Made by a program: the position numbers and the translations under genes. DNA of 64,000 nucleotides from Hyphomicrobiales bacterium (GTDB taxonomy: Bacteria; Pseudomonadota; Alphaproteobacteria; Rhizobiales; Rhizobiaceae). A model generated the notes under the pieces. It did no database searches and was not told where the DNA came from. It saw only the letters and a program-made list of their open reading frames with translations. Positions 1-64,000 of this stretch are shown here, in pieces. Every line of letters starts with the position of its first letter. The first letter of the stretch is position 1. The stretch lies in NCBI GenBank assembly GCA_900471815.1, contig UICE01000005.1, forward strand, positions 23,405-87,404, written 5' to 3'.

Positions 1-1
1 T

Positions 2-190
2 GTCGACCATGTCATCGACGAGGTTGACTCTGAATCCAGCATCGATCTCCTTGTCACCAGTATGAAAACTGAAATCGAGTCCAGTCGATCTGAAGTTCCA
101 ACTGGCGCTACTAGATTAGGCCAACCGAGGAAACCTACAATGAAGATTAACAAGGTCATTGAGACATTTGGAAACGGGCCGCATAGGTGA
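2..190 (+). CDS. Possible 3' end of an unidentified protein (5' truncated)
   Basis: An open frame enters from the left edge of the window and stops at 188-190. It gives about 62 residues, hydrophilic, with an acidic start (VDHVIDEVDSESS) and a basic tail. I do not recognise a family. The composition is compatible with the C-terminus of a real protein, but an open frame this short could also be chance. No gene follows closely. Confidence 0.25.
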   Translation, partial: VDHVIDEVDSESSIDLLVTSMKTEIESSRSEVPTGATRLGQPRKPTMKINKVIETFGNGPHR

Positions 191-489
191 TAATCGTTGA
201 TCTTCGCCTCGAAAAACAGTCGACGCCCTGATATTGCGGGTGATCTTAACGACGGGGATCAGACTTCCATGAAAATCGCCCGGTTTCTGGCAAAGCAAAT
301 GCAGCGACTTCATGAGGCCGGCATCAGCGTTTATAAGAGTTTGCAACAGAACCCGCTTTTCTGCCGCGCCACTTCAAGGAGCGTAAAGAGATGACGAAAC
401 CTGATGCGGTTCTCGATCATGGCGCTACCACGCCTGGCAAAAACATGGCAAACGGTTCTTCCACCGTGCGCTTGAGATAGGCGGAATCC

Positions 490-1109
490 TACACTCGTAT
501 CAGCGAAATTATTGATTGCGCCCTGCCAGCTTCAAGCGATGCTCTCCTGTCTGCCAGATTTTCCCGGTCAATGGCGAGATCAGTTCTGGAAGCATAATCA
601 CCATTAGAAGACCTGTCCCGATAACGTGGAATCTGGATTTGCGTCTCCTGTCGGATATGGGACCCGGTTGGTCGACTCAGACCCGTGCTGGCATAGTTCT
701 GCTTGGCAGTCTGATTTGCCCGGTCGGTGGCGAGATCAGTTTGGGAGGCATAGTCACTATCCAGTCCGCTGTCCCGATCACGCGAGATCTGGTTTTACAT
801 CTCCTGTCCGACATAGGTCCCGGTTGGCCGACTCAAACCCCTACTAGTATAATTCTGTGTGGCGGTCTGATTTGCACGGTTTTCCCGCTCAACCTGCGCT
901 GCTTCACTGCGTATACCCGTCGGTGAGATACCCGTTACAGACGTCGGCGAGCGCGTCGGAGTCAGCGAAGTGTAGTGTAAAAGTAGGTGACGGCGAAGTT
1001 GAACATTCACGCATCCTGTCAGTGCGGCCAAGTAATCCTTGAAGGCGATGGCAAGCCGATTGATCGCGCCTCGCAGTGTGTTGGGATATGGCTGACAAGC
1101 CAAAGACAT
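490..1109 (-). pseudogene. Decayed repeat-containing hydrophilic ORF
   Basis: On the minus strand one frame runs from an ATG at 1109 to a TAG at 490-492, broken by one in-frame TAA at 795-797. The translated product is hydrophilic and rich in Asn, Gln, Arg and Ser, with a 52-residue repeat visible as LSRPTG and TDLA.DR blocks on both sides of the stop. Because the repeat continues in frame across the stop, this may be a gene killed by a nonsense mutation. The complementary plus strand is also open (516-926), so the coding strand is not proven. I do not recognise the family. Confidence 0.25.
557..890. repeat. Imperfect 156-bp tandem repeat (about 2.1 copies)
   Basis: Copies begin at 557, 713 and 869 with the core gattt.cccggt, and the same 156-bp spacing separates ggttggtcgactcag (666) from ggttggccgactcaa (822). 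The third copy is only about 20 bases long. The period is a multiple of three (52 codons), and both strands stay open through most of it, which fits an old repeat inside a protein gene rather than a non-coding array. Confidence 0.8.
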
Positions 1110-1348
1110 TGACCGTCATCTTACCCCATCTGGATACGATTTAAGTTCAGCGGAGCTAGGCTAGGCGGACAAATCGAATAGCGCCGATTAGCCCCGATGC
1201 GAAACCAATCAATGACTTAGCTGGAGCGCTGCCACACTCTGCATCGAAAGTTTGTCTACCGCGTTGTAGTAGATAGGGCTAGCAATTCTGCTTGGGCTCT
1301 AATTTCAGGCTGAACAGATGCTTCGGTTATGACGTGGAGAAATAAAGT

Positions 1349-1753
1349 ATGCAGATTCCAAAAGGTGCAACAGTCGCGGTGGCGGATGGCGAGAAGTTTA
1401 ATCTCTTTCAAAATATAAGCGACGACGCCGACCTCAAGCTGAAAGCGCTTCCTTATGCAGATGTTGATACCGATAGCAACAACGCCAGTGGTGGACGTAA
1501 AAGCAGTTCGGCGAACCCTGACCAAGGGCAGGCTGACGAGGATAATTTTGTGGGCGGTATCGCCGACGTTCTCAATCAACGAGTCCTAAAGGGTAAGATC
1601 ACCGGACTCGTCGTGATAGCAGCCCCAAAAGCGTTGGGAGAACTTCGTAAGCATTACCATAAGGAACTTGAGACGATCCTGATTGGCGAGATTGCAAAAG
1701 ATTTAACTGGTCATTCCATCCAAGACATTGAGAAATTGATTACTGCTGCTTGA
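1349..1753 (+). CDS. Host attachment family protein
   Basis: 134 residues. The start ATG has a GGAG box about 10 bases upstream. The sequence opens with a short beta-rich part (KGATVAVADGEKFNLFQN), has a low-complexity hydrophilic linker at about 45-65 (SGGRKSSSANPDQGQADED), and ends with a conserved helical part (VVIAAPKALGELRKHYHKEL) typical of the proteins annotated 'host attachment' (Pfam Host_attach, PF10116). The family name comes from plant- and host-associated alphaproteobacteria; the biochemical function is unknown. The gene stands alone between uncharacterised DNA on both sides. Family assignment is fairly sure, role is not. Confidence 0.75.
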   Translation: MQIPKGATVAVADGEKFNLFQNISDDADLKLKALPYADVDTDSNNASGGRKSSSANPDQGQADEDNFVGGIADVLNQRVLKGKITGLVVIAAPKALGELRKHYHKELETILIGEIAKDLTGHSIQDIEKLITAA

Positions 1754-1872
1754 CCAATTAATACAATCCACTGGAGCAACAGCCCAGTGGGTTCATTCTT
1801 ATCAATATCACTCACCCCGTTGGATACGGCAATCCGTGCACCGACGACGCCTCACGCAAACTTCGAGAGCAA

Positions 1873-2226
1873 TTGAAAACAGAAGTTGCAGAACCTGGGC
1901 AGTTATATGACCTGATTGCATCCATGCTATGCGAGTTCTCAATCTCAACTGAGCGCGAAGACACGGTCTACCGTCACATCCCACCATTTATCACCCACAC
2001 AGTTGAGGAAATCGGTGAATTGCCATCGACGAGTAGAGTGCCCCGTAGCCAAGACTTGGTAAGGGAAATGATACTGGCCTCAAAAGTTGAGTCTGTACAT
2101 CTGACAATCCAGCGACGGAGCTTGATAAAGGTGGATTACTCGAGCGACATTTGCTCAAGACAAGTTACGGCGGAGCTTAGCCGCGGAAGTTGGCTGATAA
2201 CGAATTACATCTCAAATTGTGACTAA
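1873..2226 (+). CDS. Hypothetical protein
   Basis: A 117-residue frame from a TTG at 1873; the frame remains open upstream to about 1786, so the true start is uncertain. The product is soluble, of mixed charge, with no signal peptide, membrane segment or recognisable motif, and two Cys near the middle and end. It lies 120 bases after the host-attachment gene on the same strand. I do not recognise it. It may be a real orphan gene or a chance frame. Confidence 0.3.
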   Translation: MKTEVAEPGQLYDLIASMLCEFSISTEREDTVYRHIPPFITHTVEEIGELPSTSRVPRSQDLVREMILASKVESVHLTIQRRSLIKVDYSSDICSRQVTAELSRGSWLITNYISNCD

Positions 2227-2312
2227 CTGGCTAATTTTGCAGCTCTGGGTTTCAGGGCACTACTGCACGGAGTGGTTTGCTTTGAGCATAAGGATGAAGG
2301 AAAGGTCTGATC

Positions 2313-2462
2313 GTGGCAAAACCAATAGGATATCAAGGTAACGGCCCTATTAAAGAGGGCCACGGCGCACGAGTGATCAAATTTCTAAAGACTAGGCAGG
2401 GGCAACCCACAATCGTCCACATGGCAGACGGCAGTAAAATTATCGTGTACGACTTCGCGTGA
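2313..2462 (+). CDS. Small basic protein, 49 aa, unknown
   Basis: A short frame starts with GTG at 2313, seven bases after an AAGGAAAGG ribosome binding site (2297-2305), and stops at 2460-2462. The product is basic at the N-terminus and ends in a beta-like stretch (HMADGSKIIVYDFA). It has no signal peptide or Cys. The good ribosome site and balanced composition suggest a genuine small gene. I do not recognise the family. Confidence 0.45.
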   Translation: MAKPIGYQGNGPIKEGHGARVIKFLKTRQGQPTIVHMADGSKIIVYDFA

Positions 2463-2737
2463 GGACGAGATGGCGGTGATTGGTGGGAGCATGCGACGAC
2501 CAACATCTTCGAAGAATCCACCATCAATTTCTGGTCATGTATCAAACCGGCGCATGCCACTGACGGACCATAGAGAAGAGCGCGTCCGAGAGAATGGTTT
2601 TCGTTGGTGCCGCATAAAACCAGTTATTTACATCCCTGTTGATTGGAAGATCGGCTTTTTGTGTTATCGTTAAAAAAGGATAACGACCAACTCAAGCCAG
2701 CACCAGTAGCGTGCACAGCCAGATGCGGGATATCAAA

Positions 2738-3196
2738 ATGATCACTTTCAAGCTGAACGGTCAGGAAAGAACTTTCGACGGAGATCCCGATACTCCGTTG
2801 CTCTGGGTCCTGCGCGATTTCGAAAAACTTACCGGCACCAAATATGGTTGCGGCATAGCCCAGTGCGGCGCCTGCACCGTTCATCTGGACGGCACGACGC
2901 GCCGCAGTTGCATTACGCCGATTGCAACTGTTGAGGGATCGGAGGTTGTTACCATCGAGGGCATCGAAGGCAAGGAGGCTGAAGCCATTCAGAAAGCTTG
3001 GGTCGCGATCGACGTGCCGCAATGCGGCTATTGCCAGTCCGGGCAGATCATGTCTGCCGTGTCGCTGCTGCAGATGACGCCAAAGCCGACTGACGATGAT
3101 ATCGACGGGGCGATGGTGGGCAATATCTGCCGCTGCGCCACCTACCACCGCATCCGGCAGGCGATTCACAATGCTGCCGATACGATGGAGGGTTGA
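2738..3196 (+). CDS. 2Fe-2S subunit of isoquinoline 1-oxidoreductase-like molybdenum hydroxylase
   Basis: 152 residues, the small electron-transfer subunit of a xanthine-oxidase-family hydroxylase. Eight cysteines bind two [2Fe-2S] clusters: the plant-ferredoxin type at C38, C43, C46 and C58, and the helical type at C96, C99, C131 and C133 (CGYCQSG and [10 protein letters not shown]). The chosen ATG at 2738 follows a GCGGGA box; an earlier in-frame ATG at 2723 is possible. Only three bases separate it from the Mo subunit, so the two are co-transcribed. The substrate is unknown: IorAB-type enzymes hydroxylate N-heterocycles or oxidise aldehydes, and many homologues are uncharacterised. Confidence 0.93.
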
Positions 3197-3199
3197 GCC

Positions 3200-5356
3200 A
3201 TGACCTTGCACACGATCACAAGCACACGCCGCTCGTTTCTGGCAAGCGCTGGCCTTGTCATAGGTTTCACCCTCGCGCCCAGAATGTTCTCGGCGGGGGC
3301 GTCGCAAGGTGTCCAGGCGGGCGGCGACAGCGCATTGTCGCCGATGAATGCCTTCGTAAAGATCGGCGCCGATGACACGGTGACGGTTTTGTCCAAACAT
3401 ATCGAATTTGGTCAGGGCCCATTTACCGGCCTTGCCACCATCGTGGCGGAAGAGCTTGACGCCGACTGGAGCCAGATGCGGGCCGTTCACTCCCCAGCGG
3501 ATGACAAGGTCTATGCCAATCTCATGTTTGGCTTGCAGGGCACTGGCGGCTCCACATCGATTGCCAATTCCTACGAGCAGCTTCGCAAGGCCGGCGCCAC
3601 GGCACGGGCCATGCTGGTCGCTGCCGCCGCAGAGGAGTGGAAGGTCCCGGCCAGCGAGATCACGGTCGAGAAAGGCCGCATCAAACATGCGGCGTCGTCT
3701 AAGGAAAGCGGTTTTGGCGCATTCGCCGGCAAAGCCGCGGCCCACACGCCGCCTGCCGAACCCAAGCTGAAGGATCCCAAGGATTTCGTCCTCATCGGAC
3801 AGGAGCTTCCGAAGCTCGATACGGTCAGCAAGACCAATGGCAAGGCCGTTTTCACGCTCGATGTGAGCGCGGACAATATACTGTATGCAACGGTCGCCCA
3901 TCCGGAACATTTCGGAGCAACAGTAAAATCCTTTGACGATGCGGAAGCCCGGAAAGTGCAGGGAGTCGTTGACATCAAACAGATCCCTCAGGGTGTCGCC
4001 GTCTATGCGGAAAACACCTTTGCAGCACTCAAGGGCCGTGCGGCGCTCACAATCGAATGGGACCTTGCCAAGGCAGAGACCCGCTCAAGCGAGCAGCTTA
4101 CGGCGGATTATGAAAAACTCTTCGCCGAGAAGGGTCTTCAGGCGACCAATAATGGCGATGTCGACAAGGCCTTCACCGGCCAGGGCGTGCAGAGTCTGGA
4201 AGCCGTGCTTGCATTCCCCTTCCTCGCCCATGCCCCGATGGAACCGCTCGACGCCGTTTTCATCAGGGCTGCCGACGGCTCTCTCGATATCTATACCGGC
4301 GCGCAATTCCCGGGAATGGACAAAAGCACAGCTGCCAAGGTTCTCGGGCTGGACCCGGAAAAAGTACGGGTGAACACCCAGATTACCGGCGGCAGTTTCG
4401 GTCGGAAAGCCCAGTTCGGCTCGCCCTATATGCAGGAAGCTGCGGCGGTTTTCGCAGCCACCGACGGCAGCCGCCCCCTCAAGCACATGTGGACGCGCGA
4501 AGACGACATTCGCGGCGGTTATTACCGGCCCATGTATGTCCACAAGATGCGCGGCGCAATGGATGCTGACGGCAAGATCGTCGGCTGGGATCAGACCATC
4601 GTCGGTCAATCCATCATGGCCAAGGCTGATCTCGACGAGACTTCGGTCGAAGGGGCTTCCAACCTGCCCTATGACATACCCAATTTGCGTGTCATGTCGC
4701 ATAACACCACGCTTGTGGTGCCACCGCTCTGGTGGCGCTCGGTCGGCCATACCCATACGGGATTCGCCGTTGAAACATTCGTTGACGAACTGCTCGAAAA
4801 GGTGGGCAAAGACCCCGTCGAAGGGCGCTTGGCCCTCCTGACCAAGGAGCCCCGGCATATGGCGACATTGAAGAAGGTTGCCGAGATGGCCGCCTGGGGT
4901 TCCCCTGCCCCGGAAGGATGCCAGCGCGGTGTTGCCGTCGTCAAGAGCTTCGGCAGCTATGTGGCCCAAATCGTCGAAGTGTCGATCGGCGAAGATGGTT
5001 CTCCCCGGGTGCATAAAGTGTGGTGCGCCGTCGATTGCGGTATCGCGATCAATCCCAATGTCATCAAGGCCCAGATGGAGGGCGGCATTGGATACGGCCT
5101 TGGCGCTGTCCTGTTCGATGCCATAACGCTTGCTCAGGGCGGAAAGATCATCCAGTCGAACTTTCACGACTATCGCTCGTTGCGCATCAATGAGATGCCG
5201 GTTGTCGACGTCGCGATCATCCCATCAGCCGAACCGCCGACCGGTGTCGGCGAGCCCGGTGTTCCGCCTGTGGGTCCGGCGGTCGCCAATGCCTGGCGGC
5301 GGTTGACCAATAGCCCGGTACGGCGTTTGCCGATCGTCAATGTTCTTTCCGCTTAA
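3200..5356 (+). CDS. Molybdopterin-binding subunit of IorB-like aldehyde/N-heterocycle oxidoreductase
   Basis: 718 residues, one polypeptide of the IorB type. The N-terminus is a Tat signal ([18 protein letters not shown]), so the mature enzyme acts in the periplasm and carries the Fe-S subunit with it. GGSFGRK near residue 397 is the conserved Mo-cofactor loop, and [17 protein letters not shown] near 680-696 contains the catalytic Glu of the family. A GGAGG ribosome site precedes the ATG. It is followed 11 bases later by a cytochrome c gene, which probably takes the electrons to the respiratory chain. A MocA-like nucleotidyltransferase downstream on the other strand would supply the CMP form of the cofactor. 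Confidence 0.93.
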
Positions 5357-5367
5357 GGGGACGCAGG

Positions 5368-6018
5368 ATGATACGAAACATTACGTTCACCTCGATATCC
5401 GTGTGCCTTGTCCTCAATGCGGTCATCGCTGTTTCCAACATTTCGTTCGCGCAGGACAAGGTTGTTCCTGTGTCTGCCGATTTGAAACCGGCATCCACCT
5501 TTCAATCGATCTCCAACGAAAAACAGCGCTCGGTTGCGCTTTTCGAAGAGGCCGGCAAGGTCATCCAGCACCCCCGCTGCGTCAATTGCCACCCGGCAAC
5601 CGACAGGCCGCTGCAGAACATCTCCATGCATCCGCATCAGCCTCCGGTTACCCGCGGTGAAGGAGGTATGGGTGTTCCGGGAATGATGTGCACCACCTGC
5701 CATAGCTCGGAGAATGTTACGGTCATCGGGCAAGCGGAAACACTTAAAAGCATCCCCGGCAATCCAAACTGGCATCTGGCGCCGATCGAAATGGCCTGGG
5801 AAGGCAAGTCTTTGGGCGCCATCTGCACGCAGATAAAAGATCCGCAGCGCAATGGCGGCAAATCGCTCGACGAAATCGTCGAACATATGGCCCATGACGA
5901 TCTGGTCGGCTGGGGCTGGAAGCCTGGCGAAGGCCGTGAACCGGTCCCGGGAACTCAGGAAGCATTCGGAGAATTGATTAAGGCATGGGTCCAGACCGGC
6001 GCAGCGTGTCCGCTGTAA
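5368..6018 (+). CDS. Periplasmic di-haem cytochrome c, partner of the Mo hydroxylase
   Basis: 216 residues with a Sec signal peptide (about 1-28, ending NISFA). Two haem c sites are visible: CVNCH at 71-75 and CTTCH at 108-112. The gene lies 11 bases after the Mo subunit, so it is almost certainly the physiological electron acceptor of that enzyme. Its Isc10p/hypothetical-cytochrome-like architecture lacks further CxxCH sites. It could instead be a one-haem protein with a structural second motif, but both motifs are complete. Confidence 0.88.
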
Positions 6019-6327
6019 TATCCAATTGCGAGGAGGGATTTGCGTTTTGCAGCCGATTCATCAGACAGTGGCTTAAAGTTCTGGCGAAGCAGCACCGTCG
6101 CAAGGTGCTTAAACGGCCGTCCGTAATGATGCTGTTTTGTGGCTATGTTTCAGCGGTTGTACGAAACTGCAATTGCTGCAGAAGCGGTCGCAGTCATTGC
6201 TAATGGTTTTGATCGCTATTTGCGCCCAGGGGAAAGTCTCCATTTTTCGACATCGGCTTCCTTGCGGAGGTAGGGAGCTGGTCTCAATTTATCAGATGCT
6301 GACGAGCAATCATCTGGAACATACCAC
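6019..6327. other. Non-coding stretch between convergent genes
   Basis: About 310 bases between the cytochrome c gene (plus) and the MocA-like gene (minus). Short frames exist but none has a convincing ribosome site or recognisable product. I see no strong terminator hairpin. Confidence 0.5.
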
Positions 6328-6966
6328 TTATGGCCCAGTTTGGCTGGCCTCTCCATCAAGCAACCCGCCCGCTGCAATGATTGCTTCCGGTGTGTCTACG
6401 TCGTGGATGGCTGCATTTCCGATCTCCACCTCAATTACATCAGGCTCGAAGGCATCCAATATTTGTCGGGCGCCGAAATCGCCTTTCAATGTGGTCAGCC
6501 TTTCGTAGAACGTTGAGGGCAGGATGATCGGGTGACCTGGCACCCTTCCCGATACAGCCCGAACAATGAAGTTGCCCTTGTTCTCTCGAAATATCGTGAT
6601 CAGTCTATTCAAATGTTCAGTTTCCACTTTCGGCATATCGGCAAGCAAGACTATTGCGCCGGCGGCGGAACTTACGTGTTCTTCGGAAATTCCAGCCGCA
6701 ATAGAGCTGGCTATACCTACCGAAAAGTCCGGGTTATGGACAACATGGGCGCCCATGCCATCAATGCAACTCTCTATATCTTCCCGCTTATAGCCTGTGA
6801 CAATCGTAACGGACGACGACATGCTTGCCATTGCGATTGCAACCGTTCGTTTAATTAGCGGGGTGCCATCAAACTTTGCCAGCAATTTATGACTATGATT
6901 GCGCATTCTGGTTGCCTGACCGGCTGCCAGTATAACTGCCGCGATGGTAATCTCGGGTAACTCCAT
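6328..6966 (-). CDS. MocA-like molybdenum cofactor cytidylyltransferase / NTP transferase
   Basis: 212 residues. The N-terminal motif LAAGQATRMRNHSHKLL is the nucleotide-binding loop of the MobA/MocA nucleotidyltransferases, and LADMP (near 107) and GHPI (near 144) are the other family signatures. Such enzymes join CMP (MocA) or GMP (MobA) to molybdopterin in the cytoplasm. The position, convergent with the xanthine-oxidase-family genes 300 bases away, favours MocA and the MCD form that these hydroxylases use. A ubiquinone- or sugar-nucleotide-type role is less likely. Confidence 0.8.
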   Translation of the reverse strand: MELPEITIAAVILAAGQATRMRNHSHKLLAKFDGTPLIKRTVAIAMASMSSSVTIVTGYKREDIESCIDGMGAHVVHNPDFSVGIASSIAAGISEEHVSSAAGAIVLLADMPKVETEHLNRLITIFRENKGNFIVRAVSGRVPGHPIILPSTFYERLTTLKGDFGARQILDAFEPDVIEVEIGNAAIHDVDTPEAIIAAGGLLDGEASQTGP

Positions 6967-7513
6967 AGCTCAGTGTACCTGAAAAAATCTCCGCATTGAA
7001 TGGAATTGAACGCACGACCTACGACTGTGTGTAAAAGGGGAAGTTGTCAGCAATCCTTTCTTGAAAATGCCGATAATATGCGATTTTCGACCGTTTTTGA
7101 TCGGTTCCTCAAAGTCTACAATGGCCTTAAAGTTCGCATGCGGCCAAGTATCTTACGCCAGCGATGCCTGGCAGCGCCGCACGTGCAAATTTCTTGATCT
7201 AACTTTTACGGAGCAGTTTGGCGGGGCATTTGAGTTTTTATCTGTGATTGTTCATCGCTGTGACGGATCTTGATTGGACCACCCGTCAGGCACCGTTAAC
7301 CCTGTGCTAGGGTTTGCCGCACCTTGGGAGGGGATGATGAATGCAAATAGAATGCCACAATCTATGATCTTAAAGAGCTCAAGAGTTCGTTCGTCAGATA
7401 TCAGAGCGAATTCTAGCAAGGGTATCTTCGGTGAGGTCAAAATTCGTATGGAAAGCACGGGCCACAACTGTCTATATGGCAACGCAACGAAACAATGATG
7501 CCCGGCCATTTTG
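6967..7513. other. Long gene-poor stretch, contains a dispersed repeat
   Basis: About 550 bases between the MocA-like gene and a DUF551-like gene. It holds repeat copy A (7039-7133). A possible 54-codon frame starts at the ATG at 7335 behind GGGAGGGG, but the product has no recognisable features. Nothing else is supported. Confidence 0.5.
7039..7133 (+). repeat. Dispersed direct repeat, copy A (left flank of C1 island)
   Basis: This 95-base stretch aligns with 54655-54751 in the same orientation. Shared blocks are ggaagttgtcag at the left end, aaatgccgataata (7065-7078), gtctacaat near the right end, and cctt.aaagt at the edge. The order and spacing are kept, with a few small gaps. Both copies are intergenic. 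The segment between them contains all C1 genes from fhc to cbbR. Confidence 0.7.
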
Positions 7514-7762
7514 CTAGTATAAGGAATTTGCTTCCCCATCAGGACCAACAGGAATGGGCATCCAATGGGTAATTTTACCATGCCCTTTCGAGCCCATAAG
7601 GAGCTCCTCACCCAACTTTTGATTGTCGTACATAGGTATCACCCATATATCGCAAAATATTGAATCTGTTGCGCGGAATCCTGTGCCATCATCACGCATG
7701 ATCCAGAGATCGACGGCAGTTCCATCAGTCGGCGCCGTCTCGATGGGTCTCCATTCGGTCAT
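7514..7762 (-). CDS. DUF551-like small protein
   Basis: 82 residues beginning with MTEWRPIETAPTDGT and ending with the typical ITHWMPIP motif, both signatures of DUF551-type proteins often seen in phages and integrated elements. Function is unknown. The start lies 29 bases after the fhcC stop on the same strand, so it could be read through from the fhc operon, yet nothing links it functionally to C1 metabolism. It may mark an old mobile-element junction. Confidence 0.7.
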   Translation of the reverse strand: MTEWRPIETAPTDGTAVDLWIMRDDGTGFRATDSIFCDIWVIPMYDNQKLGEELLMGSKGHGKITHWMPIPVGPDGEANSLY

Positions 7763-7791
7763 ATCTCCATCCTTCGCTCCTGTGCAGTGCC

Positions 7792-8607
7792 CTAAAATTT
7801 CCGACGGAACAGAATCTCGCCTTTGCCCAAGACCGCATTGTCGCCGCCATATCTGCCCGGTCTATCCCCCAGCAATGGCCGGTTCATAATTTTCTCACGC
7901 ATGAGAAATCGGTCAAATAGGCTGGAGAAGGCGATATCCGGTTCTCCGCATGGCACGAAGGTTGGCGAAAGTTCGGTGGGGTGGCGGTCAAACAGAATCG
8001 AGCCACGTTTCATCAAATAGCCGGGAACAGCCCCAACACGTCCGGCAATGGCAATTGTTCCGGCAATCATGCGGTATCCAGCATAGCCACCGCAGCCTTT
8101 ACCTATTGCGATGATACCGCGCCGCAGACGGTCACCCGCATAATCCGACGCCTTGCCGCGTACGATCAGCAATCCGCCACTCATTCCGACCATTTCGCCT
8201 GCAAGTGGCCCACCCAGATAGCTTCCCGTATTGCCCTTGATCTCTATGCGACCATCAATCATGCCTGAACCTGCATGATCGTCGGCACTACCTTGGATAG
8301 TCAGGGAGCCTCCCGACATTTTCCTGCCTGCCTCCCTGCCGACATCGCCATCCACACGAATCGATCCTGCTGTCAGCCCGGCACCAACTCTATCGAAACG
8401 TTTGGTACTCCCTTCAAAAACGATCGAATGTAAATCGGTGCCTGAAACATTGAATACATCGCCGACCATTACCGGGTGAGAACTGGTTCCAATTCGCAGC
8501 TTCGCAATTTGAACCTGAGAGAGTCCGGCAAGCCTCGAAGGTGTCAGCGGTGAAAGGTCAAGGCGCTCTTCCGGCTCGGAGAGAATTGCGAAGGTAAGCG
8601 CTTTCAT
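7792..8607 (-). CDS. fhcC: Formyltransferase/hydrolase complex subunit C
   Basis: 271 residues. It is the homologue of archaeal formylmethanofuran dehydrogenase subunit C and of the GltS C-domain fold, seen as a run of G-rich right-handed beta-helix repeats from about 60 to 200 (for example GGSLTIQGSADDHAGSGM). It is a structural subunit of the cytoplasmic Fhc complex that turns 5-formyl-H4MPT into formate by way of formylmethylofuran. It is last in fhcB-A-D-C, overlapping fhcD by four bases, so translation is coupled. Confidence 0.95.
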   Translation of the reverse strand: MKALTFAILSEPEERLDLSPLTPSRLAGLSQVQIAKLRIGTSSHPVMVGDVFNVSGTDLHSIVFEGSTKRFDRVGAGLTAGSIRVDGDVGREAGRKMSGGSLTIQGSADDHAGSGMIDGRIEIKGNTGSYLGGPLAGEMVGMSGGLLIVRGKASDYAGDRLRRGIIAIGKGCGGYAGYRMIAGTIAIAGRVGAVPGYLMKRGSILFDRHPTELSPTFVPCGEPDIAFSSLFDRFLMREKIMNRPLLGDRPGRYGGDNAVLGKGEILFRRKF

Positions 8608-9512
8608 GGGAGCAAATCCTTCAGATGATAATGAAATTTCCCAAGCTTGCCGCCGTAATTTCCCGCACTGATCCGCAGAGCGCCCTTTTTCGGGCCAAGC
8701 GAAATGGCGGCTTTTATGCCGGCCCGCATGGCGGCCGCAACAGTCTCCTCTGTTTCACCATCGATAACGACTTCCAGAACCGAATTGATCTCAGGCGTAA
8801 GTGCACTGTCGACTACACCGCGCAATGTCGGGGCGAAGGCTTCGTTGGTCGAAGCCATCACACCCTTATATTTAGCGCCAATCTTGGAGCCCGATCGGAC
8901 AACGCCGCCTGGAAATGGCATGATCGCCCCGGGGATTCTCGCGATGGCTGCCACGGCATGCTCGGCCGCATTCAGCGCCTTGTCGCTGTCGGCAGCGAGA
9001 AACAGCAAATTGCCCCCCCCGACTGCAAGCTTACTGAGACCTGTGGTGGCTTCGCAGAGAAACTCTCCATCCATGACGGGAACACGCCAATAGTGTTTTC
9101 CGCCGAATTTCTTCGATATCTGCCAACCGTCGCCGAAATACCGCAACGCATTGCCGAGATTGAGGGACGCCGTGCCTTCAAGGTCGGCGAAACAGGCGCT
9201 GCCAGGCGAGGTCAGCACGCATTGGCCGAGACGGTTTTTCAACTGTTTTTGCAATTCATCCGTACCCATGGCGAAAATCATCACCCGGCAGCCGGGGCGG
9301 CCGTCAGGCGTTTGCGACGCTGGCAACTCCACATCGATCGCTGCCTCGCAACCGCACCCGATTACCGAAGTTGCAAAGCCGGTCATGGTGATGGCCGCCT
9401 GCCGTGCCCATTTCAGCGAGGGCGCGGTAATGATGATGGCGGTCGCACGCATGCCAAAGGCTTCGGCAAATGTATCGTCTATCAGAACACCATTGCGGAT
9501 CAGCTGTTGCAT
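8604..9512 (-). CDS. fhcD: Formyl-MFR:H4MPT formyltransferase (Fhc subunit D)
   Basis: 302 residues, full length for Ftr/FhcD. It transfers the formyl group between 5-formyl-tetrahydromethanopterin and methylofuran inside the Fhc complex. The N-terminus (IDDTFAEAFGMRATAIIITA) and the internal GGGNLLFLA and PGGVVRSGSKIGAKYK blocks are those of the family. It overlaps fhcA by 13 bases upstream and fhcC by four bases downstream, so all four subunits are tightly coupled. Confidence 0.96.
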   Translation of the reverse strand: MQQLIRNGVLIDDTFAEAFGMRATAIIITAPSLKWARQAAITMTGFATSVIGCGCEAAIDVELPASQTPDGRPGCRVMIFAMGTDELQKQLKNRLGQCVLTSPGSACFADLEGTASLNLGNALRYFGDGWQISKKFGGKHYWRVPVMDGEFLCEATTGLSKLAVGGGNLLFLAADSDKALNAAEHAVAAIARIPGAIMPFPGGVVRSGSKIGAKYKGVMASTNEAFAPTLRGVVDSALTPEINSVLEVVIDGETEETVAAAMRAGIKAAISLGPKKGALRISAGNYGGKLGKFHYHLKDLLP

Positions 9513-11134
9513 GGAACCTCTCCGAATGGTTCGTCCCTCTGGATGGAGGAGTCAGGGAAAGTGAACCAATCAAGCGGCAGGCCATAGCGCTCCTCGTGGT
9601 ATGCCTTCATGCGTTTCACGATTGCCTTATCGGCCGGGGGATTGAGCCGCAGAGTCTTGCCCCAACGATAATTGGTTACTTTTCCGTTCTTGACCACAAG
9701 GTCGCCGTTCTTGAACACCAGTGCTGCTTCCCGGAACATTTTGGCCACGTCCCTGCCCTTGCGGTAGACGGCGATATCTGCAATCGCGCCGGCGCCGAGA
9801 TGACCTCGATCTTTCAGGCCCAGCAGTTTGGCTGGTGCAGCGCGTGTCATTATGGCAATCTCATCAAATGTGTATTCCCGCCGGATTGATGCGAGTGTCG
9901 TTAATTCCAGCGCGCTTGCATTCAGCTTGGCGGATTGCTCATCACGGGCTGCACTGCTCATCAGTAGCTCGAACAATTCCGGATACGCTGTGAAGGGAGC
10001 ACCGTTTGGATGGTCCGTGGTAAAGAATACCCGCCAAGGGTCATTGATCAGCAGAAAAAGTTCAAGACCGATGGCCCATTGCAATGAGCCATAATAATCC
10101 TGCTTATAGCGATAGGGAACAATTCCACCACCGCCATTGCCATCCCCATCGAAAATGACGAACTTCTTCGGGCTCGCATTGCCTATGGCTGAAAACTGCC
10201 GCATGACATCGGACGATATGGTGACGGTCTGCCCGAACATGACCTGACCAATGTCAATTGTCACGTCGCGATTGCCATTGACGGCCGCGGCCAGGCGTGA
10301 CGCTTCCGATGAAAATTTCCGCTTCCCTTCGGTCCCGTAGCTGTAGAACTGCAAATGGGCCAGATGAAGCGGTACGCCTTCACTGGCTTCGATGGTCGCC
10401 GCAGCCGTATCGGCACTCCCCGCAATGCCCAAATTATTGGCGTGCACATGCAGTGGATGGGGAATGCCCAGACGCGTTACCGAAGCTTGAAGCGATTTGA
10501 CGATCTTGCGTGAAGTCACACCATATTCGGGGACCTCATCGTCCAGGGAAAACGATCTAACATTCTCCTTGAAGGCCGCTGCTGCCCCAGCATTTATGAC
10601 CTTTACCCCTAGAGCGCGGCTGGAGCCGACAATCCAGGCCACATAATCATCCAGCATTGCTGACGATGTGTTGTCCCGGAGCAGTGAAAGACTGAAATCA
10701 TCATTTCCGAGTATTGCCAGTGTTGCCTTGTCTATGATGGGAATATCGGCGAGCTCAAGATGCGTATGCAGCGCTGAAGAAGGTGCCATTGCAGGCTCAA
10801 CGACCGTCGTAAATCCCATCTGCGCATAAAGGCATCCAGTTCGAAACGTCGACCATCCGGCATTGGAAAGCGGCGTAGCTGCCGGCCGCCTCTGGTGTGC
10901 GGCGTGATGCTCTGGCAAAAGCAGCCGGGCAGTATTCACATTGCCGCCACCGATATGCGAATGAATGTCTATGGCTCCCGCCATGACAATGCACTGCGAG
11001 ACATCATGCGTTTGATCTGCAGTTTCACCCTGTGGCGCATTGATCAACAGCCCGTCCCTGATCCAGATATCCCGTGTACGGGTTTTTCCGTTTACGGGAT
11101 CGATAACTTCCCCACCTGCCAGTTTAATCAGCAT
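9500..11134 (-). CDS. fhcA: Formylmethylofuran hydrolase (Fhc subunit A)
   Basis: 544 residues of the amidohydrolase superfamily, homologous to FwdA/FmdA. The HSH pair near residues 58-60 (DIHSHIGGGN), HVHANN in the middle and the FTTDHPNG motif near residue 370 are expected metal-ligand regions. It hydrolyses the formyl group from methylofuran to give formate, the last step of the H4MPT pathway. In methylotrophs this subunit carries the polyglutamyl methylofuran cofactor. It overlaps fhcB by seven bases. Confidence 0.95.
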   Translation of the reverse strand: MLIKLAGGEVIDPVNGKTRTRDIWIRDGLLINAPQGETADQTHDVSQCIVMAGAIDIHSHIGGGNVNTARLLLPEHHAAHQRRPAATPLSNAGWSTFRTGCLYAQMGFTTVVEPAMAPSSALHTHLELADIPIIDKATLAILGNDDFSLSLLRDNTSSAMLDDYVAWIVGSSRALGVKVINAGAAAAFKENVRSFSLDDEVPEYGVTSRKIVKSLQASVTRLGIPHPLHVHANNLGIAGSADTAAATIEASEGVPLHLAHLQFYSYGTEGKRKFSSEASRLAAAVNGNRDVTIDIGQVMFGQTVTISSDVMRQFSAIGNASPKKFVIFDGDGNGGGGIVPYRYKQDYYGSLQWAIGLELFLLINDPWRVFFTTDHPNGAPFTAYPELFELLMSSAARDEQSAKLNASALELTTLASIRREYTFDEIAIMTRAAPAKLLGLKDRGHLGAGAIADIAVYRKGRDVAKMFREAALVFKNGDLVVKNGKVTNYRWGKTLRLNPPADKAIVKRMKAYHEERYGLPLDWFTFPDSSIQRDEPFGEVPCNS

Positions 11135-12216
11135 ACAAGAGCCTTTCGTCCTGGCAGAGCCACAGCCAATTGTCTGACAACACTGGACAGGCTGGGCAAT
11201 TGCGACGGCTCAGCGGCTTGCACCGCGCGGAACGTGCCGGTCTTGCTGGAATAACAAACTCCGTCATGATCGAGCCCGGCCTGGCCAACAGCGATTGTCA
11301 CCGCGGTCCCCTGCACCGGGACCGCCGTTCTCTCCAATGCAATCAAACACAATCGCGTGCCCTTGGAAGGCGGCTGGCCGCCTCTCGTGGACATCCAGAC
11401 ATGAAGATCGGGCTCCTTGTCCCGGATCATGCGCTGAATGTCCCATCTTACTGGGTCATAGCTTGGGAGGCTATCGGTGAATCCTGTTCTGGGTGGAAAT
11501 CCCGTCATCCATAATGATGTCAACGCCATTCCCCAGGCAGCTTCATCAGCGGGCAGAAACACACTGCCGGCACGGCCCTTCTTGTTCAGGTCCGCAACCA
11601 TTTCCTGCAGCATGATCAGGTCAGGCATCTGCCCGGATGCACCGGAGAAAACGAAAACCGGGAACCGGGCCGCCGAAAGGCTTTTCAGCAGCCGATCAAT
11701 GTTCGTCAAGGAGGAGAGTGTCTGCCGTCCCTGCAGGGTCGCGCGCACAACAGCAAGGACATTACCCAGAGAAAGGTCGTCTCCGCCGACCCGCACTGCC
11801 CTCACCGCCAGTTTCGGGGCGCCGGAATATTCACTGCCGCGAATGTGAAACCAGCTGCGTTTTTTGAGTTTATCCGAACGGGGTTGCGTACTTGCCCAGT
11901 CCAGCAAAAGTCCGCCATGGTGCGGAGGAATATCGCCCACGAGCACGATAACGTCCGAACGGTTACGTGCTTCACCCGCCGTGGTAAACATGCCACCATG
12001 ATCGGTGAACAGAGCAACTTCCCTTGACAGGGTCTGACCCAGAGGATGGTCATAAGGAGCGCCGACACGCTCGGCCAGCGCAATGGCGCTGCGTGTGCCG
12101 TGTACATCAGCATCAATGGTAAAAACCGGACAGCGGCTGGCTTTCAGGAGGCCGCTAGCCTTCCGAACAGCATCCATCAATGATACCGGCTGGCTGCCAA
12201 TCCATGCAACCGACAT
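11128..12216 (-). CDS. fhcB: Formyltransferase/hydrolase complex subunit B
   Basis: 362 residues, related to the molybdopterin-binding FwdB/FmdB subunit but shorter. The bacterial family has lost the redox cofactor sites because the complex is a hydrolase rather than a dehydrogenase; I likewise see no 4Fe-4S cysteine cluster at the N-terminus. It begins with MSVAWIGSQPVSLMDAV. It is first of the four fhc genes and lies 83 bases after the pcd gene, whose promoter probably serves the whole operon. Confidence 0.93.
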   Translation of the reverse strand: MSVAWIGSQPVSLMDAVRKASGLLKASRCPVFTIDADVHGTRSAIALAERVGAPYDHPLGQTLSREVALFTDHGGMFTTAGEARNRSDVIVLVGDIPPHHGGLLLDWASTQPRSDKLKKRSWFHIRGSEYSGAPKLAVRAVRVGGDDLSLGNVLAVVRATLQGRQTLSSLTNIDRLLKSLSAARFPVFVFSGASGQMPDLIMLQEMVADLNKKGRAGSVFLPADEAAWGMALTSLWMTGFPPRTGFTDSLPSYDPVRWDIQRMIRDKEPDLHVWMSTRGGQPPSKGTRLCLIALERTAVPVQGTAVTIAVGQAGLDHDGVCYSSKTGTFRAVQAAEPSQLPSLSSVVRQLAVALPGRKALVC

Positions 12217-12299
12217 GTTCCGCTACTTTCTGGTGCCTGGCTAAAACCTTATCTGGTTTTTTGCGAATGTGAACCCTGCCTGTACAGAAAATCTGCGAA

Positions 12300-12695
12300 T
12301 TAGTCGTACTTGACATAGGCAAAGCGCTGATCGGCAGGAGGCGTGCCTTCAAGGGCTCCCCCTTCTTTGCCTGGTTGCCATTGCACAACCGCCTCGATCT
12401 TCATCGCAAGTTCAAAATCCTTGTCGGTGATGCCCTTGGCCTCGTGATTTTGCAAAAGTACTTCAACCCAGGCATAGGATGCCTTCAGATCGGGGTGATG
12501 CCAGGCGGCTTCTGCAAGATGACCAACTGTATTGATCACCATGAGCGTGGATTTCCAGCTATGAGTCTTATACTTTCTGCGTATCCAACCATTCTCGTAA
12601 CGCCAACGCGGCAGATCCCTTGCAAGACGCGCCATAATCTCGCTTTCGGAATAAACTGTTTCCTTGGGGCCTAAACTGTCTGTTTCTTTCGTCAT
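12300..12695 (-). CDS. pcd: Pterin-4a-carbinolamine dehydratase-like protein
   Basis: 131 residues from the ATG at 12695, which has a strong GGGAGGA site. The fold markers are present: W.Y.NGWIRRKYK, then VGHLAEAAWHHPDLKASYAWVEVLL, where the His-His-Pro motif forms the active site, and TDKDFELAMKIEA. A pcd homologue is a regular member of methanopterin gene islands, where its exact job is not settled. It probably acts on a pterin intermediate or helps cofactor maturation. It starts the minus-strand operon that continues with fhcBADC. Confidence 0.85.
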   Translation of the reverse strand: MTKETDSLGPKETVYSESEIMARLARDLPRWRYENGWIRRKYKTHSWKSTLMVINTVGHLAEAAWHHPDLKASYAWVEVLLQNHEAKGITDKDFELAMKIEAVVQWQPGKEGGALEGTPPADQRFAYVKYD

Positions 12696-12796
12696 CGTCG
12701 ATCCTCCCGATTGTTCGTTCAACACACTTGCACCTTGTTGGAAAGACGATATCATATATTGTAGGGCCCGATTTTGAGATTGTGTAAATTAAGCAA
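12696..12796. promoter_or_regulatory. Divergent promoter region for pcd-fhc and the mtdB/mch operons
   Basis: A 101-base AT-rich spacer separates the start codons of pcd (minus) and the beta-RFAP synthase gene (plus). Both H4MPT operons must start here or close by, so shared control is likely. I cannot assign -35/-10 boxes with confidence. The plus gene lacks a strong ribosome site, suggesting low translation of that enzyme. Confidence 0.5.
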
Positions 12797-13759
12797 ATGT
12801 CGGAATCCGTCACGATCAAAGTCCCTGCCCGTCTTCATCTCGGCTTCCTCGATATTCCGCGCGCGAGCGGTGACCGCTTTGGCAGTGTTGGCTTGCCTAT
12901 AGAGGATATCGCCACCGTTGTGACCATTGCGCGGGCGTCAAAGCCGGAAATTCACGGTGCCGAGGCAATCCGGGTGGCACAGCACATGACAACATTTTGC
13001 AATCATCTTGGCATAGCGGCTCATCATCATGTAATAGTCCATCGTACCATCCCCAGTCATATCGGATTGGGGTCTGGCACCCAAATTGCGCTTGCCATTT
13101 CGGCTGCACTGCGGACGTTGCACCATTTCGAACCCGATATCGTGAACGATGCAATACTGCTCGGGCGCGGTTCACGTTCGGGAATAGGAATTGCAGCTTT
13201 CAATGAAGGGGGCGTCATCATCGACGCAGGCAGGGGACATGGAAGCGCAGCGCCAACAGTCATCTCCCGCATTGCCTTCCCCGAAACATGGCGGGTCATT
13301 CTCGTATTCGACACCTCGGCGCAGGGTATTCACGGCCAGGAGGAAATCGAAGCATTCAAGGCGCTCCCTCCGTTTCCCGTCGAGATATCAGCTTTGATCT
13401 GTCGCCATGTCGTCATGAGCTTAATGCCCGCGCTGATGGAAAGGAACCTTCCACTTTTCGGACAGGCCGTTCAGGCCATTCAGGATGAAATCGGAAGATA
13501 TTTCGCTCCTGCGCAGGGTGGCATCTTTACCAGCAGAAGTGTTGAAGCCACAATTCACCGGCTGGCACAGGCTGGTGCAACTGGGATTGGTCAAAGCTCG
13601 TGGGGGCCGACAGGTTTTGCCTTTGCCGCTTCGCAGAAGCAAGCAGAGCATATCGTAAACAGCATCACTCCCGACGCCGGGGCAAAAATCCAGATCGTGG
13701 CGGGCAGAAATGCGGGCGCCGAGATAACCCATACCCTCTTGAACCTCGCCAGAGCCTAA
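12797..13759 (+). CDS. Beta-ribofuranosylaminobenzene 5'-phosphate synthase (H4MPT synthesis)
   Basis: 320 residues of the GHMP-kinase fold. The phosphate-binding loop is PSHIGLGSGTQIALA at about 86-100, and the first strand carries ARLHLGFLD, a hallmark of beta-RFAP synthases. The enzyme condenses 4-hydroxybenzoate or 4-aminobenzoate with PRPP, releasing CO2, which is the first committed step toward the methanopterin side arm. It is first in a plus-strand operon and corresponds to 'orf4' of Methylobacterium. Lack of a clear ribosome site upstream leaves the ATG choice resting on homology. Confidence 0.92.
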   Translation: MSESVTIKVPARLHLGFLDIPRASGDRFGSVGLPIEDIATVVTIARASKPEIHGAEAIRVAQHMTTFCNHLGIAAHHHVIVHRTIPSHIGLGSGTQIALAISAALRTLHHFEPDIVNDAILLGRGSRSGIGIAAFNEGGVIIDAGRGHGSAAPTVISRIAFPETWRVILVFDTSAQGIHGQEEIEAFKALPPFPVEISALICRHVVMSLMPALMERNLPLFGQAVQAIQDEIGRYFAPAQGGIFTSRSVEATIHRLAQAGATGIGQSSWGPTGFAFAASQKQAEHIVNSITPDAGAKIQIVAGRNAGAEITHTLLNLARA

Positions 13760-13811
13760 GATGTAAACTGACCCTGAACCATGGGCACCACCATTGTTAA
13801 GGAACGGAAAA

Positions 13812-14708
13812 TTGAGCCGCAAAACCATCCTCCACATGCTGACACCTCTCCGGCAAATGAGCCCATTTGACGTCAATATGGCGCTCGACGCAGGTTATGA
13901 CTCGGTGATGGCCTATACCGATGTTACTCTTGCTGATGTAGGAAATCTTGTTCAGGACGCTATCTTCTCCCGTCCTCCCGATGCCGGCGTCGCGACAGGC
14001 ATATTTTTAGCCGGCAAAGATGCGCCGGTGGCGCTCGACATGCTCAACGCGGCAAGAAAAGCAATGGTTCCGCCCTTTGCCATCTCGGTGTTTGCCGATC
14101 CAGCTGGGTCCTTTACCACCGCAGCAGCTATGGTTGCCAAGGTTGAAAAAGCGCTCGCGAAATATCATGACCGCAAATTAAAAGACACAAGAATTGCGAT
14201 CTTTGGTGCAACTGGTGTTGTCGGATACTGTACAGCCGTTATCGCGGCGGAACACGGTGCAAAGGTCACGATCGTTGGGCACGATGGAATGGAACGCGTG
14301 AAGACGCTCGCCGCCTCCATGAAAGCCAGGTTCAATGTCACAGTGGATCCAGTCGACGGTTCGACGGAGCCCCATAAGAAATCAATCCTGCAGGAGGCGC
14401 AAGTCGTCTTGGCGGCGGCAAAGGCTGGTGTGCAAGTCCTATCAATGACGCAGTTGAAGGCAGCAACTGCGCTTCTTGTGGCGGCAGATGTAAATGCTGT
14501 CCCTCCGGCAGGCATTGAAGGCCTGAAGGTCAACGCAAATGGCGAACCACTCAATGCGACCAATGCCGTCGGCATTGGTGCACTCTCGATCGGCAACATC
14601 AAATACAAGACTCAAGCTGGTTTGTTCGAACAGATGATCAAGGCGAAGAAACCTGTCATCTATGATTTCCGGGATGCGTTCACCCTTGCTCGCAATCTTG
14701 CCAAATAG
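13812..14708 (+). CDS. mtdB: NAD(P)-dependent methylene-H4MPT dehydrogenase
   Basis: 298 residues from a TTG at 13812, eight bases after AAGGA; an earlier TTG at 13794 is possible. ILHMLTPLRQMSPFDVNMA at the N-terminus matches MtdB, and GATGVVG near 132-138 is the dinucleotide-binding Rossmann loop. The enzyme oxidises methylene-H4MPT to methenyl-H4MPT in the cytoplasm. The end overlaps the following ATP-grasp gene by about 35 bases. The MtdB rather than MtdA identity follows from the N-terminus and the absence of a nearby fch gene. Confidence 0.94.
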   Translation: MSRKTILHMLTPLRQMSPFDVNMALDAGYDSVMAYTDVTLADVGNLVQDAIFSRPPDAGVATGIFLAGKDAPVALDMLNAARKAMVPPFAISVFADPAGSFTTAAAMVAKVEKALAKYHDRKLKDTRIAIFGATGVVGYCTAVIAAEHGAKVTIVGHDGMERVKTLAASMKARFNVTVDPVDGSTEPHKKSILQEAQVVLAAAKAGVQVLSMTQLKAATALLVAADVNAVPPAGIEGLKVNANGEPLNATNAVGIGALSIGNIKYKTQAGLFEQMIKAKKPVIYDFRDAFTLARNLAK

Positions 14709-15804
14709 CGCGGTTCTGATTGCCGCTGTTTCGGGACGTGCTCTGGCTGCAGCAGCGCGGCGAGCGGGGCTGCGCCCTTTGGTGGCCGATCTCTTCAACG
14801 ACAGCGATACTCTGGCTCTTGCCGAGCGGGCGATCAAGCTTTCTGGAAGCCTGCAGGATGGAATCGGAGAAGTGGCGCTTCTTGAAGCGTTGAAAGAACT
14901 GGCGGGCGACGAAATGCCGGTTGCACTCATCTACGGTTCCGGATTCGAGGCTAACCCGGACGTGATCGATGCGATATCGCGCAAATTTGCCGTTGCCGGA
15001 AACAGTGCGCAGACCATCCGAGCGGTAAAAGATCCGGTCAATCTGCAACGGTTATGCCGCCAAATCGGCATTCCGCATCCGGCAATTGCTTTTGAAGCTC
15101 CCAACGATCTGAAAAATTGGCTGGTAAAGCGCTCAGGCGCCGCAGGCGGCTCTCATGTCAGGCAGGCGCGCGACTGCTCCATCGGTCGGCAGCATTACTA
15201 TCAGCGATTTATATCCGGCAGAAGCCTTTCGGCATTGTTTCTGGCTGATCGCAAAAGAGCCAACATGATCGGGTTCAGTCGCCAATGGGTCTCTCCAACC
15301 AGTCAAACTCCCTTCCGGTATGGTGGGGCGGTCCGGCTCGGCCGTTACGACAGAAAAAAAGCGGCGCTGATTGAAACCTGGCTCAATGCCCTGGTTGAGA
15401 TAACCGGTCTCGTTGGATTGTGCAGCGCCGACTTCATCGATGATCGGGATTTGCATCTCATTGAAATCAATCCGCGCCCGGGAGCAACGCTTGACATTTT
15501 CGACTGTGAAGAGACGCCGCTCCTTTTGGAGCATATGCGCGCGACGATTGGATCGGACATTCAGATTCCGTCCTATGCAGGTTCCAGTGCATCGGGGATC
15601 GCCTATGCCGACAAGGCGTTAGGCTCGTTTCCCGATGTCAACTGGCCAATTTTCACGGCCGATCATCAGATATCGGGGACAGCACTGCAGGCGGGCGATC
15701 CCATTTGTACAGTCTTTGCCACGGCTCCCTCCGCTTCTGCAGCGATGAAAGCCGTGAAGGACCGCATCAAACAGATCGCGGTTAACTGGAGGGAGGAATA
15801 TTGA
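14674..15804 (+). CDS. ATP-grasp ligase of methanopterin gene islands (OrfY-type)
   Basis: 376 residues from the ATG at 14674; an in-frame ATG at 14662 also exists. The central ATP-grasp core shows VKRSGAAGGSHVR (nucleotide-binding glycine loop) and LIEINPRPGATLD near residue 265-280 (Mg-binding Glu/Asn). It belongs to the ATP-grasp group found only with H4MPT genes, related to archaeal tyramine-glutamate ligase (MfnD). I infer a role in ligating glutamate or another amino acid to methylofuran or H4MPT. It overlaps mtdB and mch, so translation is coupled. Confidence 0.82.
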   Translation: MRSPLLAILPNSAVLIAAVSGRALAAAARRAGLRPLVADLFNDSDTLALAERAIKLSGSLQDGIGEVALLEALKELAGDEMPVALIYGSGFEANPDVIDAISRKFAVAGNSAQTIRAVKDPVNLQRLCRQIGIPHPAIAFEAPNDLKNWLVKRSGAAGGSHVRQARDCSIGRQHYYQRFISGRSLSALFLADRKRANMIGFSRQWVSPTSQTPFRYGGAVRLGRYDRKKAALIETWLNALVEITGLVGLCSADFIDDRDLHLIEINPRPGATLDIFDCEETPLLLEHMRATIGSDIQIPSYAGSSASGIAYADKALGSFPDVNWPIFTADHQISGTALQAGDPICTVFATAPSASAAMKAVKDRIKQIAVNWREEY

Positions 15805-16757
15805 TGAAAAATGGCCATGCCTATTTGAATCACAGCGCGCAACAGCTGACCATCAGGATGATTGAGGACGCTGCTGCGCTGGGTATTTTACATAGCCGCG
15901 GCAGTCTCGGCGAGCAGCTGATAGATGCGGGGGCAAACTGCCAAGGTGGCATTGAGGCCGGATTGCGTATTATCGAAATCTGTTTGGGCGGGCTCGGCAC
16001 GGTATCAACGGTGATGAACAATGACCCGTGGCCCTACGCCCTTACAGTGCGCTCGTCACAACCCGTCCTTGCATGCCTTGCGAGCCAGTATGCGGGGTGG
16101 AATCTCTCGCATGAAGAATATTTCGCCATGGGTTCTGGTCCGGCGCGTGCACTGGCGCGTGTCGAGCCACTATTCCAGGAAATCGATTATCGCGAACCCG
16201 ATGCAAAAGCTTCGGTTGTCATCCTGGAGACGGCAAAACCCCCACCCCCTGCTGTTGTCGACAAGGTTTCCAAGGCAACGGGCATTGCCCCCGATGGGCT
16301 GACGTTCATCTATGCTCCAACGCAAAGCCTTACGGGGGCCGTGCAGATCGTTGGCCGTGTGCTCGAAGTTGCCATGCACAAAGCGCATGATCTGGGGTTT
16401 GCCTTGAATGATATTGTCGACGGTATTGGTACAGCCCCCATTCCCGCCCCGCATCCGGATTTCCTAACGGCCATGGGTAGGACGAATGATGCGATCATCT
16501 ATGGCGGAACCGTGCAATTGTTCGTAAAGGGCGATGCGAACGCTGCCCGTCAACTGGCCGAACAGCTGCCCAGCCATACCTCGCACGATCACGGCGAGCC
16601 GTTCGCCGATACATTCAAGAAGTTCAAAGGAGACTTTTATGCCATAGACCCGCGTCTTTTCAGTCCTGCCCGGGTCATTGTCACGGCGATTGAAACGGGC
16701 GATACCTTCCGTAACGGCAGCATCCACCAAAAAATGCTCGAGCGGTCACTGGGTTAG
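15804..16757 (+). CDS. mch: Methenyl-H4MPT cyclohydrolase
   Basis: 317 residues. The ATG shares its A with the stop codon of the upstream ligase (TGATG) and follows a strong GGGAGGA box. Family blocks are GANCQGGIEAG, MNNDPWPYALTVRSSQP and YFAMGSGPARALAR. Mch hydrolyses methenyl-H4MPT to 5-formyl-H4MPT, the step between MtdB and the Fhc complex. Length is normal. The gene is in the centre of the operon and identity is clear. Confidence 0.96.
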   Translation: MKNGHAYLNHSAQQLTIRMIEDAAALGILHSRGSLGEQLIDAGANCQGGIEAGLRIIEICLGGLGTVSTVMNNDPWPYALTVRSSQPVLACLASQYAGWNLSHEEYFAMGSGPARALARVEPLFQEIDYREPDAKASVVILETAKPPPPAVVDKVSKATGIAPDGLTFIYAPTQSLTGAVQIVGRVLEVAMHKAHDLGFALNDIVDGIGTAPIPAPHPDFLTAMGRTNDAIIYGGTVQLFVKGDANAARQLAEQLPSHTSHDHGEPFADTFKKFKGDFYAIDPRLFSPARVIVTAIETGDTFRNGSIHQKMLERSLG

Positions 16758-16767
16758 GCAGAAGATC

Positions 16768-17682
16768 ATGGCAGAAACGATACTCATTCTTTCCGACCGG
16801 ATCGACCGGCAGGTCAGGGAACTCCGGACGGCACTGCGTAAGCGTGGCGTGACCGTTTTGACCTATCCGCTTTCGGATATCGGCTTTGATAGCCGCTACC
16901 CCTCCGGCATTGCGATCCCTGGCATGAATGGCGTTCTGCCGGATGCTTCTATTGTGCGTTCGATTTCTTCAGGAACATTTGAAGCAATCACCCGCAGGCT
17001 TGGCATTTTGCATGCGCTCGCTCATCTCGGCGTGCCCGTGTGGAATTCGGCAAAAGCCGTCGAGCGATGCGTCGACAAATCCACGACCACATTCTTTCTC
17101 ACACAGGCTGGCTTGCCAACTCCTGAAACCTTTGCCGTGGAAAGCCTCGCCAATGCCAGGGCCGTGGCAGTGCGCGAGCTGACCAAGGGACCACTGGTGC
17201 TCAAACCGCTTTTCGGCTCGCAGGGGCGCGGTATCCGGCTTATTCAAAACATTGACGATCTGCCCGATCCGGAAGAAATTGACGATGTCTATTATCTGCA
17301 GCGTTTCGTGGCACGATCGGGTGCACCTTACTGCGATTACCGGGTTTTCACTTGTGCCGGCAAGGTGCTCGGCATGATGGAACGCCGCGCCGAAGGCTGG
17401 ATAACCAATATCGCCAAGGGTGGCAAAGGACAGACTGTCGTCGGGCCATTGCGGGCGGAGTTGGAAAAGCTGGCTCTTGCCGCCTCTGCCGCCATCGGGA
17501 CCGACTTTGCCGGAGTTGACATTATTCCGGCATCGGATGGCAGGCTTCTTATTCTCGAGGTGAACAGCATGCCCGCCTGGACAGGATTGCAGTCTGTCGT
17601 TCCTATACGGATCGCGGAAAGCATTGCGGATGCACTTGTCTCCATGATTGCGCCAGGTTTATCCGAAAGACCTGCGGCGTGA
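16768..17682 (+). CDS. RimK/MptN-like ATP-grasp glutamate ligase (Orf5-type)
   Basis: 304 residues. DKSTTTFFLTQAGLPTPET, VLKPLFGSQGRGI (ATP-binding loop) and ILEVNSMPAWTGLQ (metal-binding end) are those of RimK-family ATP-grasp enzymes. The archaeal relative MptN adds L-glutamate to H4MPT to make tetrahydrosarcinapterin. Here it probably adds glutamate to H4MPT or to the methylofuran chain. The start ATG is 10 bases after mch, and the end overlaps the next gene by four bases. Confidence 0.85.
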   Translation: MAETILILSDRIDRQVRELRTALRKRGVTVLTYPLSDIGFDSRYPSGIAIPGMNGVLPDASIVRSISSGTFEAITRRLGILHALAHLGVPVWNSAKAVERCVDKSTTTFFLTQAGLPTPETFAVESLANARAVAVRELTKGPLVLKPLFGSQGRGIRLIQNIDDLPDPEEIDDVYYLQRFVARSGAPYCDYRVFTCAGKVLGMMERRAEGWITNIAKGGKGQTVVGPLRAELEKLALAASAAIGTDFAGVDIIPASDGRLLILEVNSMPAWTGLQSVVPIRIAESIADALVSMIAPGLSERPAA

Positions 17683-18542
17683 CTTTGACGAGGCAACAGG
17701 TCAGGCGAGCCTACATCTATGCGTGCTATCAGGAAATCGAGGCTCTGAAGCCAGGTAATGTGCATCGTTTTGCCGATGGCCACCGTATGACTGCCCAGCA
17801 ATTCCTGGCCAGTGCACAAGTGTCTGCAGCCCCGATATCCAATCGCGCCCTTTCCGTTGGAAAGCGGATTCTGGATGCCGTCAAGGCGACGTCGCTCAAG
17901 GTCGGTACGAACACCAATCTTGGAATTCTTCTCCTTTGTGCGCCTTTGGCGAAAACTGCTGAAATGTCGGCAGGCGACCTTGAATTCGGGATAAAGGCGA
18001 CCCTTCAAAACCTGGATACAGACGACGCCAACGATATATTTGCCGCCATTGTGCATGCGCGCCCCGGCGGGCTTGGTTCAGCGCCCGAACATGATGTCAA
18101 CGATGCGCCCGACGTATCACTGCTGGAAGCAATGGGAGCTGCTGCGGACCGCGACATGATCGCTCGGCAGTATGTGACCGGTTTTTCCGACATTCTTGAT
18201 GGAGGGCTTCAGGCACATATGGCTGCAATGGACTGCGGTGAGCAGGACATGTGGCCGACCGTTTTCGTCTACCTTCATTTCCTTTCAAACTTTGTGGACA
18301 GTCACATCGTTCGCAAGCACAGTGTCGCAATCGCTGAACAGACAAGAAATGAAGCGCGGCAAATCCTGGATAAAGTACGGAGCATTCGAGATGGCAGGGA
18401 ACGTGAAAAACTGCTCCTTTCCTTTGATGCCAGGCTAAAGGCTGCAAACGTCAATCCTGGAACATCGGCAGACCTGACCGTGGCATGCCTTTTTGCATTC
18501 AAACTCAACTGGCTCTTGCATAATGGCCATGTTAATGCTTGA
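17679..18542 (+). CDS. CitG-like triphosphoribosyl-dephospho-CoA synthase homologue (Orf7-type)
   Basis: 287 residues, starting with GTG inside a GTGA overlap with the upstream gene. The pattern CYQEIEALKPGNVHRFADGHRM, TNTNLGILLLCAPL and HARPGGLG matches the CitG/MdcB family, which transfers ribose-phosphate between nucleotides. In methylotrophs this family member always travels with H4MPT genes ('orf7') and is believed to be needed for H4MPT or methylofuran synthesis. The chemistry is unproven; a phosphoribosyl-transfer step on the side arm is my inference. Confidence 0.85.
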   Translation: MTLTRQQVRRAYIYACYQEIEALKPGNVHRFADGHRMTAQQFLASAQVSAAPISNRALSVGKRILDAVKATSLKVGTNTNLGILLLCAPLAKTAEMSAGDLEFGIKATLQNLDTDDANDIFAAIVHARPGGLGSAPEHDVNDAPDVSLLEAMGAAADRDMIARQYVTGFSDILDGGLQAHMAAMDCGEQDMWPTVFVYLHFLSNFVDSHIVRKHSVAIAEQTRNEARQILDKVRSIRDGREREKLLLSFDARLKAANVNPGTSADLTVACLFAFKLNWLLHNGHVNA

Positions 18543-18695
18543 ATTTAAGCAGCGGATTTCATCTGCTGCTATCTGGCCAACCGACCCCATCCAAGGGTGC
18601 TGTGAACAAGGATAGCTGTCCATCGAGAGTCGTGTCTCGAGTGTACGGCGTCTGTGGACATACCTTTTGGAAACGGTTTAGGGAGGAATTTGGCC

Positions 18696-19202
18696 GTGGC
18701 AAAAATCAATAAAGTTATGGTTGGCGAATCGCTGATTGGCGATGGGAATGAAGTTGCGCATATCGATCTGTTGATCGGGCCGCGTGGCAGCGCAGTTGAA
18801 ACAGCATTCTGCAATGCTCTGACCAACAACAAGGACGGGTTTACGTCTCTTCTTGCGGTCATAGCGCCTAATATGGCCTGCAAACCGAACACGATCCTGT
18901 TCAACAAGGTGACCATCAAAGGAGCAAAGCAGGCTGTCCAGATGTTCGGTCCCGCACAGCATGCTGTGGCGAAGGCTGTTCAGGACAGTGTTGCCGATGG
19001 AACAATCCCGGCTGACGAAGCCGATGATGTCTTTATCTGCGTTGGCGTCTTCATTCACTGGGAAGCAGAGGATGATGCCAAAATCCAGGACTTTAACTAT
19101 CGCGCGACCAAGGAAGCCATCGAAAGGGCGGTGACCGGCAAGCCTACAGCGGCGGAAGCAACTGCAGCCCGCGATTCAGTCAAGCATCCATTCAGCGCTT
19201 AG
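18696..19202 (+). CDS. fae: Formaldehyde-activating enzyme
   Basis: 168 residues from a GTG at 18696, nine bases after GGGAGG. The sequence opens with [30 protein letters not shown], written in the literature as the Fae signature; the active-site His follows GNEVA. Fae joins formaldehyde to H4MPT to give methylene-H4MPT, the entry point of the pathway. It sits last in the operon after a 150-base gap, which may hold its own promoter because Fae is usually made in large amounts. Confidence 0.96.
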
Positions 19203-19339
19203 ACACGAGACAACCCCGCACAGAGTTCGCCCTCTGTCGAAACCGATGGCCTGTTGCGCCGGTTGGCAAAACGTCTGGGTTTTTGAACTGAAGATTGGGG
19301 GGAAATGGCAATTTCTTCCCAATCCTTGTCTGACTATAA

Positions 19340-20038
19340 TCACTGGAGGAGACCGGCAATCGCCTGCCGGTTCAATGTTCCATCGTGCAGAGATGTCGCT
19401 ACGAGCGCGCCGGAAATGCCGATCTCCTCCAGGCGCTCGAGATCGTGGATATTTCGGATACCACCTGCAGCCATTACAATGCGCCCGTCGGCTCGTTGTT
19501 TGATTGCTTTTAGCCGGTCGAAATCCGGCCCGATACCGGCTCCAATGCGCCGAAGGGTCATAACGATAATGCGCTCGGGCCAGTCTGAATTGCTTTCAAG
19601 AATGGATGAAGGTCCGATAAACTCATCACCGCGAAAATCCAGCGACAGAACCAATTGTGCGTGGTTGCGCAAAGCTCGAAGCAGGGATGCATCTTGCTGA
19701 GATTCAGACCCAAGAACGGGGCAGATACCCCTCTTGGCCAAAATTGTCTCAAATTGATGCAACTGCGAAAAACCGGCATCGAGCCATATTTTGTAGCTGT
19801 CGAGGAGAGGCTCAATCCTGGCCAAGACGGTCTCTGTTGAGTCACGGTGCAAAATTGCGTCGAGGTCGGCAATATAAAATGCTTCGAATGGATAGACTGT
19901 CCGCAAGCCGTTGGCGACATCCGGCAGCCGGGCCGTTTGACTCAAGGGTGTCTCAATCGGGCGATAGCATTCGCGCTCACCCATGCGAGCACGAACAACA
20001 AACCCATCTTTAATGTCGAGTACCGGAATGATATGCAC
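19340..20038 (-). CDS. HisA-family TIM-barrel protein of methanopterin islands
   Basis: About 232 residues from a GTG at 20038; the frame is open much further upstream, so the start is a homology choice (HIIPVLDIKDGFVVRA). It resembles ProFAR isomerase (HisA) with YIADLDAI, WLDAGFS and the phosphate-binding AAGGIRN..DLERLEEIG.SGALVATSLH. It is a diverged, non-histidine HisA relative that occurs with H4MPT genes. The reaction is unknown; an isomerase or aldolase step in cofactor synthesis is inferred. It is convergent with fae. Confidence 0.78.
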   Translation of the reverse strand: MHIIPVLDIKDGFVVRARMGERECYRPIETPLSQTARLPDVANGLRTVYPFEAFYIADLDAILHRDSTETVLARIEPLLDSYKIWLDAGFSQLHQFETILAKRGICPVLGSESQQDASLLRALRNHAQLVLSLDFRGDEFIGPSSILESNSDWPERIIVMTLRRIGAGIGPDFDRLKAIKQRADGRIVMAAGGIRNIHDLERLEEIGISGALVATSLHDGTLNRQAIAGLLQ

Positions 20039-20065
20039 GTTAAGAATCCAAGGAACAGTCTGTCC

Positions 20066-21130
20066 ATGAAATCCCGATTTGCCAACGAAAGAAAGCCCCT
20101 GATCAATGGTTGGGATATTGGCGGTGCGCATCTCAAGATGGCGCGGTGCGAAAACGGCATGATCGTTTCGGCTGAAATTTTCAAAACACCTCTGTGGCTG
20201 GGATTGGATCAAACGCGCAATGCCCTGCGTGCAATCCAACCTGTACCGCAAAAAGATGTGTTCAACATCTTTACTATGACTGGTGAACTTTCCGATACGT
20301 TCGCTTCGCGGGATGCGGGCATCGCAGCCTTGCTTGATTTTATCGAAGAAGAGTTTGGTAGCAAAAACACACTGATTTACGCTGGCCGCGCGAACTTCTG
20401 CACAATCAGCGCCGCGCGCAAACTGGGCGGCGACATTGCTTCAGCCAACTGGCACGCCACATCCTCGCTCACCGCAAAGTTGGCCGGTAATGGCCTGTTT
20501 GTTGATATGGGCTCAACGACAACGGATATTCTGGCATTTAAAAATTCTGAACTGGCCAATATTGGCTATACGGATGCCGAGAGACTGCTCAGCGGCGAGC
20601 TGGTCTATACTGGATTTTCCCGTTCGGCACTCATCGGCATAGCAGCGCTGGTTCCCGTGCGCGGTGCCATGACACCCCTGATGAATGAATATTTCGCCAA
20701 CACCGCCGACATTGGCCGCATTCTGGGCACTCTTGAAGAGACGGATGACAAATATCCGTCCGCCGATCGTCGACCGAAAACCCTGGCGGACTCCATGGAG
20801 CGCATAGCCAGAATGGTTGGACGGGATCGAAGCGATCTCGATGATCAAGAATGGATGGAGATTGCACGTTGGTTCAGCGAGCACCAGCTACGCATGATCC
20901 ACGACGGTGCTTTTCGTGTTGCACAAATACTTGGACCTGATGGCTCCGCCCCCGTGGTGGGTGCAGGGATCGGCCGTCCGCAGGTCGCTGCATTGGCCAA
21001 GCGATTAAACCGGCCCTATCTTGATTTTGGTACATTGATACCGGCGAGCGACAATGTCCGTGAGGCCGCTGCCAAAGCGGCGCCGGCCGCGGCAGTCGCC
21101 GTTCTCGGCTCAATTCATCTGCAATCGTGA
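20066..21130 (+). CDS. H4MPT-linked ASKHA-fold protein (MfnF/Orf19-like)
   Basis: 354 residues from an ATG behind AGGAACAG. The phosphate-1 loop NGWDIGGAHLKMA (13-25) and phosphate-2 loop FVDMGSTTTDILAF (about 145-158) place it in the ASKHA/hydantoinase-like family. Archaeal MfnF of this group couples the activated aminomethylfuran diphosphate to a glutamyl-tyramine, which forms the methanofuran core. The C-terminus has VVGAGIGRPQVAALAKRL. The location beside the MfnE-like kinase and MfnB fusion supports the same role in methylofuran. It begins only 27 bases from the divergent HisA-like start. Confidence 0.82.
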   Translation: MKSRFANERKPLINGWDIGGAHLKMARCENGMIVSAEIFKTPLWLGLDQTRNALRAIQPVPQKDVFNIFTMTGELSDTFASRDAGIAALLDFIEEEFGSKNTLIYAGRANFCTISAARKLGGDIASANWHATSSLTAKLAGNGLFVDMGSTTTDILAFKNSELANIGYTDAERLLSGELVYTGFSRSALIGIAALVPVRGAMTPLMNEYFANTADIGRILGTLEETDDKYPSADRRPKTLADSMERIARMVGRDRSDLDDQEWMEIARWFSEHQLRMIHDGAFRVAQILGPDGSAPVVGAGIGRPQVAALAKRLNRPYLDFGTLIPASDNVREAAAKAAPAAAVAVLGSIHLQS

Positions 21131-21143
21131 CCCCACCTTGCCA

Positions 21144-21707
21144 TTAACTTGCCGGTTGCTGATCCGTGACTTTTTGCATGAGCCATGACCATGCCTCAAG
21201 CTCGTCCGGACCCGCGGTTTTTTCGATAGCGATTTTCAGATAGTCTATCTCTGCGGCAACCTTTTCGGGCGGTAGCATTTGCAGGCGGCTGACCAGAATG
21301 GCAAGCTCCAGAACCGCCGCCTTGGCACGGTTCAGCCCCGTATAGGGAGCATGTATCGCCTCTGATATAACCTTGCAGATATGCCGGGGCCGCAATTCAT
21401 CATTTTCAACGGAAACCACTTCGAGGACAGAGTGGCTAAGGGCTGACTTAAGTCTGGGAACGGGACAATCATCTACCGGGACCGTCGGCCAGTCTTTGCG
21501 GCCGGTAAGACAACCGGCGAAAATTCTCATGTCATCGGTGTAATTGGCTATGGCAAAAGGCACGGCCGCTAAGTTTTCCAGGGTTTTTGAGGGCCGGAAC
21601 GGTGCTATTATCCAGCCTTGACCATGCTGGATAATGCCCAGCGGCGCAATGTGGATAACGCCGTCGCCGCTCATGGTTGTGACGATTGTTTCCCTGATAT
21701 AGGTCAA
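21144..21707 (-). CDS. DUF447 protein of methanopterin islands
   Basis: 187 residues of the DUF447 family, which occurs in methanogens and H4MPT-containing bacteria. It begins MTYIRETIVTTMSGDGVIHIAPLG, a split-barrel flavin-binding type fold, and contains IHAPYTGLNRAKAAVLELAILVSRL, a typical helical stretch. A flavin or pterin-binding role in cofactor synthesis is an inference. The gene overlaps the upstream dihydropteroate-synthase-like gene by four bases and converges with the MfnF-like gene. Confidence 0.85.
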   Translation of the reverse strand: MTYIRETIVTTMSGDGVIHIAPLGIIQHGQGWIIAPFRPSKTLENLAAVPFAIANYTDDMRIFAGCLTGRKDWPTVPVDDCPVPRLKSALSHSVLEVVSVENDELRPRHICKVISEAIHAPYTGLNRAKAAVLELAILVSRLQMLPPEKVAAEIDYLKIAIEKTAGPDELEAWSWLMQKVTDQQPAS

Positions 21708-23104
21708 GTCGTCTTATCCTTTTTTCCACGAAGCGTATGTCCCGCTTCCGCCAGCCTGAGGCGATCTTTTGGTCTGCCCGGTGTGCCGACACCCCATTCA
21801 AGTGGTTCGTCCTGACTATAGCGCTTGCCAAGTTTCCATGCGATCTCGGCCTTTGTTAATTCCGCTCCCAGATAAAACGCATGCGCGCCATCTGTCTCAA
21901 CGCCCAGAGCGGGGAAAAACTCGAATGCATCTTGTTCCACGCTGTGCCCCTTGGAATTGAACACATGCACACCATCAGGCGCCGTCATGATCCGGAAATT
22001 GGCATCGCGCACATCAGCAGCCAGGGTGGCAATATCCTGTACACTGCTGGGATAGGGTTTGCGGTCATGCACCTGCAGCAGCCCGGCATCATAACCGCGA
22101 GGCAGGGAATGATCCTGTTTGGCCGCGAACATAATACGACGGGCGCGATCATGCTCCTCGACGGTACGGACGGTATGCGGGCTGACATTGACCACCAGTA
22201 CATTGCCGATCAAAAGCTCCGAACAAATTCCTGCAAGCAGAGCGGTGACACCGGATGAATCGGCATCGGTAAGTTCGGTAAGATTGCCTGTACCCATCAT
22301 CATCGGAATGGTGGGCCAGCGGCGGCGGGCCTCCAAAAACCGCCCGATCGACTGGCTGAAACCGAAGTGAATTGGGTCCAGCACGGGATCGGCAATGAAG
22401 CTGATCTTTGCGGCTTGCGCAGCCGTGATTGCCCTGCCAAGAGAGTCAAGATCGCCGGCATCGGCGGGAATGAGAACCGGCGTAACCGGATATCTGGTGG
22501 CCAGTTGCAGGGTATGTTCGGTCAAGCTGAGAATAAAATCAGCACCGGCCGCCGCGCCCGTCTCCAATTCTTCAACATTGGCTGAATCAATACTGACGGA
22601 CAGCCCTTTTTTCTTCAGGCTGCGCACGGCACCTGCAAGATGCGGAAAGGGTGTTTCAGGCAGGCAGCCCAGATCAATCACATCGGCACCGGCATCGGCC
22701 AACTGCATTGCACGCCGCATAAGTTCATCCAGGGAAAGCGATGATGCATCGACTATTTCAGCAAATATCCGCATGTCGTGGCCGGATAAATCCACCGGTT
22801 TTCCTGCCCGCCCGAGAAAGGCCGGCAGATCGGCGACTTCATCGGGACCGCGCATGAACGCGATGCCGTAGTGCTGGCTCAAACTGTCAAGCTTGCCGCG
22901 ATAGCGGCCCGGAAGAATGATGCGATCGGCTTTGATCGGCATTTTCAGGCGCCGCACGATGATATCTTCGGTCATCAGGGCGGCAACCTTGACCCCTATA
23001 TCTACGATCTCATAAGTGAAGGCAGACGTATCAATGCCCGCAAGAATGCGCCCCAGTCGTGCATGAGCCAGATGACCGGTAATGAAAATCAGGTGTTCAC
23101 TCAT
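21704..23104 (-). CDS. Dihydropteroate synthase-like protein of H4MPT synthesis
   Basis: 466 residues from the ATG at 23104. Three parts: an N-terminal Rossmann-like domain (about 1-125), a TIM-barrel related to dihydropteroate synthase (LADAGADVIDLG, VSIDSANVEELETGAAAGADFILSL, FIADPVLDPIHFG, about 130-370) and a C-terminal extension. It probably couples the pterin diphosphate to beta-RFA-phosphate, the H4MPT counterpart of folate synthesis. It overlaps the AfpA-like gene by eight bases and the DUF447 gene by four bases. The family assignment is good; the reaction rests on archaeal parallels. Confidence 0.83.
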   Translation of the reverse strand: MSEHLIFITGHLAHARLGRILAGIDTSAFTYEIVDIGVKVAALMTEDIIVRRLKMPIKADRIILPGRYRGKLDSLSQHYGIAFMRGPDEVADLPAFLGRAGKPVDLSGHDMRIFAEIVDASSLSLDELMRRAMQLADAGADVIDLGCLPETPFPHLAGAVRSLKKKGLSVSIDSANVEELETGAAAGADFILSLTEHTLQLATRYPVTPVLIPADAGDLDSLGRAITAAQAAKISFIADPVLDPIHFGFSQSIGRFLEARRRWPTIPMMMGTGNLTELTDADSSGVTALLAGICSELLIGNVLVVNVSPHTVRTVEEHDRARRIMFAAKQDHSLPRGYDAGLLQVHDRKPYPSSVQDIATLAADVRDANFRIMTAPDGVHVFNSKGHSVEQDAFEFFPALGVETDGAHAFYLGAELTKAEIAWKLGKRYSQDEPLEWGVGTPGRPKDRLRLAEAGHTLRGKKDKTT

Positions 23105-23648
23105 CACCACCAAGCTCGTTTTGACGGCGTTCAATCACCTCCACCAGCTCAGCCAGGGATTCCACAACAAGCGTCCGTTCGTAGTGCTTGAGTTTTTCCG
23201 TATTCTCAAGATCAATGGGTCTGGGATAAACCTTTACCATGCCGCCGGGGGCCATCGTTTCAAGTTCCGGCGCAGTATCACAGGCGAAAACGATACTTGG
23301 TATCCGGCATTTTCCCGCTTGCGCGTATACGTTGGTCGGCAGCGAATCCGATATGCCGGCCACGCATTTTGCCACAGTGTTCGAGGTAGCCGGGGCAATG
23401 ACCGCCGTATGATACACACCCGAATAAAAGCCGCCGACGGGCACGGAACTTGCAGTCTTGTCGAGGAGAACGCGCGTCGTGGCGGGAAAGTCCAGTTCAA
23501 GTTTATACATGCGCAACACTTCATTGGCCGCCTTTGAGACAAAGACATCGCAATGTTTGAGGGTGCGGATCAGTTCGAAACTCTCGATAAAGAAATGTCC
23601 CGAGCCTGTCAGCGCCCAGGCCCAGCGCGGTGTATGCAATCGGGTCAT
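23097..23648 (-). CDS. afpA: Archaeal-type flavoprotein AfpA (dihydromethanopterin reductase-like)
   Basis: 183 residues of the flavoprotein family with TGSGHFFIESFELIR at the N-terminus, ATSNTVAKCVAGISDSLPTN (FMN-binding region) and CDTAPELETMAPGG. Members such as DmrB of Burkholderia reduce dihydromethanopterin to H4MPT with FMN. The final activation of the cofactor is therefore the likely role here, especially as no dmrA is visible. It overlaps genes on both sides by a few bases. Confidence 0.83.
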   Translation of the reverse strand: MTRLHTPRWAWALTGSGHFFIESFELIRTLKHCDVFVSKAANEVLRMYKLELDFPATTRVLLDKTASSVPVGGFYSGVYHTAVIAPATSNTVAKCVAGISDSLPTNVYAQAGKCRIPSIVFACDTAPELETMAPGGMVKVYPRPIDLENTEKLKHYERTLVVESLAELVEVIERRQNELGGDE

Positions 23649-24280
23649 CGCAGGCTCATCGCTTCAGTTTGTCTGTCCTGCAGGATGAAACTGCCCGGTA
23701 TCTTCGTCAACGGCAAATCGAGCCAATTCAGGATTTGCGGGCCGGCAATATGAACGCGGATATCGCCGGTGAGCATGGCCGTCAACATGCCATCGACAAT
23801 ACCGGCCGCCGCAAGCTCCTCGAGCGTTGAAAAATGCTGATACTCATCCGTCTGCTTGATGAGAAGCATATCGTCAGCCCTCAAGAGGCCAGCCAGCCAG
23901 GCAGATAGACTATCCGAGGTGATATCCCACGAACAGGGAATATCAGCAGCGCCGATCGTCATCGTCGAGGGAAGCCACACCGGCGTGTGCCCCATATAGA
24001 GGAATGCCTCGATTTCGTGAACTGTGCGCGCCATACGCAGGCTGGGATGACGTTCCGCGATGGCAATACCAAATTGGTCCATGGCAAGGATCGCCATGGC
24101 ATGGGCCGCCTGATCGGAGTAATCGAGCCGGCGCTGCGATATCCGCACCTGGTCGGCAAATGGTCCGCCACCTGGCACGATAACAACCGGAAATGCCGCA
24201 TTTACGATGGCATCGATCCAATGTTGCATCTGCGTTTCGCCGGCCGTGCTCCCTCCAAGTTTCACGATGGCAGGTTTCAT
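23645..24280 (-). CDS. MfnE-like aminomethylfuran phosphate kinase (amino-acid kinase fold)
   Basis: 211 residues of the amino-acid-kinase superfamily: KLGGS at the N-terminus, VIVPGGGPFADQVR (phosphate loop) at about 33-46, and DITSDSLSAWLAGLL and LLIKQTD later. The archaeal relative MfnE phosphorylates 5-(aminomethyl)-3-furanmethanol phosphate to the diphosphate, which MfnF then uses. It overlaps the MfnB fusion gene by four bases, so the two adjacent methylofuran steps are translated together. Confidence 0.82.
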   Translation of the reverse strand: MKPAIVKLGGSTAGETQMQHWIDAIVNAAFPVVIVPGGGPFADQVRISQRRLDYSDQAAHAMAILAMDQFGIAIAERHPSLRMARTVHEIEAFLYMGHTPVWLPSTMTIGAADIPCSWDITSDSLSAWLAGLLRADDMLLIKQTDEYQHFSTLEELAAAGIVDGMLTAMLTGDIRVHIAGPQILNWLDLPLTKIPGSFILQDRQTEAMSLR

Positions 24281-25449
24281 GGCGATATGTGCCCGATCTG
24301 GACAGGAGCGCCCCTCGGTTTGACCAACGAGGCTTTAATCTCATTTTTGCGCTCGATTTCCACGCCGACGCCCCCGGCGCCCAGTTCAAGTTTTTCCGCA
24401 CGCACCGTGACCTGGGTAACCCGCGGATTTTCAAGAATGAAGGAAGCGATCTGCTCTGCAAGCGTTTCCACCAATTCTACATGTCCACGCGCCACAATAG
24501 CGCGAATGCCGTCCATGATCAGGTCGTAGGATACAACATGACGCATATCTTCGGGGCTGCGAGTTACACGCAAAACATCAGCCGTAACATCAAAACTGAC
24601 ATTTTGGGATTTCCCGTGCTCGAAGCTGTATGCCCCGATCTGCACAGGCAGGACAAAGGCACGAACGAATATCTTGTCGGTGCCAAGTCCAGCCTGTGCG
24701 GGATCGGGATAATATCCCCGAGCAGCCAGCAGCTTATAGTCGACCCTTGCCGGCGGCCCGTTCTCCTGCACGGCGGGAATGAGCCCGCGTATTTTTATTG
24801 CGGCACCAAGATCGATGGCCGCAGTGCGGTCACGTCCCGAACACAGCGCGCCGCGAAAACCGAGATAGTCCGGACTATAAGCCAGAAGCCTGGGAACGTC
24901 CGGAGCTTCTAGCGATCCCGCCACTCCGACCATCAATCCGCGCGCCTGGCCTTCCTTGATAAAATTGCCGATCTGGTCGGGCGCCATATGAGCGAGCAAA
25001 CGTCCCTTGGACTTGTCTGCGGTGTCAATCATTACACCGTGGAAGCCATTTGCCTTTAGCCGGTCAAACAGGTCACTGCCATATTTGTCCTTGTAGTCGG
25101 CAAACAATACGCCGATCAATTTATTGTGTGCAGCAACAGACCTCAGTGCCTCCATGCAACGACTCAAATTCGGAGACGGAAAAAAGCCGATCTTGATATA
25201 GTCGGCACCCGTGGCAGCAAAACGCTCGGCCGTCGCCCTGATGATTTCAGGGTCCATCGGAAGGTCGCCGCAGGCGGCGCTCACTGCGCATCTCCCACTA
25301 ACAAAATCAATAATTTCCAATACTTTGGCGGGATCAACGGCACCAAGCGCCCCATTTGCCGGATCCTTCAGGTCGATGATATCCGCCCCGCTCTGGAAGA
25401 CGAGTTCGGCTTCCTCGCGGTTCTGAACACTGGCCAACATTCTTGCCAT
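24277..25449 (-). CDS. Fusion of MfnB-type furan phosphate synthase and FolB-like dihydroneopterin aldolase
   Basis: 390 residues from the ATG at 25449 (MARMLASVQNREEAELVFQ). Residues 1-230 are MfnB/DUF556: DIIDLKDP with K28 and DYIKIGF with K86 are the Schiff-base type lysines, and GVMIDTADKSKG and GVAGSLEAPDV follow. This half condenses two glyceraldehyde-3-phosphates to the furan precursor of methylofuran. Residues about 258-370 are FolB-like: VLPVQIGAYSFEHGKSQNVS, VSYDLIMDGIRAIVARGHVE, LVETLAEQIASFIL and TVRAEKLEL. That half would cleave dihydroneopterin toward the pterin of H4MPT. The single frame is unbroken. The gene leads the five-gene minus-strand operon. Confidence 0.88.
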   Translation of the reverse strand: MARMLASVQNREEAELVFQSGADIIDLKDPANGALGAVDPAKVLEIIDFVSGRCAVSAACGDLPMDPEIIRATAERFAATGADYIKIGFFPSPNLSRCMEALRSVAAHNKLIGVLFADYKDKYGSDLFDRLKANGFHGVMIDTADKSKGRLLAHMAPDQIGNFIKEGQARGLMVGVAGSLEAPDVPRLLAYSPDYLGFRGALCSGRDRTAAIDLGAAIKIRGLIPAVQENGPPARVDYKLLAARGYYPDPAQAGLGTDKIFVRAFVLPVQIGAYSFEHGKSQNVSFDVTADVLRVTRSPEDMRHVVSYDLIMDGIRAIVARGHVELVETLAEQIASFILENPRVTQVTVRAEKLELGAGGVGVEIERKNEIKASLVKPRGAPVQIGHISP

Positions 25450-25582
25450 TACAGCACACCCCGGGCACGACGAAATCCGTTTGTTTCGAAAGAAAAGCTG
25501 ACACCAAGGGTTGAGATTATAGCGGGGTTGTTTACAACCATTTTTGGGCACCTCTGTTCTTGATCAACCCGCCATCGCATGA

Positions 25583-26839
25583 ATGGCGGCATGTATGAAT
25601 GGTATGGTTATGAAGAGTACGGTGCCAATCACTCTCACGTTTTTATTCGCCTTTTTTTTGCTGTTCGTCAACGTCTGTGAGCCATACGCTCAAAGTTCCT
25701 TGACAAACAAGGCAGCAAAGCCCGTCGTGGAAACCCGGATTGGCTATCTGCGCGCTTATGAGCCGCAACTGGCGCTTTCGGTCTTGAATGTTCCACCCCG
25801 TGACGAAGGGGTTGCTGGTGCGAATGTCGCTGTCAACGACAACAACACGACGGGGAAATTTCTTGGCCAAAGCTTTGTGCTGGACGTCTTGGAAACAAAG
25901 TTCGATGCCGATGTGGTCCCCGCATTCAGGCAGATGGTGAGCCGGGGTGACCGTTTCATCCTGACCGACATTTCCGCAAAGCAACTATTGTCCGTTGCGG
26001 ACATTGCAAAAGAAGCGGGTGTCGTCCTGTTCAATGTTGGCGCAACGGACGATATCCTGCGGGAGGAGGAATGCCGCGCCGATATTTTTCACACAGCGCC
26101 CACACGGACAATGTTGGCTGATGGACTGGCGCAATATCTGGTGTGGAAACAATGGCGCAAATGGGTTCTGCTTTATGGCTCCCATGAACGGGACGGGCTT
26201 TATGCGCAAGCAGTACGACGGGCAGCCACACGATTTGGCGCAACCATCGTTGAAGAGCGCATATACGAAGATAAGGGGACTGCCCGCAGAACCGACAGTG
26301 GTATCGTGCAGGTGCAAAAGCAGATGCCAGTCTTCACCCAGAACCTACCGGAGCATGATGTTGTCATCGTCGCAGACGAAAGCGAAGTTTTCGGCAGCTA
26401 TGTTCCCTATCGCACATGGACACCCCGACCCGTCGCCGGAACGGCCGGTCTGATCGCGTCCAGCTGGCATCCGGCCAGCGAACAATGGGGCGGAACCCAG
26501 ATCCAGAACCGCTTCAACAAAACGATCGGCCGCCGGATGCTTTCCAAAGACATGCAGGCCTGGACCGCTGTACGCATTCTTGGCGAGGCAACAACGCGCG
26601 TCAAATCCAACGATCCAAAACAGGTTGAGGATTATCTTAAATCGCAGGATTTTTCGATTGCAGCCTTCAAGGGACAAAAACTCAGCTTCCGCGACTGGAA
26701 CTGGCAGCTGAGGCAGCCAATCCTGATTGGCGACGCTGACGGAGTTGTCTCGACATCGCCGCAGGAAGGGTTTCTGCATCAGTTTTCGGAACTCGACACG
26801 CTGGGAGTGGATCGGCCTGAGACAAAGTGCCGGCTTTGA
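25583..26839 (+). CDS. PQQ-associated ABC transporter substrate-binding protein (PedA1-like)
   Basis: About 418 residues; several in-frame ATGs (25583, 25595, 25604, 25610) make the start uncertain, with 25610 giving the neatest signal peptide (MKSTVPITLTFLFAFFLLF). The mature part is a type-1 periplasmic binding fold related to branched-chain amino acid receptors, with LLYGSHERDGLYAQAVRRAA and VVIVADESEVFGSYVPYRTW. This family is found only with PQQ dehydrogenase gene sets. It is the first gene of a six-gene plus-strand operon that ends with an ABC ATPase and permease. Ligand unknown. Confidence 0.85.
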   Translation: MAACMNGMVMKSTVPITLTFLFAFFLLFVNVCEPYAQSSLTNKAAKPVVETRIGYLRAYEPQLALSVLNVPPRDEGVAGANVAVNDNNTTGKFLGQSFVLDVLETKFDADVVPAFRQMVSRGDRFILTDISAKQLLSVADIAKEAGVVLFNVGATDDILREEECRADIFHTAPTRTMLADGLAQYLVWKQWRKWVLLYGSHERDGLYAQAVRRAATRFGATIVEERIYEDKGTARRTDSGIVQVQKQMPVFTQNLPEHDVVIVADESEVFGSYVPYRTWTPRPVAGTAGLIASSWHPASEQWGGTQIQNRFNKTIGRRMLSKDMQAWTAVRILGEATTRVKSNDPKQVEDYLKSQDFSIAAFKGQKLSFRDWNWQLRQPILIGDADGVVSTSPQEGFLHQFSELDTLGVDRPETKCRL

Positions 26840-26868
26840 TCACAACGCAATTTCAAGGGGAGAACAAA

Positions 26869-27846
26869 ATGCACCGACACATGTGCCTGCTTGCTGCGGC
26901 CGCAGCAGCAATGCCGTTTCTTATACAGCCCGCCTGGGCAAACATGGTCTACGTGTCTAACGAAAAGGACAATACGGTCACCGTCGTTGACTCCAAAACC
27001 ATGGAGGTGGTCAAGACGATCAATGTCGGACAAAGGCCGCGCGGCATTACAATTTCTCACGACGGAAAACTCATTTACGTGTGTGCCAGCGACGACGATA
27101 CAGTCGAGATCATAGATGCTGCCACCAACGAGATTGTTGGTTCTTTGCCGTCAGGGCCGGATCCTGAACTTTTCGTCCTGTCGCCAGATGGCAAGACGCT
27201 TTACGTTGCCAATGAGGATGACAATCTGGTGACCGCGATCGACATTGAAGGAAAAACCGTCATCGCCGAGATCCCGGTGGGGGTGGAACCTGAAGGAATG
27301 GGCGTTAGTCCCGACGGAAAAACCATTGTCAACACCTCTGAAACCACCAACATGGCTCATTTCATCGATACCTCGACGCATGAAATCACCGATAATGTCC
27401 TGGTGGATTCCCGCCCGCGCTTTGCCGAATTCAAACCGGACGGATCTGAGGTCTGGGTCTCGGCGGAAATCGGCGGCACCGTCTCCGTGATCGATAACAA
27501 CACGCGTGAAGTCAAACACAAGATCACCTTTGAAGTGCAGGGCCTGCGCTCCGAGCAAATCCAGCCCGTAGGCATACGCATCACCGCGGATGGCAAGAAA
27601 GCCTATGTGGCACTGGGCCCTGCCAATCGTGTTGCCGTGATCAACACGCAAACCTACGAGGTGGAAAAATATGTACTGGTTGGCCAGCGTGTATGGCAGC
27701 TCGCCTTCCTGCCTGATGGCAAAACGATCATCAGCACAAATGGCCTATCGAATGACATTACCTTCATCGACACTGCGACCGACGAAGCGATCAAATCCGT
27801 CACGGTCGGACAATTGCCGTGGGGCGTTGCCGTATCGCCGAACTGA
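26869..27846 (+). CDS. PQQ-associated YVTN beta-propeller protein
   Basis: 325 residues from an ATG behind AAGGGGAG, with a Sec signal peptide ending QPAWA. The mature protein is a seven-bladed YVTN propeller: repeats such as MVYVSNEKDNTVTVVDSKT, LIYVCASDDDTVEIIDAAT and TLYVANEDDNLVTAIDIEG recur about every 42 residues. It acts in the periplasm. The subfamily is restricted to quinoprotein dehydrogenase clusters and is called PedA2 in Pseudomonas. A scaffold or ligand-sensing function is likely but not proven. Confidence 0.9.
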   Translation: MHRHMCLLAAAAAAMPFLIQPAWANMVYVSNEKDNTVTVVDSKTMEVVKTINVGQRPRGITISHDGKLIYVCASDDDTVEIIDAATNEIVGSLPSGPDPELFVLSPDGKTLYVANEDDNLVTAIDIEGKTVIAEIPVGVEPEGMGVSPDGKTIVNTSETTNMAHFIDTSTHEITDNVLVDSRPRFAEFKPDGSEVWVSAEIGGTVSVIDNNTREVKHKITFEVQGLRSEQIQPVGIRITADGKKAYVALGPANRVAVINTQTYEVEKYVLVGQRVWQLAFLPDGKTIISTNGLSNDITFIDTATDEAIKSVTVGQLPWGVAVSPN

Positions 27847-27873
27847 CATGAGCTTTCAAGGGAGGATAGACAA

Positions 27874-28371
27874 ATGACCAACTACAAGACACTGGCATTG
27901 GCGGCACTTTTTGGTGTTCTGATTGCTCAATCGCCGGCATTCGCACAGGCCGATGACGATGATGACGATGACGCACAGGCTGCCCCGAAGACGGAGACGC
28001 AGGCCAAGGCGCCGGCCGTGACCCGCGCCAGCAAAAACGTGCCGGAGCTCATCCTTGGCTCAAAAGATGATGAGTTTACCGTAAACCAGAAGGATTTCGA
28101 GCTGGTGGCAGGACAGGGATACCGTTGGAAGATCACGTCCGCGGCAGGGTTGGAATATAAGTTTGCAACCGATCTGTTCAGGAATGTCTGGATGAACCAG
28201 ATCGTCATCAATGATCTTGAAGTCCATATGAACGGCGCCCCGGCCTGGCTGGAATTTGATGCGCCCGGCACCATCAATGTCCAGTTTACCGCCGTGCGTC
28301 CGGGCAAGTATACATGGTCGGTGCCCGACCTTGCTGACAAAGGCATGAAGGGTACAATAACTATCAAATAG
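27874..28371 (+). CDS. Secreted cupredoxin-like protein with an Asp-rich linker
   Basis: 165 residues. Signal peptide to about residue 25 (QSPAFAQ), then a run of seven Asp (27-33), a proline/alanine/threonine linker, and a beta-sandwich domain (about 55-165) with YRWKITSAAGLEYKF, FDAPGTINVQFTAVRPGKYTW and a closing GMKGTITIK, which recalls a cupredoxin. The classical Cys-His-Met copper ligands are absent, so it is probably not a blue copper protein. It is the third gene of the PQQ-associated operon. The acidic run could bind Ca or lanthanides; that is an inference. Confidence 0.7.
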   Translation: MTNYKTLALAALFGVLIAQSPAFAQADDDDDDDAQAAPKTETQAKAPAVTRASKNVPELILGSKDDEFTVNQKDFELVAGQGYRWKITSAAGLEYKFATDLFRNVWMNQIVINDLEVHMNGAPAWLEFDAPGTINVQFTAVRPGKYTWSVPDLADKGMKGTITIK

Positions 28372-28412
28372 CAGCCGTGACAGGCAATTGCACACGACCA
28401 GGGGGAATTTTG

Positions 28413-29219
28413 ATGGTTACGAATGCCGGACTGAAAGACATTCCCGGCACACCCTTGCCTGAAACCGATGTCCCGGCGCTCGAGCTGGTTTCGGTGAGTT
28501 ATTCCTATGGTAAACGCCAGGCGCTTGACGATGTCACGTTTTCGATAGCGCCTGGTACTTTTGCCGTGCTTTTGGGATTGAACGGCGCCGGCAAGACCAC
28601 ACTTTTCTCCCTTATCAGCCACCTTTACGCAACGCGTCATGGCCACATCCACGTGTTCGGCCACGACATAGACCGCAGACCCGGCAATGCATTACGGCGC
28701 TTGGGTATTGTGTTTCAGGCGCGCACGCTTGATCTTGATCTTTCCATATACCAGAACCTGTCTTACCACGCTTCGCTTCATGGCATAGGAAAGCGGGATG
28801 CAGACCGGCGCATCCACGAGTTCATGCAGTCCATCGATATGAGCGACAGGCTGCATGAAAAGACCCGCAGTCTTTCGGGCGGGCAGATAAGGCGAGTGGA
28901 AATCATTCGTGCATTGATCCACCGACCCTCCCTGCTTCTCCTCGATGAAGCAACAGTGGGCCTGGATATCAAATCCCGCGCAACGATCCTTGCCGACATT
29001 CGCAAGCTCGTCCAGGAAAAGAACATAAGCGTGCTGTGGGCTACGCATCTCATCGATGAGGTTGGCCACGCCGATCAGATCATCGTTCTCAACCAGGGCA
29101 GGCTCGTCGCGAACGGACCGGTGGGCGAAGTGGTAAAGGATGCGGGAGCGCAGACGATCAATGAGGCCTTTTCCCGGCTGACGGGCGTTCTGGCGCTCGA
29201 TACGGGGAGGCAATTTTGA
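28413..29219 (+). CDS. PQQ-associated ABC transporter ATP-binding protein (PedB-like)
   Basis: 268 residues from an ATG behind GGGGGAA. All ABC motifs are intact: Walker A LLGLNGAGKTT (about 53-63), signature LSGGQIRRVE (about 154-163), Walker B LLLLDEATVGLD and the switch His in ATHLIDE. Together with the permease encoded next (four-base TTGA overlap) it forms an ABC-2 type transporter that is a fixed companion of PQQ alcohol dehydrogenases. The direction is probably export. Substrate is unknown. Confidence 0.9.
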   Translation: MVTNAGLKDIPGTPLPETDVPALELVSVSYSYGKRQALDDVTFSIAPGTFAVLLGLNGAGKTTLFSLISHLYATRHGHIHVFGHDIDRRPGNALRRLGIVFQARTLDLDLSIYQNLSYHASLHGIGKRDADRRIHEFMQSIDMSDRLHEKTRSLSGGQIRRVEIIRALIHRPSLLLLDEATVGLDIKSRATILADIRKLVQEKNISVLWATHLIDEVGHADQIIVLNQGRLVANGPVGEVVKDAGAQTINEAFSRLTGVLALDTGRQF

Positions 29220-30067
29220 GTCAGGCCACAGCAGGCAATGTTCCGCACAGTCGTTTTGCCACCGTGCAATATCTAACATGCCTGAAAGGCATTCTTGTCC
29301 GCGAGGGCTTGCGCTATCTCAATCAGCGCGAGCGATTTGTTTCCTCTCTGGTGCGGCCCTTGTTGTGGTTGTTCATATTTGCGGCCGGGTTTCGTCAGGT
29401 GCTGGGTGTCTCAATCATCCCACCCTATCAGACCTACGTACTTTATGAGGTTTATATCACACCGGGATTATGCGGGATGATCCTGTTGTTCAGCGGAATG
29501 CAGTCATCGCTGTCCATGGTTTATGACCGTGAAATGGGCAATATGCGTACCCTGCTCGTCAGCCCGTTTCCGCGCTGGTTCCTTCTGGTTTCCAAATTGC
29601 TTGCTGGCGTCGCGGTTTCAATCATCCAGGTTTACGCTTTCCTTTTTGTGGCCTGGCTGTGGGATGTGAAAGCGCCGGTACAGGGTTACTTTCTGATCTT
29701 GCCTGCCTTGTTCCTCTCGGGAATGATGCTGGGTGCTCTCGGCATGCTGCTTTCCTCCCTGGTCAAGCAGTTGGAAAACTTTGCGGGCATCATGAATTTC
29801 GTGATCTTCCCGATGTATTTCGCTTCATCCGCACTTTACCCGCTCTGGCGCGTACAGGAATCGAGCCCCCTTCTTTACAAGATATGCCTGCTTAACCCTT
29901 TCTCCTACGCTGTAGAATTAATCCGCTTTGCATTTTACGGGCAGATTGAATGGCTGTCTCTGGCTGTCGTTTGCAGTTTTATAGTTCTCTTCATCGCTGG
30001 TGCAATTATTGCCTACGACCCCTCAAGAGGCATTGTTGTCAAAAAACAAGAAGGAGGCAACACATGA
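29216..30067 (+). CDS. PQQ-associated ABC-2 type permease (PedC-like)
   Basis: 283 residues starting with TTG inside the stop of the ATPase gene. Six hydrophobic segments are visible, including LLWLFIFAAGFRQVLG, GMILLFSGMQSSL, SIIQVYAFLFVAWLW and the last SLAVVCSFIVLFIAGAIIA. The order and length are those of ABC-2 exporters of the DrrB/NodJ type. The last bases overlap the start of the next gene by four, so the operon continues. Works with the PedB-like ATPase. Confidence 0.88.
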   Translation: MSQATAGNVPHSRFATVQYLTCLKGILVREGLRYLNQRERFVSSLVRPLLWLFIFAAGFRQVLGVSIIPPYQTYVLYEVYITPGLCGMILLFSGMQSSLSMVYDREMGNMRTLLVSPFPRWFLLVSKLLAGVAVSIIQVYAFLFVAWLWDVKAPVQGYFLILPALFLSGMMLGALGMLLSSLVKQLENFAGIMNFVIFPMYFASSALYPLWRVQESSPLLYKICLLNPFSYAVELIRFAFYGQIEWLSLAVVCSFIVLFIAGAIIAYDPSRGIVVKKQEGGNT

Positions 30068-30693
30068 CCCGGACTGCCTTGGGAGCCATGATCGTCCTGT
30101 GCGCCAGTGCGGCGTCCATATTTCCAGCTTTTGCTGCAGCCAATAACGATCCAAGCTGGCCCTGCATTCAACGCAAGGTTCCGGCTCTTTCGATTGGTCA
30201 GGTCTGGGATGGTCCGGATATCCCCGAAGCGGCGGCAAAATGGAATACAGATTCGCAAATCCAGGAACTGGTCAGCGAGCTTGCAGCACGGCGTTTACCG
30301 CTCGAGGATGCGCAGAAACGGATCACTGAACTTGCCGACAGTCTCCCGCAGGAGGAGGTCAACAGCAAGATGTTTCTGCTGTTCCGGGGATTGTTCGATA
30401 CGCTTAACGGTGAGCGCGTCCAAGTTATGGCGGGGATTTCCCGTTATGCGGCAAAGCAGAGGGATATGGCGGTTGATCTGCGCCGGGAAGCCTCCAAGGT
30501 TGATGCGCTGCGCGCCAAGCCCGGTACGGACCCAGAAGAACTTGATCGACTCGATCAACGATTGACATGGGAAACACGCATCTATGACGAGCGGGTGCAT
30601 TCGCTGACTTATGTCTGCGAAGTGCCCATCATCATCGAACAGCGTCTTTATGGACTATCGAAGACGATTACCCGAGCCTTGATCAGACCATAG
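30064..30693 (+). CDS. Secreted helical protein of the PQQ/ABC operon, unknown function
   Basis: 209 residues with a Sec signal peptide ending FPAFA and an excellent AAGGAGG site. The mature part is predicted mostly helical with charged heptad-like stretches (RREASKVDALRAKPGTDPEE, LDRLDQRLTWETRIYDERVH). It starts with WPCIQRKVP and ends with a second Cys in VCEVPII, so one disulfide is possible. It is a regular last gene of PedABC-type operons, but no function is known. Its 3' end overlaps the convergent pqqE by 11 bases. Confidence 0.7.
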   Translation: MTRTALGAMIVLCASAASIFPAFAAANNDPSWPCIQRKVPALSIGQVWDGPDIPEAAAKWNTDSQIQELVSELAARRLPLEDAQKRITELADSLPQEEVNSKMFLLFRGLFDTLNGERVQVMAGISRYAAKQRDMAVDLRREASKVDALRAKPGTDPEELDRLDQRLTWETRIYDERVHSLTYVCEVPIIIEQRLYGLSKTITRALIRP

Positions 30694-31795
30694 GCTCACT
30701 CATACGCCCTATTCGGCGATAGGCAAATGTGCCGTCATATGATTTCTTACCGGTCGCCTGGTCGATCAACGCTCCCATCCGATCATGGAACGGCGACTTG
30801 ATGCATGCGGGATCGCTCGCAGCAGCATCACCGGCAATGGCCATAGCCTGGCAGCGGCACCCTCCCCAATCGATCTCCTTGCGCTCACAGCTTCTGCAGG
30901 GTTCCTGCATCCAGTCTGTACCGCGAAACGCTTTGAACGCTGCAGAATCGTGCCATATCTCACTCAATGTCCTGTCTCCAAAACGCTCGAACTGCAAGGT
31001 CTTGATTGTAGCGGCAGCATGGCATGGCAAGACGGTTCCATCCGGAGCAACCATGAAAGCATCCCGTGCCCAGCCGCCCATGCAGGGTTTGGGGTAGATG
31101 GCGAAGTAATCGGGTGTGACAAAATCAATGGTCATTATGCCACGCAACCGCTCTTGTGCTTCTTCAACGATCTGCACCTGGCGCTCTACCGCAGCCCGCT
31201 GCGGCATGAGAGCATCGCGATTAAGGAGCGCCCAGCCTGCATATTGCACATTGGCGATCTCCAGCCGTTCGGCTCCAAGATCAAGCGCAAGATCAATAAA
31301 ATCCGGTACCTCGTTCATGTTGTGACGGTGGATGGGGGCGTTTATTGTCAACGGCAACCCTGTTGCCCTTACGCGCCGGGCAGTTTCAATTTTCTTCTCA
31401 TGAGCCCCGCGAGCGTTTCCGATTTTCTCCGTCGTGGTGGCAAACGCGCCCTGGAAGCTGAGCTGTATATGATCGAGCCCGGCTTCGGCCAGCGCCTCAA
31501 TGCGCCCTTCGGAGATTCCAACACCGGCGGTAATGAGGTTGGTGTATACACCCCGCCGGGCAAGGCAACGGACAAGTTCCACAAGATCGGTCCGCAATGT
31601 CGGCTCCCCGCCCGAAAGGTGCACCTGCAGCACACCGAGATCCGCAGCCTGCTCGAAGAGGGAAATCCAGCCGCCGGTATCCATTTCGCGGTTGGCCTTG
31701 AGAAGCTCAACAGGATTGGAGCAATATGCACATTGCAACGGACACCGATGGGTAAGCTCTGCCAGCATACCTATGGGGGGAAGTACAGGTTCCAT
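30683..31795 (-). CDS. pqqE: PQQ biosynthesis radical SAM protein PqqE
   Basis: 370 residues from the ATG at 31795, which overlaps the pqqD stop. The radical SAM cluster motif CPLQCAYC (C18, C22, C25) is followed by LSGGEPTLR; the C-terminus carries the SPASM cysteines (PCMGGW, PCHAAA, PCRSCERK, GCRC). PqqE joins the Glu and Tyr side chains of PqqA by a carbon-carbon bond with PqqD holding the peptide. Full length and intact; last gene of pqqABCDE. Confidence 0.96.
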   Translation of the reverse strand: MEPVLPPIGMLAELTHRCPLQCAYCSNPVELLKANREMDTGGWISLFEQAADLGVLQVHLSGGEPTLRTDLVELVRCLARRGVYTNLITAGVGISEGRIEALAEAGLDHIQLSFQGAFATTTEKIGNARGAHEKKIETARRVRATGLPLTINAPIHRHNMNEVPDFIDLALDLGAERLEIANVQYAGWALLNRDALMPQRAAVERQVQIVEEAQERLRGIMTIDFVTPDYFAIYPKPCMGGWARDAFMVAPDGTVLPCHAAATIKTLQFERFGDRTLSEIWHDSAAFKAFRGTDWMQEPCRSCERKEIDWGGCRCQAMAIAGDAAASDPACIKSPFHDRMGALIDQATGKKSYDGTFAYRRIGRMSEPMV

Positions 31796-32091
31796 TACAA
31801 CTCCACCAAAAATTTGTCGGACCATTCCTGCAGGAAGCCCGTTACATCCAAAGTGATCTCTGTTTCATCCGCTCCATATTGGTCTGCAAGGATGGCAATC
31901 ATTTGCGTAACCTCATTGCGCCCGTTGCAAAGCCGCAAAATGTCAAGGCTGACTTCGTTGGGCCAGAATATCCGTTCTGGTGACAGCAAAGCCCATGCAC
32001 CGCGCACCTTATCATACTGCAGCCTCGCATGCTTTTTCAGGGCTGGACGCGACTGCGGTGATACGATCGCACGGATGCGGGTCTCACTCAT
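31795..32091 (-). CDS. pqqD: PqqA-binding chaperone PqqD
   Basis: 98 residues, normal for PqqD. KKHARLQYDKVRGAWALLSPER and VSLDILRLCNG are the typical peptide-binding winged helix blocks. PqqD binds the PqqA precursor and presents it to PqqE. It overlaps pqqC by four bases and pqqE by one base. It is a separate gene, not fused to pqqC as in Methylobacterium. Confidence 0.95.
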   Translation of the reverse strand: MSETRIRAIVSPQSRPALKKHARLQYDKVRGAWALLSPERIFWPNEVSLDILRLCNGRNEVTQMIAILADQYGADETEITLDVTGFLQEWSDKFLVEL

Positions 32092-32843
32092 GATACCTCC
32101 GGAACGAAAGCGCCGGGGGGAATATTGCCCTTTTGTCCGTAGGCATGGGACAGGGCATCAAGCATGGCCCATAATACATCACACTTGAATACAAGAGCAT
32201 TGATCACTGCCTGCTGCTTTTCGGGAGTATTGGCATGCTCCATCACGTAAGCCAGCGCGAAATCCGAATCGCGGGAGGCGAGCGCCGGACGCTTGTCGAA
32301 ATAGGCCAGGATGTCCTTTGTTATATAGTCATACTTTGCCAGCATTGCGGGCACGCGTTCGGTTATGATGACGGGTGAAAACAATTCGGTGAGCGATGAG
32401 GCGACCGCCTCCAGCATCGTTTTGTTGCTGCAGTAGGAAAGATATGCGCCAACGGCAAATCGTGTAGCCGGCAAAACTTTCCTCTCACTCTTGACCATGT
32501 CTGCATCCAGGCCCAGTCCCGTTGCCAGCTTGAGCCAGCGCGCAATTCCGCCATTCCAACCGTCATCACCGTCATGATCTTCGATACGCTTGCGCCATTG
32601 CGCCCGGAATTCCGGGTCTTCGGAGCGCATGAGGATTGCTGCATCCTTGCGCGGAATAACCGACTGATAGGAGTAACGGTTGAGCGCCCACGCCTGCATC
32701 TGCCCCTTGGTGAGGACCCCGCTTGTCATCTGATGGTGAAACGGGTGCTTGTTGTGATAACGGGCAGCGCCAACCTCCCGGAGAACGGCTTCCAGTTCGC
32801 GGGGTGACAAGCCATTGCGTGCCGCATCATCAAATTCGCTCAA
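32088..32843 (-). CDS. pqqC: Pyrroloquinoline-quinone synthase PqqC
   Basis: 251 residues from a TTG at 32843 that overlaps the pqqB stop (TTGA) and follows GGAG; a TTG at 32879 is a longer alternative. YHNKHPFHHQMTSGVLTKGQMQAWALNRYSYQ is the conserved helical core with the active-site His residues. PqqC performs the final eight-electron, cofactor-free oxidation with oxygen and closes the ring. Intact and full length. Confidence 0.95.
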   Translation of the reverse strand: MSEFDDAARNGLSPRELEAVLREVGAARYHNKHPFHHQMTSGVLTKGQMQAWALNRYSYQSVIPRKDAAILMRSEDPEFRAQWRKRIEDHDGDDGWNGGIARWLKLATGLGLDADMVKSERKVLPATRFAVGAYLSYCSNKTMLEAVASSLTELFSPVIITERVPAMLAKYDYITKDILAYFDKRPALASRDSDFALAYVMEHANTPEKQQAVINALVFKCDVLWAMLDALSHAYGQKGNIPPGAFVPEVS

Positions 32844-33775
32844 AGCCGGATCTCCATACCGTCGAATGCAACCTTCCAACCGGCCCGCACCACAGCAGCA
32901 TGTTCGGGCGAAGTGGCATCCAGAATCGGGTTTGTATTGTTGATGTGCACATATATCCGCTTCCTGATCCCAAGCGCACCGATCGCAGCCATGGAACCAT
33001 CGTCTCCAGCGATGTGGATATGCCCCATACGTGCTCCGGTTTTTACACCGACACCTGCACGGATCATCTCGTCATCCGTAAAGACCGTTCCATCGAACAA
33101 CAGACATTGCGCATTGGTCAGCCTCGCTTTCAGACACTCTTCTATGCGGGCACAGCCGGGAATGTAAAACGCCGCAGCACCGTCGGGCGATGAGATCTTC
33201 AGACCGACCGCGTCGCCGTCCTGTGTGCCGAAATTATTGTCGCCCAATGCCGGATCTTCAAGAAACAATGCTACTTTCCCGGGCACCGGAAAGGTCTCGA
33301 CAGTGATTCCCGTCGTCATTGCATCAGTGCCGACAATCGTTGTTTGCCTGTTCAGGACAAGCTCCCGCCGTTCCACTATCGACCGGTCAAGAACTTTGAA
33401 AATCGAATTACTGTCGAGAACATCAAGAACACGGCGCGAAGCATAAAGCACAAACGGCTCACGCTCGCGCATGCTCAGCAGCCCGGCAATATGATCGACA
33501 TCAGCATTTGTCAGTACGACAGCCCTGATGGGTGTCGAGCGCAGCGGGCCGTCAGGCTTGGGTTGCAGTTCCGGCGTTGCAGCAATTTGCTGGCGAATAT
33601 CCGGAGAAGCATTAAACAAGATCCAATCATTCCCGTTCGCACTTGCGGCAAGACTCGATTGGGTCCGGGCGCGAACATTGGCTTGGCCATTCCATGCAGC
33701 ACGGCTCAATCGGTAATTGCAATTCCATTGGGGAAAACCGCCACCTGCTGCGGAACCAATGATCTTTAATCGCAT
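32840..33775 (-). CDS. pqqB: PQQ biosynthesis protein PqqB
   Basis: 311 residues of the metallo-beta-lactamase fold, from the ATG at 33775. The N-terminus LKIIGSAAGGGFPQWNC and the NADVDHIAGLLSMRE motif are characteristic. PqqB is thought to hydroxylate the cross-linked tyrosine of the PqqA-derived diamino acid. It follows pqqA after a 95-base spacer that contains a strong hairpin, suggesting lower expression than pqqA. Intact. Confidence 0.95.
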   Translation of the reverse strand: MRLKIIGSAAGGGFPQWNCNYRLSRAAWNGQANVRARTQSSLAASANGNDWILFNASPDIRQQIAATPELQPKPDGPLRSTPIRAVVLTNADVDHIAGLLSMREREPFVLYASRRVLDVLDSNSIFKVLDRSIVERRELVLNRQTTIVGTDAMTTGITVETFPVPGKVALFLEDPALGDNNFGTQDGDAVGLKISSPDGAAAFYIPGCARIEECLKARLTNAQCLLFDGTVFTDDEMIRAGVGVKTGARMGHIHIAGDDGSMAAIGALGIRKRIYVHINNTNPILDATSPEHAAVVRAGWKVAFDGMEIRL

Positions 33776-33834
33776 CAGGCTGTATTTCCTCATTGCCGGA
33801 ATTTATCCGGCCTTGCATTCAATCAGAAGTCGTC

Positions 33835-33861
33835 GCCCCGCGCGAGCATCTTGCGCGGGGC
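33835..33861 (-). terminator. Stem-loop between pqqA and pqqB (attenuator-like)
   Basis: A perfect 9-bp GC stem, GCCCCGCGC / GCGCGGGGC, with a 9-base loop, sits 9 bases after the pqqA stop on the minus strand. No T-run follows, so it is more likely a partial terminator or an mRNA-stabilising 3' hairpin. Such an element would give more pqqA mRNA than pqqBCDE, the ratio needed for a peptide substrate. Confidence 0.75.
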
Positions 33862-33870
33862 GGCCGGCTG

Positions 33871-33966
33871 CTACTTCTTTGCCTTTAATTCTGCGGGCAA
33901 ATAGCGTGTCAATTCCATGCCGGCAGCAACCTGGCACATTTCAGGTTTTTTCCATGTCTTCTTCAT
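33871..33966 (-). CDS. pqqA: PQQ precursor peptide PqqA
   Basis: 31 residues, too short for most gene callers. It has a GGAGG site and reads MKKTWKKPEM then CQVAAGMELTRYLPAELK. The conserved Glu (E18) and Tyr (Y22) in MELTRY are the residues that PqqE cross-links to make PQQ. Direction, size and position just ahead of pqqB leave little doubt. It starts the pqqABCDE operon and lies 76 bases after the rhodanese-like gene. Confidence 0.97.
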   Translation of the reverse strand: MKKTWKKPEMCQVAAGMELTRYLPAELKAKK

Positions 33967-34042
33967 GCTTTCCTCCTTCTATACAAAGACCAAAGATTGA
34001 TCTTTCTCCGTTACCATACGCCTTCTTGGCGCAGGATTGAAA

Positions 34043-34585
34043 TTAATAGGGTTCATTTTTCCGTGTCGGCTGCTTTGCAGCAACCCAGCCATCCGTACCC
34101 AACGGATACCAGAGAACCGCCTCATATCCCCACTCCATCGCCCGCTTGGCTGCATTCCATGACATCCAGCAATTCTCCATGCAGTAAAACAAGATCTTTC
34201 GCCGCTTGTCGTCTCCAAGCCGGGACATCAGCCCCTTACGGAAATAGGCTTCAGTCTCGCTGTTAATCACGCCATAACCCACATTCGCGAGCCAGATGCT
34301 GCCGGGAATATCCTCCCTTACCTTTTCCCTCCACACCGTACCCTGCGGCAGAGATGCCGGCTTTGGATCGTGGGGCAGTACATCGACAAAGACAGCTGCT
34401 TTGCTCTTCCACAATGCGATGGCCTCCTCAGTCGTGACAACCTGCGCACCCTTCAATGTTGCAGGCACTGGTGCCTTATAGTTTTCCAGCCTGTAGCCTG
34501 CGGGCTCGGAAACGGTATCGCCCGCAAGGGCAGCCGTTGGAGACAACCCCAACAAAACCGCCCAAAAACCGAACCATGTCCACAC
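34043..34585 (-). CDS. PQQ-associated CxxxCW rhodanese-like periplasmic protein
   Basis: 180 residues from a GTG at 34585, nine bases after AGGAGGG; an ATG at 34642 would overlap xoxJ. A signal peptide (VWTWFGFWAVLLGLSPTAALA) precedes a rhodanese-like domain with AVFVDVLP near the front and the motif ILFYCMENCWMSWNAAKRA, where two Cys flank three residues before Trp. This subfamily is known only from quinoprotein clusters ('PQQ-dependent catabolism-associated CXXCW'). The Cys pair suggests thiol or sulfane-sulfur chemistry in the periplasm. It is placed between xoxJ and pqqA. Confidence 0.85.
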   Translation of the reverse strand: MWTWFGFWAVLLGLSPTAALAGDTVSEPAGYRLENYKAPVPATLKGAQVVTTEEAIALWKSKAAVFVDVLPHDPKPASLPQGTVWREKVREDIPGSIWLANVGYGVINSETEAYFRKGLMSRLGDDKRRKILFYCMENCWMSWNAAKRAMEWGYEAVLWYPLGTDGWVAAKQPTRKNEPY

Positions 34586-34613
34586 CGGATTTTGCCCTCC
34601 TGACAAATGGTGG

Positions 34614-35477
34614 TTATTGCGTAATTGGCCTGTCTTTTTCATCGATCAGCGGCACCTGGAAATCCAATAATATCTTGTTGATCTCCTGCTGGTTTTCCCT
34701 GATCACCTTATTCAAGGTGCGTTTCCACTCCTGATCGGAAGGACGAACGCCCATGGTAATGCGATATGCCATATGCCGTGATTTCTCCTTCACCAAGGGG
34801 ATCACCACCAGATCAGGATCAATTTCCTTTGCATAGTAACCCGCCATCGGACCCCACAGCACTGCGGCCTCAATCGAGCCTTTTTTCAAGTCCTTGATCA
34901 TCGTCTCCGCCATTGACGGCGCCAGACGCGTATCGACCATAAGCGGATAAGGGTGCACATTGCGCATGTAACCAGCCTTGGCAAGATTGGCTGCCGGGGG
35001 TGTGCCGGCAACAACGCCAATCCTCCTGCCGGCAAGCTTCTGGTCTTCAATGGTTTCCACACCATCAAGACCGGTATTTTTCTTGTAGATCAGCACATAA
35101 GTCGATCGGTAATAAGCATTGGTGTTCTGCACCAGCTCATCACCTTGAGCGTAACCGATGATGATGTCGCAACGATTGGCACGCAGCGTATTTCTGACAA
35201 AACCGGTTGCCATCGGGTACCATGTATAGGCAACTGATTTCCGCCCGGTCTTGGCTGCAATGAGCTCAGCAAGTTTATTCTCGAAACCTTTGCCTTTATC
35301 GTCGGAAAATGGCAGGTTTGAAGGATCAGAACAAACCCGCAAAACATCGGGGTCCACCAGTTCACCTGCCGAACCGAGGCCGGATTCTTGGGCAGACGCA
35401 TTGAAGGACAGGCCGATCGCTGCACATGTAGCGAAAGCCATAACGATTTTTGCAATTTGTGCCCGGTTCATCAGCAT
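34614..35477 (-). CDS. xoxJ: XoxJ periplasmic binding protein of the methanol dehydrogenase system
   Basis: 287 residues; the ATG at 35477 lies right after the xoxG stop (35479). Signal peptide to about residue 29 (NASAQ). The mature protein is a family-3 solute-binding fold: LRVCSDPSNLPFSDDKGKGF is the standard MxaJ/XoxJ opening, followed by DIIIGYAQGDELVQ. XoxJ is believed to help activate or mature XoxF, or mediate its interaction with XoxG, rather than feed a transporter. Its place directly behind xoxF and xoxG confirms the identity. Confidence 0.93.
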   Translation of the reverse strand: MLMNRAQIAKIVMAFATCAAIGLSFNASAQESGLGSAGELVDPDVLRVCSDPSNLPFSDDKGKGFENKLAELIAAKTGRKSVAYTWYPMATGFVRNTLRANRCDIIIGYAQGDELVQNTNAYYRSTYVLIYKKNTGLDGVETIEDQKLAGRRIGVVAGTPPAANLAKAGYMRNVHPYPLMVDTRLAPSMAETMIKDLKKGSIEAAVLWGPMAGYYAKEIDPDLVVIPLVKEKSRHMAYRITMGVRPSDQEWKRTLNKVIRENQQEINKILLDFQVPLIDEKDRPITQ

Positions 35478-35478
35478 T

Positions 35479-36018
35479 CTAACCACCCATACAGGAGGTT
35501 TCGGCCTCTTTTGCGGCCTCCGGCTTATCTTCTTTCTTTGCCGGACGGCCGCGCGGGAGATCGCCGACTGCGCGTGCGCGCAAATAGACATAAAGATCAT
35601 CCATATAGCAGTAGACGTTCTTGTTCTCGCCGAATGCGGGCATGACTTTTTCGTTCCCGGCGCTCAGGTTCTTTCGGCCCTCCGCCACGATCGACAGAAA
35701 ATCGGCATAGGTCATTGTTTTCAGAGAATTTGCCAGGGCGGGAGCGAAAGAGGAGCCTGCGCCATCTGCACCATGGCACACGTTGCATTCGGAATTGAAG
35801 CGACGATATCCACTATAGGTGTACCAATCGACCGTTCCGTCTTCCTGTATCTTGAATGTAGGGTTTCCTTCCTTGTCGGCATATTTACCATTGTCCTGTG
35901 AGGCGACCGCAGCGGCGGCTTTGTCGTCGGCATGGGTACTGACCAAGCTTGCCAAGAGAGCAAAGCTGGCAGTTACGGCAAGAATCGTTAATCGGATCGG
36001 CATCAAGAAACCTCTCAT
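35479..36018 (-). CDS. xoxG: Cytochrome c XoxG, electron acceptor of XoxF
   Basis: 179 residues with a signal peptide ending VSTHA and a single haem c site, CNVCH at 78-82; VMPAFG near residue 125 supplies the axial Met. Two further Cys (YCYMDD and the C-terminal TSCMGG) could form a disulfide. XoxG takes electrons from PQQ in XoxF and passes them to the oxidase. An in-frame ATG at 36003 is an alternative start. The gene is 147 bases after xoxF with a strong hairpin between. Confidence 0.92.
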   Translation of the reverse strand: MRGFLMPIRLTILAVTASFALLASLVSTHADDKAAAAVASQDNGKYADKEGNPTFKIQEDGTVDWYTYSGYRRFNSECNVCHGADGAGSSFAPALANSLKTMTYADFLSIVAEGRKNLSAGNEKVMPAFGENKNVYCYMDDLYVYLRARAVGDLPRGRPAKKEDKPEAAKEAETSCMGG

Positions 36019-36088
36019 TGCAACCTCGCCAGCGCTCTGGGAAGCCCGGTCAGCAGTTGCGATTGATCATTTGTTTGTCGGAGCCGCA

Positions 36089-36117
36089 AAGAACCCGGCC
36101 GGCATGGCCGGGTTCTT
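36089..36117 (-). terminator. Strong hairpin between xoxF and xoxG
   Basis: A perfect 12-bp stem, AAGAACCCGGCC / GGCCGGGTTCTT, with a 5-base loop, lies 49 bases after the xoxF stop codon. The arm ends in TTCTTT on the minus strand, so it may work as a partial terminator. Together with the 147-base spacing it suggests that xoxF is expressed well above xoxG and xoxJ. Confidence 0.8.
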
Positions 36118-36165
36118 CTTTAGCGACCGCCTCAACGTGGCTAACGGTATACAAGTCCGTCCTTG

Positions 36166-37995
36166 TCACTCAGGAACGGCAAAGACCGTCAATTGGCCAC
36201 CAAGAGCCGTATAGTCCGAGAGGCCGGCATATCCACCGACAGCGCCCAGACCATCCGTGCCCTTGGTCAGACCGGCAGCAAGGCCGATACCTGCCCAACC
36301 GCCAACGCCTGACAGAACGGCAACATATTGTTTGCCCTTATGTTCGTAGGTGGTGACATTGCCGATAATGCCGGAGGGTGTTTTGAACTTGTAGAGTTCT
36401 TTGCCGTCCTTATCGACCGCCTTGAGGTAGCCCTCGAGCGTTCCGTAAAAGACCACGTCGCCATCAGTTGCTAGTGCACCGGACCAAACCGAGAACTGTT
36501 CGGATTTAGACCAGACGATCTCGCCCTTTGCAGCATCCCAGGCAATAAAGTTACCCATGCCACCATGGCTGTTGGGAGCCGGGTACATGGAAAGCGTCGC
36601 ACCTATATAAGGTTGACCGGCAGTGTAACTGACTTTGTAGGGCTCATAGTCCATGCAGACATGATTTGTCGGCACGTAGAAGAGTTTGGTCTTTGGCGAA
36701 TACGATGCTGGCTGCTGATCCTTTGTGCCAAGAGCCGCAGGACAGATGCCGGTTGTATTGACATCTTCACCCTGGGCCTGTGTCGAATACTTGTCGACAA
36801 CCTTCGGACGGCCATAGGTCTTGCTGTCCTTGTCCATGTCGACTTCAGTAGCCCAGTTGACCGCCGGATCGTATTTTTTAGCGACGAGAAGCTCGCCGTT
36901 GGCACGATCCATCGTGTAAGCAAAGCCATTTCTGTCAAAATGTACGAGGACATCACGTGGCTTTCCGTCTACCTCGATTCCGTCAGCAAGGATCATTTCA
37001 TTGACGCCATCATAATCCCACTCATCATGTGGGGTCATCTGATAAAGCCATTTGGCCATGCCGGTGTCGGCATCACGAGCCATGATTGTCATTGACCACC
37101 GATTGTCGCCGGGCCGCTGACTTGGATTCCATGTCGACGGATTGCCAGTACCATAATAGATGAGATTCAGCTTGGGATCGTATGAATACCAACCCCAAGT
37201 TGTACCGCCACCGACTTTCCACTGATCGCCTTCCCAGGTGTTCGTACCAGAATCGGCACCCACAGGTTTGCCAAGTTGGGTTGTCTTTTCGGGATCGATC
37301 AGTGTTTCTTTGTCCGATCCCATTGACCAAGCCCGCCAAGCCTGCTTGCCATCCTTGATGTTGTAGGCAGTGAGCGCTCCACGCACACCGAATTCGCCGC
37401 CGGATATGCCAACAATCACTTTGTCCTTCACCACCATTGGTGCGGACGTTCCGGATTCGCCTTTGCTACCGTCCGCAGCTTCGCCATTCTTCACCGACCA
37501 GGCGACTTCACCTGTCTTGGCATCAAGTGCAACGAGCGTTGTATCGGCCTGATACAGGAATATCTTGCCATCGCCGTATGCGACGCCGCGATTGACCGTA
37601 TCGCAGCACATGATCGGAATAACATTGGAATCCTGTTTGGGCTCATATTTCCAAAGGATCTTACCATCATTGTTTAAATCAAGTGCAAAGACCGTATTCG
37701 GGTAAGGCGCGTGCACATACATCACGTCGCCGATAATGAGCGGACCACCTTCATGGCCACGCAGCACGCCCGTTGAAAATGTCCAGGCAACCTGGAGGTT
37801 CTTGACATTATCCTTGGTAATCTGGTTGAGTTTTGAGTAACGAGTATTGGCATAGTCGCCAGTCTGGATGGCCCAGTTCTTGGAATCCGAGATCAAGCCT
37901 TGAAGATCGTCATTGGCCAGAGCTCCACCCGCCAACGAGAACGTCATGGCTGTCGTAGCCAATGCAATTCCTATTAAATTTCTGTGTACACGCAT
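36166..37995 (-). CDS. xoxF: Lanthanide-type PQQ methanol dehydrogenase
   Basis: 609 residues, an eight-bladed quinoprotein with a Sec signal peptide (SLAGGALA). The key motif [12 protein letters not shown] has the catalytic Asp327 and the extra Asp329 that marks lanthanide-dependent XoxF; calcium-type MxaF has Ala there. Adjacent cysteines (C130-C131, IMCCD) form the vicinal disulfide above [22 protein letters not shown] and several W-docking blocks are present. It oxidises methanol, perhaps to formaldehyde or formate, in the periplasm. No mxaI is present. It begins the operon xoxF-G-J-rhodanese-pqqABCDE. Confidence 0.97.
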
Positions 37996-38442
37996 TTAGT
38001 CCTCCCAAAGTTCACATTTATGAACTATCGGCGAAAACCGAGTAAACATACGGGTCCGCACCACTAGCTCAGGCAAATGGGGAAGTATTTCCGGCAGCGT
38101 GTCACGACAAAGCCAGGCGCGCAGAGGGCACCGTTACTGCCCACCTCGCTTGGCCTACGAAGACTGTCACCACTCCCTTGACGGCAACGTCCTTGAAGCC
38201 GGAAACAAGATGACGATAGGAGAAAGAATTTCATTAGGCAAGCATGATTATCGAATTTATATTTGCTGCATTGCAATATAATTCTTCCGCATTGCATAAG
38301 AAAACGGAAGATTTCTGATTTATTCTAAATATTTGACCCATAGCGAACTTTGATACTTTCATCTAAATTATATTTTCGTCCATATATTCTCTTTTATTAA
38401 CAGCCTGGAAAATGTATATTTAGCATTGCCGAATGCTGGAGT
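37996..38442. promoter_or_regulatory. Divergent regulatory region upstream of xoxF
   Basis: About 450 bases between xoxF (minus) and a small secreted-protein gene (plus). It is AT-rich near 38270-38430, as expected for promoters, and contains an inverted repeat near xoxF. I find no recognisable regulator gene nearby. The region from 38050 to 38200 holds no convincing frame. Confidence 0.55.
38009..38026. promoter_or_regulatory. Inverted repeat just upstream of xoxF (possible operator)
   Basis: A perfect inverted repeat AGTTCA-N6-TGAACT begins 14 bases upstream of the xoxF start codon. The spacing of 6 and arm length of 6 would suit a dimeric repressor or a small mRNA hairpin in the 5' untranslated leader. 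It lies right beside the ribosome binding site (GGGAGGA), so it could affect translation. Confidence 0.5.
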
Positions 38443-38799
38443 ATGAAAATGCCTGGAGTGAAAACCATCAAGCCGATTTTGTTAGCAAGCGCAGCAATCG
38501 CATTTCCAATGCTGGCACATGCTGCGTCAGATTATCCGACGCCGGCGGTTGCAGAGTATGTTTACGGTTGCATGAAAGCGAACGGAGAAAATCGTGACAC
38601 CCTTCAGCGATGCTCCTGTTCAATCGATGTTATCGCCTCGGTTGTGACCTATGAGCGCTATGAAGCAGCAGAAACTTATAAGCAAATGGGGCTGGTTCCG
38701 GGTGAGAACGGTGTTCTTTTTCGCGAAAGCGCACCGGCAAAAGCTGCTATCAGCGAACTCAAGCGGGCTCAGGCAGAGGCAGACATCCGCTGCTTTTAA
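38443..38799 (+). CDS. Small secreted Cys-containing protein of the xox cluster
   Basis: 118 residues; a second ATG two codons later is possible. Signal peptide to about residue 28 (PMLAHAAS). The mature part has four Cys: YGCMKANGEN, QRCSCS and the C-terminal IRCF, likely two disulfides. The family is a short periplasmic protein that recurs next to xoxF/quinoprotein genes. Function is unknown. It is transcribed away from xoxF and ends 10 bases from the SoxYZ-like gene on the other strand. Confidence 0.7.
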   Translation: MKMPGVKTIKPILLASAAIAFPMLAHAASDYPTPAVAEYVYGCMKANGENRDTLQRCSCSIDVIASVVTYERYEAAETYKQMGLVPGENGVLFRESAPAKAAISELKRAQAEADIRCF

Positions 38800-38809
38800 A
38801 GTTTACGGC

Positions 38810-39661
38810 TCAAAGGCTTGAGGATTCGAGCGGCCATTCATCCTGGAATTTTTTGCCTTCGGTATCCAGGGCCTCAGCCTTGAGCTCCTCTCCGGTCCTC
38901 GCGTCGAAGGCGAACCGAAAATTGGGATCTTCTGAGATCGATATACCACCTTGCATCGACAGGATCAGCTGATTGCCCTGGGAGACGGTGAGCCCCTGGA
39001 TAAAATGGGCCGGGATATAATATCGTGTCAACTGATCCATCTGTAACCCGGAATTGTTCGGATGGCGGATCATCAGCTGCATCTCCGTGGCCCGGGTCAA
39101 GGGCTCCAAGCCAGGCGCCTTGGAGGGAAACACCCGCAGCTTCATTTTACCGAGCGATGCCATTGCTTCGTCCTGATTCTTCATCGCGGGTGCCGAGCAC
39201 CCCCCGGAAGCCTTCACAAAGACTTCCGTCATGTGCAGCTTATCATCTTCCGTTTCAGCAATAGCCCGCACATAGGAATAGGCATTAACCCGCAGGCGCG
39301 TTGCCAGATGGGTGACGCCAGCGTTCTGCCCGAAGGTAAAGACCGCGGCGACAGGCGCCGGGTTCTCGTCGACGATCAAGGTCACGGTCTTGATGCGTCC
39401 CGTCTTGCTGTCTGTCTTGAAGTGCATATCGACAGGAACGACAGCTGCGTCTTCGGCGCGCTTGGGCGCTTCAATTCTGACGATCCCCTCGCCCTGTTCT
39501 ATTGGCCGGCTCCCGAAAACATCGCTCTTCAGGCTCTTCCACGTTGCCGCCTCTGGCGCGCTGGCATTCTGGCTTTCCGCTGTTGCCGGACTGATGGCCC
39601 AAAGCAATCCCGCCGCGATCACAGCAGCACAACCCTTGGTTCGCTTCATATTCCAAGTCAT
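38810..39661 (-). CDS. Quinoprotein-associated SoxYZ-like carrier protein
   Basis: 283 residues from an ATG six bases after GGAGG. Signal peptide ends SPATAES. The N-terminal half resembles SoxY, with the Cys-bearing motif KASGGCSAPAM (Cys155), but in the middle rather than at the end of a swinging arm; the C-terminal half resembles SoxZ (MQLMIRHPNNSGLQMDQLT, YIPAHFIQGLTVSQGNQLIL). SoxYZ carries sulfur intermediates. Here, far from any sox operon and beside xoxF, it belongs to the 'quinoprotein dehydrogenase-associated' subfamily. The cargo is unknown; thiol-bound sulfur or a metal complex are possible. Confidence 0.88.
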   Translation of the reverse strand: MTWNMKRTKGCAAVIAAGLLWAISPATAESQNASAPEAATWKSLKSDVFGSRPIEQGEGIVRIEAPKRAEDAAVVPVDMHFKTDSKTGRIKTVTLIVDENPAPVAAVFTFGQNAGVTHLATRLRVNAYSYVRAIAETEDDKLHMTEVFVKASGGCSAPAMKNQDEAMASLGKMKLRVFPSKAPGLEPLTRATEMQLMIRHPNNSGLQMDQLTRYYIPAHFIQGLTVSQGNQLILSMQGGISISEDPNFRFAFDARTGEELKAEALDTEGKKFQDEWPLESSSL

Positions 39662-39749
39662 GTTCGCCTCCACCAAATTTCGTTGGCGGTGCCCGGCCAG
39701 TCGTTATCATACCACTTGGCACGATGGTCTGGCAAACACCAACAAGCAG

Positions 39750-40709
39750 CTACTCCCACTCAAGTTCGGCATAGGCAGCAGTTGCATTGCGCTCATTGTA
39801 CTGGTTGAAAAGATGCCATTTGTCGCGTTCACTTTGGGCGGCGGTCCGGTTTGCATCCGTCATGGAGCGGCCATCGGCAAGCGCCATGCGAATGTCCCTG
39901 GCGAGCGCGTCGAAATAACGACTTTCATCGTCGAGTGCCTGTGGCCACGGTGCCGGAACAGTCCCGTGCCCGGGAACGGCCAATTCGGCATGAATCTCCC
40001 TTAAATCCTTCAGCTGCCTGATCCAGCCAAGCAGCGACCCGTCAATTGTGGGGATATGCTGCGTAAAGCACAGGTCGCCAGTGAACAGAATCCGTGTCTG
40101 TTGATCGAATACAGACAGATCATTGTCGGTATGTGCCGGTTTCCAAGCTCTCAACATCACCTTGCGGTTGCCCAGGTCCAGCTCTTGCTCGCCGGCAACG
40201 GTTATCGCAGGCGGAATTATTCTGATGCTGGACATGAGTTCGGGACCGAGGATCGCACGATAACTTTGCAAATAATAATCGCCGCGATTGGCCAATGCCC
40301 GTCTCAGATTGTGGTGGCCCACTATAACGGCTCCCGTGCCTTCAAAGGCCGAGTTTCCAAAAATGTGGTCGGGATGCATATGAGTGTTGATGAGATACCG
40401 AATCGGCTTGTCCGTTTTGGCTCGAATTGCCGCCACGAGCCTTCTGCCCTCTGCCGCACTGCCGCCACTGTCGATAGCGGCAACGCCCTCATTGCCGATG
40501 ATGAAGCCAATGTTGCATATTTCGCCTTCATTGGCGGTACTCATCATCTCCGGCGCTCCGGTGAATGCGAAGATGCCTTTCGCTATTTCCTTGACGGGAA
40601 GCGCTTCGGTTCCGGCCGGCTCTGCGCTGGCAAACCGTGCATGGGGCATACAGCAGCCGGCAAGCAGCAATCCGGTGCCCAAAAAGGTACGTCGCGAAGG
40701 TCCGGCCAT
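39750..40709 (-). CDS. Quinoprotein relay system zinc metallohydrolase
   Basis: 319 residues from the ATG at 40709 behind GGAGGAG. The N-terminus has a Tat signal with a Cys at its end (SRRTFLGTGLLLAGC), so the protein may be a periplasmic lipoprotein. The metallo-beta-lactamase core has THMHPDHIFGN, the HxHxDH zinc motif, and FTGDLCFTQH and PGHGTVP. Such hydrolases travel with the SoxYZ-like carrier and PQQ dehydrogenases. By analogy with persulfide dioxygenases it could release cargo from the carrier. The substrate is unknown. Confidence 0.87.
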   Translation of the reverse strand: MAGPSRRTFLGTGLLLAGCCMPHARFASAEPAGTEALPVKEIAKGIFAFTGAPEMMSTANEGEICNIGFIIGNEGVAAIDSGGSAAEGRRLVAAIRAKTDKPIRYLINTHMHPDHIFGNSAFEGTGAVIVGHHNLRRALANRGDYYLQSYRAILGPELMSSIRIIPPAITVAGEQELDLGNRKVMLRAWKPAHTDNDLSVFDQQTRILFTGDLCFTQHIPTIDGSLLGWIRQLKDLREIHAELAVPGHGTVPAPWPQALDDESRYFDALARDIRMALADGRSMTDANRTAAQSERDKWHLFNQYNERNATAAYAELEWE

Positions 40710-40710
40710 G

Positions 40711-41487
40711 TCAGGCTCCTCCATCCGGAAATCTGTCGAGGAATGATCTGAGAATATCCCGCTTTGCCTGTTCGGTTCTGCTCTGGCGGGGCAATTTGAT
40801 GTCGAAGGTTCCGATAACATGTGCAGGACGATGCGACAGAACGATAATCCGATCGGACAACAGGATGGCTTCCCTGATATTGTGCGTGACCATGAGTGCT
40901 GTTGTCGGTCGCTCCGCCCATACGCCCATCAGCAGGTGACGAAGCTGCTGAGCCGTGGGTTCGTCTAGAGAAACAAAAGGCTCATCGAGCACCAGAATAT
41001 CAGGTTCAATGGCCAGAGCCCGCGCAATTGCCGCTCTGCGTGCCAGCCCGAGCGAAAGCTCCCCCGGGTAGAACGTTCTCATCCGGGACAAGCCCAATGT
41101 GCTTAAAAGCGCATCGAGATTCGTGTCCTTGAGGTGATCCGGCAGCGCGAGACGGACATTTTGCTCAACGGAGCGCCATGGAAGCAGGAGCGGCTCCTGA
41201 AATACCGCTCCGATGCGGGGATGCGCCAGCCCGGAGAGCTGCATTGTACCGCGATAATCGGTGTCGAGCCCCAGCAATATGCGCAGTGTCGTCGTCTTGC
41301 CGCATCCGGACGGCCCCACAATGCAAGCAAACTCGTTCTGCGCCACCTCAAAATGCAAATTCTGAAGCACGGTGATAGCTTCGCCATTCGATGACCGGAA
41401 CGACTTCTCTTCTATGTCGACCTTAAGCTTCGTGGCGGCGCCAACGTGTGGATGTTTGTTCAAGAGGCTGCACCAATACAAGTTCAA
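40711..41487 (-). CDS. TauB/SsuB-like ABC transporter ATPase
   Basis: About 250-258 residues; no ATG is available, and TTG codons at 41487 or 41463 overlap the permease gene. Walker A is VGPSGCGKTTT and Walker B is ILVLDEPFVSLDE. The signature is ELSLGLARRAAIARAL instead of the usual LSGGxxxR, a clear departure. The family takes up sulfonates, nitrate or thiamine precursors. It is the last of a three-gene transporter set read toward the metallohydrolase gene, only one base before its start. Confidence 0.85.
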   Translation of the reverse strand: MNLYWCSLLNKHPHVGAATKLKVDIEEKSFRSSNGEAITVLQNLHFEVAQNEFACIVGPSGCGKTTTLRILLGLDTDYRGTMQLSGLAHPRIGAVFQEPLLLPWRSVEQNVRLALPDHLKDTNLDALLSTLGLSRMRTFYPGELSLGLARRAAIARALAIEPDILVLDEPFVSLDEPTAQQLRHLLMGVWAERPTTALMVTHNIREAILLSDRIIVLSHRPAHVIGTFDIKLPRQSRTEQAKRDILRSFLDRFPDGGA

Positions 41488-42247
41488 TCAATAGCATCAC
41501 CGCAACGAATGCCAAAGTGTAGGCAAGGATTGCAGCGACATCGAAGAGTTGGAAAAACAGATTGATCTGGAAGCCGACACCGTTGGCTCTGCCCAGCAGC
41601 TCCACGACAAGCACTATTTTCCAGATGAGGGAAATACCGGATCTGGACGCCGCGGCTATAAAGGGCTGCAATTGCGGCAGCAGGATATGACGCAGCCGGT
41701 CCATTCGGCCAAAGCGGTAAATTTTCGCCATCTCGCCATAGCGCTCATCCAAAGCCCGTGCGCCCTCGCGCATTGTGACAACAACATTGGGAATCTTGTT
41801 AAGCGCAACTGCTCCGATAGCCGCTGCCTCGTTGAGGCCAAACCAGATATAGGCGAGCACAATGATCACCAGAGCGGGTATGTTCAGGAACAGTATAACC
41901 CAGGGATTGAAAAACCGGTCAGCACCTCTGTGCCTTCCGAGCGCAACGCCGATAGCAGAGCCAATCAGCATCGCCAGAAAGAACGAGGCTGCGACCCGCC
42001 AAAGCGTCATGCCCAGATGATAGCCCATGTCGCCGCTGGCTGTCTCACGCAGGAAAGCCTGCAAGACGAGAAGAGGCGCGGGAAGGGACCGGCTTGGCCA
42101 AAGCGAAGCTCCGATGTGCCATGCGACGAGCAAAACTGCAAAGGAAATGCATCCCATCGTGACCGACGACCAATGATGTCGTGAACCTCCGCCTTTCCCT
42201 GTCTGGAAGTTGGAGATCAGGGCCGGGTCCGTCACTGCGTCCTCCAA
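41423..42247 (-). CDS. TauC/SsuC-like ABC transporter permease
   Basis: 274 residues with six membrane segments, for example VTMGCISFAVLLVAWHIGAS, FFNPWVILFLNIPALVIIVL and AILAYTLAFVAVMLLIELVL. EGARALDERYGEMAKIYRFG, RLRHILLPQLQPFIAAASRSG is the EAA loop that contacts the ATPase. It overlaps the substrate-binding gene by 16 bases and the ATPase gene at its end. Partner of the neighbouring ATPase and binding protein. Confidence 0.88.
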   Translation of the reverse strand: MEDAVTDPALISNFQTGKGGGSRHHWSSVTMGCISFAVLLVAWHIGASLWPSRSLPAPLLVLQAFLRETASGDMGYHLGMTLWRVAASFFLAMLIGSAIGVALGRHRGADRFFNPWVILFLNIPALVIIVLAYIWFGLNEAAAIGAVALNKIPNVVVTMREGARALDERYGEMAKIYRFGRMDRLRHILLPQLQPFIAAASRSGISLIWKIVLVVELLGRANGVGFQINLFFQLFDVAAILAYTLAFVAVMLLIELVLVQPLEQTSTRWRRHEA

Positions 42248-43212
42248 AACGTTCCGGGAGCCAATGTTTTGCCAGGTCCGACCAGTCGCTCACCTCCAAG
42301 TTCGGCAAGAATTGCATAGAGTTTTGCGGCATCCTCCTCTTCTTCTTCGACGGAACGGCGGGGAATGCCTTCGCGATAGCGGTCTCGCAGCACCTGCAGC
42401 TCGCGCCCCTCCGCCTTGATGACTGGAGAGAGCCGCTGCCATTCTTCATCGGAACTGGCGAGCAGTTTCTTCGCATCACGGCTGGCTTTGAGAAAAGCTT
42501 CAATAAGCTCAGGGTGGTCACGGGCCCATTTCTCGCGGAATATAAATCCGATCGCCGAGACGGCACCTGTGGCGCCCAGATTTCTTGCAGCATCGCTAGT
42601 GCTGATCAGGCGATGAAAGCCCCGCGCTTCGAGCCGTGCACAAAAGTTCCAGAAATTTAAAATGGCATCCAGTTCGCCCTGTTCCGCCTTTTCCGCAAGC
42701 AATGGTGGTGCGCCGAAAACAATCTCGTTTTGTGCAGGCAGATCAAGCGCTTGTTTTTTTGCAAGCGCTTGTATGAGCAGCCAGCTCTTATCGAGCGGAC
42801 CGCCGGCAACACCAATCTTCTTGCCGTTCAGATCGGCAAGTTTTTTTATGGGCGAGCCATCGCGTACCATCAAAGCTCCAACAGAGCTGGAATACGCTGC
42901 AAAGCTTATGTCCTCGCCGGATGTGCGTTGACGTGACACCCACAGCCAATCGGCAACGATGATATCGACATCACCGGCCATCATTGCCACATTGGTAGCA
43001 TCTTCGCTGGCAAAAAAACGCACATCAAGATCAATATTGTACTTGTTGTCGATCCCATGATGCCTGATGGTGTCCAGCTCCCAGTTCACAGTCCCGAACC
43101 GCAATACGCCCACGCGAACCTTCTCAACGGCTTCAGCTATTTGACTGAAGAACAGGCCAAGCAGCAACGCCAGCAGGAAGGTGGCACAGCCCAGTCGTCG
43201 ATATGATCTCAC
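42232..43212 (-). CDS. Xox-associated ABC substrate-binding protein (SsuA/TauA-like)
   Basis: 326 residues. Signal peptide ends QIAEA. The mature protein is a NMT1/SsuA type solute-binding fold (VGVLRFGTVNWELDTIRHHG, DIIVADWLWVSRQR, GKKIGVAGGPLDKSWLLIQA). An acidic patch, VEEEEEDAAK, is near the end. Homologues occur beside quinoprotein dehydrogenases; the ligand is not known. Sulfonates would be the default guess, but a C1- or lanthanide-related ligand would suit the site better. It is first of the transporter operon. Confidence 0.85.
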   Translation of the reverse strand: MRSYRRLGCATFLLALLLGLFFSQIAEAVEKVRVGVLRFGTVNWELDTIRHHGIDNKYNIDLDVRFFASEDATNVAMMAGDVDIIVADWLWVSRQRTSGEDISFAAYSSSVGALMVRDGSPIKKLADLNGKKIGVAGGPLDKSWLLIQALAKKQALDLPAQNEIVFGAPPLLAEKAEQGELDAILNFWNFCARLEARGFHRLISTSDAARNLGATGAVSAIGFIFREKWARDHPELIEAFLKASRDAKKLLASSDEEWQRLSPVIKAEGRELQVLRDRYREGIPRRSVEEEEEDAAKLYAILAELGGERLVGPGKTLAPGTFWRTQ

Positions 43213-43254
43213 AATGTCCTCCCAGACCGATTTGCCGTCCCGCCGTCTACAATC

Positions 43255-43464
43255 CTATAACGTCGTCTCGCCGGTGGGATATACGCATTTCCATCGGACA
43301 ACACGAAGCTTGGGATGCTCCTCACTCCATTTAGCAATTTCGGTAGGTGCCAAAAACAGGCAATTGGTGATCCCGCCCCTGTCTTCAAAATGCAGTCGCT
43401 CTTCCCGGCAGCTTGACGGGTCCGACACGAGGCAAATGGTTAAAACGAGATCGATAACGTCCAT
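43255..43464 (-). CDS. Conserved small Cys-containing protein
   Basis: 69 residues beginning MDVIDLVLTICLVSDPSSCREE and ending WSEEHPKLRVVRWKCVYPTGE. Three spaced Cys plus one more suggest metal or disulfide binding. It lacks a classic signal peptide, although the N-terminus is hydrophobic. I recognise the sequence pattern as a conserved small hypothetical protein of alphaproteobacteria but not a function. It is 42 bases upstream of the ABC binding-protein gene on the same strand, so likely co-transcribed. Confidence 0.6.
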   Translation of the reverse strand: MDVIDLVLTICLVSDPSSCREERLHFEDRGGITNCLFLAPTEIAKWSEEHPKLRVVRWKCVYPTGETTL

Positions 43465-43797
43465 TCAGCACCCTCAATCCTACCCTTGCCCGCAAACGTC
43501 CCAATAAGGGGCAATGCAAAGCAAGATGACAGCCGGAATTCTCAAGGTGCCCGATGAGAAATATCTAGGCCAAGTTACGGTTCCTGCAAGCCGGCGTCAA
43601 TCATGCAGCCACATAAAACCTGGAATGTGAGATTGCGGCGTTATTACCTGCCCGAGGCGATTGACTTATGCCAAGCCACAGGTAACGTTTTGGAATGGCT
43701 GGGGTCAATTGGGCCAGCTGAAAATGGTGGTGACAGTGCATGGAAACTGGCACCAGTACTCGTCTAAGGGCACCCTTGGCGAATATGAGGAAATGCC
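43465..43797. other. Intergenic stretch between divergent small-protein and cytochrome c genes
   Basis: About 330 bases that must hold the promoters for the TauABC-like operon (minus) and the cytochrome c gene (plus). No supported frame is seen. A GAGGAA ribosome site lies just before the cytochrome ATG. Confidence 0.5.
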
Positions 43798-44184
43798 ATG
43801 CGATATCTTGTTATGCTGACAGCTATGTCAGCTACTATTGTTTATGCTGGAGGAGCCACGGCTCAGGAGGGGGATGCAACAGCCGGAGCAACGGTTTTCA
43901 AAAAATGTACGGCCTGTCACGTAGCCGACAGCGACAAGAACAAGGTCGGACCTTCGCTGAACGGCCTGTTTGGAAGGACAGCAGGCACACATCCTGGCTT
44001 TAATTATTCGCCAGCGATGAAGGCTGCAGGCGCTGCGGGTCTGGTATGGGATAGTGCCAGCTTACGCGAATATCTGCATGATCCCAAGGCGAAGGTCAAA
44101 GGCACCAAAATGGCCTTTGCGGGTCTCAAGGATGAAACCGACATTACAAATCTTGAGGCATATCTCAAACAATATTCCAAATAA
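43798..44184 (+). CDS. Class I cytochrome c (c2 type)
   Basis: 128 residues. Signal peptide to about residue 22 (GGATAQ). One haem c site, CTACH at 37-41, and KMAFAGLKDETD near 104-115 with the axial Met. KVGPSLNGLFGRTAGTHPGFNYS is typical of mitochondrial-like cytochrome c2. It is small and soluble and could carry electrons from XoxG (or XoxF) to the terminal oxidase, analogous to cytochrome cH. It is followed by a good terminator, so it is a single-gene unit. Confidence 0.93.
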   Translation: MRYLVMLTAMSATIVYAGGATAQEGDATAGATVFKKCTACHVADSDKNKVGPSLNGLFGRTAGTHPGFNYSPAMKAAGAAGLVWDSASLREYLHDPKAKVKGTKMAFAGLKDETDITNLEAYLKQYSK

Positions 44185-44213
44185 GCCGCCGGTCCTCGAT
44201 ACCGGCGGCATTT
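44185..44213 (+). terminator. Terminator after the cytochrome c gene
   Basis: A perfect 9-bp stem GCCGCCGGT / ACCGGCGGC with a 7-base loop starts right after the TAA stop, followed by ATTTCC. The T-run is short, but the position and stem strength suit a Rho-independent terminator. Confidence 0.75.
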
Positions 44214-44264
44214 CCACCACCCGAGTCTTACATGCTCCAATGGACGTAAAGGCTCGGGTGTATT

Positions 44265-44819
44265 TTATTTATCACGCCATTTGATGGAGCAACCAACCGA
44301 GGCGAATTGTTCGCGCGGCCCGGACCCCGTTTCGGCAATTTCCACCATTGCCTCAAACAGGTCACGGCGCAGATTGGCACTGGCTTCCTGTTTACGCGAT
44401 CCATCCAGGCGCCCGCGATATTGCAGTTTTCCTGCCGCGTTGAATCCAAAAAAATCGGGCGTGCAGACTGCATTGTAGAGACGCGCAATACTTTGATCCG
44501 CATCATGCAAATAAGGAAAAGGCAGGCCATTCTTTCGACTGAATGTGCACATTCCTTCATAGGAGTCGGATGGGTAGGCGATGGGGTCATTGGCGTTGAT
44601 GGCAACGAACCCGATGCCAAGCTGTTTCAGATCGCGGGCATCGCGGACAATGCGCTGAATGACCGCCTTCACATAAGGACAATGATTGCAGATGAATGCA
44701 ACGACCAGGCCTGTGTTTTTCGCCTGTGACAGGATCGAATACCGCCTTCCGTCCACACCAAGGAGTGTTGCATCCACGGCCTGCCAGCCAAAATCGCATA
44801 GAGGTGCTATTGCAGCCAT
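44265..44819 (-). CDS. Thioredoxin-fold redoxin (AhpC/TSA type)
   Basis: 184 residues. The thioredoxin-fold opening LVVAFICNHCPYVKAVIQRI carries a CxxC active site (about C44 and C47). YPSDSYEGMCTFSRKNGLPFPYL and QSIARLYNAVCTPDFFGFN follow, a pattern of the redoxins widespread in proteobacteria. No signal peptide, so cytoplasmic. It lies 12 bases after cbbE in the same direction and may be part of the cbb transcript; a role in thiol control of the Calvin cycle is possible but not shown. Confidence 0.85.
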   Translation of the reverse strand: MAAIAPLCDFGWQAVDATLLGVDGRRYSILSQAKNTGLVVAFICNHCPYVKAVIQRIVRDARDLKQLGIGFVAINANDPIAYPSDSYEGMCTFSRKNGLPFPYLHDADQSIARLYNAVCTPDFFGFNAAGKLQYRGRLDGSRKQEASANLRRDLFEAMVEIAETGSGPREQFASVGCSIKWRDK

Positions 44820-44831
44820 ATTTTTCTCCGT

Positions 44832-45521
44832 TCAGGCAGCCCGGTGTTGAATTGCCTGTTTGGCAGCCTCGCGAATGGCGGAAATGTTACTCGCATAGAC
44901 AAGCTTTCCGCCGGCCGTGAAGATTGCCGAACCTGCTACAAGGACATTTGCGCCCGCAGCAGTGACAAGGGGCGCTGTCAGCGGCGTAACACCGCCGTCG
45001 ATTTCAATCCGGATCGGCCGTTTGCCGATGAGCGCCTTCAAACGTTTGATCTTTTCAACGACCGCCGGAATAAACGCCTGTCCCCCAAAACCGGGATTGA
45101 CCGTCATCAGCAGCACCAGGTCCAGCCGGTCCAGCACATACTCGATAGCGCTCTCGGGCGTAGAGGGATTGAGAGACACACCAGCCTTTTTCCCAAGGCC
45201 GCGAATGGCCTGCAGGGAACGGTCAAGGTGCGGCCCAGCTTCGGCATGGACAGTTATAAAATCGCAACCGGCATCGGCAAAGGCAGCCAGATAGTTGTCG
45301 GCCGGTGCAATCATGAGGTGACAGTCGAATATGGCCTTGGTCCTGTTGCGGATGGATTTTATGACCTGCGGACCGAAGGTGATGTTCGGCACGAAATGCC
45401 CGTCCATGACATCAAGATGCACCCAGTCCGCGCCGGCAGCCATCACGTCTTCCACCTCTTCGCCAAGACGGGAAAAATCCGCTGACAGGACAGATGGTGC
45501 AATTAATACCTCGTGGCTCAT
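44832..45521 (-). CDS. cbbE: Ribulose-phosphate 3-epimerase
   Basis: 229 residues. [39 protein letters not shown] and [12 protein letters not shown] are the standard TIM-barrel blocks with the metal-binding His/Asp residues. It interconverts xylulose-5-P and ribulose-5-P in the regeneration arm of the Calvin cycle. Start overlaps the cbbX stop by four bases. Last cbb gene in the operon. Function is clear. Confidence 0.95.
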
Positions 45522-46456
45522 GGCACTTTTTCCTTCCCGGTTGATCGAGCAAAAACACGACTGCCCCTGATATCTTCTGCCGTAATTGTGGACAGGGCCG
45601 TTGAATCCGTTGGACCGTTCGATGCCTCGAACAACCGATTGGCATGTCTCAGGCGCGCCCTGTCTAGTGCATTGCGGATCGAGCGGGCATTGGCAAAATG
45701 TGGCTGCCGTCGGCGGTGTTCGATATAATCGGCCATGATCGTGCGGCCTGGCTCATCAAAATTATAGTTCTGCCTGGTCAGCATGGTTTCAGCAATCCTG
45801 AGCAGCTCATCGGAACTGTAGTCGGGAAAGTCGATGTGATGGGCTATGCGCGAGCGGAACCCCGGATTGCTCTCAAAAAACTTATCCATGCGGTCGCCAT
45901 AGCCCGCGAGAATAACGACGAGATCGTCACGCTGGTTTTCCATGACTTGCAGCAGAATCTCGATGGCCTCCTGCCCATAATCCCGCTCGTTCTCCTGCCT
46001 GTGCAGATAATAGGCCTCGTCTATGAACAGGACACCGCCCATGGCTTTCTTGAGTATCTCCTTGGTTTTAGGTGCGGTATGACCGATATACTGGCCAACC
46101 AAATCATCACGGGTGACCGACACGAGATGCCCTTTGCGAATATACCCCAGACGGTGCAGAAGGTTTGCCATACGCAGCGCCACAGTCGTCTTGCCAGTGC
46201 CCGGATTGCCACTGAAACTCATGTGCAGCGTCGGCGTCTCGTGCGCAAGTCCGAGGCTGCGGCGCGCGCGTTCCACCAACAGCAAGGCCGCCGTTTCCCG
46301 TATGCGCTGCTTCACCGGTTTCAAGCCGATCAATTCGCGATCAAGTTCGTCAAGCACTTCCTTGACCCCGGACTCAACATATTGCGCGCGCAGGTCGACC
46401 GCTCCAGAGGCCCCGCTCGCGGTGTCGGCGGACAGCGTCATGGTTGCATCAGCCAT
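45518..46456 (-). CDS. cbbX: RuBisCO activase (red type) CbbX
   Basis: 312 residues from the ATG at 46456, which overlaps the cbbS stop. AAA+ motifs: Walker [13 protein letters not shown] (82-93), pore region, Walker [12 protein letters not shown] and arginine finger region [12 protein letters not shown]. CbbX uses ATP to pull the C-terminus of red-type CbbL and release inhibitory sugar phosphates; it is itself activated by RuBP. The N-terminal 20 residues are a low-complexity Ala/Ser stretch. Position right behind cbbLS is canonical. Confidence 0.96.
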
Positions 46457-46868
46457 AGCGCTGCCCAGCCGGTCTGTCGGTTGCATAAGCGCTGGTCGTG
46501 TAGCGAACCACGCGGCCTTCTCCTTCCTGACGGGCCAAGTGAAAGCCAGGTTCTTCGGCAGGTCGGTTGACAAGGAATGAAAGCTTCACCGATTCCCATC
46601 CATGGGAATTATCGAATGCCACCAACCGAATATACCTGTCGCCATAGACCTTACGGCATTCCCGCAATTCCATCATCAATGCTGCAGCGTCCGGATTGTC
46701 GAACATGGGATGCGCCCACATGTCCCAATAGGTATTGCGGGGATGTGGGTCGTCCGTAAATTCGAGACTTACCGCCCAGCCATTGTCGATGCAATACTGT
46801 ACCTGCCTGGTAATCTGATCGTCCGTGAGATCGGGCAGGAATGAAAATGCTCCTTGAGTGATCCGCAT
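46449..46868 (-). CDS. cbbS: RuBisCO small subunit, form IC
   Basis: 139 residues from the ATG at 46868. [19 protein letters not shown] is the red-type small subunit start, and the long C-terminal hairpin ([20 protein letters not shown]) is also typical of the red lineage. It caps the L8S8 enzyme. It lies 10 bases after cbbL and overlaps cbbX by eight bases. Confidence 0.97.
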
Positions 46869-46878
46869 CTGTGTTCTC

Positions 46879-48369
<1,491 letters not shown>

Positions 48370-49449
48370 TTATGCAGCTCTGGCGGAAGCGATTTGGGGA
48401 TCGAGCAGGCCCGCTGCATAACGTCTGGCCATTTCGTCAAGCTCAGTCACCTTGATTTTCGATGCGTGGCCCGCCGTTCCGAACCGTTCGAAACGGTCGC
48501 GGCAAAGATCGCGCATGGCATCCATGGCGGGTTTGAGAAATTTGCGCGGATCGAACTCGGATGGGCTTTCCGTGGCGATCCTGCGGAACTGCCCGCTCAT
48601 TGCCATTCGGCAGTCCGTGTCTATATTGACCTTACGCACGCCGTGCTTGATGCCCCGTTCGATCTCCTCGACCGGTACTCCATAGGTTTGCGGCATTTCT
48701 CCGCCGAAGCGGTTGATGACGTCCTGCAGGGATTGAGGCACGGAGGACGAGCCGTGCATGACAAGATGCGTGTTGGGGAGTTTCCGGTGAATCTGCTCGA
48801 TAACATCCATTGCTAGGATGTCGCCATCCGGAGCCCGTGTAAACTTGTAGGCGCCGTGCGACGTGCCACAGGCGATGGCCAGCGCATCAACCTTGGTGCG
48901 CAGTACGAAATCGACGGCCTGATCCGGATCGGTCAGAAGCTGGCTGTGGCTGAGCACACCTGTTGCACCATGCCCATCCTCGGCTTCGGCTTCACCGCTC
49001 TCCAGCGAACCGAGCACGCCAAGCTCACCCTCGACGGAAACCCCCAGCCAGTGAGCGATTGCGGTGACGCGTCGGGTGATACCCACATTGTACTCATAGG
49101 AGGCAGGCGTTGCAGCATCTGCTTCAAGCGACCCGTCCATCATTACGGAAGTGAAACCATGGCGGATTGCCGTCATGCATGTGGCTTCATCATTGCCGTG
49201 ATCCTGATGCAAGCAGATGGGAATGTCGGGGTACAGCTCCACAAGCGCGTCGATCATCCGGGCCAGCATCACATCCTTCGCATAGGACCGTGCGCCGCGA
49301 GATGCTTGAAGGATGACAGGCGCCTTGCAGGCCGCAGCGGCTTCCATGACGGCAAGCCCCTGCTCCATATTGTTTATGTTGAAGGCAGGGACGCCGTAGC
49401 CATGTTCGGCAGCATGATCAAGCAATTGTCGCAAGGTAATTCGGGCCAT
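48370..49449 (-). CDS. cbbA: Fructose/sedoheptulose-bisphosphate aldolase, class II
   Basis: 359 residues. [27 protein letters not shown] and [15 protein letters not shown] are the zinc- and substrate-binding blocks of class II (CbbA/Fba) aldolases. It makes fructose-1,6- and sedoheptulose-1,7-bisphosphates in the Calvin cycle. The start has TAGGAGGAG upstream. It is between cbbT and cbbL. Intact. Confidence 0.96.
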
Positions 49450-49463
49450 AGTCGATACTCCTC

Positions 49464-51476
49464 CTAGCTTATGAGCTTGCGTGTGGTGGCAATGATGCTC
49501 TCCGGTGTGATGCCGAAATGCCTGTAGAGATCGGAGGCAGGGGCGCTGGCACCAAAGCCCTGCATACCGATGAATGCACCCTTTTCACCGATCCACCGGT
49601 CCCAGCCCAATCTGGCTGCCGCTTCGATGGCGATGCGCGGAGCTGCGGCAAGGACAGACCGGCGATAGGCCGGGGTCTGCATCTCAAATAATTCCCATGA
49701 AGGCATTGAAACGACTGCGGCAGGGATTTGGTACTGGCCCCACAGCATGTCGGCGGCGGTGCAGGCAATCTCTACTTCCGAGCCGCTTGCAAGAAGCGTG
49801 ATGGCGCGCGGCTCCGCCGGCTCCCGCAGGACATAGGCACCGCGGCTCGAACGGATTTCCGTGCTGTCGGCCTGGCGGAGCATCGACAGGTTTTGGCGGG
49901 AGAGGACGATAACACTGGGACGGTCCTTGTGTCGAAGTGCAAGTTCCCAGCACTCGGCCGTTTCGATAATGTCGGCCGGGCGGAAGACATTCAGGCCCGG
50001 CGTGGCCCTCAGCATTGCCAGATGTTCGATCGGCTGATGGGTCGGCCCATCCTCACCAAGACCTATTGAGTCGTGCGTCATGACATAAATGACCTGCTGA
50101 CCCATCAATGCCGAGAGGCGCATAGCGCCGCGCGCATAGTCTGAAAATGCAAGGAACGTACCGCCATAGGGAACAAACCCGCCATGCAGTGCCAGACCAT
50201 TCATGGCGGCTGCCATTCCATGTTCGCGAATGCCGTAATGAATATAGCGTCCGGAAAAATCATTCGCCGAAATGTGCTTCATGCCAGGTGTAATCGTCAG
50301 ATTCGAATGGGTTAGGTCGGCAGAACCGCCTATGGTCAGATCGGTGGCATTATTGATGATGCCCAGAACCATTTCAGACGCTTTGCGGGTGGCAACTTTG
50401 GTGGCTTTTTCCAGATGCAGGCGACGAAAAGCCCGCAAATCCTTGAAAACCGTTTCAGGTATTTCTTTCTTCACCGCTTGCCTAAGCTCATCGCCAAAGG
50501 GCGACGCCGCTGTTTTCACACACCACTGACGCCGTTCATCAGCGCCCCTGCGTGCGACTTCGCGCCATGCTTCCAGTATGTCTTCAGGGACATGGAAAGG
50601 CGCATGCGCCCAGCCCATGGCCTGGCGTGCTGCTGCGATTTCCGCCTCTCCTAATGGAGCACCATGGGTTTTTTCGGTTCCCTGCAGATTTGGCGCCCCT
50701 TTGCCGATCAGCGTGCGGCAGGAAATCAGCGATGGCTGCCTGGAAAGCTTCGCCTGTGCAATCGCCTGCGCGATCGCTTCATGATCGTGGCCGTCTATGT
50801 CTTGTACGTAAAATCCTGCAGCCCTGAACCGCGCAAGTTGATCCAAAGATGTCGATAATGATGTCGGCCCGTCGATTGAAATGGAGTTGTTGTCCCAAAA
50901 CACGATCAGCTTTGACAGTTTCAGATGACCGGCGAGATCTATCGCCTCGTGACTGATGCCTTCCTGCAGGCACCCGTCTCCGGCAATTACATAGGTATGG
51001 TGATCAACGATATCCTCACCGAAACGTACCGCGAGCATACGCTCGGCCAGCGCCATCCCCACGGCAGTAGCAATACCCTGACCCAGCGGGCCTGTTGTTA
51101 GCTCGATACCTTGCGCATGGCCATACTCCGGGTGTCCTGCCGTCTTTGCGCCAAGTTGGCGAAATCGCTGCAATTCCTCTATGGGCATATCCGGATATCC
51201 GATGAGATAATGCAAGGCGTATTGCAGCATCGAGCCATGCCCAGCTGACAGGACAAACCGATCACGATCCGGCCATAGCGGATGCAGAGGGTCGAGTTTG
51301 ATGAAGCGGTTGAACAGAACCGTGGCCACATCGGCCATGCCCATCGGCATGCCAGGATGGCCAGAATTGGCTTTTTGCACACTGTCCATGACCAAAGCGC
51401 GGATTGCGTTGGTCATATCCCGTTCACGGACATTGGCAGCTTCACGATTTTCTTGCCTCAAAGTATAGGTACTCAT
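49464..51476 (-). CDS. cbbT: Transketolase
   Basis: 670 residues from the ATG at 51476 (GGGAG box upstream). [20 protein letters not shown] and [18 protein letters not shown] with [13 protein letters not shown] are the thiamine-diphosphate sites; [20 protein letters not shown] lies in the Pyr domain. It transfers two-carbon units in the regenerative phase. Full length. It follows cbbP by 11 bases and is part of cbbFPTALSXE. Confidence 0.97.
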
Positions 51477-51487
51477 CGGTGTCTCCC

Positions 51488-52360
51488 TCACGATGCCCGG
51501 TTTTTACGTTCGATCAATTGCATGATCAGCGGTGTCAGGATGAGTTGCATGGCCAGATCAAGTTTGTTGCCGGGGACGACAATTGAATTGGCCCTCGACA
51601 TGAAAGAATTATTGATCATCGAAAGCAGATAGGGGAAATCGATACCCCGCGGTTTGGCAAAGCGGATAACGAGCATCGATTCATCGGGCGTGGGTATCCA
51701 CCGCGCAATGAACGGGTTCGATGTATCGACAATCGGAACCCGCTGGAAATTGATGTCAGTCAGGGTAAACTGTGGAGTAATGTACCGGACATAATCGGGC
51801 ATGCGCCGCAGGATGACATCCATGACCGCTTCCGTGGAATAACCGCGGGTGGCGCGGTCCCGATGGATCTTCTGGATCCATTCAAGATTGATGACGGGAA
51901 CAACTCCAATCTTCAGATCCGCATGCCGGGCCAAATTAATGCCTTCGGTTACCGCGCAACCGTGCAGCCCTTCATAGAAAAGCAGATCGCTGGGATCGAA
52001 GCCGCGCCATTCGGTAAAGGTTCCTGCCGGTGTGCCATAGAGCTCTGCTTCCGCATCGTCATGGATGTAGGTGCGGGTTTTGCCGGTTCCCTTGCGACCA
52101 TATTCTTCGAATGTCTCATCGAGTTTTTGCAGTTCATTGGCATCGGCATTGAAATGCGTGAAGTTTGGATTACCCTTCTTTTCCTCTTCCGCGACCTTGG
52201 CCTTCATCGCGTTGCGGTCGTACTTGTGGAAGGCATCGCCTTCGATGAAAGCGGCCTCAATGTTCTCACGGCGGAATATCTGCTCAAAAATCCGCTTGAC
52301 GGAGGTGGTTCCGGCACCTGACGATCCGGTAATTGAGATGATGGGATGCTTTGCAGACAT
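51488..52360 (-). CDS. cbbP: Phosphoribulokinase
   Basis: 290 residues, the class I bacterial type. The P-loop is [20 protein letters not shown] (10-29), and [20 protein letters not shown] and [14 protein letters not shown]-like blocks follow. It phosphorylates ribulose-5-P to ribulose-1,5-bisphosphate, the Calvin-cycle-specific step. Bacterial enzymes of this type are activated by NADH. Start nine bases after cbbF. Intact. Confidence 0.97.
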
Positions 52361-52369
52361 GTTTCCTCC

Positions 52370-53416
52370 TCAGACCCGGAAAAGGCCGCGCTTGCTGAAC
52401 AGCGGCGCGCGTTCGCCGATATTGCTGGGTTCCGAATGATATCGACTGATGCGGGCCACTTCTCTGGATGAGCCGAAGACAAAGGGGACGCGTTGATGCA
52501 TGGATTTGGGGATCAGATCGAGAATGCGTGTCGCCGTATCGGTTGCCGATCCACCGGCTTGTTCAACCAGAAAGGCGATGGGATTGGCCTCATAAATCAG
52601 CCTGATGCGGCCTTCCCCGTAGCCTTTGCGATTGTCGCCGGGATAAAGGAAGACGCCGCTGCGCATGAGAATGCGATAGGTTTCAGCGACCAGCGATGCA
52701 ATCCAGCGCATGTTGAAATCTCTTTCGCGCGGACCTTCCGTTCCCTTGAGACAATCGTCAATATAGAGCCGCACAGCTTCATTCCAATAACGATAGTTGG
52801 CGGCATTGATCGCAAATTCATGCGACCTGTCGGCAATGACAACACTGTCATAAGCCTGGACAAAAGTACCCAGGCGCGAGGAGAATACGAAGATGTGCGT
52901 CCCGCTTCCCAGTGTCAGAACCAGTGCGAGCTGCGGCCCGTAAATGAAGAAACCGGCAGCGAGCTGACGTTCGCCCTTCTGGAAGAACGAAGCGCCAGGC
53001 TCGCTGTCGGGCTGGCCAACCACCGGGAGGATGGAAAAGATAGTCCCTATCGAGATATTGGTATCGATATTGGAAGACCCGTCGAGCGGATCAATGGCAA
53101 GTGCCAGAGGCGCGTCGGGATCGAGCAGTGCGGGATGGGCTAACTCTTCCGAGCCATAAAGGGCAATCGGCGCCTGCCGCATGGACTCCAAAAACATGTC
53201 ATCGGCAAGAATATCGAGCGCCCTTTGAGCATCGCCATCGGCATTCTTGCTGCCACTATTGTGTGAAAACGCCTTGCCAAGCACGCCTTGATTGATCGTA
53301 TTTCTTATTTCCACAGCAGTTATCGCCAAACGGCGAACCACTTTGGAAACCGCAGTGTTAACGGTGTCGTCTCCACCGGCAAAGGTTGCGAGAAAGGCCT
53401 CCAGTGTCGCTGTCAT
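52370..53416 (-). CDS. cbbF: Fructose/sedoheptulose-1,6/1,7-bisphosphatase
   Basis: 348 residues from the ATG at 53416, preceded by GGGGAGGAA. AIDPLDGSSNIDTNISIGT is the metal-binding signature, and YPGDNRKGYGEGRIRLIYEA with AFLVEQAGG closes the active site. It removes the C1 phosphate in the Calvin cycle and gluconeogenesis. It is the first gene of the cbb operon, reading away from cbbR. Confidence 0.96.
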   Translation of the reverse strand: MTATLEAFLATFAGGDDTVNTAVSKVVRRLAITAVEIRNTINQGVLGKAFSHNSGSKNADGDAQRALDILADDMFLESMRQAPIALYGSEELAHPALLDPDAPLALAIDPLDGSSNIDTNISIGTIFSILPVVGQPDSEPGASFFQKGERQLAAGFFIYGPQLALVLTLGSGTHIFVFSSRLGTFVQAYDSVVIADRSHEFAINAANYRYWNEAVRLYIDDCLKGTEGPRERDFNMRWIASLVAETYRILMRSGVFLYPGDNRKGYGEGRIRLIYEANPIAFLVEQAGGSATDTATRILDLIPKSMHQRVPFVFGSSREVARISRYHSEPSNIGERAPLFSKRGLFRV

Positions 53417-53483
53417 GATATTCCTCCCCGGCCTGATCATCGTGTTGTCAGGCTTGGGCTATCGAAACAGGAAAACATCGCTA

Positions 53484-53505
53484 AGTAAAATTTATTATAT
53501 TTACT
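53484..53505. promoter_or_regulatory. CbbR-type operator in the cbbR-cbbF intergenic region
   Basis: In the 117-base spacer between cbbF and cbbR an inverted repeat AGTAAA-N10-TTTACT is followed at 53511 by another AGTAAA half-site. LysR regulators bind such T-N11-A type palindromes, commonly as two sites. The region is very AT-rich. This is the expected place for CbbR to control both directions. Confidence 0.65.
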
Positions 53506-53533
53506 ATCTCAGTAAAATAAATTAAGTATAGGG

Positions 53534-54490
53534 ATGCGCAACCTGACTTTGAAGCAACTGCGGGCCATCCAGGCAATCAGGCGACACGGCACAATAGCCG
53601 GTGCAGCGAACGCACTTGGCCTGACGCCCCCTGCGGTGACGATTCAGCTCAAGCTTGTTGAGGAAGAATCGGCACTTATTTTGTTTGACCGGACCAATGA
53701 CGGGCTTCGCCCGACGCTGGCCGGACTAGTCTTTCTTGACGCAGCGCAGATGCTCGAAGAGCGTCTACGACTGCTTGAGGACGAAATCGATGCAATCAAG
53801 GGCCTGCGCGTTGGCAGCCTGATACTGGGTGTGGTTTCAACTGCGAAATATTTCGCACCACAGTTGATGGCGATTTTTCGCAAACAGCATCCGGATATCG
53901 CCATAAAACTGGCCATCGGCAATCGCGCCGAGACGATTGCCGCCCTTAAAAGCCATGCGGTCGACATGGCCCTGATGGGGCGCCCGCCCAAGGATATTCC
54001 GCTTCGCTCAACCGTGTTCGGGGATCATCCGCTCGTTATGATCGCCGCACCGGATCATCCGCTTGCCAAATTTCGCGATATCACCAAGGAGCGTATCGCC
54101 CAGGAGCACTTTCTCGTGCGTGAACCGGGATCCGGAACACGGATATCTTTGGAAATTTTCTTAAGTGAACTGCCCGGTCGGCTGGACGATCTTGGCACTG
54201 AGATGTCATCCAATGAAACAATCAAGCAGGCTGTAATGGCGGGATTGGGTATTGGCTTCATCTCGGCGCACACGATTGCACTCGAACTGGAATTCGGCAA
54301 GCTGGCAATCCTTGACGTCATTGGCATGCCCATACGCCGCCAATGGTTTTCAGTTGTTAGAACGGACCGTACATTGTCGCCCGCCATGAAAGCTTTTCAA
54401 GACTTTCTGACCCGCAAAGGCGCTCAATTTCTCCCATCGATCGACCGGCTTTATCCTGCTTCGAGTGCTCTTAGACCATCCTTAGAATGA
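53534..54490 (+). CDS. cbbR: LysR-type Calvin cycle regulator
   Basis: 318 residues. N-terminal helix-turn-helix (RHGTIAGAANALGLTPPAVT, about 13-32), then a periplasmic-binding-like effector domain with RVGSLILGVVSTAKYFAPQL and VREPGSGTRISLEIF. CbbR proteins sense RuBP, ATP or NADPH-linked metabolites and activate the divergent cbb operon. Divergent position over an operator-like palindrome and family sequence make the assignment firm. Confidence 0.95.
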   Translation: MRNLTLKQLRAIQAIRRHGTIAGAANALGLTPPAVTIQLKLVEEESALILFDRTNDGLRPTLAGLVFLDAAQMLEERLRLLEDEIDAIKGLRVGSLILGVVSTAKYFAPQLMAIFRKQHPDIAIKLAIGNRAETIAALKSHAVDMALMGRPPKDIPLRSTVFGDHPLVMIAAPDHPLAKFRDITKERIAQEHFLVREPGSGTRISLEIFLSELPGRLDDLGTEMSSNETIKQAVMAGLGIGFISAHTIALELEFGKLAILDVIGMPIRRQWFSVVRTDRTLSPAMKAFQDFLTRKGAQFLPSIDRLYPASSALRPSLE

Positions 54491-55072
54491 CCTTTCAGTC
54501 CTAGCTGCCGTAACGGATGGTGGAACGGGTTCAGCAAGGTGTCTGCATCCTGCGATGGTGCCCCGGCTTATCCGGGTATCAAAGTTTTGCAAGACTCATT
54601 TGGTTTAAACATAGCGACGGAGGCAAGGTACGTGCAGGGAACCAGGTCTCATTCGGAAGTTGTCAGGAAACGTTCCTTTGGAAATGCCGATAATAGACGA
54701 ATTTAAGGCATTTTCGATTGTAGCGAAGATGTCTACAATACCCTTTAAAGTATTGTATTAAAAGATTATGCACTGATCGAGTTATTCTGAATAGCGGACT
54801 GCATGATATAACGTCTGACGCAACTCGCGAGCTATCTCAGCACTTTTGTACAAACTGCCCAAGCATATTGAAGGTTCAAGTATCTAAGCACACGTGCTGA
54901 TGCGATAATGGCTTTGCGCCCGCATTCCGGCCATTTCAATCAGGATCGCTTGTTACGCAAAGCTGTCGTTTAATAGCTATAACGAAGTCCATTTGCGGTG
55001 GTGGAATACCGACTATCCACTTTCATTGCGTCTATTTTGCAAAATAAGCCATCCGCACCCTACTCTGAAAGG
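54491..55072. other. Long gene-free stretch at the right edge of the C1 island
   Basis: About 580 bases between cbbR and the GNAT gene. It contains repeat copy B (54655-54751). A short CCCGG..CCGGG hairpin near 54561-54577 could be the cbbR terminator but lacks a T-run. No supported frame. Confidence 0.5.
54655..54751 (+). repeat. Dispersed direct repeat, copy B (right flank of C1 island)
   Basis: Homologous to 7039-7133 in the same orientation; see copy A. Exact shared blocks are ggaagttgtcag, aaatgccgataata (54682-54695) and gtctacaat (54731-54739). The distance between the two copies is 47.6 kb. It is intergenic and not part of any recognised insertion sequence. Confidence 0.7.
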
Positions 55073-55510
55073 TTAGATTGCTAGGTTCAATATTGGGCGC
55101 GCCCAAGTCACCTTCATCGTTGGCAGTTTAGTTCCAACGATCGTGGCACCCATCCTTTGGTAGAACCCGACAGAAGGTGGGTGGGAGACAATCTTAATTG
55201 AAGGAACACCACGTCGCTTTGCCTCAGCTACCATGTGTTGAAAAAGCTTCGCACCTATTCCCGTTCGTTGAGCGTGATCGGCAACAAACATGAGGTCCAA
55301 TTCCGGTTCGTCGGTTAGCGTTAGGCTGTAGAAGCCCGCTATAGCGTCCTGAAGGACGGCGACGTAGAAAACTTCTGCGTCTAGCTGGGCGGGCGTGATG
55401 GCATAGCCGTCCAGAATGCTGGCGTAGTTGCCTTCATAGGCACTCGATTGATGCATCAACTGGGTGAGCGCCTTTGCATCACCGTGTTTGGCAGGTCTGA
55501 TCTTGAGCAA
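55073..55510 (-). CDS. GNAT family N-acetyltransferase
   Basis: 145 residues from a TTG at 55510, behind a strong AGGAGGTG site. It shows the GNAT acetyl-CoA pattern: LDLMFVADHAQRTGIGAKLF (motif A, with RTGIGAKLF as Q/RxxGxG/A loop) and PPSVGFYQRMGA (motif B end). No neighbour suggests a substrate. It is intact, unlike the GNAT remnant near 61 kb. Confidence 0.85.
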   Translation of the reverse strand: MLKIRPAKHGDAKALTQLMHQSSAYEGNYASILDGYAITPAQLDAEVFYVAVLQDAIAGFYSLTLTDEPELDLMFVADHAQRTGIGAKLFQHMVAEAKRRGVPSIKIVSHPPSVGFYQRMGATIVGTKLPTMKVTWARPILNLAI

Positions 55511-55637
55511 CGTACACCTCCTGAATCTGGCTCATGCAGAATTCCATGTCGGCTTTTAATAGCACCACGCACTAATTGCGACGTCTGTTTGAGGTATTGG
55601 GTGCGGGGCGGCAACGTATCCCATTTCTGTTAGCTAG

Positions 55638-56057
55638 ATCGCACACTTTGCTGAAGTCCATGTCGAGCCGTCGACCGAACGTGTCCGGATGAAATGTGTT
55701 GTCAGTGTCGCTGATTGCGGGCGCGTCATGAACCGCCGCACGGCGGAAAGCCAGGTTAGGGGCGGCGTGGTTTGGGGCATCGGCGCTGCCTTGCGAGAGG
55801 CCGGTGAAACTGACCCACGATACGGCGGGGTTCCGAACAACGACCTCGCCGTATACTTCGTGCCGGTCAACGCGGACATTGGCGCAATCGATGTCGATTT
55901 CATAGACGAGCCGGATACCAAGCTCAATATATCGGTCGTAAAGGGACTTGGTAAAGTGGCTATGGTTGGTGCGACTGCAGCCATCGTCAACGCGGTTTAT
56001 AACGCGACCGGTAAACGTATCCGGCACCTGTTAATTCGCATTGATGATCTGCGTTAA
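55638..56057 (+). pseudogene. C-terminal remnant of a PaoC/xanthine-dehydrogenase-family Mo subunit
   Basis: The frame opens after a stop at 55635 and runs 139 residues: HFAEVHVEPSTERVR, DCGRVMNRRTAESQVRGG, VVWGIGAALREAGETDPRYG then GATAAIVNAVYNATGKRIRH. This is the last fifth of the molybdenum subunit of a PaoC-type aldehyde oxidase. The usual catalytic Glu motif GVGEIG has become GLGKVA. About 600 residues are missing with no trace upstream. Non-functional. Confidence 0.85.
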
Positions 56058-56136
56058 TTCCGCTCGTCAACATTAGCTGCAGCATGGATAGGCTGCGGAA
56101 ATCAGATCGTGGGAGAGGCCCTCAAAGCACTCGCGA

Positions 56137-57042
56137 CTATTCGCTGACGCTCCATTTGTAGTTCCTCATATAATCGAGAAACGCCCGCATGGCCGCGCTT
56201 GGAAGGCGGCGATTAGGGTAATACAAGAACCAGCTTGGTAAGGCAGGGCGCCAGTCAATAAGGAGCTCAACCAACTGACCGTTGTCAATATGAGGTTTCG
56301 CATAGTGGTCCAGAACATGAGCGATACCTTTGCCTGCCAACGCCGCCTGAAGCTCATTGTGCGCCGAGCTAAGTGTCAGGCGTCCCTCCGGTGTGACATT
56401 GAGCTCTTCCCTTCCGTTGACAAACTGCCATGTCATAAGCGTGCCGCCAGGGAACCTTCGCCTGATGCAATCGTGATTTACGAGATCGTGCGGCGTTGCA
56501 GGCCTGCCTTGCCTTTCGATGTAAGCCGGTGACGCGACGATGGCATATCTTAGCGAGGTTCCCAACGGGAGCGCGATCATGTCCTGTGCCAACTGATTTC
56601 CGAACCTCACTCCTGCATCGAAACCCTGTCCAACGATGTCGATTACGGCAGCGTCACTGATAATCTCTATCTTTACCTCGCCATATGTTTCCATGAAGTC
56701 GAACACAAGGCGACACAGAAGATGATCAACAGCAGGGGCTGGGGCGTTGATTCGCAAAGTTCCTGAAGGAGTGTCCCTCAGTTCGTCAACCTCGGCAATT
56801 GCAAGTCTGATGTCTGTGAGAGCTGGAGTGAGGCGGTCCAGGAGACGTTGTCCAGCCTCAGTGGGATATACACTCCTTGTGGTTCGATTGAGCAAACGGA
56901 TACCGAGCGTCTCTTCCAGAGCGTTGATTGTTTGGCTCAATGCGGACGAAGAAACACCGCGCTCAAGCGCCGCAGGGCGAAAACCACCGCAGCGTACGAT
57001 CGCTACGAAAACATCGAAGCTATCGAGACGAAGTGCTGTCAT
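56137..57042 (-). CDS. LysR family transcriptional regulator
   Basis: 301 residues. Helix-turn-helix at the N-terminus (RCGGFRPAALERGVSSSALS, about 17-36), then ALEETLGIRLLNRTTRSVYPTEAGQ and a substrate-binding domain. The GRPATPHDLVNHDCIRRRF block is typical of the large subgroup that controls a divergent small oxidoreductase operon. It is divergent from the metallohydrolase/aldo-keto reductase/dioxygenase genes, which it probably regulates. Confidence 0.92.
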   Translation of the reverse strand: MTALRLDSFDVFVAIVRCGGFRPAALERGVSSSALSQTINALEETLGIRLLNRTTRSVYPTEAGQRLLDRLTPALTDIRLAIAEVDELRDTPSGTLRINAPAPAVDHLLCRLVFDFMETYGEVKIEIISDAAVIDIVGQGFDAGVRFGNQLAQDMIALPLGTSLRYAIVASPAYIERQGRPATPHDLVNHDCIRRRFPGGTLMTWQFVNGREELNVTPEGRLTLSSAHNELQAALAGKGIAHVLDHYAKPHIDNGQLVELLIDWRPALPSWFLYYPNRRLPSAAMRAFLDYMRNYKWSVSE

Positions 57043-57169
57043 TGCGAAGCCTACCTTATCAACCCGATCTGATTTACGTTACTTATCAGCGCGAAGTGCA
57101 GATGTCATGATGAATTCTCGACGGCTCCGACGCGCCTTCTGCATCAATGGTAATTTGAAAGGAATCCCA

Positions 57170-58162
57170 GTGAACGCGTTCACTCTTAATAGGCGGGCTA
57201 TCATGCTCTCTGCGGTTGTTGGCGCATCGAGCACATTTGTCTCAGGCATGGCCGGCAGCGGGATTGCAAATACCCAGTCCAGTTCGTCCCTTGGTGGCAA
57301 TGTCGGTCACTATCGTTTTCGGGTCGGCCAGATCAGTGCGACGGTCTTGAGCGATGGCGTTATCGGTGGTCCACCACGTGTCTATGCAAATGATGCACCG
57401 GAAGCGGAGCTTCAGGAGGTGCTGCGACGTGCATTCCTGCCAAATGACCACATGACGCTAAACCTCAATACCCTCCTCATTGAAACCGGAGGTCGGCGGA
57501 TCCTCATCGAGGCCGGTGCGGGCGGAACGATGGGTCCAAATGCTGGCCGGATATTCGAAAATCTGGCTGCGATTGATCTCACCGCCGCAGACATTGATAC
57601 GGTGGTGATCTCGCACACCCATCCAGACCATGTCGGCAATTTGCGAACCGCAGATGGCGGGAAGGCTTTCCCTCGCGCCACAGTTTTCCTGCCAAAGGCG
57701 GACTGGGAATTTTTCGTTCGCAACGATCCGGATCTTTCCTATATGCCCGTGCCGGAGGATTTTCGTGTGCGCTTCGGTGCAGCAATCAAGAGCAGCCTCG
57801 AACCCGTCACGAAGGATGTTGAATTGTACGAGGCTGGCGCCGAGATCGTGCCGGGCCTGACAACGATCGTTGCATCCGGCCACACGCCCGGCATGGCGAC
57901 CTTCCTCGTCCATTCCGGAAATGATCAACTGTTGCTGACAGCGGACCTTGCCTATCACCCCGTCGTCAATATCGACAATCCCTGGCTGCCGGGCCCTGAT
58001 CGCGACAAGGAGACTGCCCTTGCTTCTCGCCGCCGCATCTTCGACATGGCCGCCGCTGATCGCATCCCGGTGCTTGGTTTCCACTATCCGTTTCCCGGCC
58101 TTGGCCGAATGCTCAAGACCGATGGTGGCTATGCCTGGGTCCCAGCCGGCTGGCAGTTTTGA
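57170..58162 (+). CDS. Tat-exported MBL-fold metallohydrolase
   Basis: 330 residues from a GTG at 57170 behind AAAGGA; an ATG at 57107 would give 21 more. Tat signal NRRAIMLSAVVGASSTFVSG. The zinc motif is ISHTHPDHVGN (HxHxDH), with ASGHTPGMATFLVHSG and LLTADLAYHPVVN later. It resembles the periplasmic quorum-lactonase-like or alkylsulfatase-unrelated MBL proteins found with aldo/keto reductases. Substrate unknown. First in a three-gene plus operon divergent from the LysR gene. Confidence 0.85.
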   Translation: MNAFTLNRRAIMLSAVVGASSTFVSGMAGSGIANTQSSSSLGGNVGHYRFRVGQISATVLSDGVIGGPPRVYANDAPEAELQEVLRRAFLPNDHMTLNLNTLLIETGGRRILIEAGAGGTMGPNAGRIFENLAAIDLTAADIDTVVISHTHPDHVGNLRTADGGKAFPRATVFLPKADWEFFVRNDPDLSYMPVPEDFRVRFGAAIKSSLEPVTKDVELYEAGAEIVPGLTTIVASGHTPGMATFLVHSGNDQLLLTADLAYHPVVNIDNPWLPGPDRDKETALASRRRIFDMAAADRIPVLGFHYPFPGLGRMLKTDGGYAWVPAGWQF

Positions 58163-58191
58163 AACCGACAACAGCAAAAGAGGAGAAATTT

Positions 58192-59274
58192 ATGGATCAG
58201 TCTAAAATCAACCGCCGCGGTTTTCTCGGAACGGTCGGCGCGGCCGCAACTGGACTGGCATTAGCCGTTCCTGCGACCGTGCATGCTCAGGATACGAACT
58301 CAAAGTCGACAGGGTCCGGATCGAACCCGGATGTTCTGACCCGTGCGTTGCCGCGCACCGGTGAAAAGGTCACAGTCCTTGGTCTAGGCACGTTTTTGAC
58401 CTTCGACAAGATGCCGGGTCATCGTCGCGATGACCTTCGGCAGGTCTTCAATCGATACGTAGCTGCTGGCGGTCGCGTGGTGGACACCTCCCCGCTTTAC
58501 GGCTCGGCTGAAGTCAGTGTTGGACAGTTCATGGGGGAATTTCCCGGATCGGACGAACTCTTTCTTGCCAACAAGGTGTGGTCGACGGGAGAATATCTCG
58601 GCGATGAAAGCCACGCGCAGGAGAGCTTCCGGCAGTCGCGACTGCGCACCTGGCGAGACACGATCAACCTGATGCAGTGCCACAGCATCACCAATGCGCC
58701 TGTCGTCATCCCGCTGATGAAGGCATGGAAACAGGAAGGTCTGATACACCATGTCGGCGTGACCCATCATGAGTCCGCGGCGCAAGATCAACTCACGGTA
58801 ATCGTAGAACGTGGCGATGTCGACTTTGTGCAAACGAACTATTCGATCTTCAACCGCGACGCCGAGCGACGTTTGCTTCCCGCCGCAGCCGACAAGGGCG
58901 TCGGCGTACTGATTAATCTTCCACTCGAAAAGGCGCGGCTGATGAAAGTGGTGGAAGGACGTGCTCTTCCGGACTTCGCGCAGGAATTCGGCGCAACGAC
59001 CTGGGCTCAGTTCTTCCTGAAGTGGGTCATGGCTCATCCCGCCGTGACAAGCGTCCTGTGCGGGACGTCAAATCCTGATCATATGAGCGACAATGTTCAG
59101 GCGATGACAGGTCCGCTTCCGGACGAAAGTATGCGCAGACGAATGGTCTCGCATATGGAAACGATCCCCGCCTTCGCCTCCATCGCCAGCATGCCGTGGT
59201 ACCCGGGCAAGGAGAAGATGTACTCCGGCCTTATCCGAGAGGCGCAGGCAAACGCTGCAGAGCGCCTAAAGTAA
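58192..59274 (+). CDS. Tat-exported aldo/keto reductase
   Basis: 360 residues with AGGAG before the ATG. Tat signal NRRGFLGTVGAAATGLAL followed by a cleavage site near VHAQ. The reductase barrel has VVDTSPLYGSAEVSVGQFMG (catalytic Asp/Tyr), INLMQCHSI and VTHHESAAQ. The second active-site Lys and His are at LANKVWSTGE and MQCHS. Export folded by Tat suggests it carries its nicotinamide or another cofactor out; such proteins are common but uncharacterised. Second gene of the operon. Confidence 0.88.
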   Translation: MDQSKINRRGFLGTVGAAATGLALAVPATVHAQDTNSKSTGSGSNPDVLTRALPRTGEKVTVLGLGTFLTFDKMPGHRRDDLRQVFNRYVAAGGRVVDTSPLYGSAEVSVGQFMGEFPGSDELFLANKVWSTGEYLGDESHAQESFRQSRLRTWRDTINLMQCHSITNAPVVIPLMKAWKQEGLIHHVGVTHHESAAQDQLTVIVERGDVDFVQTNYSIFNRDAERRLLPAAADKGVGVLINLPLEKARLMKVVEGRALPDFAQEFGATTWAQFFLKWVMAHPAVTSVLCGTSNPDHMSDNVQAMTGPLPDESMRRRMVSHMETIPAFASIASMPWYPGKEKMYSGLIREAQANAAERLK

Positions 59275-59325
59275 CGCGAGGTCAACCGCTGCACGCATCA
59301 GGCTTTCTAAAGACCGGAGAATATC

Positions 59326-59911
59326 ATGCGCTCGACCCGACGCTCTCTTCTGACAGCATTTTTGTCGCTACCACTCCTTGAGGCTGCCAGCAGGAGCGCA
59401 TTCGCGCAAGTCGCGCCGGAACTGCCCCTTACCCGTGCATGCGACGATGGGGATCGCCTCACCCTTGAACGCGAAGCAGGCCCATTCTTCAAGCCGAACA
59501 CGCCGCTCAATCGAGATCTCTTCCCCGGTTCGCCCGGCGGGGAGCGGATAACCGTGGCGGGGTTTGTCGTCGACAATCGCTGCCATCCACTTCCCGGCAG
59601 TCTTGTTGAGATTTGGCATGCGGACGAAAACGGCGAATACGACCAGTATGGGTTTCGATTGCGCGGACACCAGTTTGCCGACGCCCAAGGGCGCTGGTGG
59701 TTCCACACAATTATGCCAGCGCTTTATCCAGGCCGAACACGTCATTTCCATTTCAAGGTTCAGCGTCCAGGCGGAAGCGTTTTGACAACCCAGCTTTACT
59801 TTCCTGGAGAACCACGAAACGCCGGAGATAGGATTTTCCCACGACTCTCTGCTTCTGGACATGCTGAATACCGGAGATGGCTTTTTTGGGCGCTTCGACT
59901 TCGTCGTCTAG
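59326..59911 (+). pseudogene. Intradiol dioxygenase-like protein with a C-terminal frameshift
   Basis: Tat signal STRRSLLTAFLSLPLLEA, then an intradiol ring-cleavage dioxygenase fold (AGFVVDNRCHPLPGSLVEIW, YDQYGFRLRGHQF, PGRTRHFHFKVQ, with Tyr and His iron ligands). After GDRIF one extra C in a CCC run near 59838-59840 shifts the frame; removing it gives HDSLLLDMLNTGDGFF and a stop at 59909-59911, as expected for the family. As sequenced the frame instead runs on to 59997. Either a true frameshift or a sequencing error. Confidence 0.8.
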
Positions 59912-60061
59912 ATCGACCCTACGGCGGCTCAAGCGCCATGCACGTCAGGCGACTAGGACTCAAGATCGATCCGTTCAATCGGCCTGTTTGTACTTAGACG
60001 CTAAAACGGCGTCCTGAGTTGTGCGGAAGCAAAATACGTAAGGAATGTACAACCGGCCCCA

Positions 60062-60709
60062 GCATCCATTGTCCGCCGGCCAAAGGCCTTCCTGTTCGAT
60101 GAACCTTTGTCGAACCTCGATACAGCCCTTCGAGTTGAGATGCGGCTGGAAATCGCCAAGCTACATCGCCGCATGAAGGCAACGACCGTTTATGTCACGC
60201 ACGATCAGGTGGAAGCGATGACCCTGGCTGACCGGATTGTCGTGATGAACGCTGGTCACGTCGAGCAGATCGGTCACCCGCTCGATCTTTACCGGCAACC
60301 GGCAAGCCTTTTCGTTGCGCGGTTCATTGGCAGCCCGACGATGAATACGTTGCACTGCAGCGTTGTGTCATCCGACAGTACCTAACTGATTGTACAGTTG
60401 CCTGAAGGTAGGGCGGCAATCGATATCCATGACGGATCACTCAAGATGGCAGGAACGTTCACTTTAGGCGTTCGTCCGGAAGATTTGGTGGTTTGCGACG
60501 CCGACCAGGCATGGTTTAGCGGCGAGTTGGCGGCAGTTGAGCGGCTGGGCAGCCAAGCTTTCGGTTGTCTCGACGCTGGCACAGAGAAACTCATCACCGT
60601 TGAATTCCCAAGAGCAGCGGAGATTAAGGTAGGACAAAGGATTTCGGTCAGGGGCGACAGTGACGGTGCCCATCTTTTCGAAAGCGCAAACGGACGGCGG
60701 GTCAATTGA
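60062..60709 (+). pseudogene. Truncated sugar ABC transporter ATPase (UgpC/MalK type)
   Basis: Only the C-terminal part remains: [15 protein letters not shown] (Walker B), [38 protein letters not shown], then a TAA at 60383-60385 that breaks the frame, then GTFTLGVRPEDLVV and GDSDGAHLFE of the TOBE domain. The Walker A and signature motif are gone. No transporter partners are nearby. Clearly non-functional. Confidence 0.9.
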
Positions 60710-60896
60710 ACAGCGGACGAGACATCTAACCACGCCCTGGCTTGCGTCATGTTCGTGGTGGTTTGTGCGTGCCGAATTTTCCATAATGGCAGGATCGCAT
60801 TTGGTCCGGCTTTCAATCGCACGCTTACGAACTTGAGTCGAAAATCGTCAATTTTCTGCGTGTAGTGATCGATCCAAGCCTGTGGGAACGGGAGCA

Positions 60897-61136
60897 ATGT
60901 TTGCTTCAGGGCCCTTCGCCCGGCTCGGCGGGGGAACGACCGTGCCGGGCTTTCGAAACCGAGGTGCGCTGCAAGCTTTGATACAGGCTCGCTTAGAAGA
61001 CGGCGCAGACCGTGGCATGTCGACCTTCATGACCGAGATCGAGGTGCCTTCGGCCGAAAAGACCAACATCTCGAACGCCAATTTAGCGAAATTGGGGTTC
61101 GTACCTGTCTATAACCGCAGCAACTTCATTCTATGA
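60897..61136 (+). pseudogene. C-terminal half of a GNAT acetyltransferase
   Basis: About 80 residues match the end of GNAT proteins: TTVPGFRNRGALQALIQARL (acetyl-CoA loop), then MTEIEVPSAEKTNISNANLA and KLGFVPVYNRSNFIL. The N-terminal half is not found upstream. It follows the ABC remnant on the same strand and belongs to the same patch of decay. Confidence 0.7.
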
Positions 61137-61347
61137 GGTACTTGCTGTTCAGGGGCCGACATCTCCCACTGACCACGTAAGTTCGGGCGGGCTCCTAATG
61201 CCACCAACGTTTGATGGCACCTCGCCTTGAACGGATTTGAACCAGTGCCTCTGTGCCGAGACAGAGTTGTTCCCAGCCTAGGCCAGCAGAGATACGTGGG
61301 CATGGCGGCCTGGTGCCGCCGTGCCCGTATTTGGTAGCTAAAGGCCA

Positions 61348-62331
61348 CTAAGCCTCAATGAATGCCAACAGGTCTGAATTGATCGCGTCTGCATGTGTGG
61401 TCAGCATCCCGTGCGGGAAGCCCCTGTAGATTTTCAGGGTGCTGTTCTTGAGGAGCTTGGCCTGAAGCTCCACGGCGTCCTTGTAGGGCACGATCTGGTC
61501 ATCATCGCCCTGCGTGACCAGAGTGGGGACAGTTATGACCTTGAGGTCTTCGGTCTGGTCGGTCTCCGAGAAAGCCTTGATGCCATCATAATGGGCTTTT
61601 GCGCTGCCCATCATGCCCTGGCGCCACCAATTGTTGATCACGCCCTGCGAGACCTTCGCGCCTTCGCGGTTGAAGCCGTAGAATGGGCCCGACGCAACGT
61701 CGAGGAAGAATTGCGCGCGATTGGCTGCGAGAGCGTTACGGAAACCATCGAACACTTCGATCGGTGTACCATCAGGATTGCCTGCGGTCTTGACCATCAG
61801 CGGCGGAACGGCGCTGACAAGAATGGCCTTGGCGACGCGGCCCTGCTGCTGACCGTACTTTGCGACATAGCGAGCGACTTCGCCACCGCCGGTCGAGTGG
61901 CCGATATGCACGGCATTGCGCAGATCAAGATGTTCGAAGACGGCAGCCGCATCGGCGGCATAGTGATCCATGTCGTGACCTTCGTTGACCTGGGCTGAGC
62001 GGCCGTGGCCACGGCGGTCATGCGCAACGACCCGGTAGCCTTTGCTGATGAAGAACAGCATCTGAGCGTCCCAGTCGTCGGACGACAACGGCCAGCCGTG
62101 GTGGAACACGATCGGCTGAGCGTCCTTAGGACCCCAATCCTTGAAGAAGATTTCAACACCGTCCTTGGTGGTTACGAAACTGGTGGTCATTGGTTCAATT
62201 CCTTCTGGGTTATGGGAGGTTTGCTTATTAGAAGCCAAGGCCGGCTTGGCCAAAGCCAGGGAGATCGTGGCGCCGGTCAGCAAAACCTGCCGGCGGGAAA
62301 GAGAAAATTCGCTGTCATGAGATGTCTCCAA
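61348..62331 (-). CDS. Alpha/beta hydrolase, non-haem chloroperoxidase-like
   Basis: 327 residues (274-280 without the N-terminal extension). The hydrolase core has [19 protein letters not shown] (oxyanion), [12 protein letters not shown], the nucleophile in [15 protein letters not shown] (Ser) and the acid/His end ([23 protein letters not shown]). The first 47 residues hold a Tat-like signal, [17 protein letters not shown]. An internal ATG at 62190 behind AGAAGGAA matches the usual cytoplasmic start, so two products are possible. Chloroperoxidases of this group are really esterases or perhydrolases. Confidence 0.9.
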
Positions 62332-62387
62332 GATTTCGAGCCGGCCAAATCCATATCGGCCGGCATCGCCGTTGACGGCCGATATGC

Positions 62388-62906
62388 TTACTCGGCGCCG
62401 CGGGTGCTTTCGAACAGGAACCAGGCGCGGCGCTCGGCCTCATCGACCCAGTTTTCAATCAGGCTGGCGGTTGCAATGTCGCCATGTTCATCGCAGAGAT
62501 TGTGAGTTTGCTTCATCAGCGAAACCAGCGTGAGGTTATCGTCGCGCAGTTCGGCCAGCATATCGGCCGGGGTCACGAAATCAGCATCGTTGTCGAGCAG
62601 ACGCTTCGTTTTGGAGATATGGCCGATCGAACGGATGGTCGTGCCGCCGATCTTGCGAGCCCGCTCGGCGACGTCATCCGTCATCGCGAAAATCTGCTCG
62701 CCCTGTTCATCCAGCATCAGGTGGTAATCGCGGAAATGTGGTCCACTCATGTGCCAGTGGAAATTCTTGGTCTTCAGGTAAAGCACGAAGACATCGGCCA
62801 GAAGGGCTGTCAATGCGCCGGCGATATCGGTTGTGGCATTAGTGCCAAGGGCGGTCGGCGTTGCGAGCGGCGACTTGCGGTGTTTTTCAGCGAGGGTGCG
62901 GTCCAT
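62388..62906 (-). CDS. dps: Dps ferritin-like DNA-protection protein
   Basis: 172 residues from the ATG at 62906 with GGAGA upstream; 62918 is an alternative. Dps signatures: [20 protein letters not shown] and [20 protein letters not shown] hold the ferroxidase His/Asp/Glu ligands. It oxidises and stores iron and shields DNA during stress. It stands alone. Intact. Confidence 0.93.
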
Positions 62907-63192
62907 GATGGTCTCCATTGGGGTTATGCGAGTTGATGGAAACTTTTTAGACGAGGCAGCTACCCCGCAATATCCAATGCTTGGTTAGTCGAACCCACAC
63001 CTTGGTATAGTTTCGCATCTCTCTCACTGAAGGTAGGTATTGGTCTTCGGTCCTCCTGAGAAGGCGTGCTGGGCTTCAGCCCTGGAAGTTGGGTGCCCCC
63101 TCTCCCGAACCTTGGATTCGCAATCCGGTAAGGCCATCCCGGTCACCCTGGGGTGGCCTTTCCTTCTTTGGCGGCCAGCGAATTAAGTTTGC
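62907..63192. other. Intergenic region with a possible small RNA
   Basis: About 290 bases without a gene, between dps (minus) and the sensor kinase (plus). It contains a short GGGCT..AGCCC hairpin (about 63073-63084) and a strong terminator hairpin, so a plus-strand small RNA of roughly 100-150 bases is possible. No start site can be fixed. Confidence 0.4.
63130..63170 (+). terminator. Rho-independent terminator hairpin upstream of the sensor kinase
   Basis: AAGGCCATCCC pairs with GGGGTGGCCTT (11 bp, one G-T pair) around a 9-base loop, followed by TCCTTCTTT. No plus-strand protein gene ends just before it. It may end an unannotated small RNA or control the downstream kinase by attenuation. 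Confidence 0.7.
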
Positions 63193-64000
63193 ATGGGAAT
63201 AGCCAACTTTGGATTTGCGTTTTTATGGCCGGGATGGCTTGATGGGCAATCGGCATCCATCTGGAAAATCGGCACATTGCGCGCGTTTGTTCTTGTGAAC
63301 CCAAAACAACGTCTGGCACCCTATGAGATCGGGGTCCTGTCATTCGCTTTTATACTCGCGGCCACCCTTTTTTATCTCGATACATTCACGGACATTCAAA
63401 GCGCACTCGCTACTCTCTATGTGATCGCCCTGCTGTTGTCGGCGGAAACGCTGACGGAAAAAGGGACGATGCTCCTGGCGGGCGTCTGCATCGGCCTTTC
63501 AGCGATTTCCTACATCGCAGGCCATGGACTGCACGGCGACCTGGCCGCTGCGCTTCGCCTGACGGTGGCTATCGCCGCAATGGTCATCACCTGCCTGTTA
63601 ATCATTCGAAACCAGCGTGCGCGTCTTGCCTTGATAAAATTCAACGCAGACCTGCAAAGCAGCGAGGAACGGTATCGAACAATCTTCGAACAGAGCCGCG
63701 TTGCCCTCTGGGAGCGTGACTACTCTCAAGTGCGGGCGCTGCTTATGAAGCTCCGTGAAAACGGCGTCTCTGATCTGCGGACACACGCTCGAGACAATCC
63801 CGGTTTCATCGCAGATTGCATCGCTCGCATCCCTACAGTCGCCGCCAACGCCGCCGCCCTTGAACTCCTCGGCCACGTCGACGCGCGAAATATCAGCTCG
63901 ATGCGTCGCTATATTGCGCAGGACGATACAACGTTTCTCGAACTGATGGTGGCAATATTCAATCAAGAGAGTTCTTTTGAAGGAAAAGGCTCCATCATCA
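63193..64000 (+). CDS. PAS-domain membrane sensor histidine kinase (3' truncated by window)
   Basis: An open frame from about 63193 runs past the end of the window (269 residues seen). Four or so membrane segments: EIGVLSFAFILAATLFYLD, YVIALLLSAETLTEKG, GMLLAGVCIGLSAIS-like and LTVAIAAMVITCLLIIRN. A PAS-type sensor follows, opening SSEERYRTIFEQSRVALWER. The kinase core lies outside. The start may be a later GTG near the first membrane segment. It recalls PAS sensor kinases of rhizobia with a PAS-proximal PatA-like region. Signal unknown. Confidence 0.75.
   Translation, partial: MGIANFGFAFLWPGWLDGQSASIWKIGTLRAFVLVNPKQRLAPYEIGVLSFAFILAATLFYLDTFTDIQSALATLYVIALLLSAETLTEKGTMLLAGVCIGLSAISYIAGHGLHGDLAAALRLTVAIAAMVITCLLIIRNQRARLALIKFNADLQSSEERYRTIFEQSRVALWERDYSQVRALLMKLRENGVSDLRTHARDNPGFIADCIARIPTVAANAAALELLGHVDARNISSMRRYIAQDDTTFLELMVAIFNQESSFEGKGSII

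Follow-up and report, generated by a model that had tools for sequence, protein, structure and literature searches.

A putative three-part accessory gene set beside the lanthanide methanol dehydrogenase gene xoxF in a Hyphomicrobiales bacterium

Introduction

The ped cluster of Pseudomonas putida encodes rhodanese-like, fused SoxYZ-like and SoxH-like proteins (PP_2666, PP_2677 and PP_2678) beside a lanthanide dehydrogenase, and a 2026 review leaves these Pseudomonas copies unexplained (PMC12997753); no established function for the carrier and hydrolase was found in print. In Methylobacterium extorquens, a transposon screen for loss of XoxF function in an mxaF fae background returned 28 genes, including xoxF1, xoxG, xoxJ, orf6, orf7, pqq and lut genes, and deletion of orf6 brings the growth rate on methanol with La down from 0.16 per hour to 0.03 (PMC7391723). 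The structure 9B1V contains PqqT with PQQ and Gd (PMC12828617).

Here we describe related genes in the window, the whole 64,000-nucleotide stretch of Hyphomicrobiales DNA that was analysed. These genes are real and conserved yet do not form one chain. Our preferred reading, to which we give a probability of roughly 0.38, is that they are an accessory set of the lanthanide methanol dehydrogenase XoxF made up of three separable parts.

Results and Discussion

The XoxF-type PQQ methanol dehydrogenase (36166..37995, minus strand; TIGR03075, 756.5 bits) has a vicinal CC and the motif HDEWDYDG, in which a further Asp follows the catalytic one at a distance of two residues; we take this to be the lanthanide mark. 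The same strand encodes a XoxG-type c-type cytochrome (35479..36018; TIGR03874, 234.1 bits), a XoxJ-type periplasmic binding protein (34614..35600; TIGR03871, 293.2 bits) and, within the xox operon as the sequence-only reading had stated, a rhodanese-like CxxxCW protein (PQQ-dependent catabolism-associated CXXCW motif protein; 34043..34642; TIGR03865, 211.7 bits against a cut-off of 128.05; PF00581 weak). The SoxYZ-like carrier and the Zn metallohydrolase named in that reading are likewise present, the first as a fused, quinoprotein-dehydrogenase-associated protein (38810..39676, minus strand; TIGR04557, 286.6 bits, cut-off 140) and the second as a metallo-beta-lactamase-fold hydrolase (quinoprotein relay system zinc metallohydrolase 2; 39750..40820, minus strand; TIGR04559, 397.8 bits, cut-off 280). 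The importer, hydrolase and carrier genes lie on one strand and are overlapping or closely spaced. An annotated neighbourhood in Phyllobacterium zundukense is the same as that of the window.

Conservation of the gene set is far above chance. The comparison covered 80 carrier loci of GTDB species with as much as 10 kb on either side, which are the best kept of at least 583 confirmed matches and include many Bradyrhizobium. The hydrolase was present in 73, the CxxxCW protein in 62, XoxJ in 61, the small Cys protein in 67 (in 64 cases convergent to the carrier and within 500 bp of it), the importer binding protein in 49 (45 within 5 kb of the carrier) and a XoxF-type dehydrogenase in only 36. Across 190 Alphaproteobacteria genomes, 15 had a carrier over the cut-off; the hydrolase (E 1e-40) occurred in 13 and a TIGR03075 dehydrogenase (E 1e-130) in 11 of these 15, the latter against a background of 42/190, and the CxxxCW protein was missing in nine. 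Four of the 190 genomes (G001, G036, G096 and G117) have no carrier over the cut-off yet encode a type-2-like hydrolase, which reaches E 1e-40 or better but scores under its cut-off. The carrier-hydrolase pair is found with lanthanide-type alcohol dehydrogenases in Alphaproteobacteria, in the betaproteobacterium Azoarcus and in Pseudomonas putida (PMC12997753). The comparison of neighbourhoods across genomes bears out the earlier suggestion that the two are tied to PQQ dehydrogenases.

Subtypes of the carrier and of the hydrolase fall into matching groups, which track the subtype of the alcohol dehydrogenase. XoxF-class 'A' carriers (n=100) have a type-2 hydrolase within 6 kb in 82 cases, a type-1 hydrolase in none and no hydrolase in 18, whereas 'B' carriers (n=17) have type-1 in 15, type-2 in none and no hydrolase in two. 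When the nearest dehydrogenase ORF of >250 aa is sought up to 6 kb away, 38 A carriers have a XoxF-type one, seven have one of another class and 55 have none; among B carriers it is of another class in 11, XoxF in none and absent in six. The A/B and type-1/2 score limits were chosen after the scores had been seen (the hydrolase limit is 205, with the nearest cases at 204 and 210), and the real check on the pairing is therefore provided by trees of 73 of the 106 carrier-hydrolase pairs, with types assigned by carrier score alone. Neither the carrier tree nor the hydrolase tree mixes any of the 15 B with any of the 58 A members; support for B and A is 0.999 and 0.065, respectively, in the former and 0.991 and 0.997 in the latter. 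The A and B pairings co-occur in one genome (G418; loci L154 and L155). The lanthanide Asp is present in 67/74 dehydrogenases of carrier loci, that is in 41/41 of the XoxF type and 26/33 of the others; 17 of these 26 belong to one Bradyrhizobium group and lie 5-7 kb away.

The small secreted 4-Cys helical protein (38443..38799, plus strand) has no match in Pfam or NCBIfam, and its AlphaFold2 model consists of five helices (mean pLDDT 84.3). It is linked by homology to proteins of the Methylobacterium loci L093 and L064, where the gene order pqqB-pqqC-pqqE-orf7-orf6 matches META1p1750-1746 (PMC7391723); this order is that of Methylobacterium and not of the window, in which orf7 was not found. 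From this synteny, the protein is very probably orthologous to Orf6 (META1p1746) of M. extorquens, without which XoxF does not function fully. The assignment would attach a mutant phenotype to a gene product labelled hypothetical in annotated plasmid records. Two small Cys proteins had been reported around xoxF, of which this is one; a second was not found in the interval 38443-43464. The nearest candidates outside it are a cytochrome c (43798-44184) and an AhpC/TSA protein (44265-44819).

The transporter, first read as TauABC-like, does comprise an ABC ATPase (40711..41487; PF00005), a permease (41423..42247; PF00528) and a periplasmic binding protein (42232..43212), all on the minus strand, but the binding protein is nearest to PqqT, which binds PQQ in the periplasm and for which structures have been solved. 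Its best PDB matches are 9b1u/9b1v and 9ooz (E about 1e-72, 245-247 bits; 246.7 bits over residues 30-322 for 9b1u, 245 bits for 9ooz), followed by the taurine-binding protein 6ssy (E 2.3e-6; 30.4 bits). A taurine or sulfonate importer (TauABC, SsuABC) was rejected, with the binding protein at 56.1 against a cut-off of 304.25 (TIGR01729) and at 57.5 against 163.5 (TIGR01728). A loose GGxxDK-type motif (D then K or R) is found in 57/60 PqqT-like proteins, its equivalence to PqqT K142 assuming a 27-residue offset. Similarity to PqqT suggests that the importer most likely binds and recaptures PQQ. Lanthanides are chelated by PQQ, so the earlier guess of a 'metal-chelating' compound was a fair one. 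The statement that none of these genes is explained by methanol oxidation no longer holds for the small Cys protein, given the La-dependent growth defect of the orf6 mutant, nor for the PqqT-type importer.

The importer and small Cys protein also accompany xoxF where the locus has no carrier, hydrolase or CxxxCW protein, as in Rhizobium leguminosarum (L174), and the importer is present without the carrier in L174, L178-L181, L187 and L191. The chain proposed in the sequence-only reading, in which the carrier binds, the hydrolase cleaves and the importer takes up a sulfur compound, agrees with the adjacency of the genes in the window and its relatives, but with a PqqT-like importer that scores below the sulfonate and taurine cut-offs and is separable from the carrier and hydrolase, we regard it as highly improbable. 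The same separability bears on a five-gene salvage unit in which the carrier thiol and hydrolase would process PQQ adducts and the importer return the cofactor. The tight one-strand arrangement and the PqqT-like importer fit such PQQ quality control, yet 31/80 carrier loci (the best 80 of at least 583, with as much as 10 kb on either side) showed no PqqT-like binding protein, and one shared cofactor would need no pairing with dehydrogenase subtype, which makes this explanation very unlikely.

The carrier probably starts at the ATG at 39661, and the Cys of its GGCSAP arm (codon at about 39199) has number 160 if counted from the TTG start but 155 if counted from this ATG, which is codon 6, in agreement with the Cys155 noted previously. 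Its predicted fold resembles both SoxY (Z 10.5, rmsd 2.0, 108 residues) and SoxZ (Z 7.7, rmsd 2.1, 103 residues). GGC is invariant across a 24-row carrier alignment, and an internal GGC[SAT]xP arm, not a C-terminal GGCGG, is present in 109/117 carriers; in the window the arm is an internal KASGGCSAP, different from the C-terminal GGCGG arm of SoxY. Membership in Sox thiosulfate oxidation was rejected, with the best SoxB match in the same genome at 134.5 bits against a cut-off of 550. A role in sulfur handling, with the carrier removing sulfite, thiosulfate or persulfide from PQQ, or serving a XoxF that acts on thiosulfate, and the hydrolase freeing them, nevertheless draws on the SoxYZ fold, the SoxH relationship and the rhodanese domain, on PmpAB near the Hyphomicrobium denitrificans copy (PMC11582611), on thiosulfate oxidation by Advenella XoxF (cited in PMC6548844), on the suggestion of PQQ protection (PMC12997753) and on a fused carrier with a GGCGGT (GGCGG-type) arm that adjoins flavocytochrome c sulfide dehydrogenase in L161. 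Against it stand the arm itself, the single SoxY match and low SoxB score in the same genome, SoxB over its cut-off in only 4/18 carrier genomes, and flavocytochrome c in 3/129 carrier loci versus formaldehyde/formate genes in 23/129 (the latter searched with more seed proteins). A general sulfur scavenger is also not expected to pair strictly with dehydrogenase subtype, and we consider this reading unlikely.

The hydrolase probably starts at 40709 or 40724, and its N-terminal SRRTFLG presumably is a twin-arginine signal. The di-metal ligand set H-x-H-x-D-H/H/D/H of a binuclear metallo-beta-lactamase-fold enzyme is complete, and when 103 relatives are aligned each of its seven positions is kept in 94 to 102 of them. 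The enzyme is glyoxalase-II-like, with putative thioesterase activity. In the CxxxCW protein the first Cys is kept in 83/83 and the second in 81/83 relatives over 80 bits, and a weak match (31.6 bits) to the rhodanese/DsbD selenoprotein model TsoB was obtained. In L169 the gene order is SoxYZ-CxxxCW-thioredoxin-like-CcdA-like (thioredoxin identified by eye), and in L167 a DsbD_TM gene follows CxxxCW. These features, together with the vicinal CC in 74/74 aligned dehydrogenases, would suit a thiol-redox maturation system, as suggested in PMC12997753, in which the module (carrier, hydrolase and CxxxCW protein) would form, repair or guard the dehydrogenase's vicinal disulfide or its PQQ/lanthanide site. 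Such a system would leave the hydrolase without an evident role, however; the module is absent from 14 plasmid xox loci, the disulfide also exists in Ca-type enzymes of species that lack the module (PMC12997753), and none of the 28 genes of the mxaF fae screen is described as a carrier, hydrolase or CxxxCW protein, as judged by the gene descriptions (PMC7391723). We think maturation unlikely, though it and sulfur handling are the serious competitors of the relay proposed below. Absence from a screen for XoxF loss would be expected if these proteins act on the product rather than making XoxF work.

We tentatively propose that the carrier and hydrolase, often with the CxxxCW protein, may form a periplasmic aldehyde relay that handles the toxic product, with every chemical step inferred. 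In its favour we count the paired subtypes, the lanthanide Asp, the di-metal ligand set, the GGC[SAT]xP arm and the gene orders of L169 and L167 described above. The thiol of the carrier arm would take up formaldehyde (or a larger aldehyde beside ExaF/PedH-type enzymes) as a hemithioacetal, the lanthanide dehydrogenase would oxidise the carrier-bound hemithioacetal to a thioester, and the hydrolase would release formate (or the acid) and free the thiol, which would be kept reduced by CxxxCW, helped by CcdA and thioredoxin where these occur. Periplasmic oxidation of formaldehyde to formate by ExaF is reported in PMC12180729. In some lineages formaldehyde genes adjoin or replace the module. In Azospirillum (including L184) carrier and hydrolase directly follow H4MPT genes, and frmA is found in 9/14 plasmid xox loci without the module (gfa also in eight) versus 9/129 carrier loci (Fisher p 1.3e-6, kinship ignored). 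Within Rhizobiaceae (GTDB sense), frmA is present in 7/10 loci without the module versus 2/18 with the carrier (p 0.003, kinship ignored); it is also absent from 5/14 module-less plasmid xox loci (L176, L177, L185, L186 and L189). The window's own genome has two cytosolic formaldehyde routes, Fae and FrmA, at least one of which is present in 16/18 chosen carrier genomes, so a relay would not be the sole formaldehyde sink. Counting against the relay are the in vivo product of M. extorquens XoxF1, given as formaldehyde and not formate in PMC6414531, the minimal phenotypes in P. putida transposon data obtained without rare earths (PMC12997753) and the YeeE-like PmpAB near the module copy of H. 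denitrificans (PMC11582611). The relatives of the carrier and CxxxCW protein are sulfur proteins, which also counts against it, as do the 55/100 A carriers with no dehydrogenase ORF within 6 kb, the 36/80 loci with a XoxF-type one, the nine of 15 carrier genomes that lack CxxxCW, the type-2-like hydrolases of genomes lacking a carrier over the cut-off, the nine carrier loci with frmA and the five module-less loci without it.

Conclusion

With the PQQ importer and Orf6 set apart, a small testable unit remains. If the relay is true, it would explain how methanol can be oxidised as far as formate outside the cytosol while only part of the formaldehyde is set free, and the NAD/glutathione textbook scheme would become PQQ- and protein-based.

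The individual parts of the locus compare with known systems as follows. Orf6 of M. extorquens AM1 is the probable counterpart of the small Cys protein, whose Methylobacterium relatives are likewise encoded next after pqqE and orf7; the window gene stands alone beside the carrier. The binding protein is a close sequence match to PqqT of M. extorquens (9b1u, 9b1v), in the window with an adjoining ABC permease and ATPase and with PQQ as putative ligand. With the Sox carrier SoxYZ the carrier shares the SoxY and SoxZ folds and the GGC arm, but it is fused, its arm is an internal GGCSAP and it scores 74.8 and 61.6 bits against Sox family cut-offs of 125 and 76. Likened by description, PP_2677 and PP_2678 of P. 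putida adjoin pedH (table in PMC12997753), while the window has the XoxF class. The logic of glutathione-dependent formaldehyde oxidation (Gfa, FrmA, FrmB; pathway named in PMC12628762), thiol adduct, oxidation and thioester hydrolysis, is the same as that of the relay, but that route is cytosolic and uses a small-molecule thiol and NAD, whereas the relay would run in the periplasm, tethered to a protein and linked to PQQ, so that the likeness is an analogy and not membership. That it is a protein-tethered counterpart of the glutathione pathway, in which one dehydrogenase has two substrates (free alcohol and carrier-bound hemithioacetal) and the carrier and hydrolase subtypes are matched to it, is a doubtful possibility. 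The system is not undescribed, as had been supposed, since its families are named in NCBIfam, P. putida copies are discussed in PMC12997753 and a figure legend of PMC5934484 places soxH in a xoxF5 cluster. The window passes the cut-offs of TIGR04557, TIGR04559, TIGR03865 and TIGR03871 among the NCBIfam quinoprotein relay families (which also include TIGR04558) and their associates, and its set is a further instance of these families from which nothing fundamental differs, with 'relay' being the implication of the name and substrate transfer putative.

Genomic context

The window comes from contig C10 (of 19) in a 4.6 Mb alphaproteobacterial genome and forms one compact island for methylotrophy. 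Genes for H4MPT-dependent formaldehyde oxidation (fhc, mtdB, mch and fae with their companions; about 7800-20000) are followed by a lut-type importer, pqq genes, xoxFGJ with the gene for the rhodanese-like CxxxCW protein, the cluster under study (38443-43464) and Calvin-cycle (cbb) genes. The first importer, of the PQQ-alcohol-dehydrogenase-associated kind (25.6-30.7 kb), is presumably the Lut/Ped lanthanide importer. Between its beta-propeller and ATPase genes lies that of a 165-aa protein (27874-28371) whose N-terminus resembles a signal and which contains seven consecutive Asp; it has homologs in relatives and no Pfam or NCBIfam match, and a lanthanide might be its ligand. The SoxYZ-like carrier shares 82% identity with its counterpart in Phyllobacterium sp. 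2063, and an annotated Phyllobacterium zundukense plasmid has the same gene order as the cluster. A CxxC protein of the AhpC/TSA family (44265-44819; weak ResA match) is encoded between the Calvin-cycle genes and the cluster, with the same placement in 11 tiled relatives, and is annotated in Phyllobacterium as a thioredoxin family protein. An Rfam scan of the whole window at gathering thresholds gave zero matches. The island fits the XoxF-Calvin pathway demonstrated in Bradyrhizobium and Sinorhizobium (PMC12628762).

The small cysteine protein and the importer

The carrier, the Zn metallohydrolase, the CxxxCW protein and XoxJ each score above the curated NCBIfam cut-off. The small cysteine protein (38443-38799, forward strand) matches no Pfam or NCBIfam model, its predicted fold returned nothing from Foldseek at E <= 0.001, and its top VIA-align match (Z 4.7, rmsd 3.8 over 84 residues) lies in the range that helical bundles reach by chance. 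The consensus of 12 aligned members, DYPTxARADYVFGCMKANGETRxxLExCSCSID ... RAQAEAExRCF, contains four invariant Cys, and the gene is convergent with that of the carrier, less than 500 bp apart, in 64 of the best 80 of at least 583 carrier matches. At two Methylobacterium loci (L064, L093) the order is pqqB-pqqC-pqqE-X-small Cys gene, and META1p1750-1746 of M. extorquens AM1 are pqqB, pqqCD, pqqE, orf7 and orf6 (PMC7391723); because this order is shared, the small cysteine protein is very probably Orf6. By the same token, the protein of about 220-235 aa encoded directly before it in 18 distinct places (23 matches, of which five are repeats from overlapping loci) is, to judge from gene order, Orf7. 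Such Orf7-like genes lie at L173 11055-11759, L064 13887-14555 and L093 up to 18957; the L173 member matched no Pfam or NCBIfam model, and none was found in the window. On methanol with La, deletion of orf6 lowers growth from 0.16 to 0.03 per hour and deletion of orf7 gives 0.08 per hour after a lag of 9 h, a requirement that the authors saw with La only (PMC7391723). The sequence-only reading had placed the small cysteine protein outside methanol oxidation, which is at odds with its very probable identity as Orf6. Among 190 genomes of the class it occurs in 11, nine of which also pass for the carrier; the remaining two are G027, with six PQQ dehydrogenase matches, and G131, with four.

The binding protein (42232-43212, reverse strand) of the importer at 40.7-43.2 kb matches PDB 9b1u/9b1v and 9ooz at E about 1e-72, with a taurine-binding protein as the next chain (2e-6), and it stays well under the cut-offs of the family models for taurine and sulfonate binding proteins. 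Because of these scores we read the importer as PqqT-type; they rule out a taurine or sulfonate transporter, and the earlier proposal of a TauABC-like importer for a possibly sulfur-containing compound is dropped.

Distribution of the carrier and the sulfur alternative

Scanning 190 genomes gave 15 above the carrier (TIGR04557) cut-off; in G087 the match is a SoxY and a SoxZ (GGCGG) joined only by translation across a stop, and in G125 the arm is divergent (GGCQGA); neither has the hydrolase at E 1e-40. Since six-frame translation can run across the stop codon between distinct soxY and soxZ genes and lift such a pair over this cut-off, raw family counts from unannotated genomes are too high. 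A scan of 398 genomes gave 61 above the cut-off, part of them read-throughs, and only 20 hand-chosen stretches from 18 of these genomes were used. Genome G130 was considered as a carrier genome without PQQ and rejected; no dehydrogenase was found, yet pqqE is present, so its dehydrogenase probably falls in an assembly gap.

The carrier and hydrolase could instead handle sulfur, a role that family history and PmpAB in H. denitrificans (PMC11582611) support. A part in a thiosulfate Sox system is ruled out for the host genome. At one locus (L161 8280-10712) a carrier of the fused kind, its arm being of GGCGG type (GGCGGT), adjoins flavocytochrome c sulfide dehydrogenase and scores above the cut-off of the quinoprotein-associated model, which may therefore lump a sulfur carrier with PQQ-linked ones. 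Across 129 carrier loci, formaldehyde or formate genes (14 seed proteins) occur in 23 and flavocytochrome c sulfide dehydrogenase (one seed) in 3.

Pairing of carrier and hydrolase subtypes

Two classes of carrier can be told apart: A, the XoxF class, and B, whose arm is mostly GGGC[ST]. A type-2 hydrolase lies within 6 kb of all 82 class A carriers that have one (none for 18/100), and a type-1 hydrolase within 6 kb of all 15 such class B carriers (none for 2/17). Both splits were made by scores against profiles of XoxF-linked members, with limits set after the scores were seen, so the pairing rests on trees. With types assigned by carrier score alone, the 15 B members are fully split from the 58 A members in the carrier tree (midpoint-rooted; support 0.999 for B, 0.065 for A) and in the hydrolase tree (0.991 and 0.997), the pairs having been thinned from 106 to 73 with most Bradyrhizobium left out. 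One genome (G418) carries both sets, each adjoining its own dehydrogenase (L154, L155). The lanthanide Asp is present in 41/41 XoxF-type and 26/33 other dehydrogenases of the loci; of the seven lacking it, some are second enzymes (L079, L160, L163) and the others belong to L159 and L164, loci at which no other dehydrogenase bearing the Asp was seen. Seventeen of the 26 weigh little because they belong to one Bradyrhizobium group and lie 5-7 kb away, and no dehydrogenase lies within 6 kb of 55/100 A and 6/17 B carriers. Pairing by enzyme class is more in keeping with a partner of the dehydrogenase, acting on it or together with it, than with a general scavenger. Some loci have two carrier genes 3-8 kb apart (L171 5700-16100, L154 8800-13000), one of them with an altered arm (KTSGQGACAAP in L171).

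Separable parts and formaldehyde genes

To the sequence-only reading the genes looked like a periplasmic chain. Yet xoxF, orf6 and the PqqT-type importer occur without the module (carrier, hydrolase and CxxxCW protein) at seven loci, from Rhizobium leguminosarum (L174), R. indicum (L178), Ensifer (L179), Microvirga (L180, L191), Sinorhizobium sojae (L181) and R. sullae (L187; a weak 35-bit match to the CxxxCW model only). All seven have gfa and frmA inside the cluster. The plasmid loci were hand-picked for species spread, from 19/126 records matching the small cysteine protein and 4/119 matching the carrier. Among 14 plasmid xox loci where the module is absent from the locus (flanks 10 or 12 kb at most), nine have frmA, eight of these also gfa, and five have neither (L176, L177, L185, L186, L189). 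This compares with frmA in 9/129 carrier loci (Fisher p 1.3e-6, the loci being related and hand-picked); within Rhizobiaceae in the GTDB sense, grouped by hand, the figures are 7/10 and 2/18 (p 0.003). Because of this relatedness, selection and flank length, we treat the pattern as a hint of a formaldehyde link. The nine carrier loci with frmA rule out strict exclusion between the module and gfa/frmA. A second hint comes from Azospirillum, where carrier and hydrolase genes run straight into the H4MPT genes, together with the 23/129 and 3/129 counts. The carrier as sole formaldehyde sink is ruled out, because 16 of 18 carrier genomes (one of which, G526, has a sulfur-type arm) have Fae and/or FrmA; those with neither are G023 (71% complete) and G169.

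A possible aldehyde relay

All ligands of a binuclear metal site are kept in the hydrolase, as they are in glyoxalase II, an enzyme that splits thioesters. The carrier has predicted SoxY and SoxZ folds with an internal GGC[SAT]xP arm in 109/117, and the CxxxCW protein keeps its first Cys in 83/83 and its second in 81/83. At L169 the order is carrier, CxxxCW protein, thioredoxin-like protein (APWCPIC, by eye) and CcdA-like protein, the L167 homolog of the last being DsbD_TM by Pfam; these three partners could plausibly form an electron path that holds the carrier thiol reduced. From these features we infer a periplasmic aldehyde relay, in which the arm Cys would take the aldehyde, the lanthanide dehydrogenase would oxidise it to a thioester and the hydrolase would free the acid. 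Against it count the formaldehyde yielded by XoxF1 in vivo (PMC6414531), the cytosolic formaldehyde routes in 16/18 carrier genomes, the little phenotype reported for P. putida mutants without rare earths (PMC12997753), the lack of the CxxxCW protein in 9/15 carrier genomes and the support for a sulfur role given above. The module might instead serve maturation, by thiol-redox repair of the dehydrogenase. The mxaF fae screen, a selection for mutants that have lost formaldehyde production, gave 28 genes including xoxF1, xoxG, xoxJ, orf6 and orf7, none of them described there as carrier, hydrolase or CxxxCW protein, compared by description only (PMC7391723); this weighs against maturation more than it favours the relay.

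Comparison with known systems

The carrier and hydrolase families are already named, and the locus in the window is a further instance. The families' authors reportedly meant "relay" in a similar sense; no description of the relay chemistry was found in the open-access literature. The phrase "SoxYZ-like carrier" occurs in PMC10568851 and PMC11970703, a figure legend names soxH of the xoxF5 cluster (PMC5934484), and the P. putida copies have been reviewed as unexplained (PMC12997753). These descriptions count against the earlier suggestion of an undescribed system. As far as the open-access literature was searched, what is new is the assignment of the hypothetical protein to Orf6 and of the linked importer to PqqT, together with the pairing of carrier and hydrolase subtypes and the gfa/frmA pattern.
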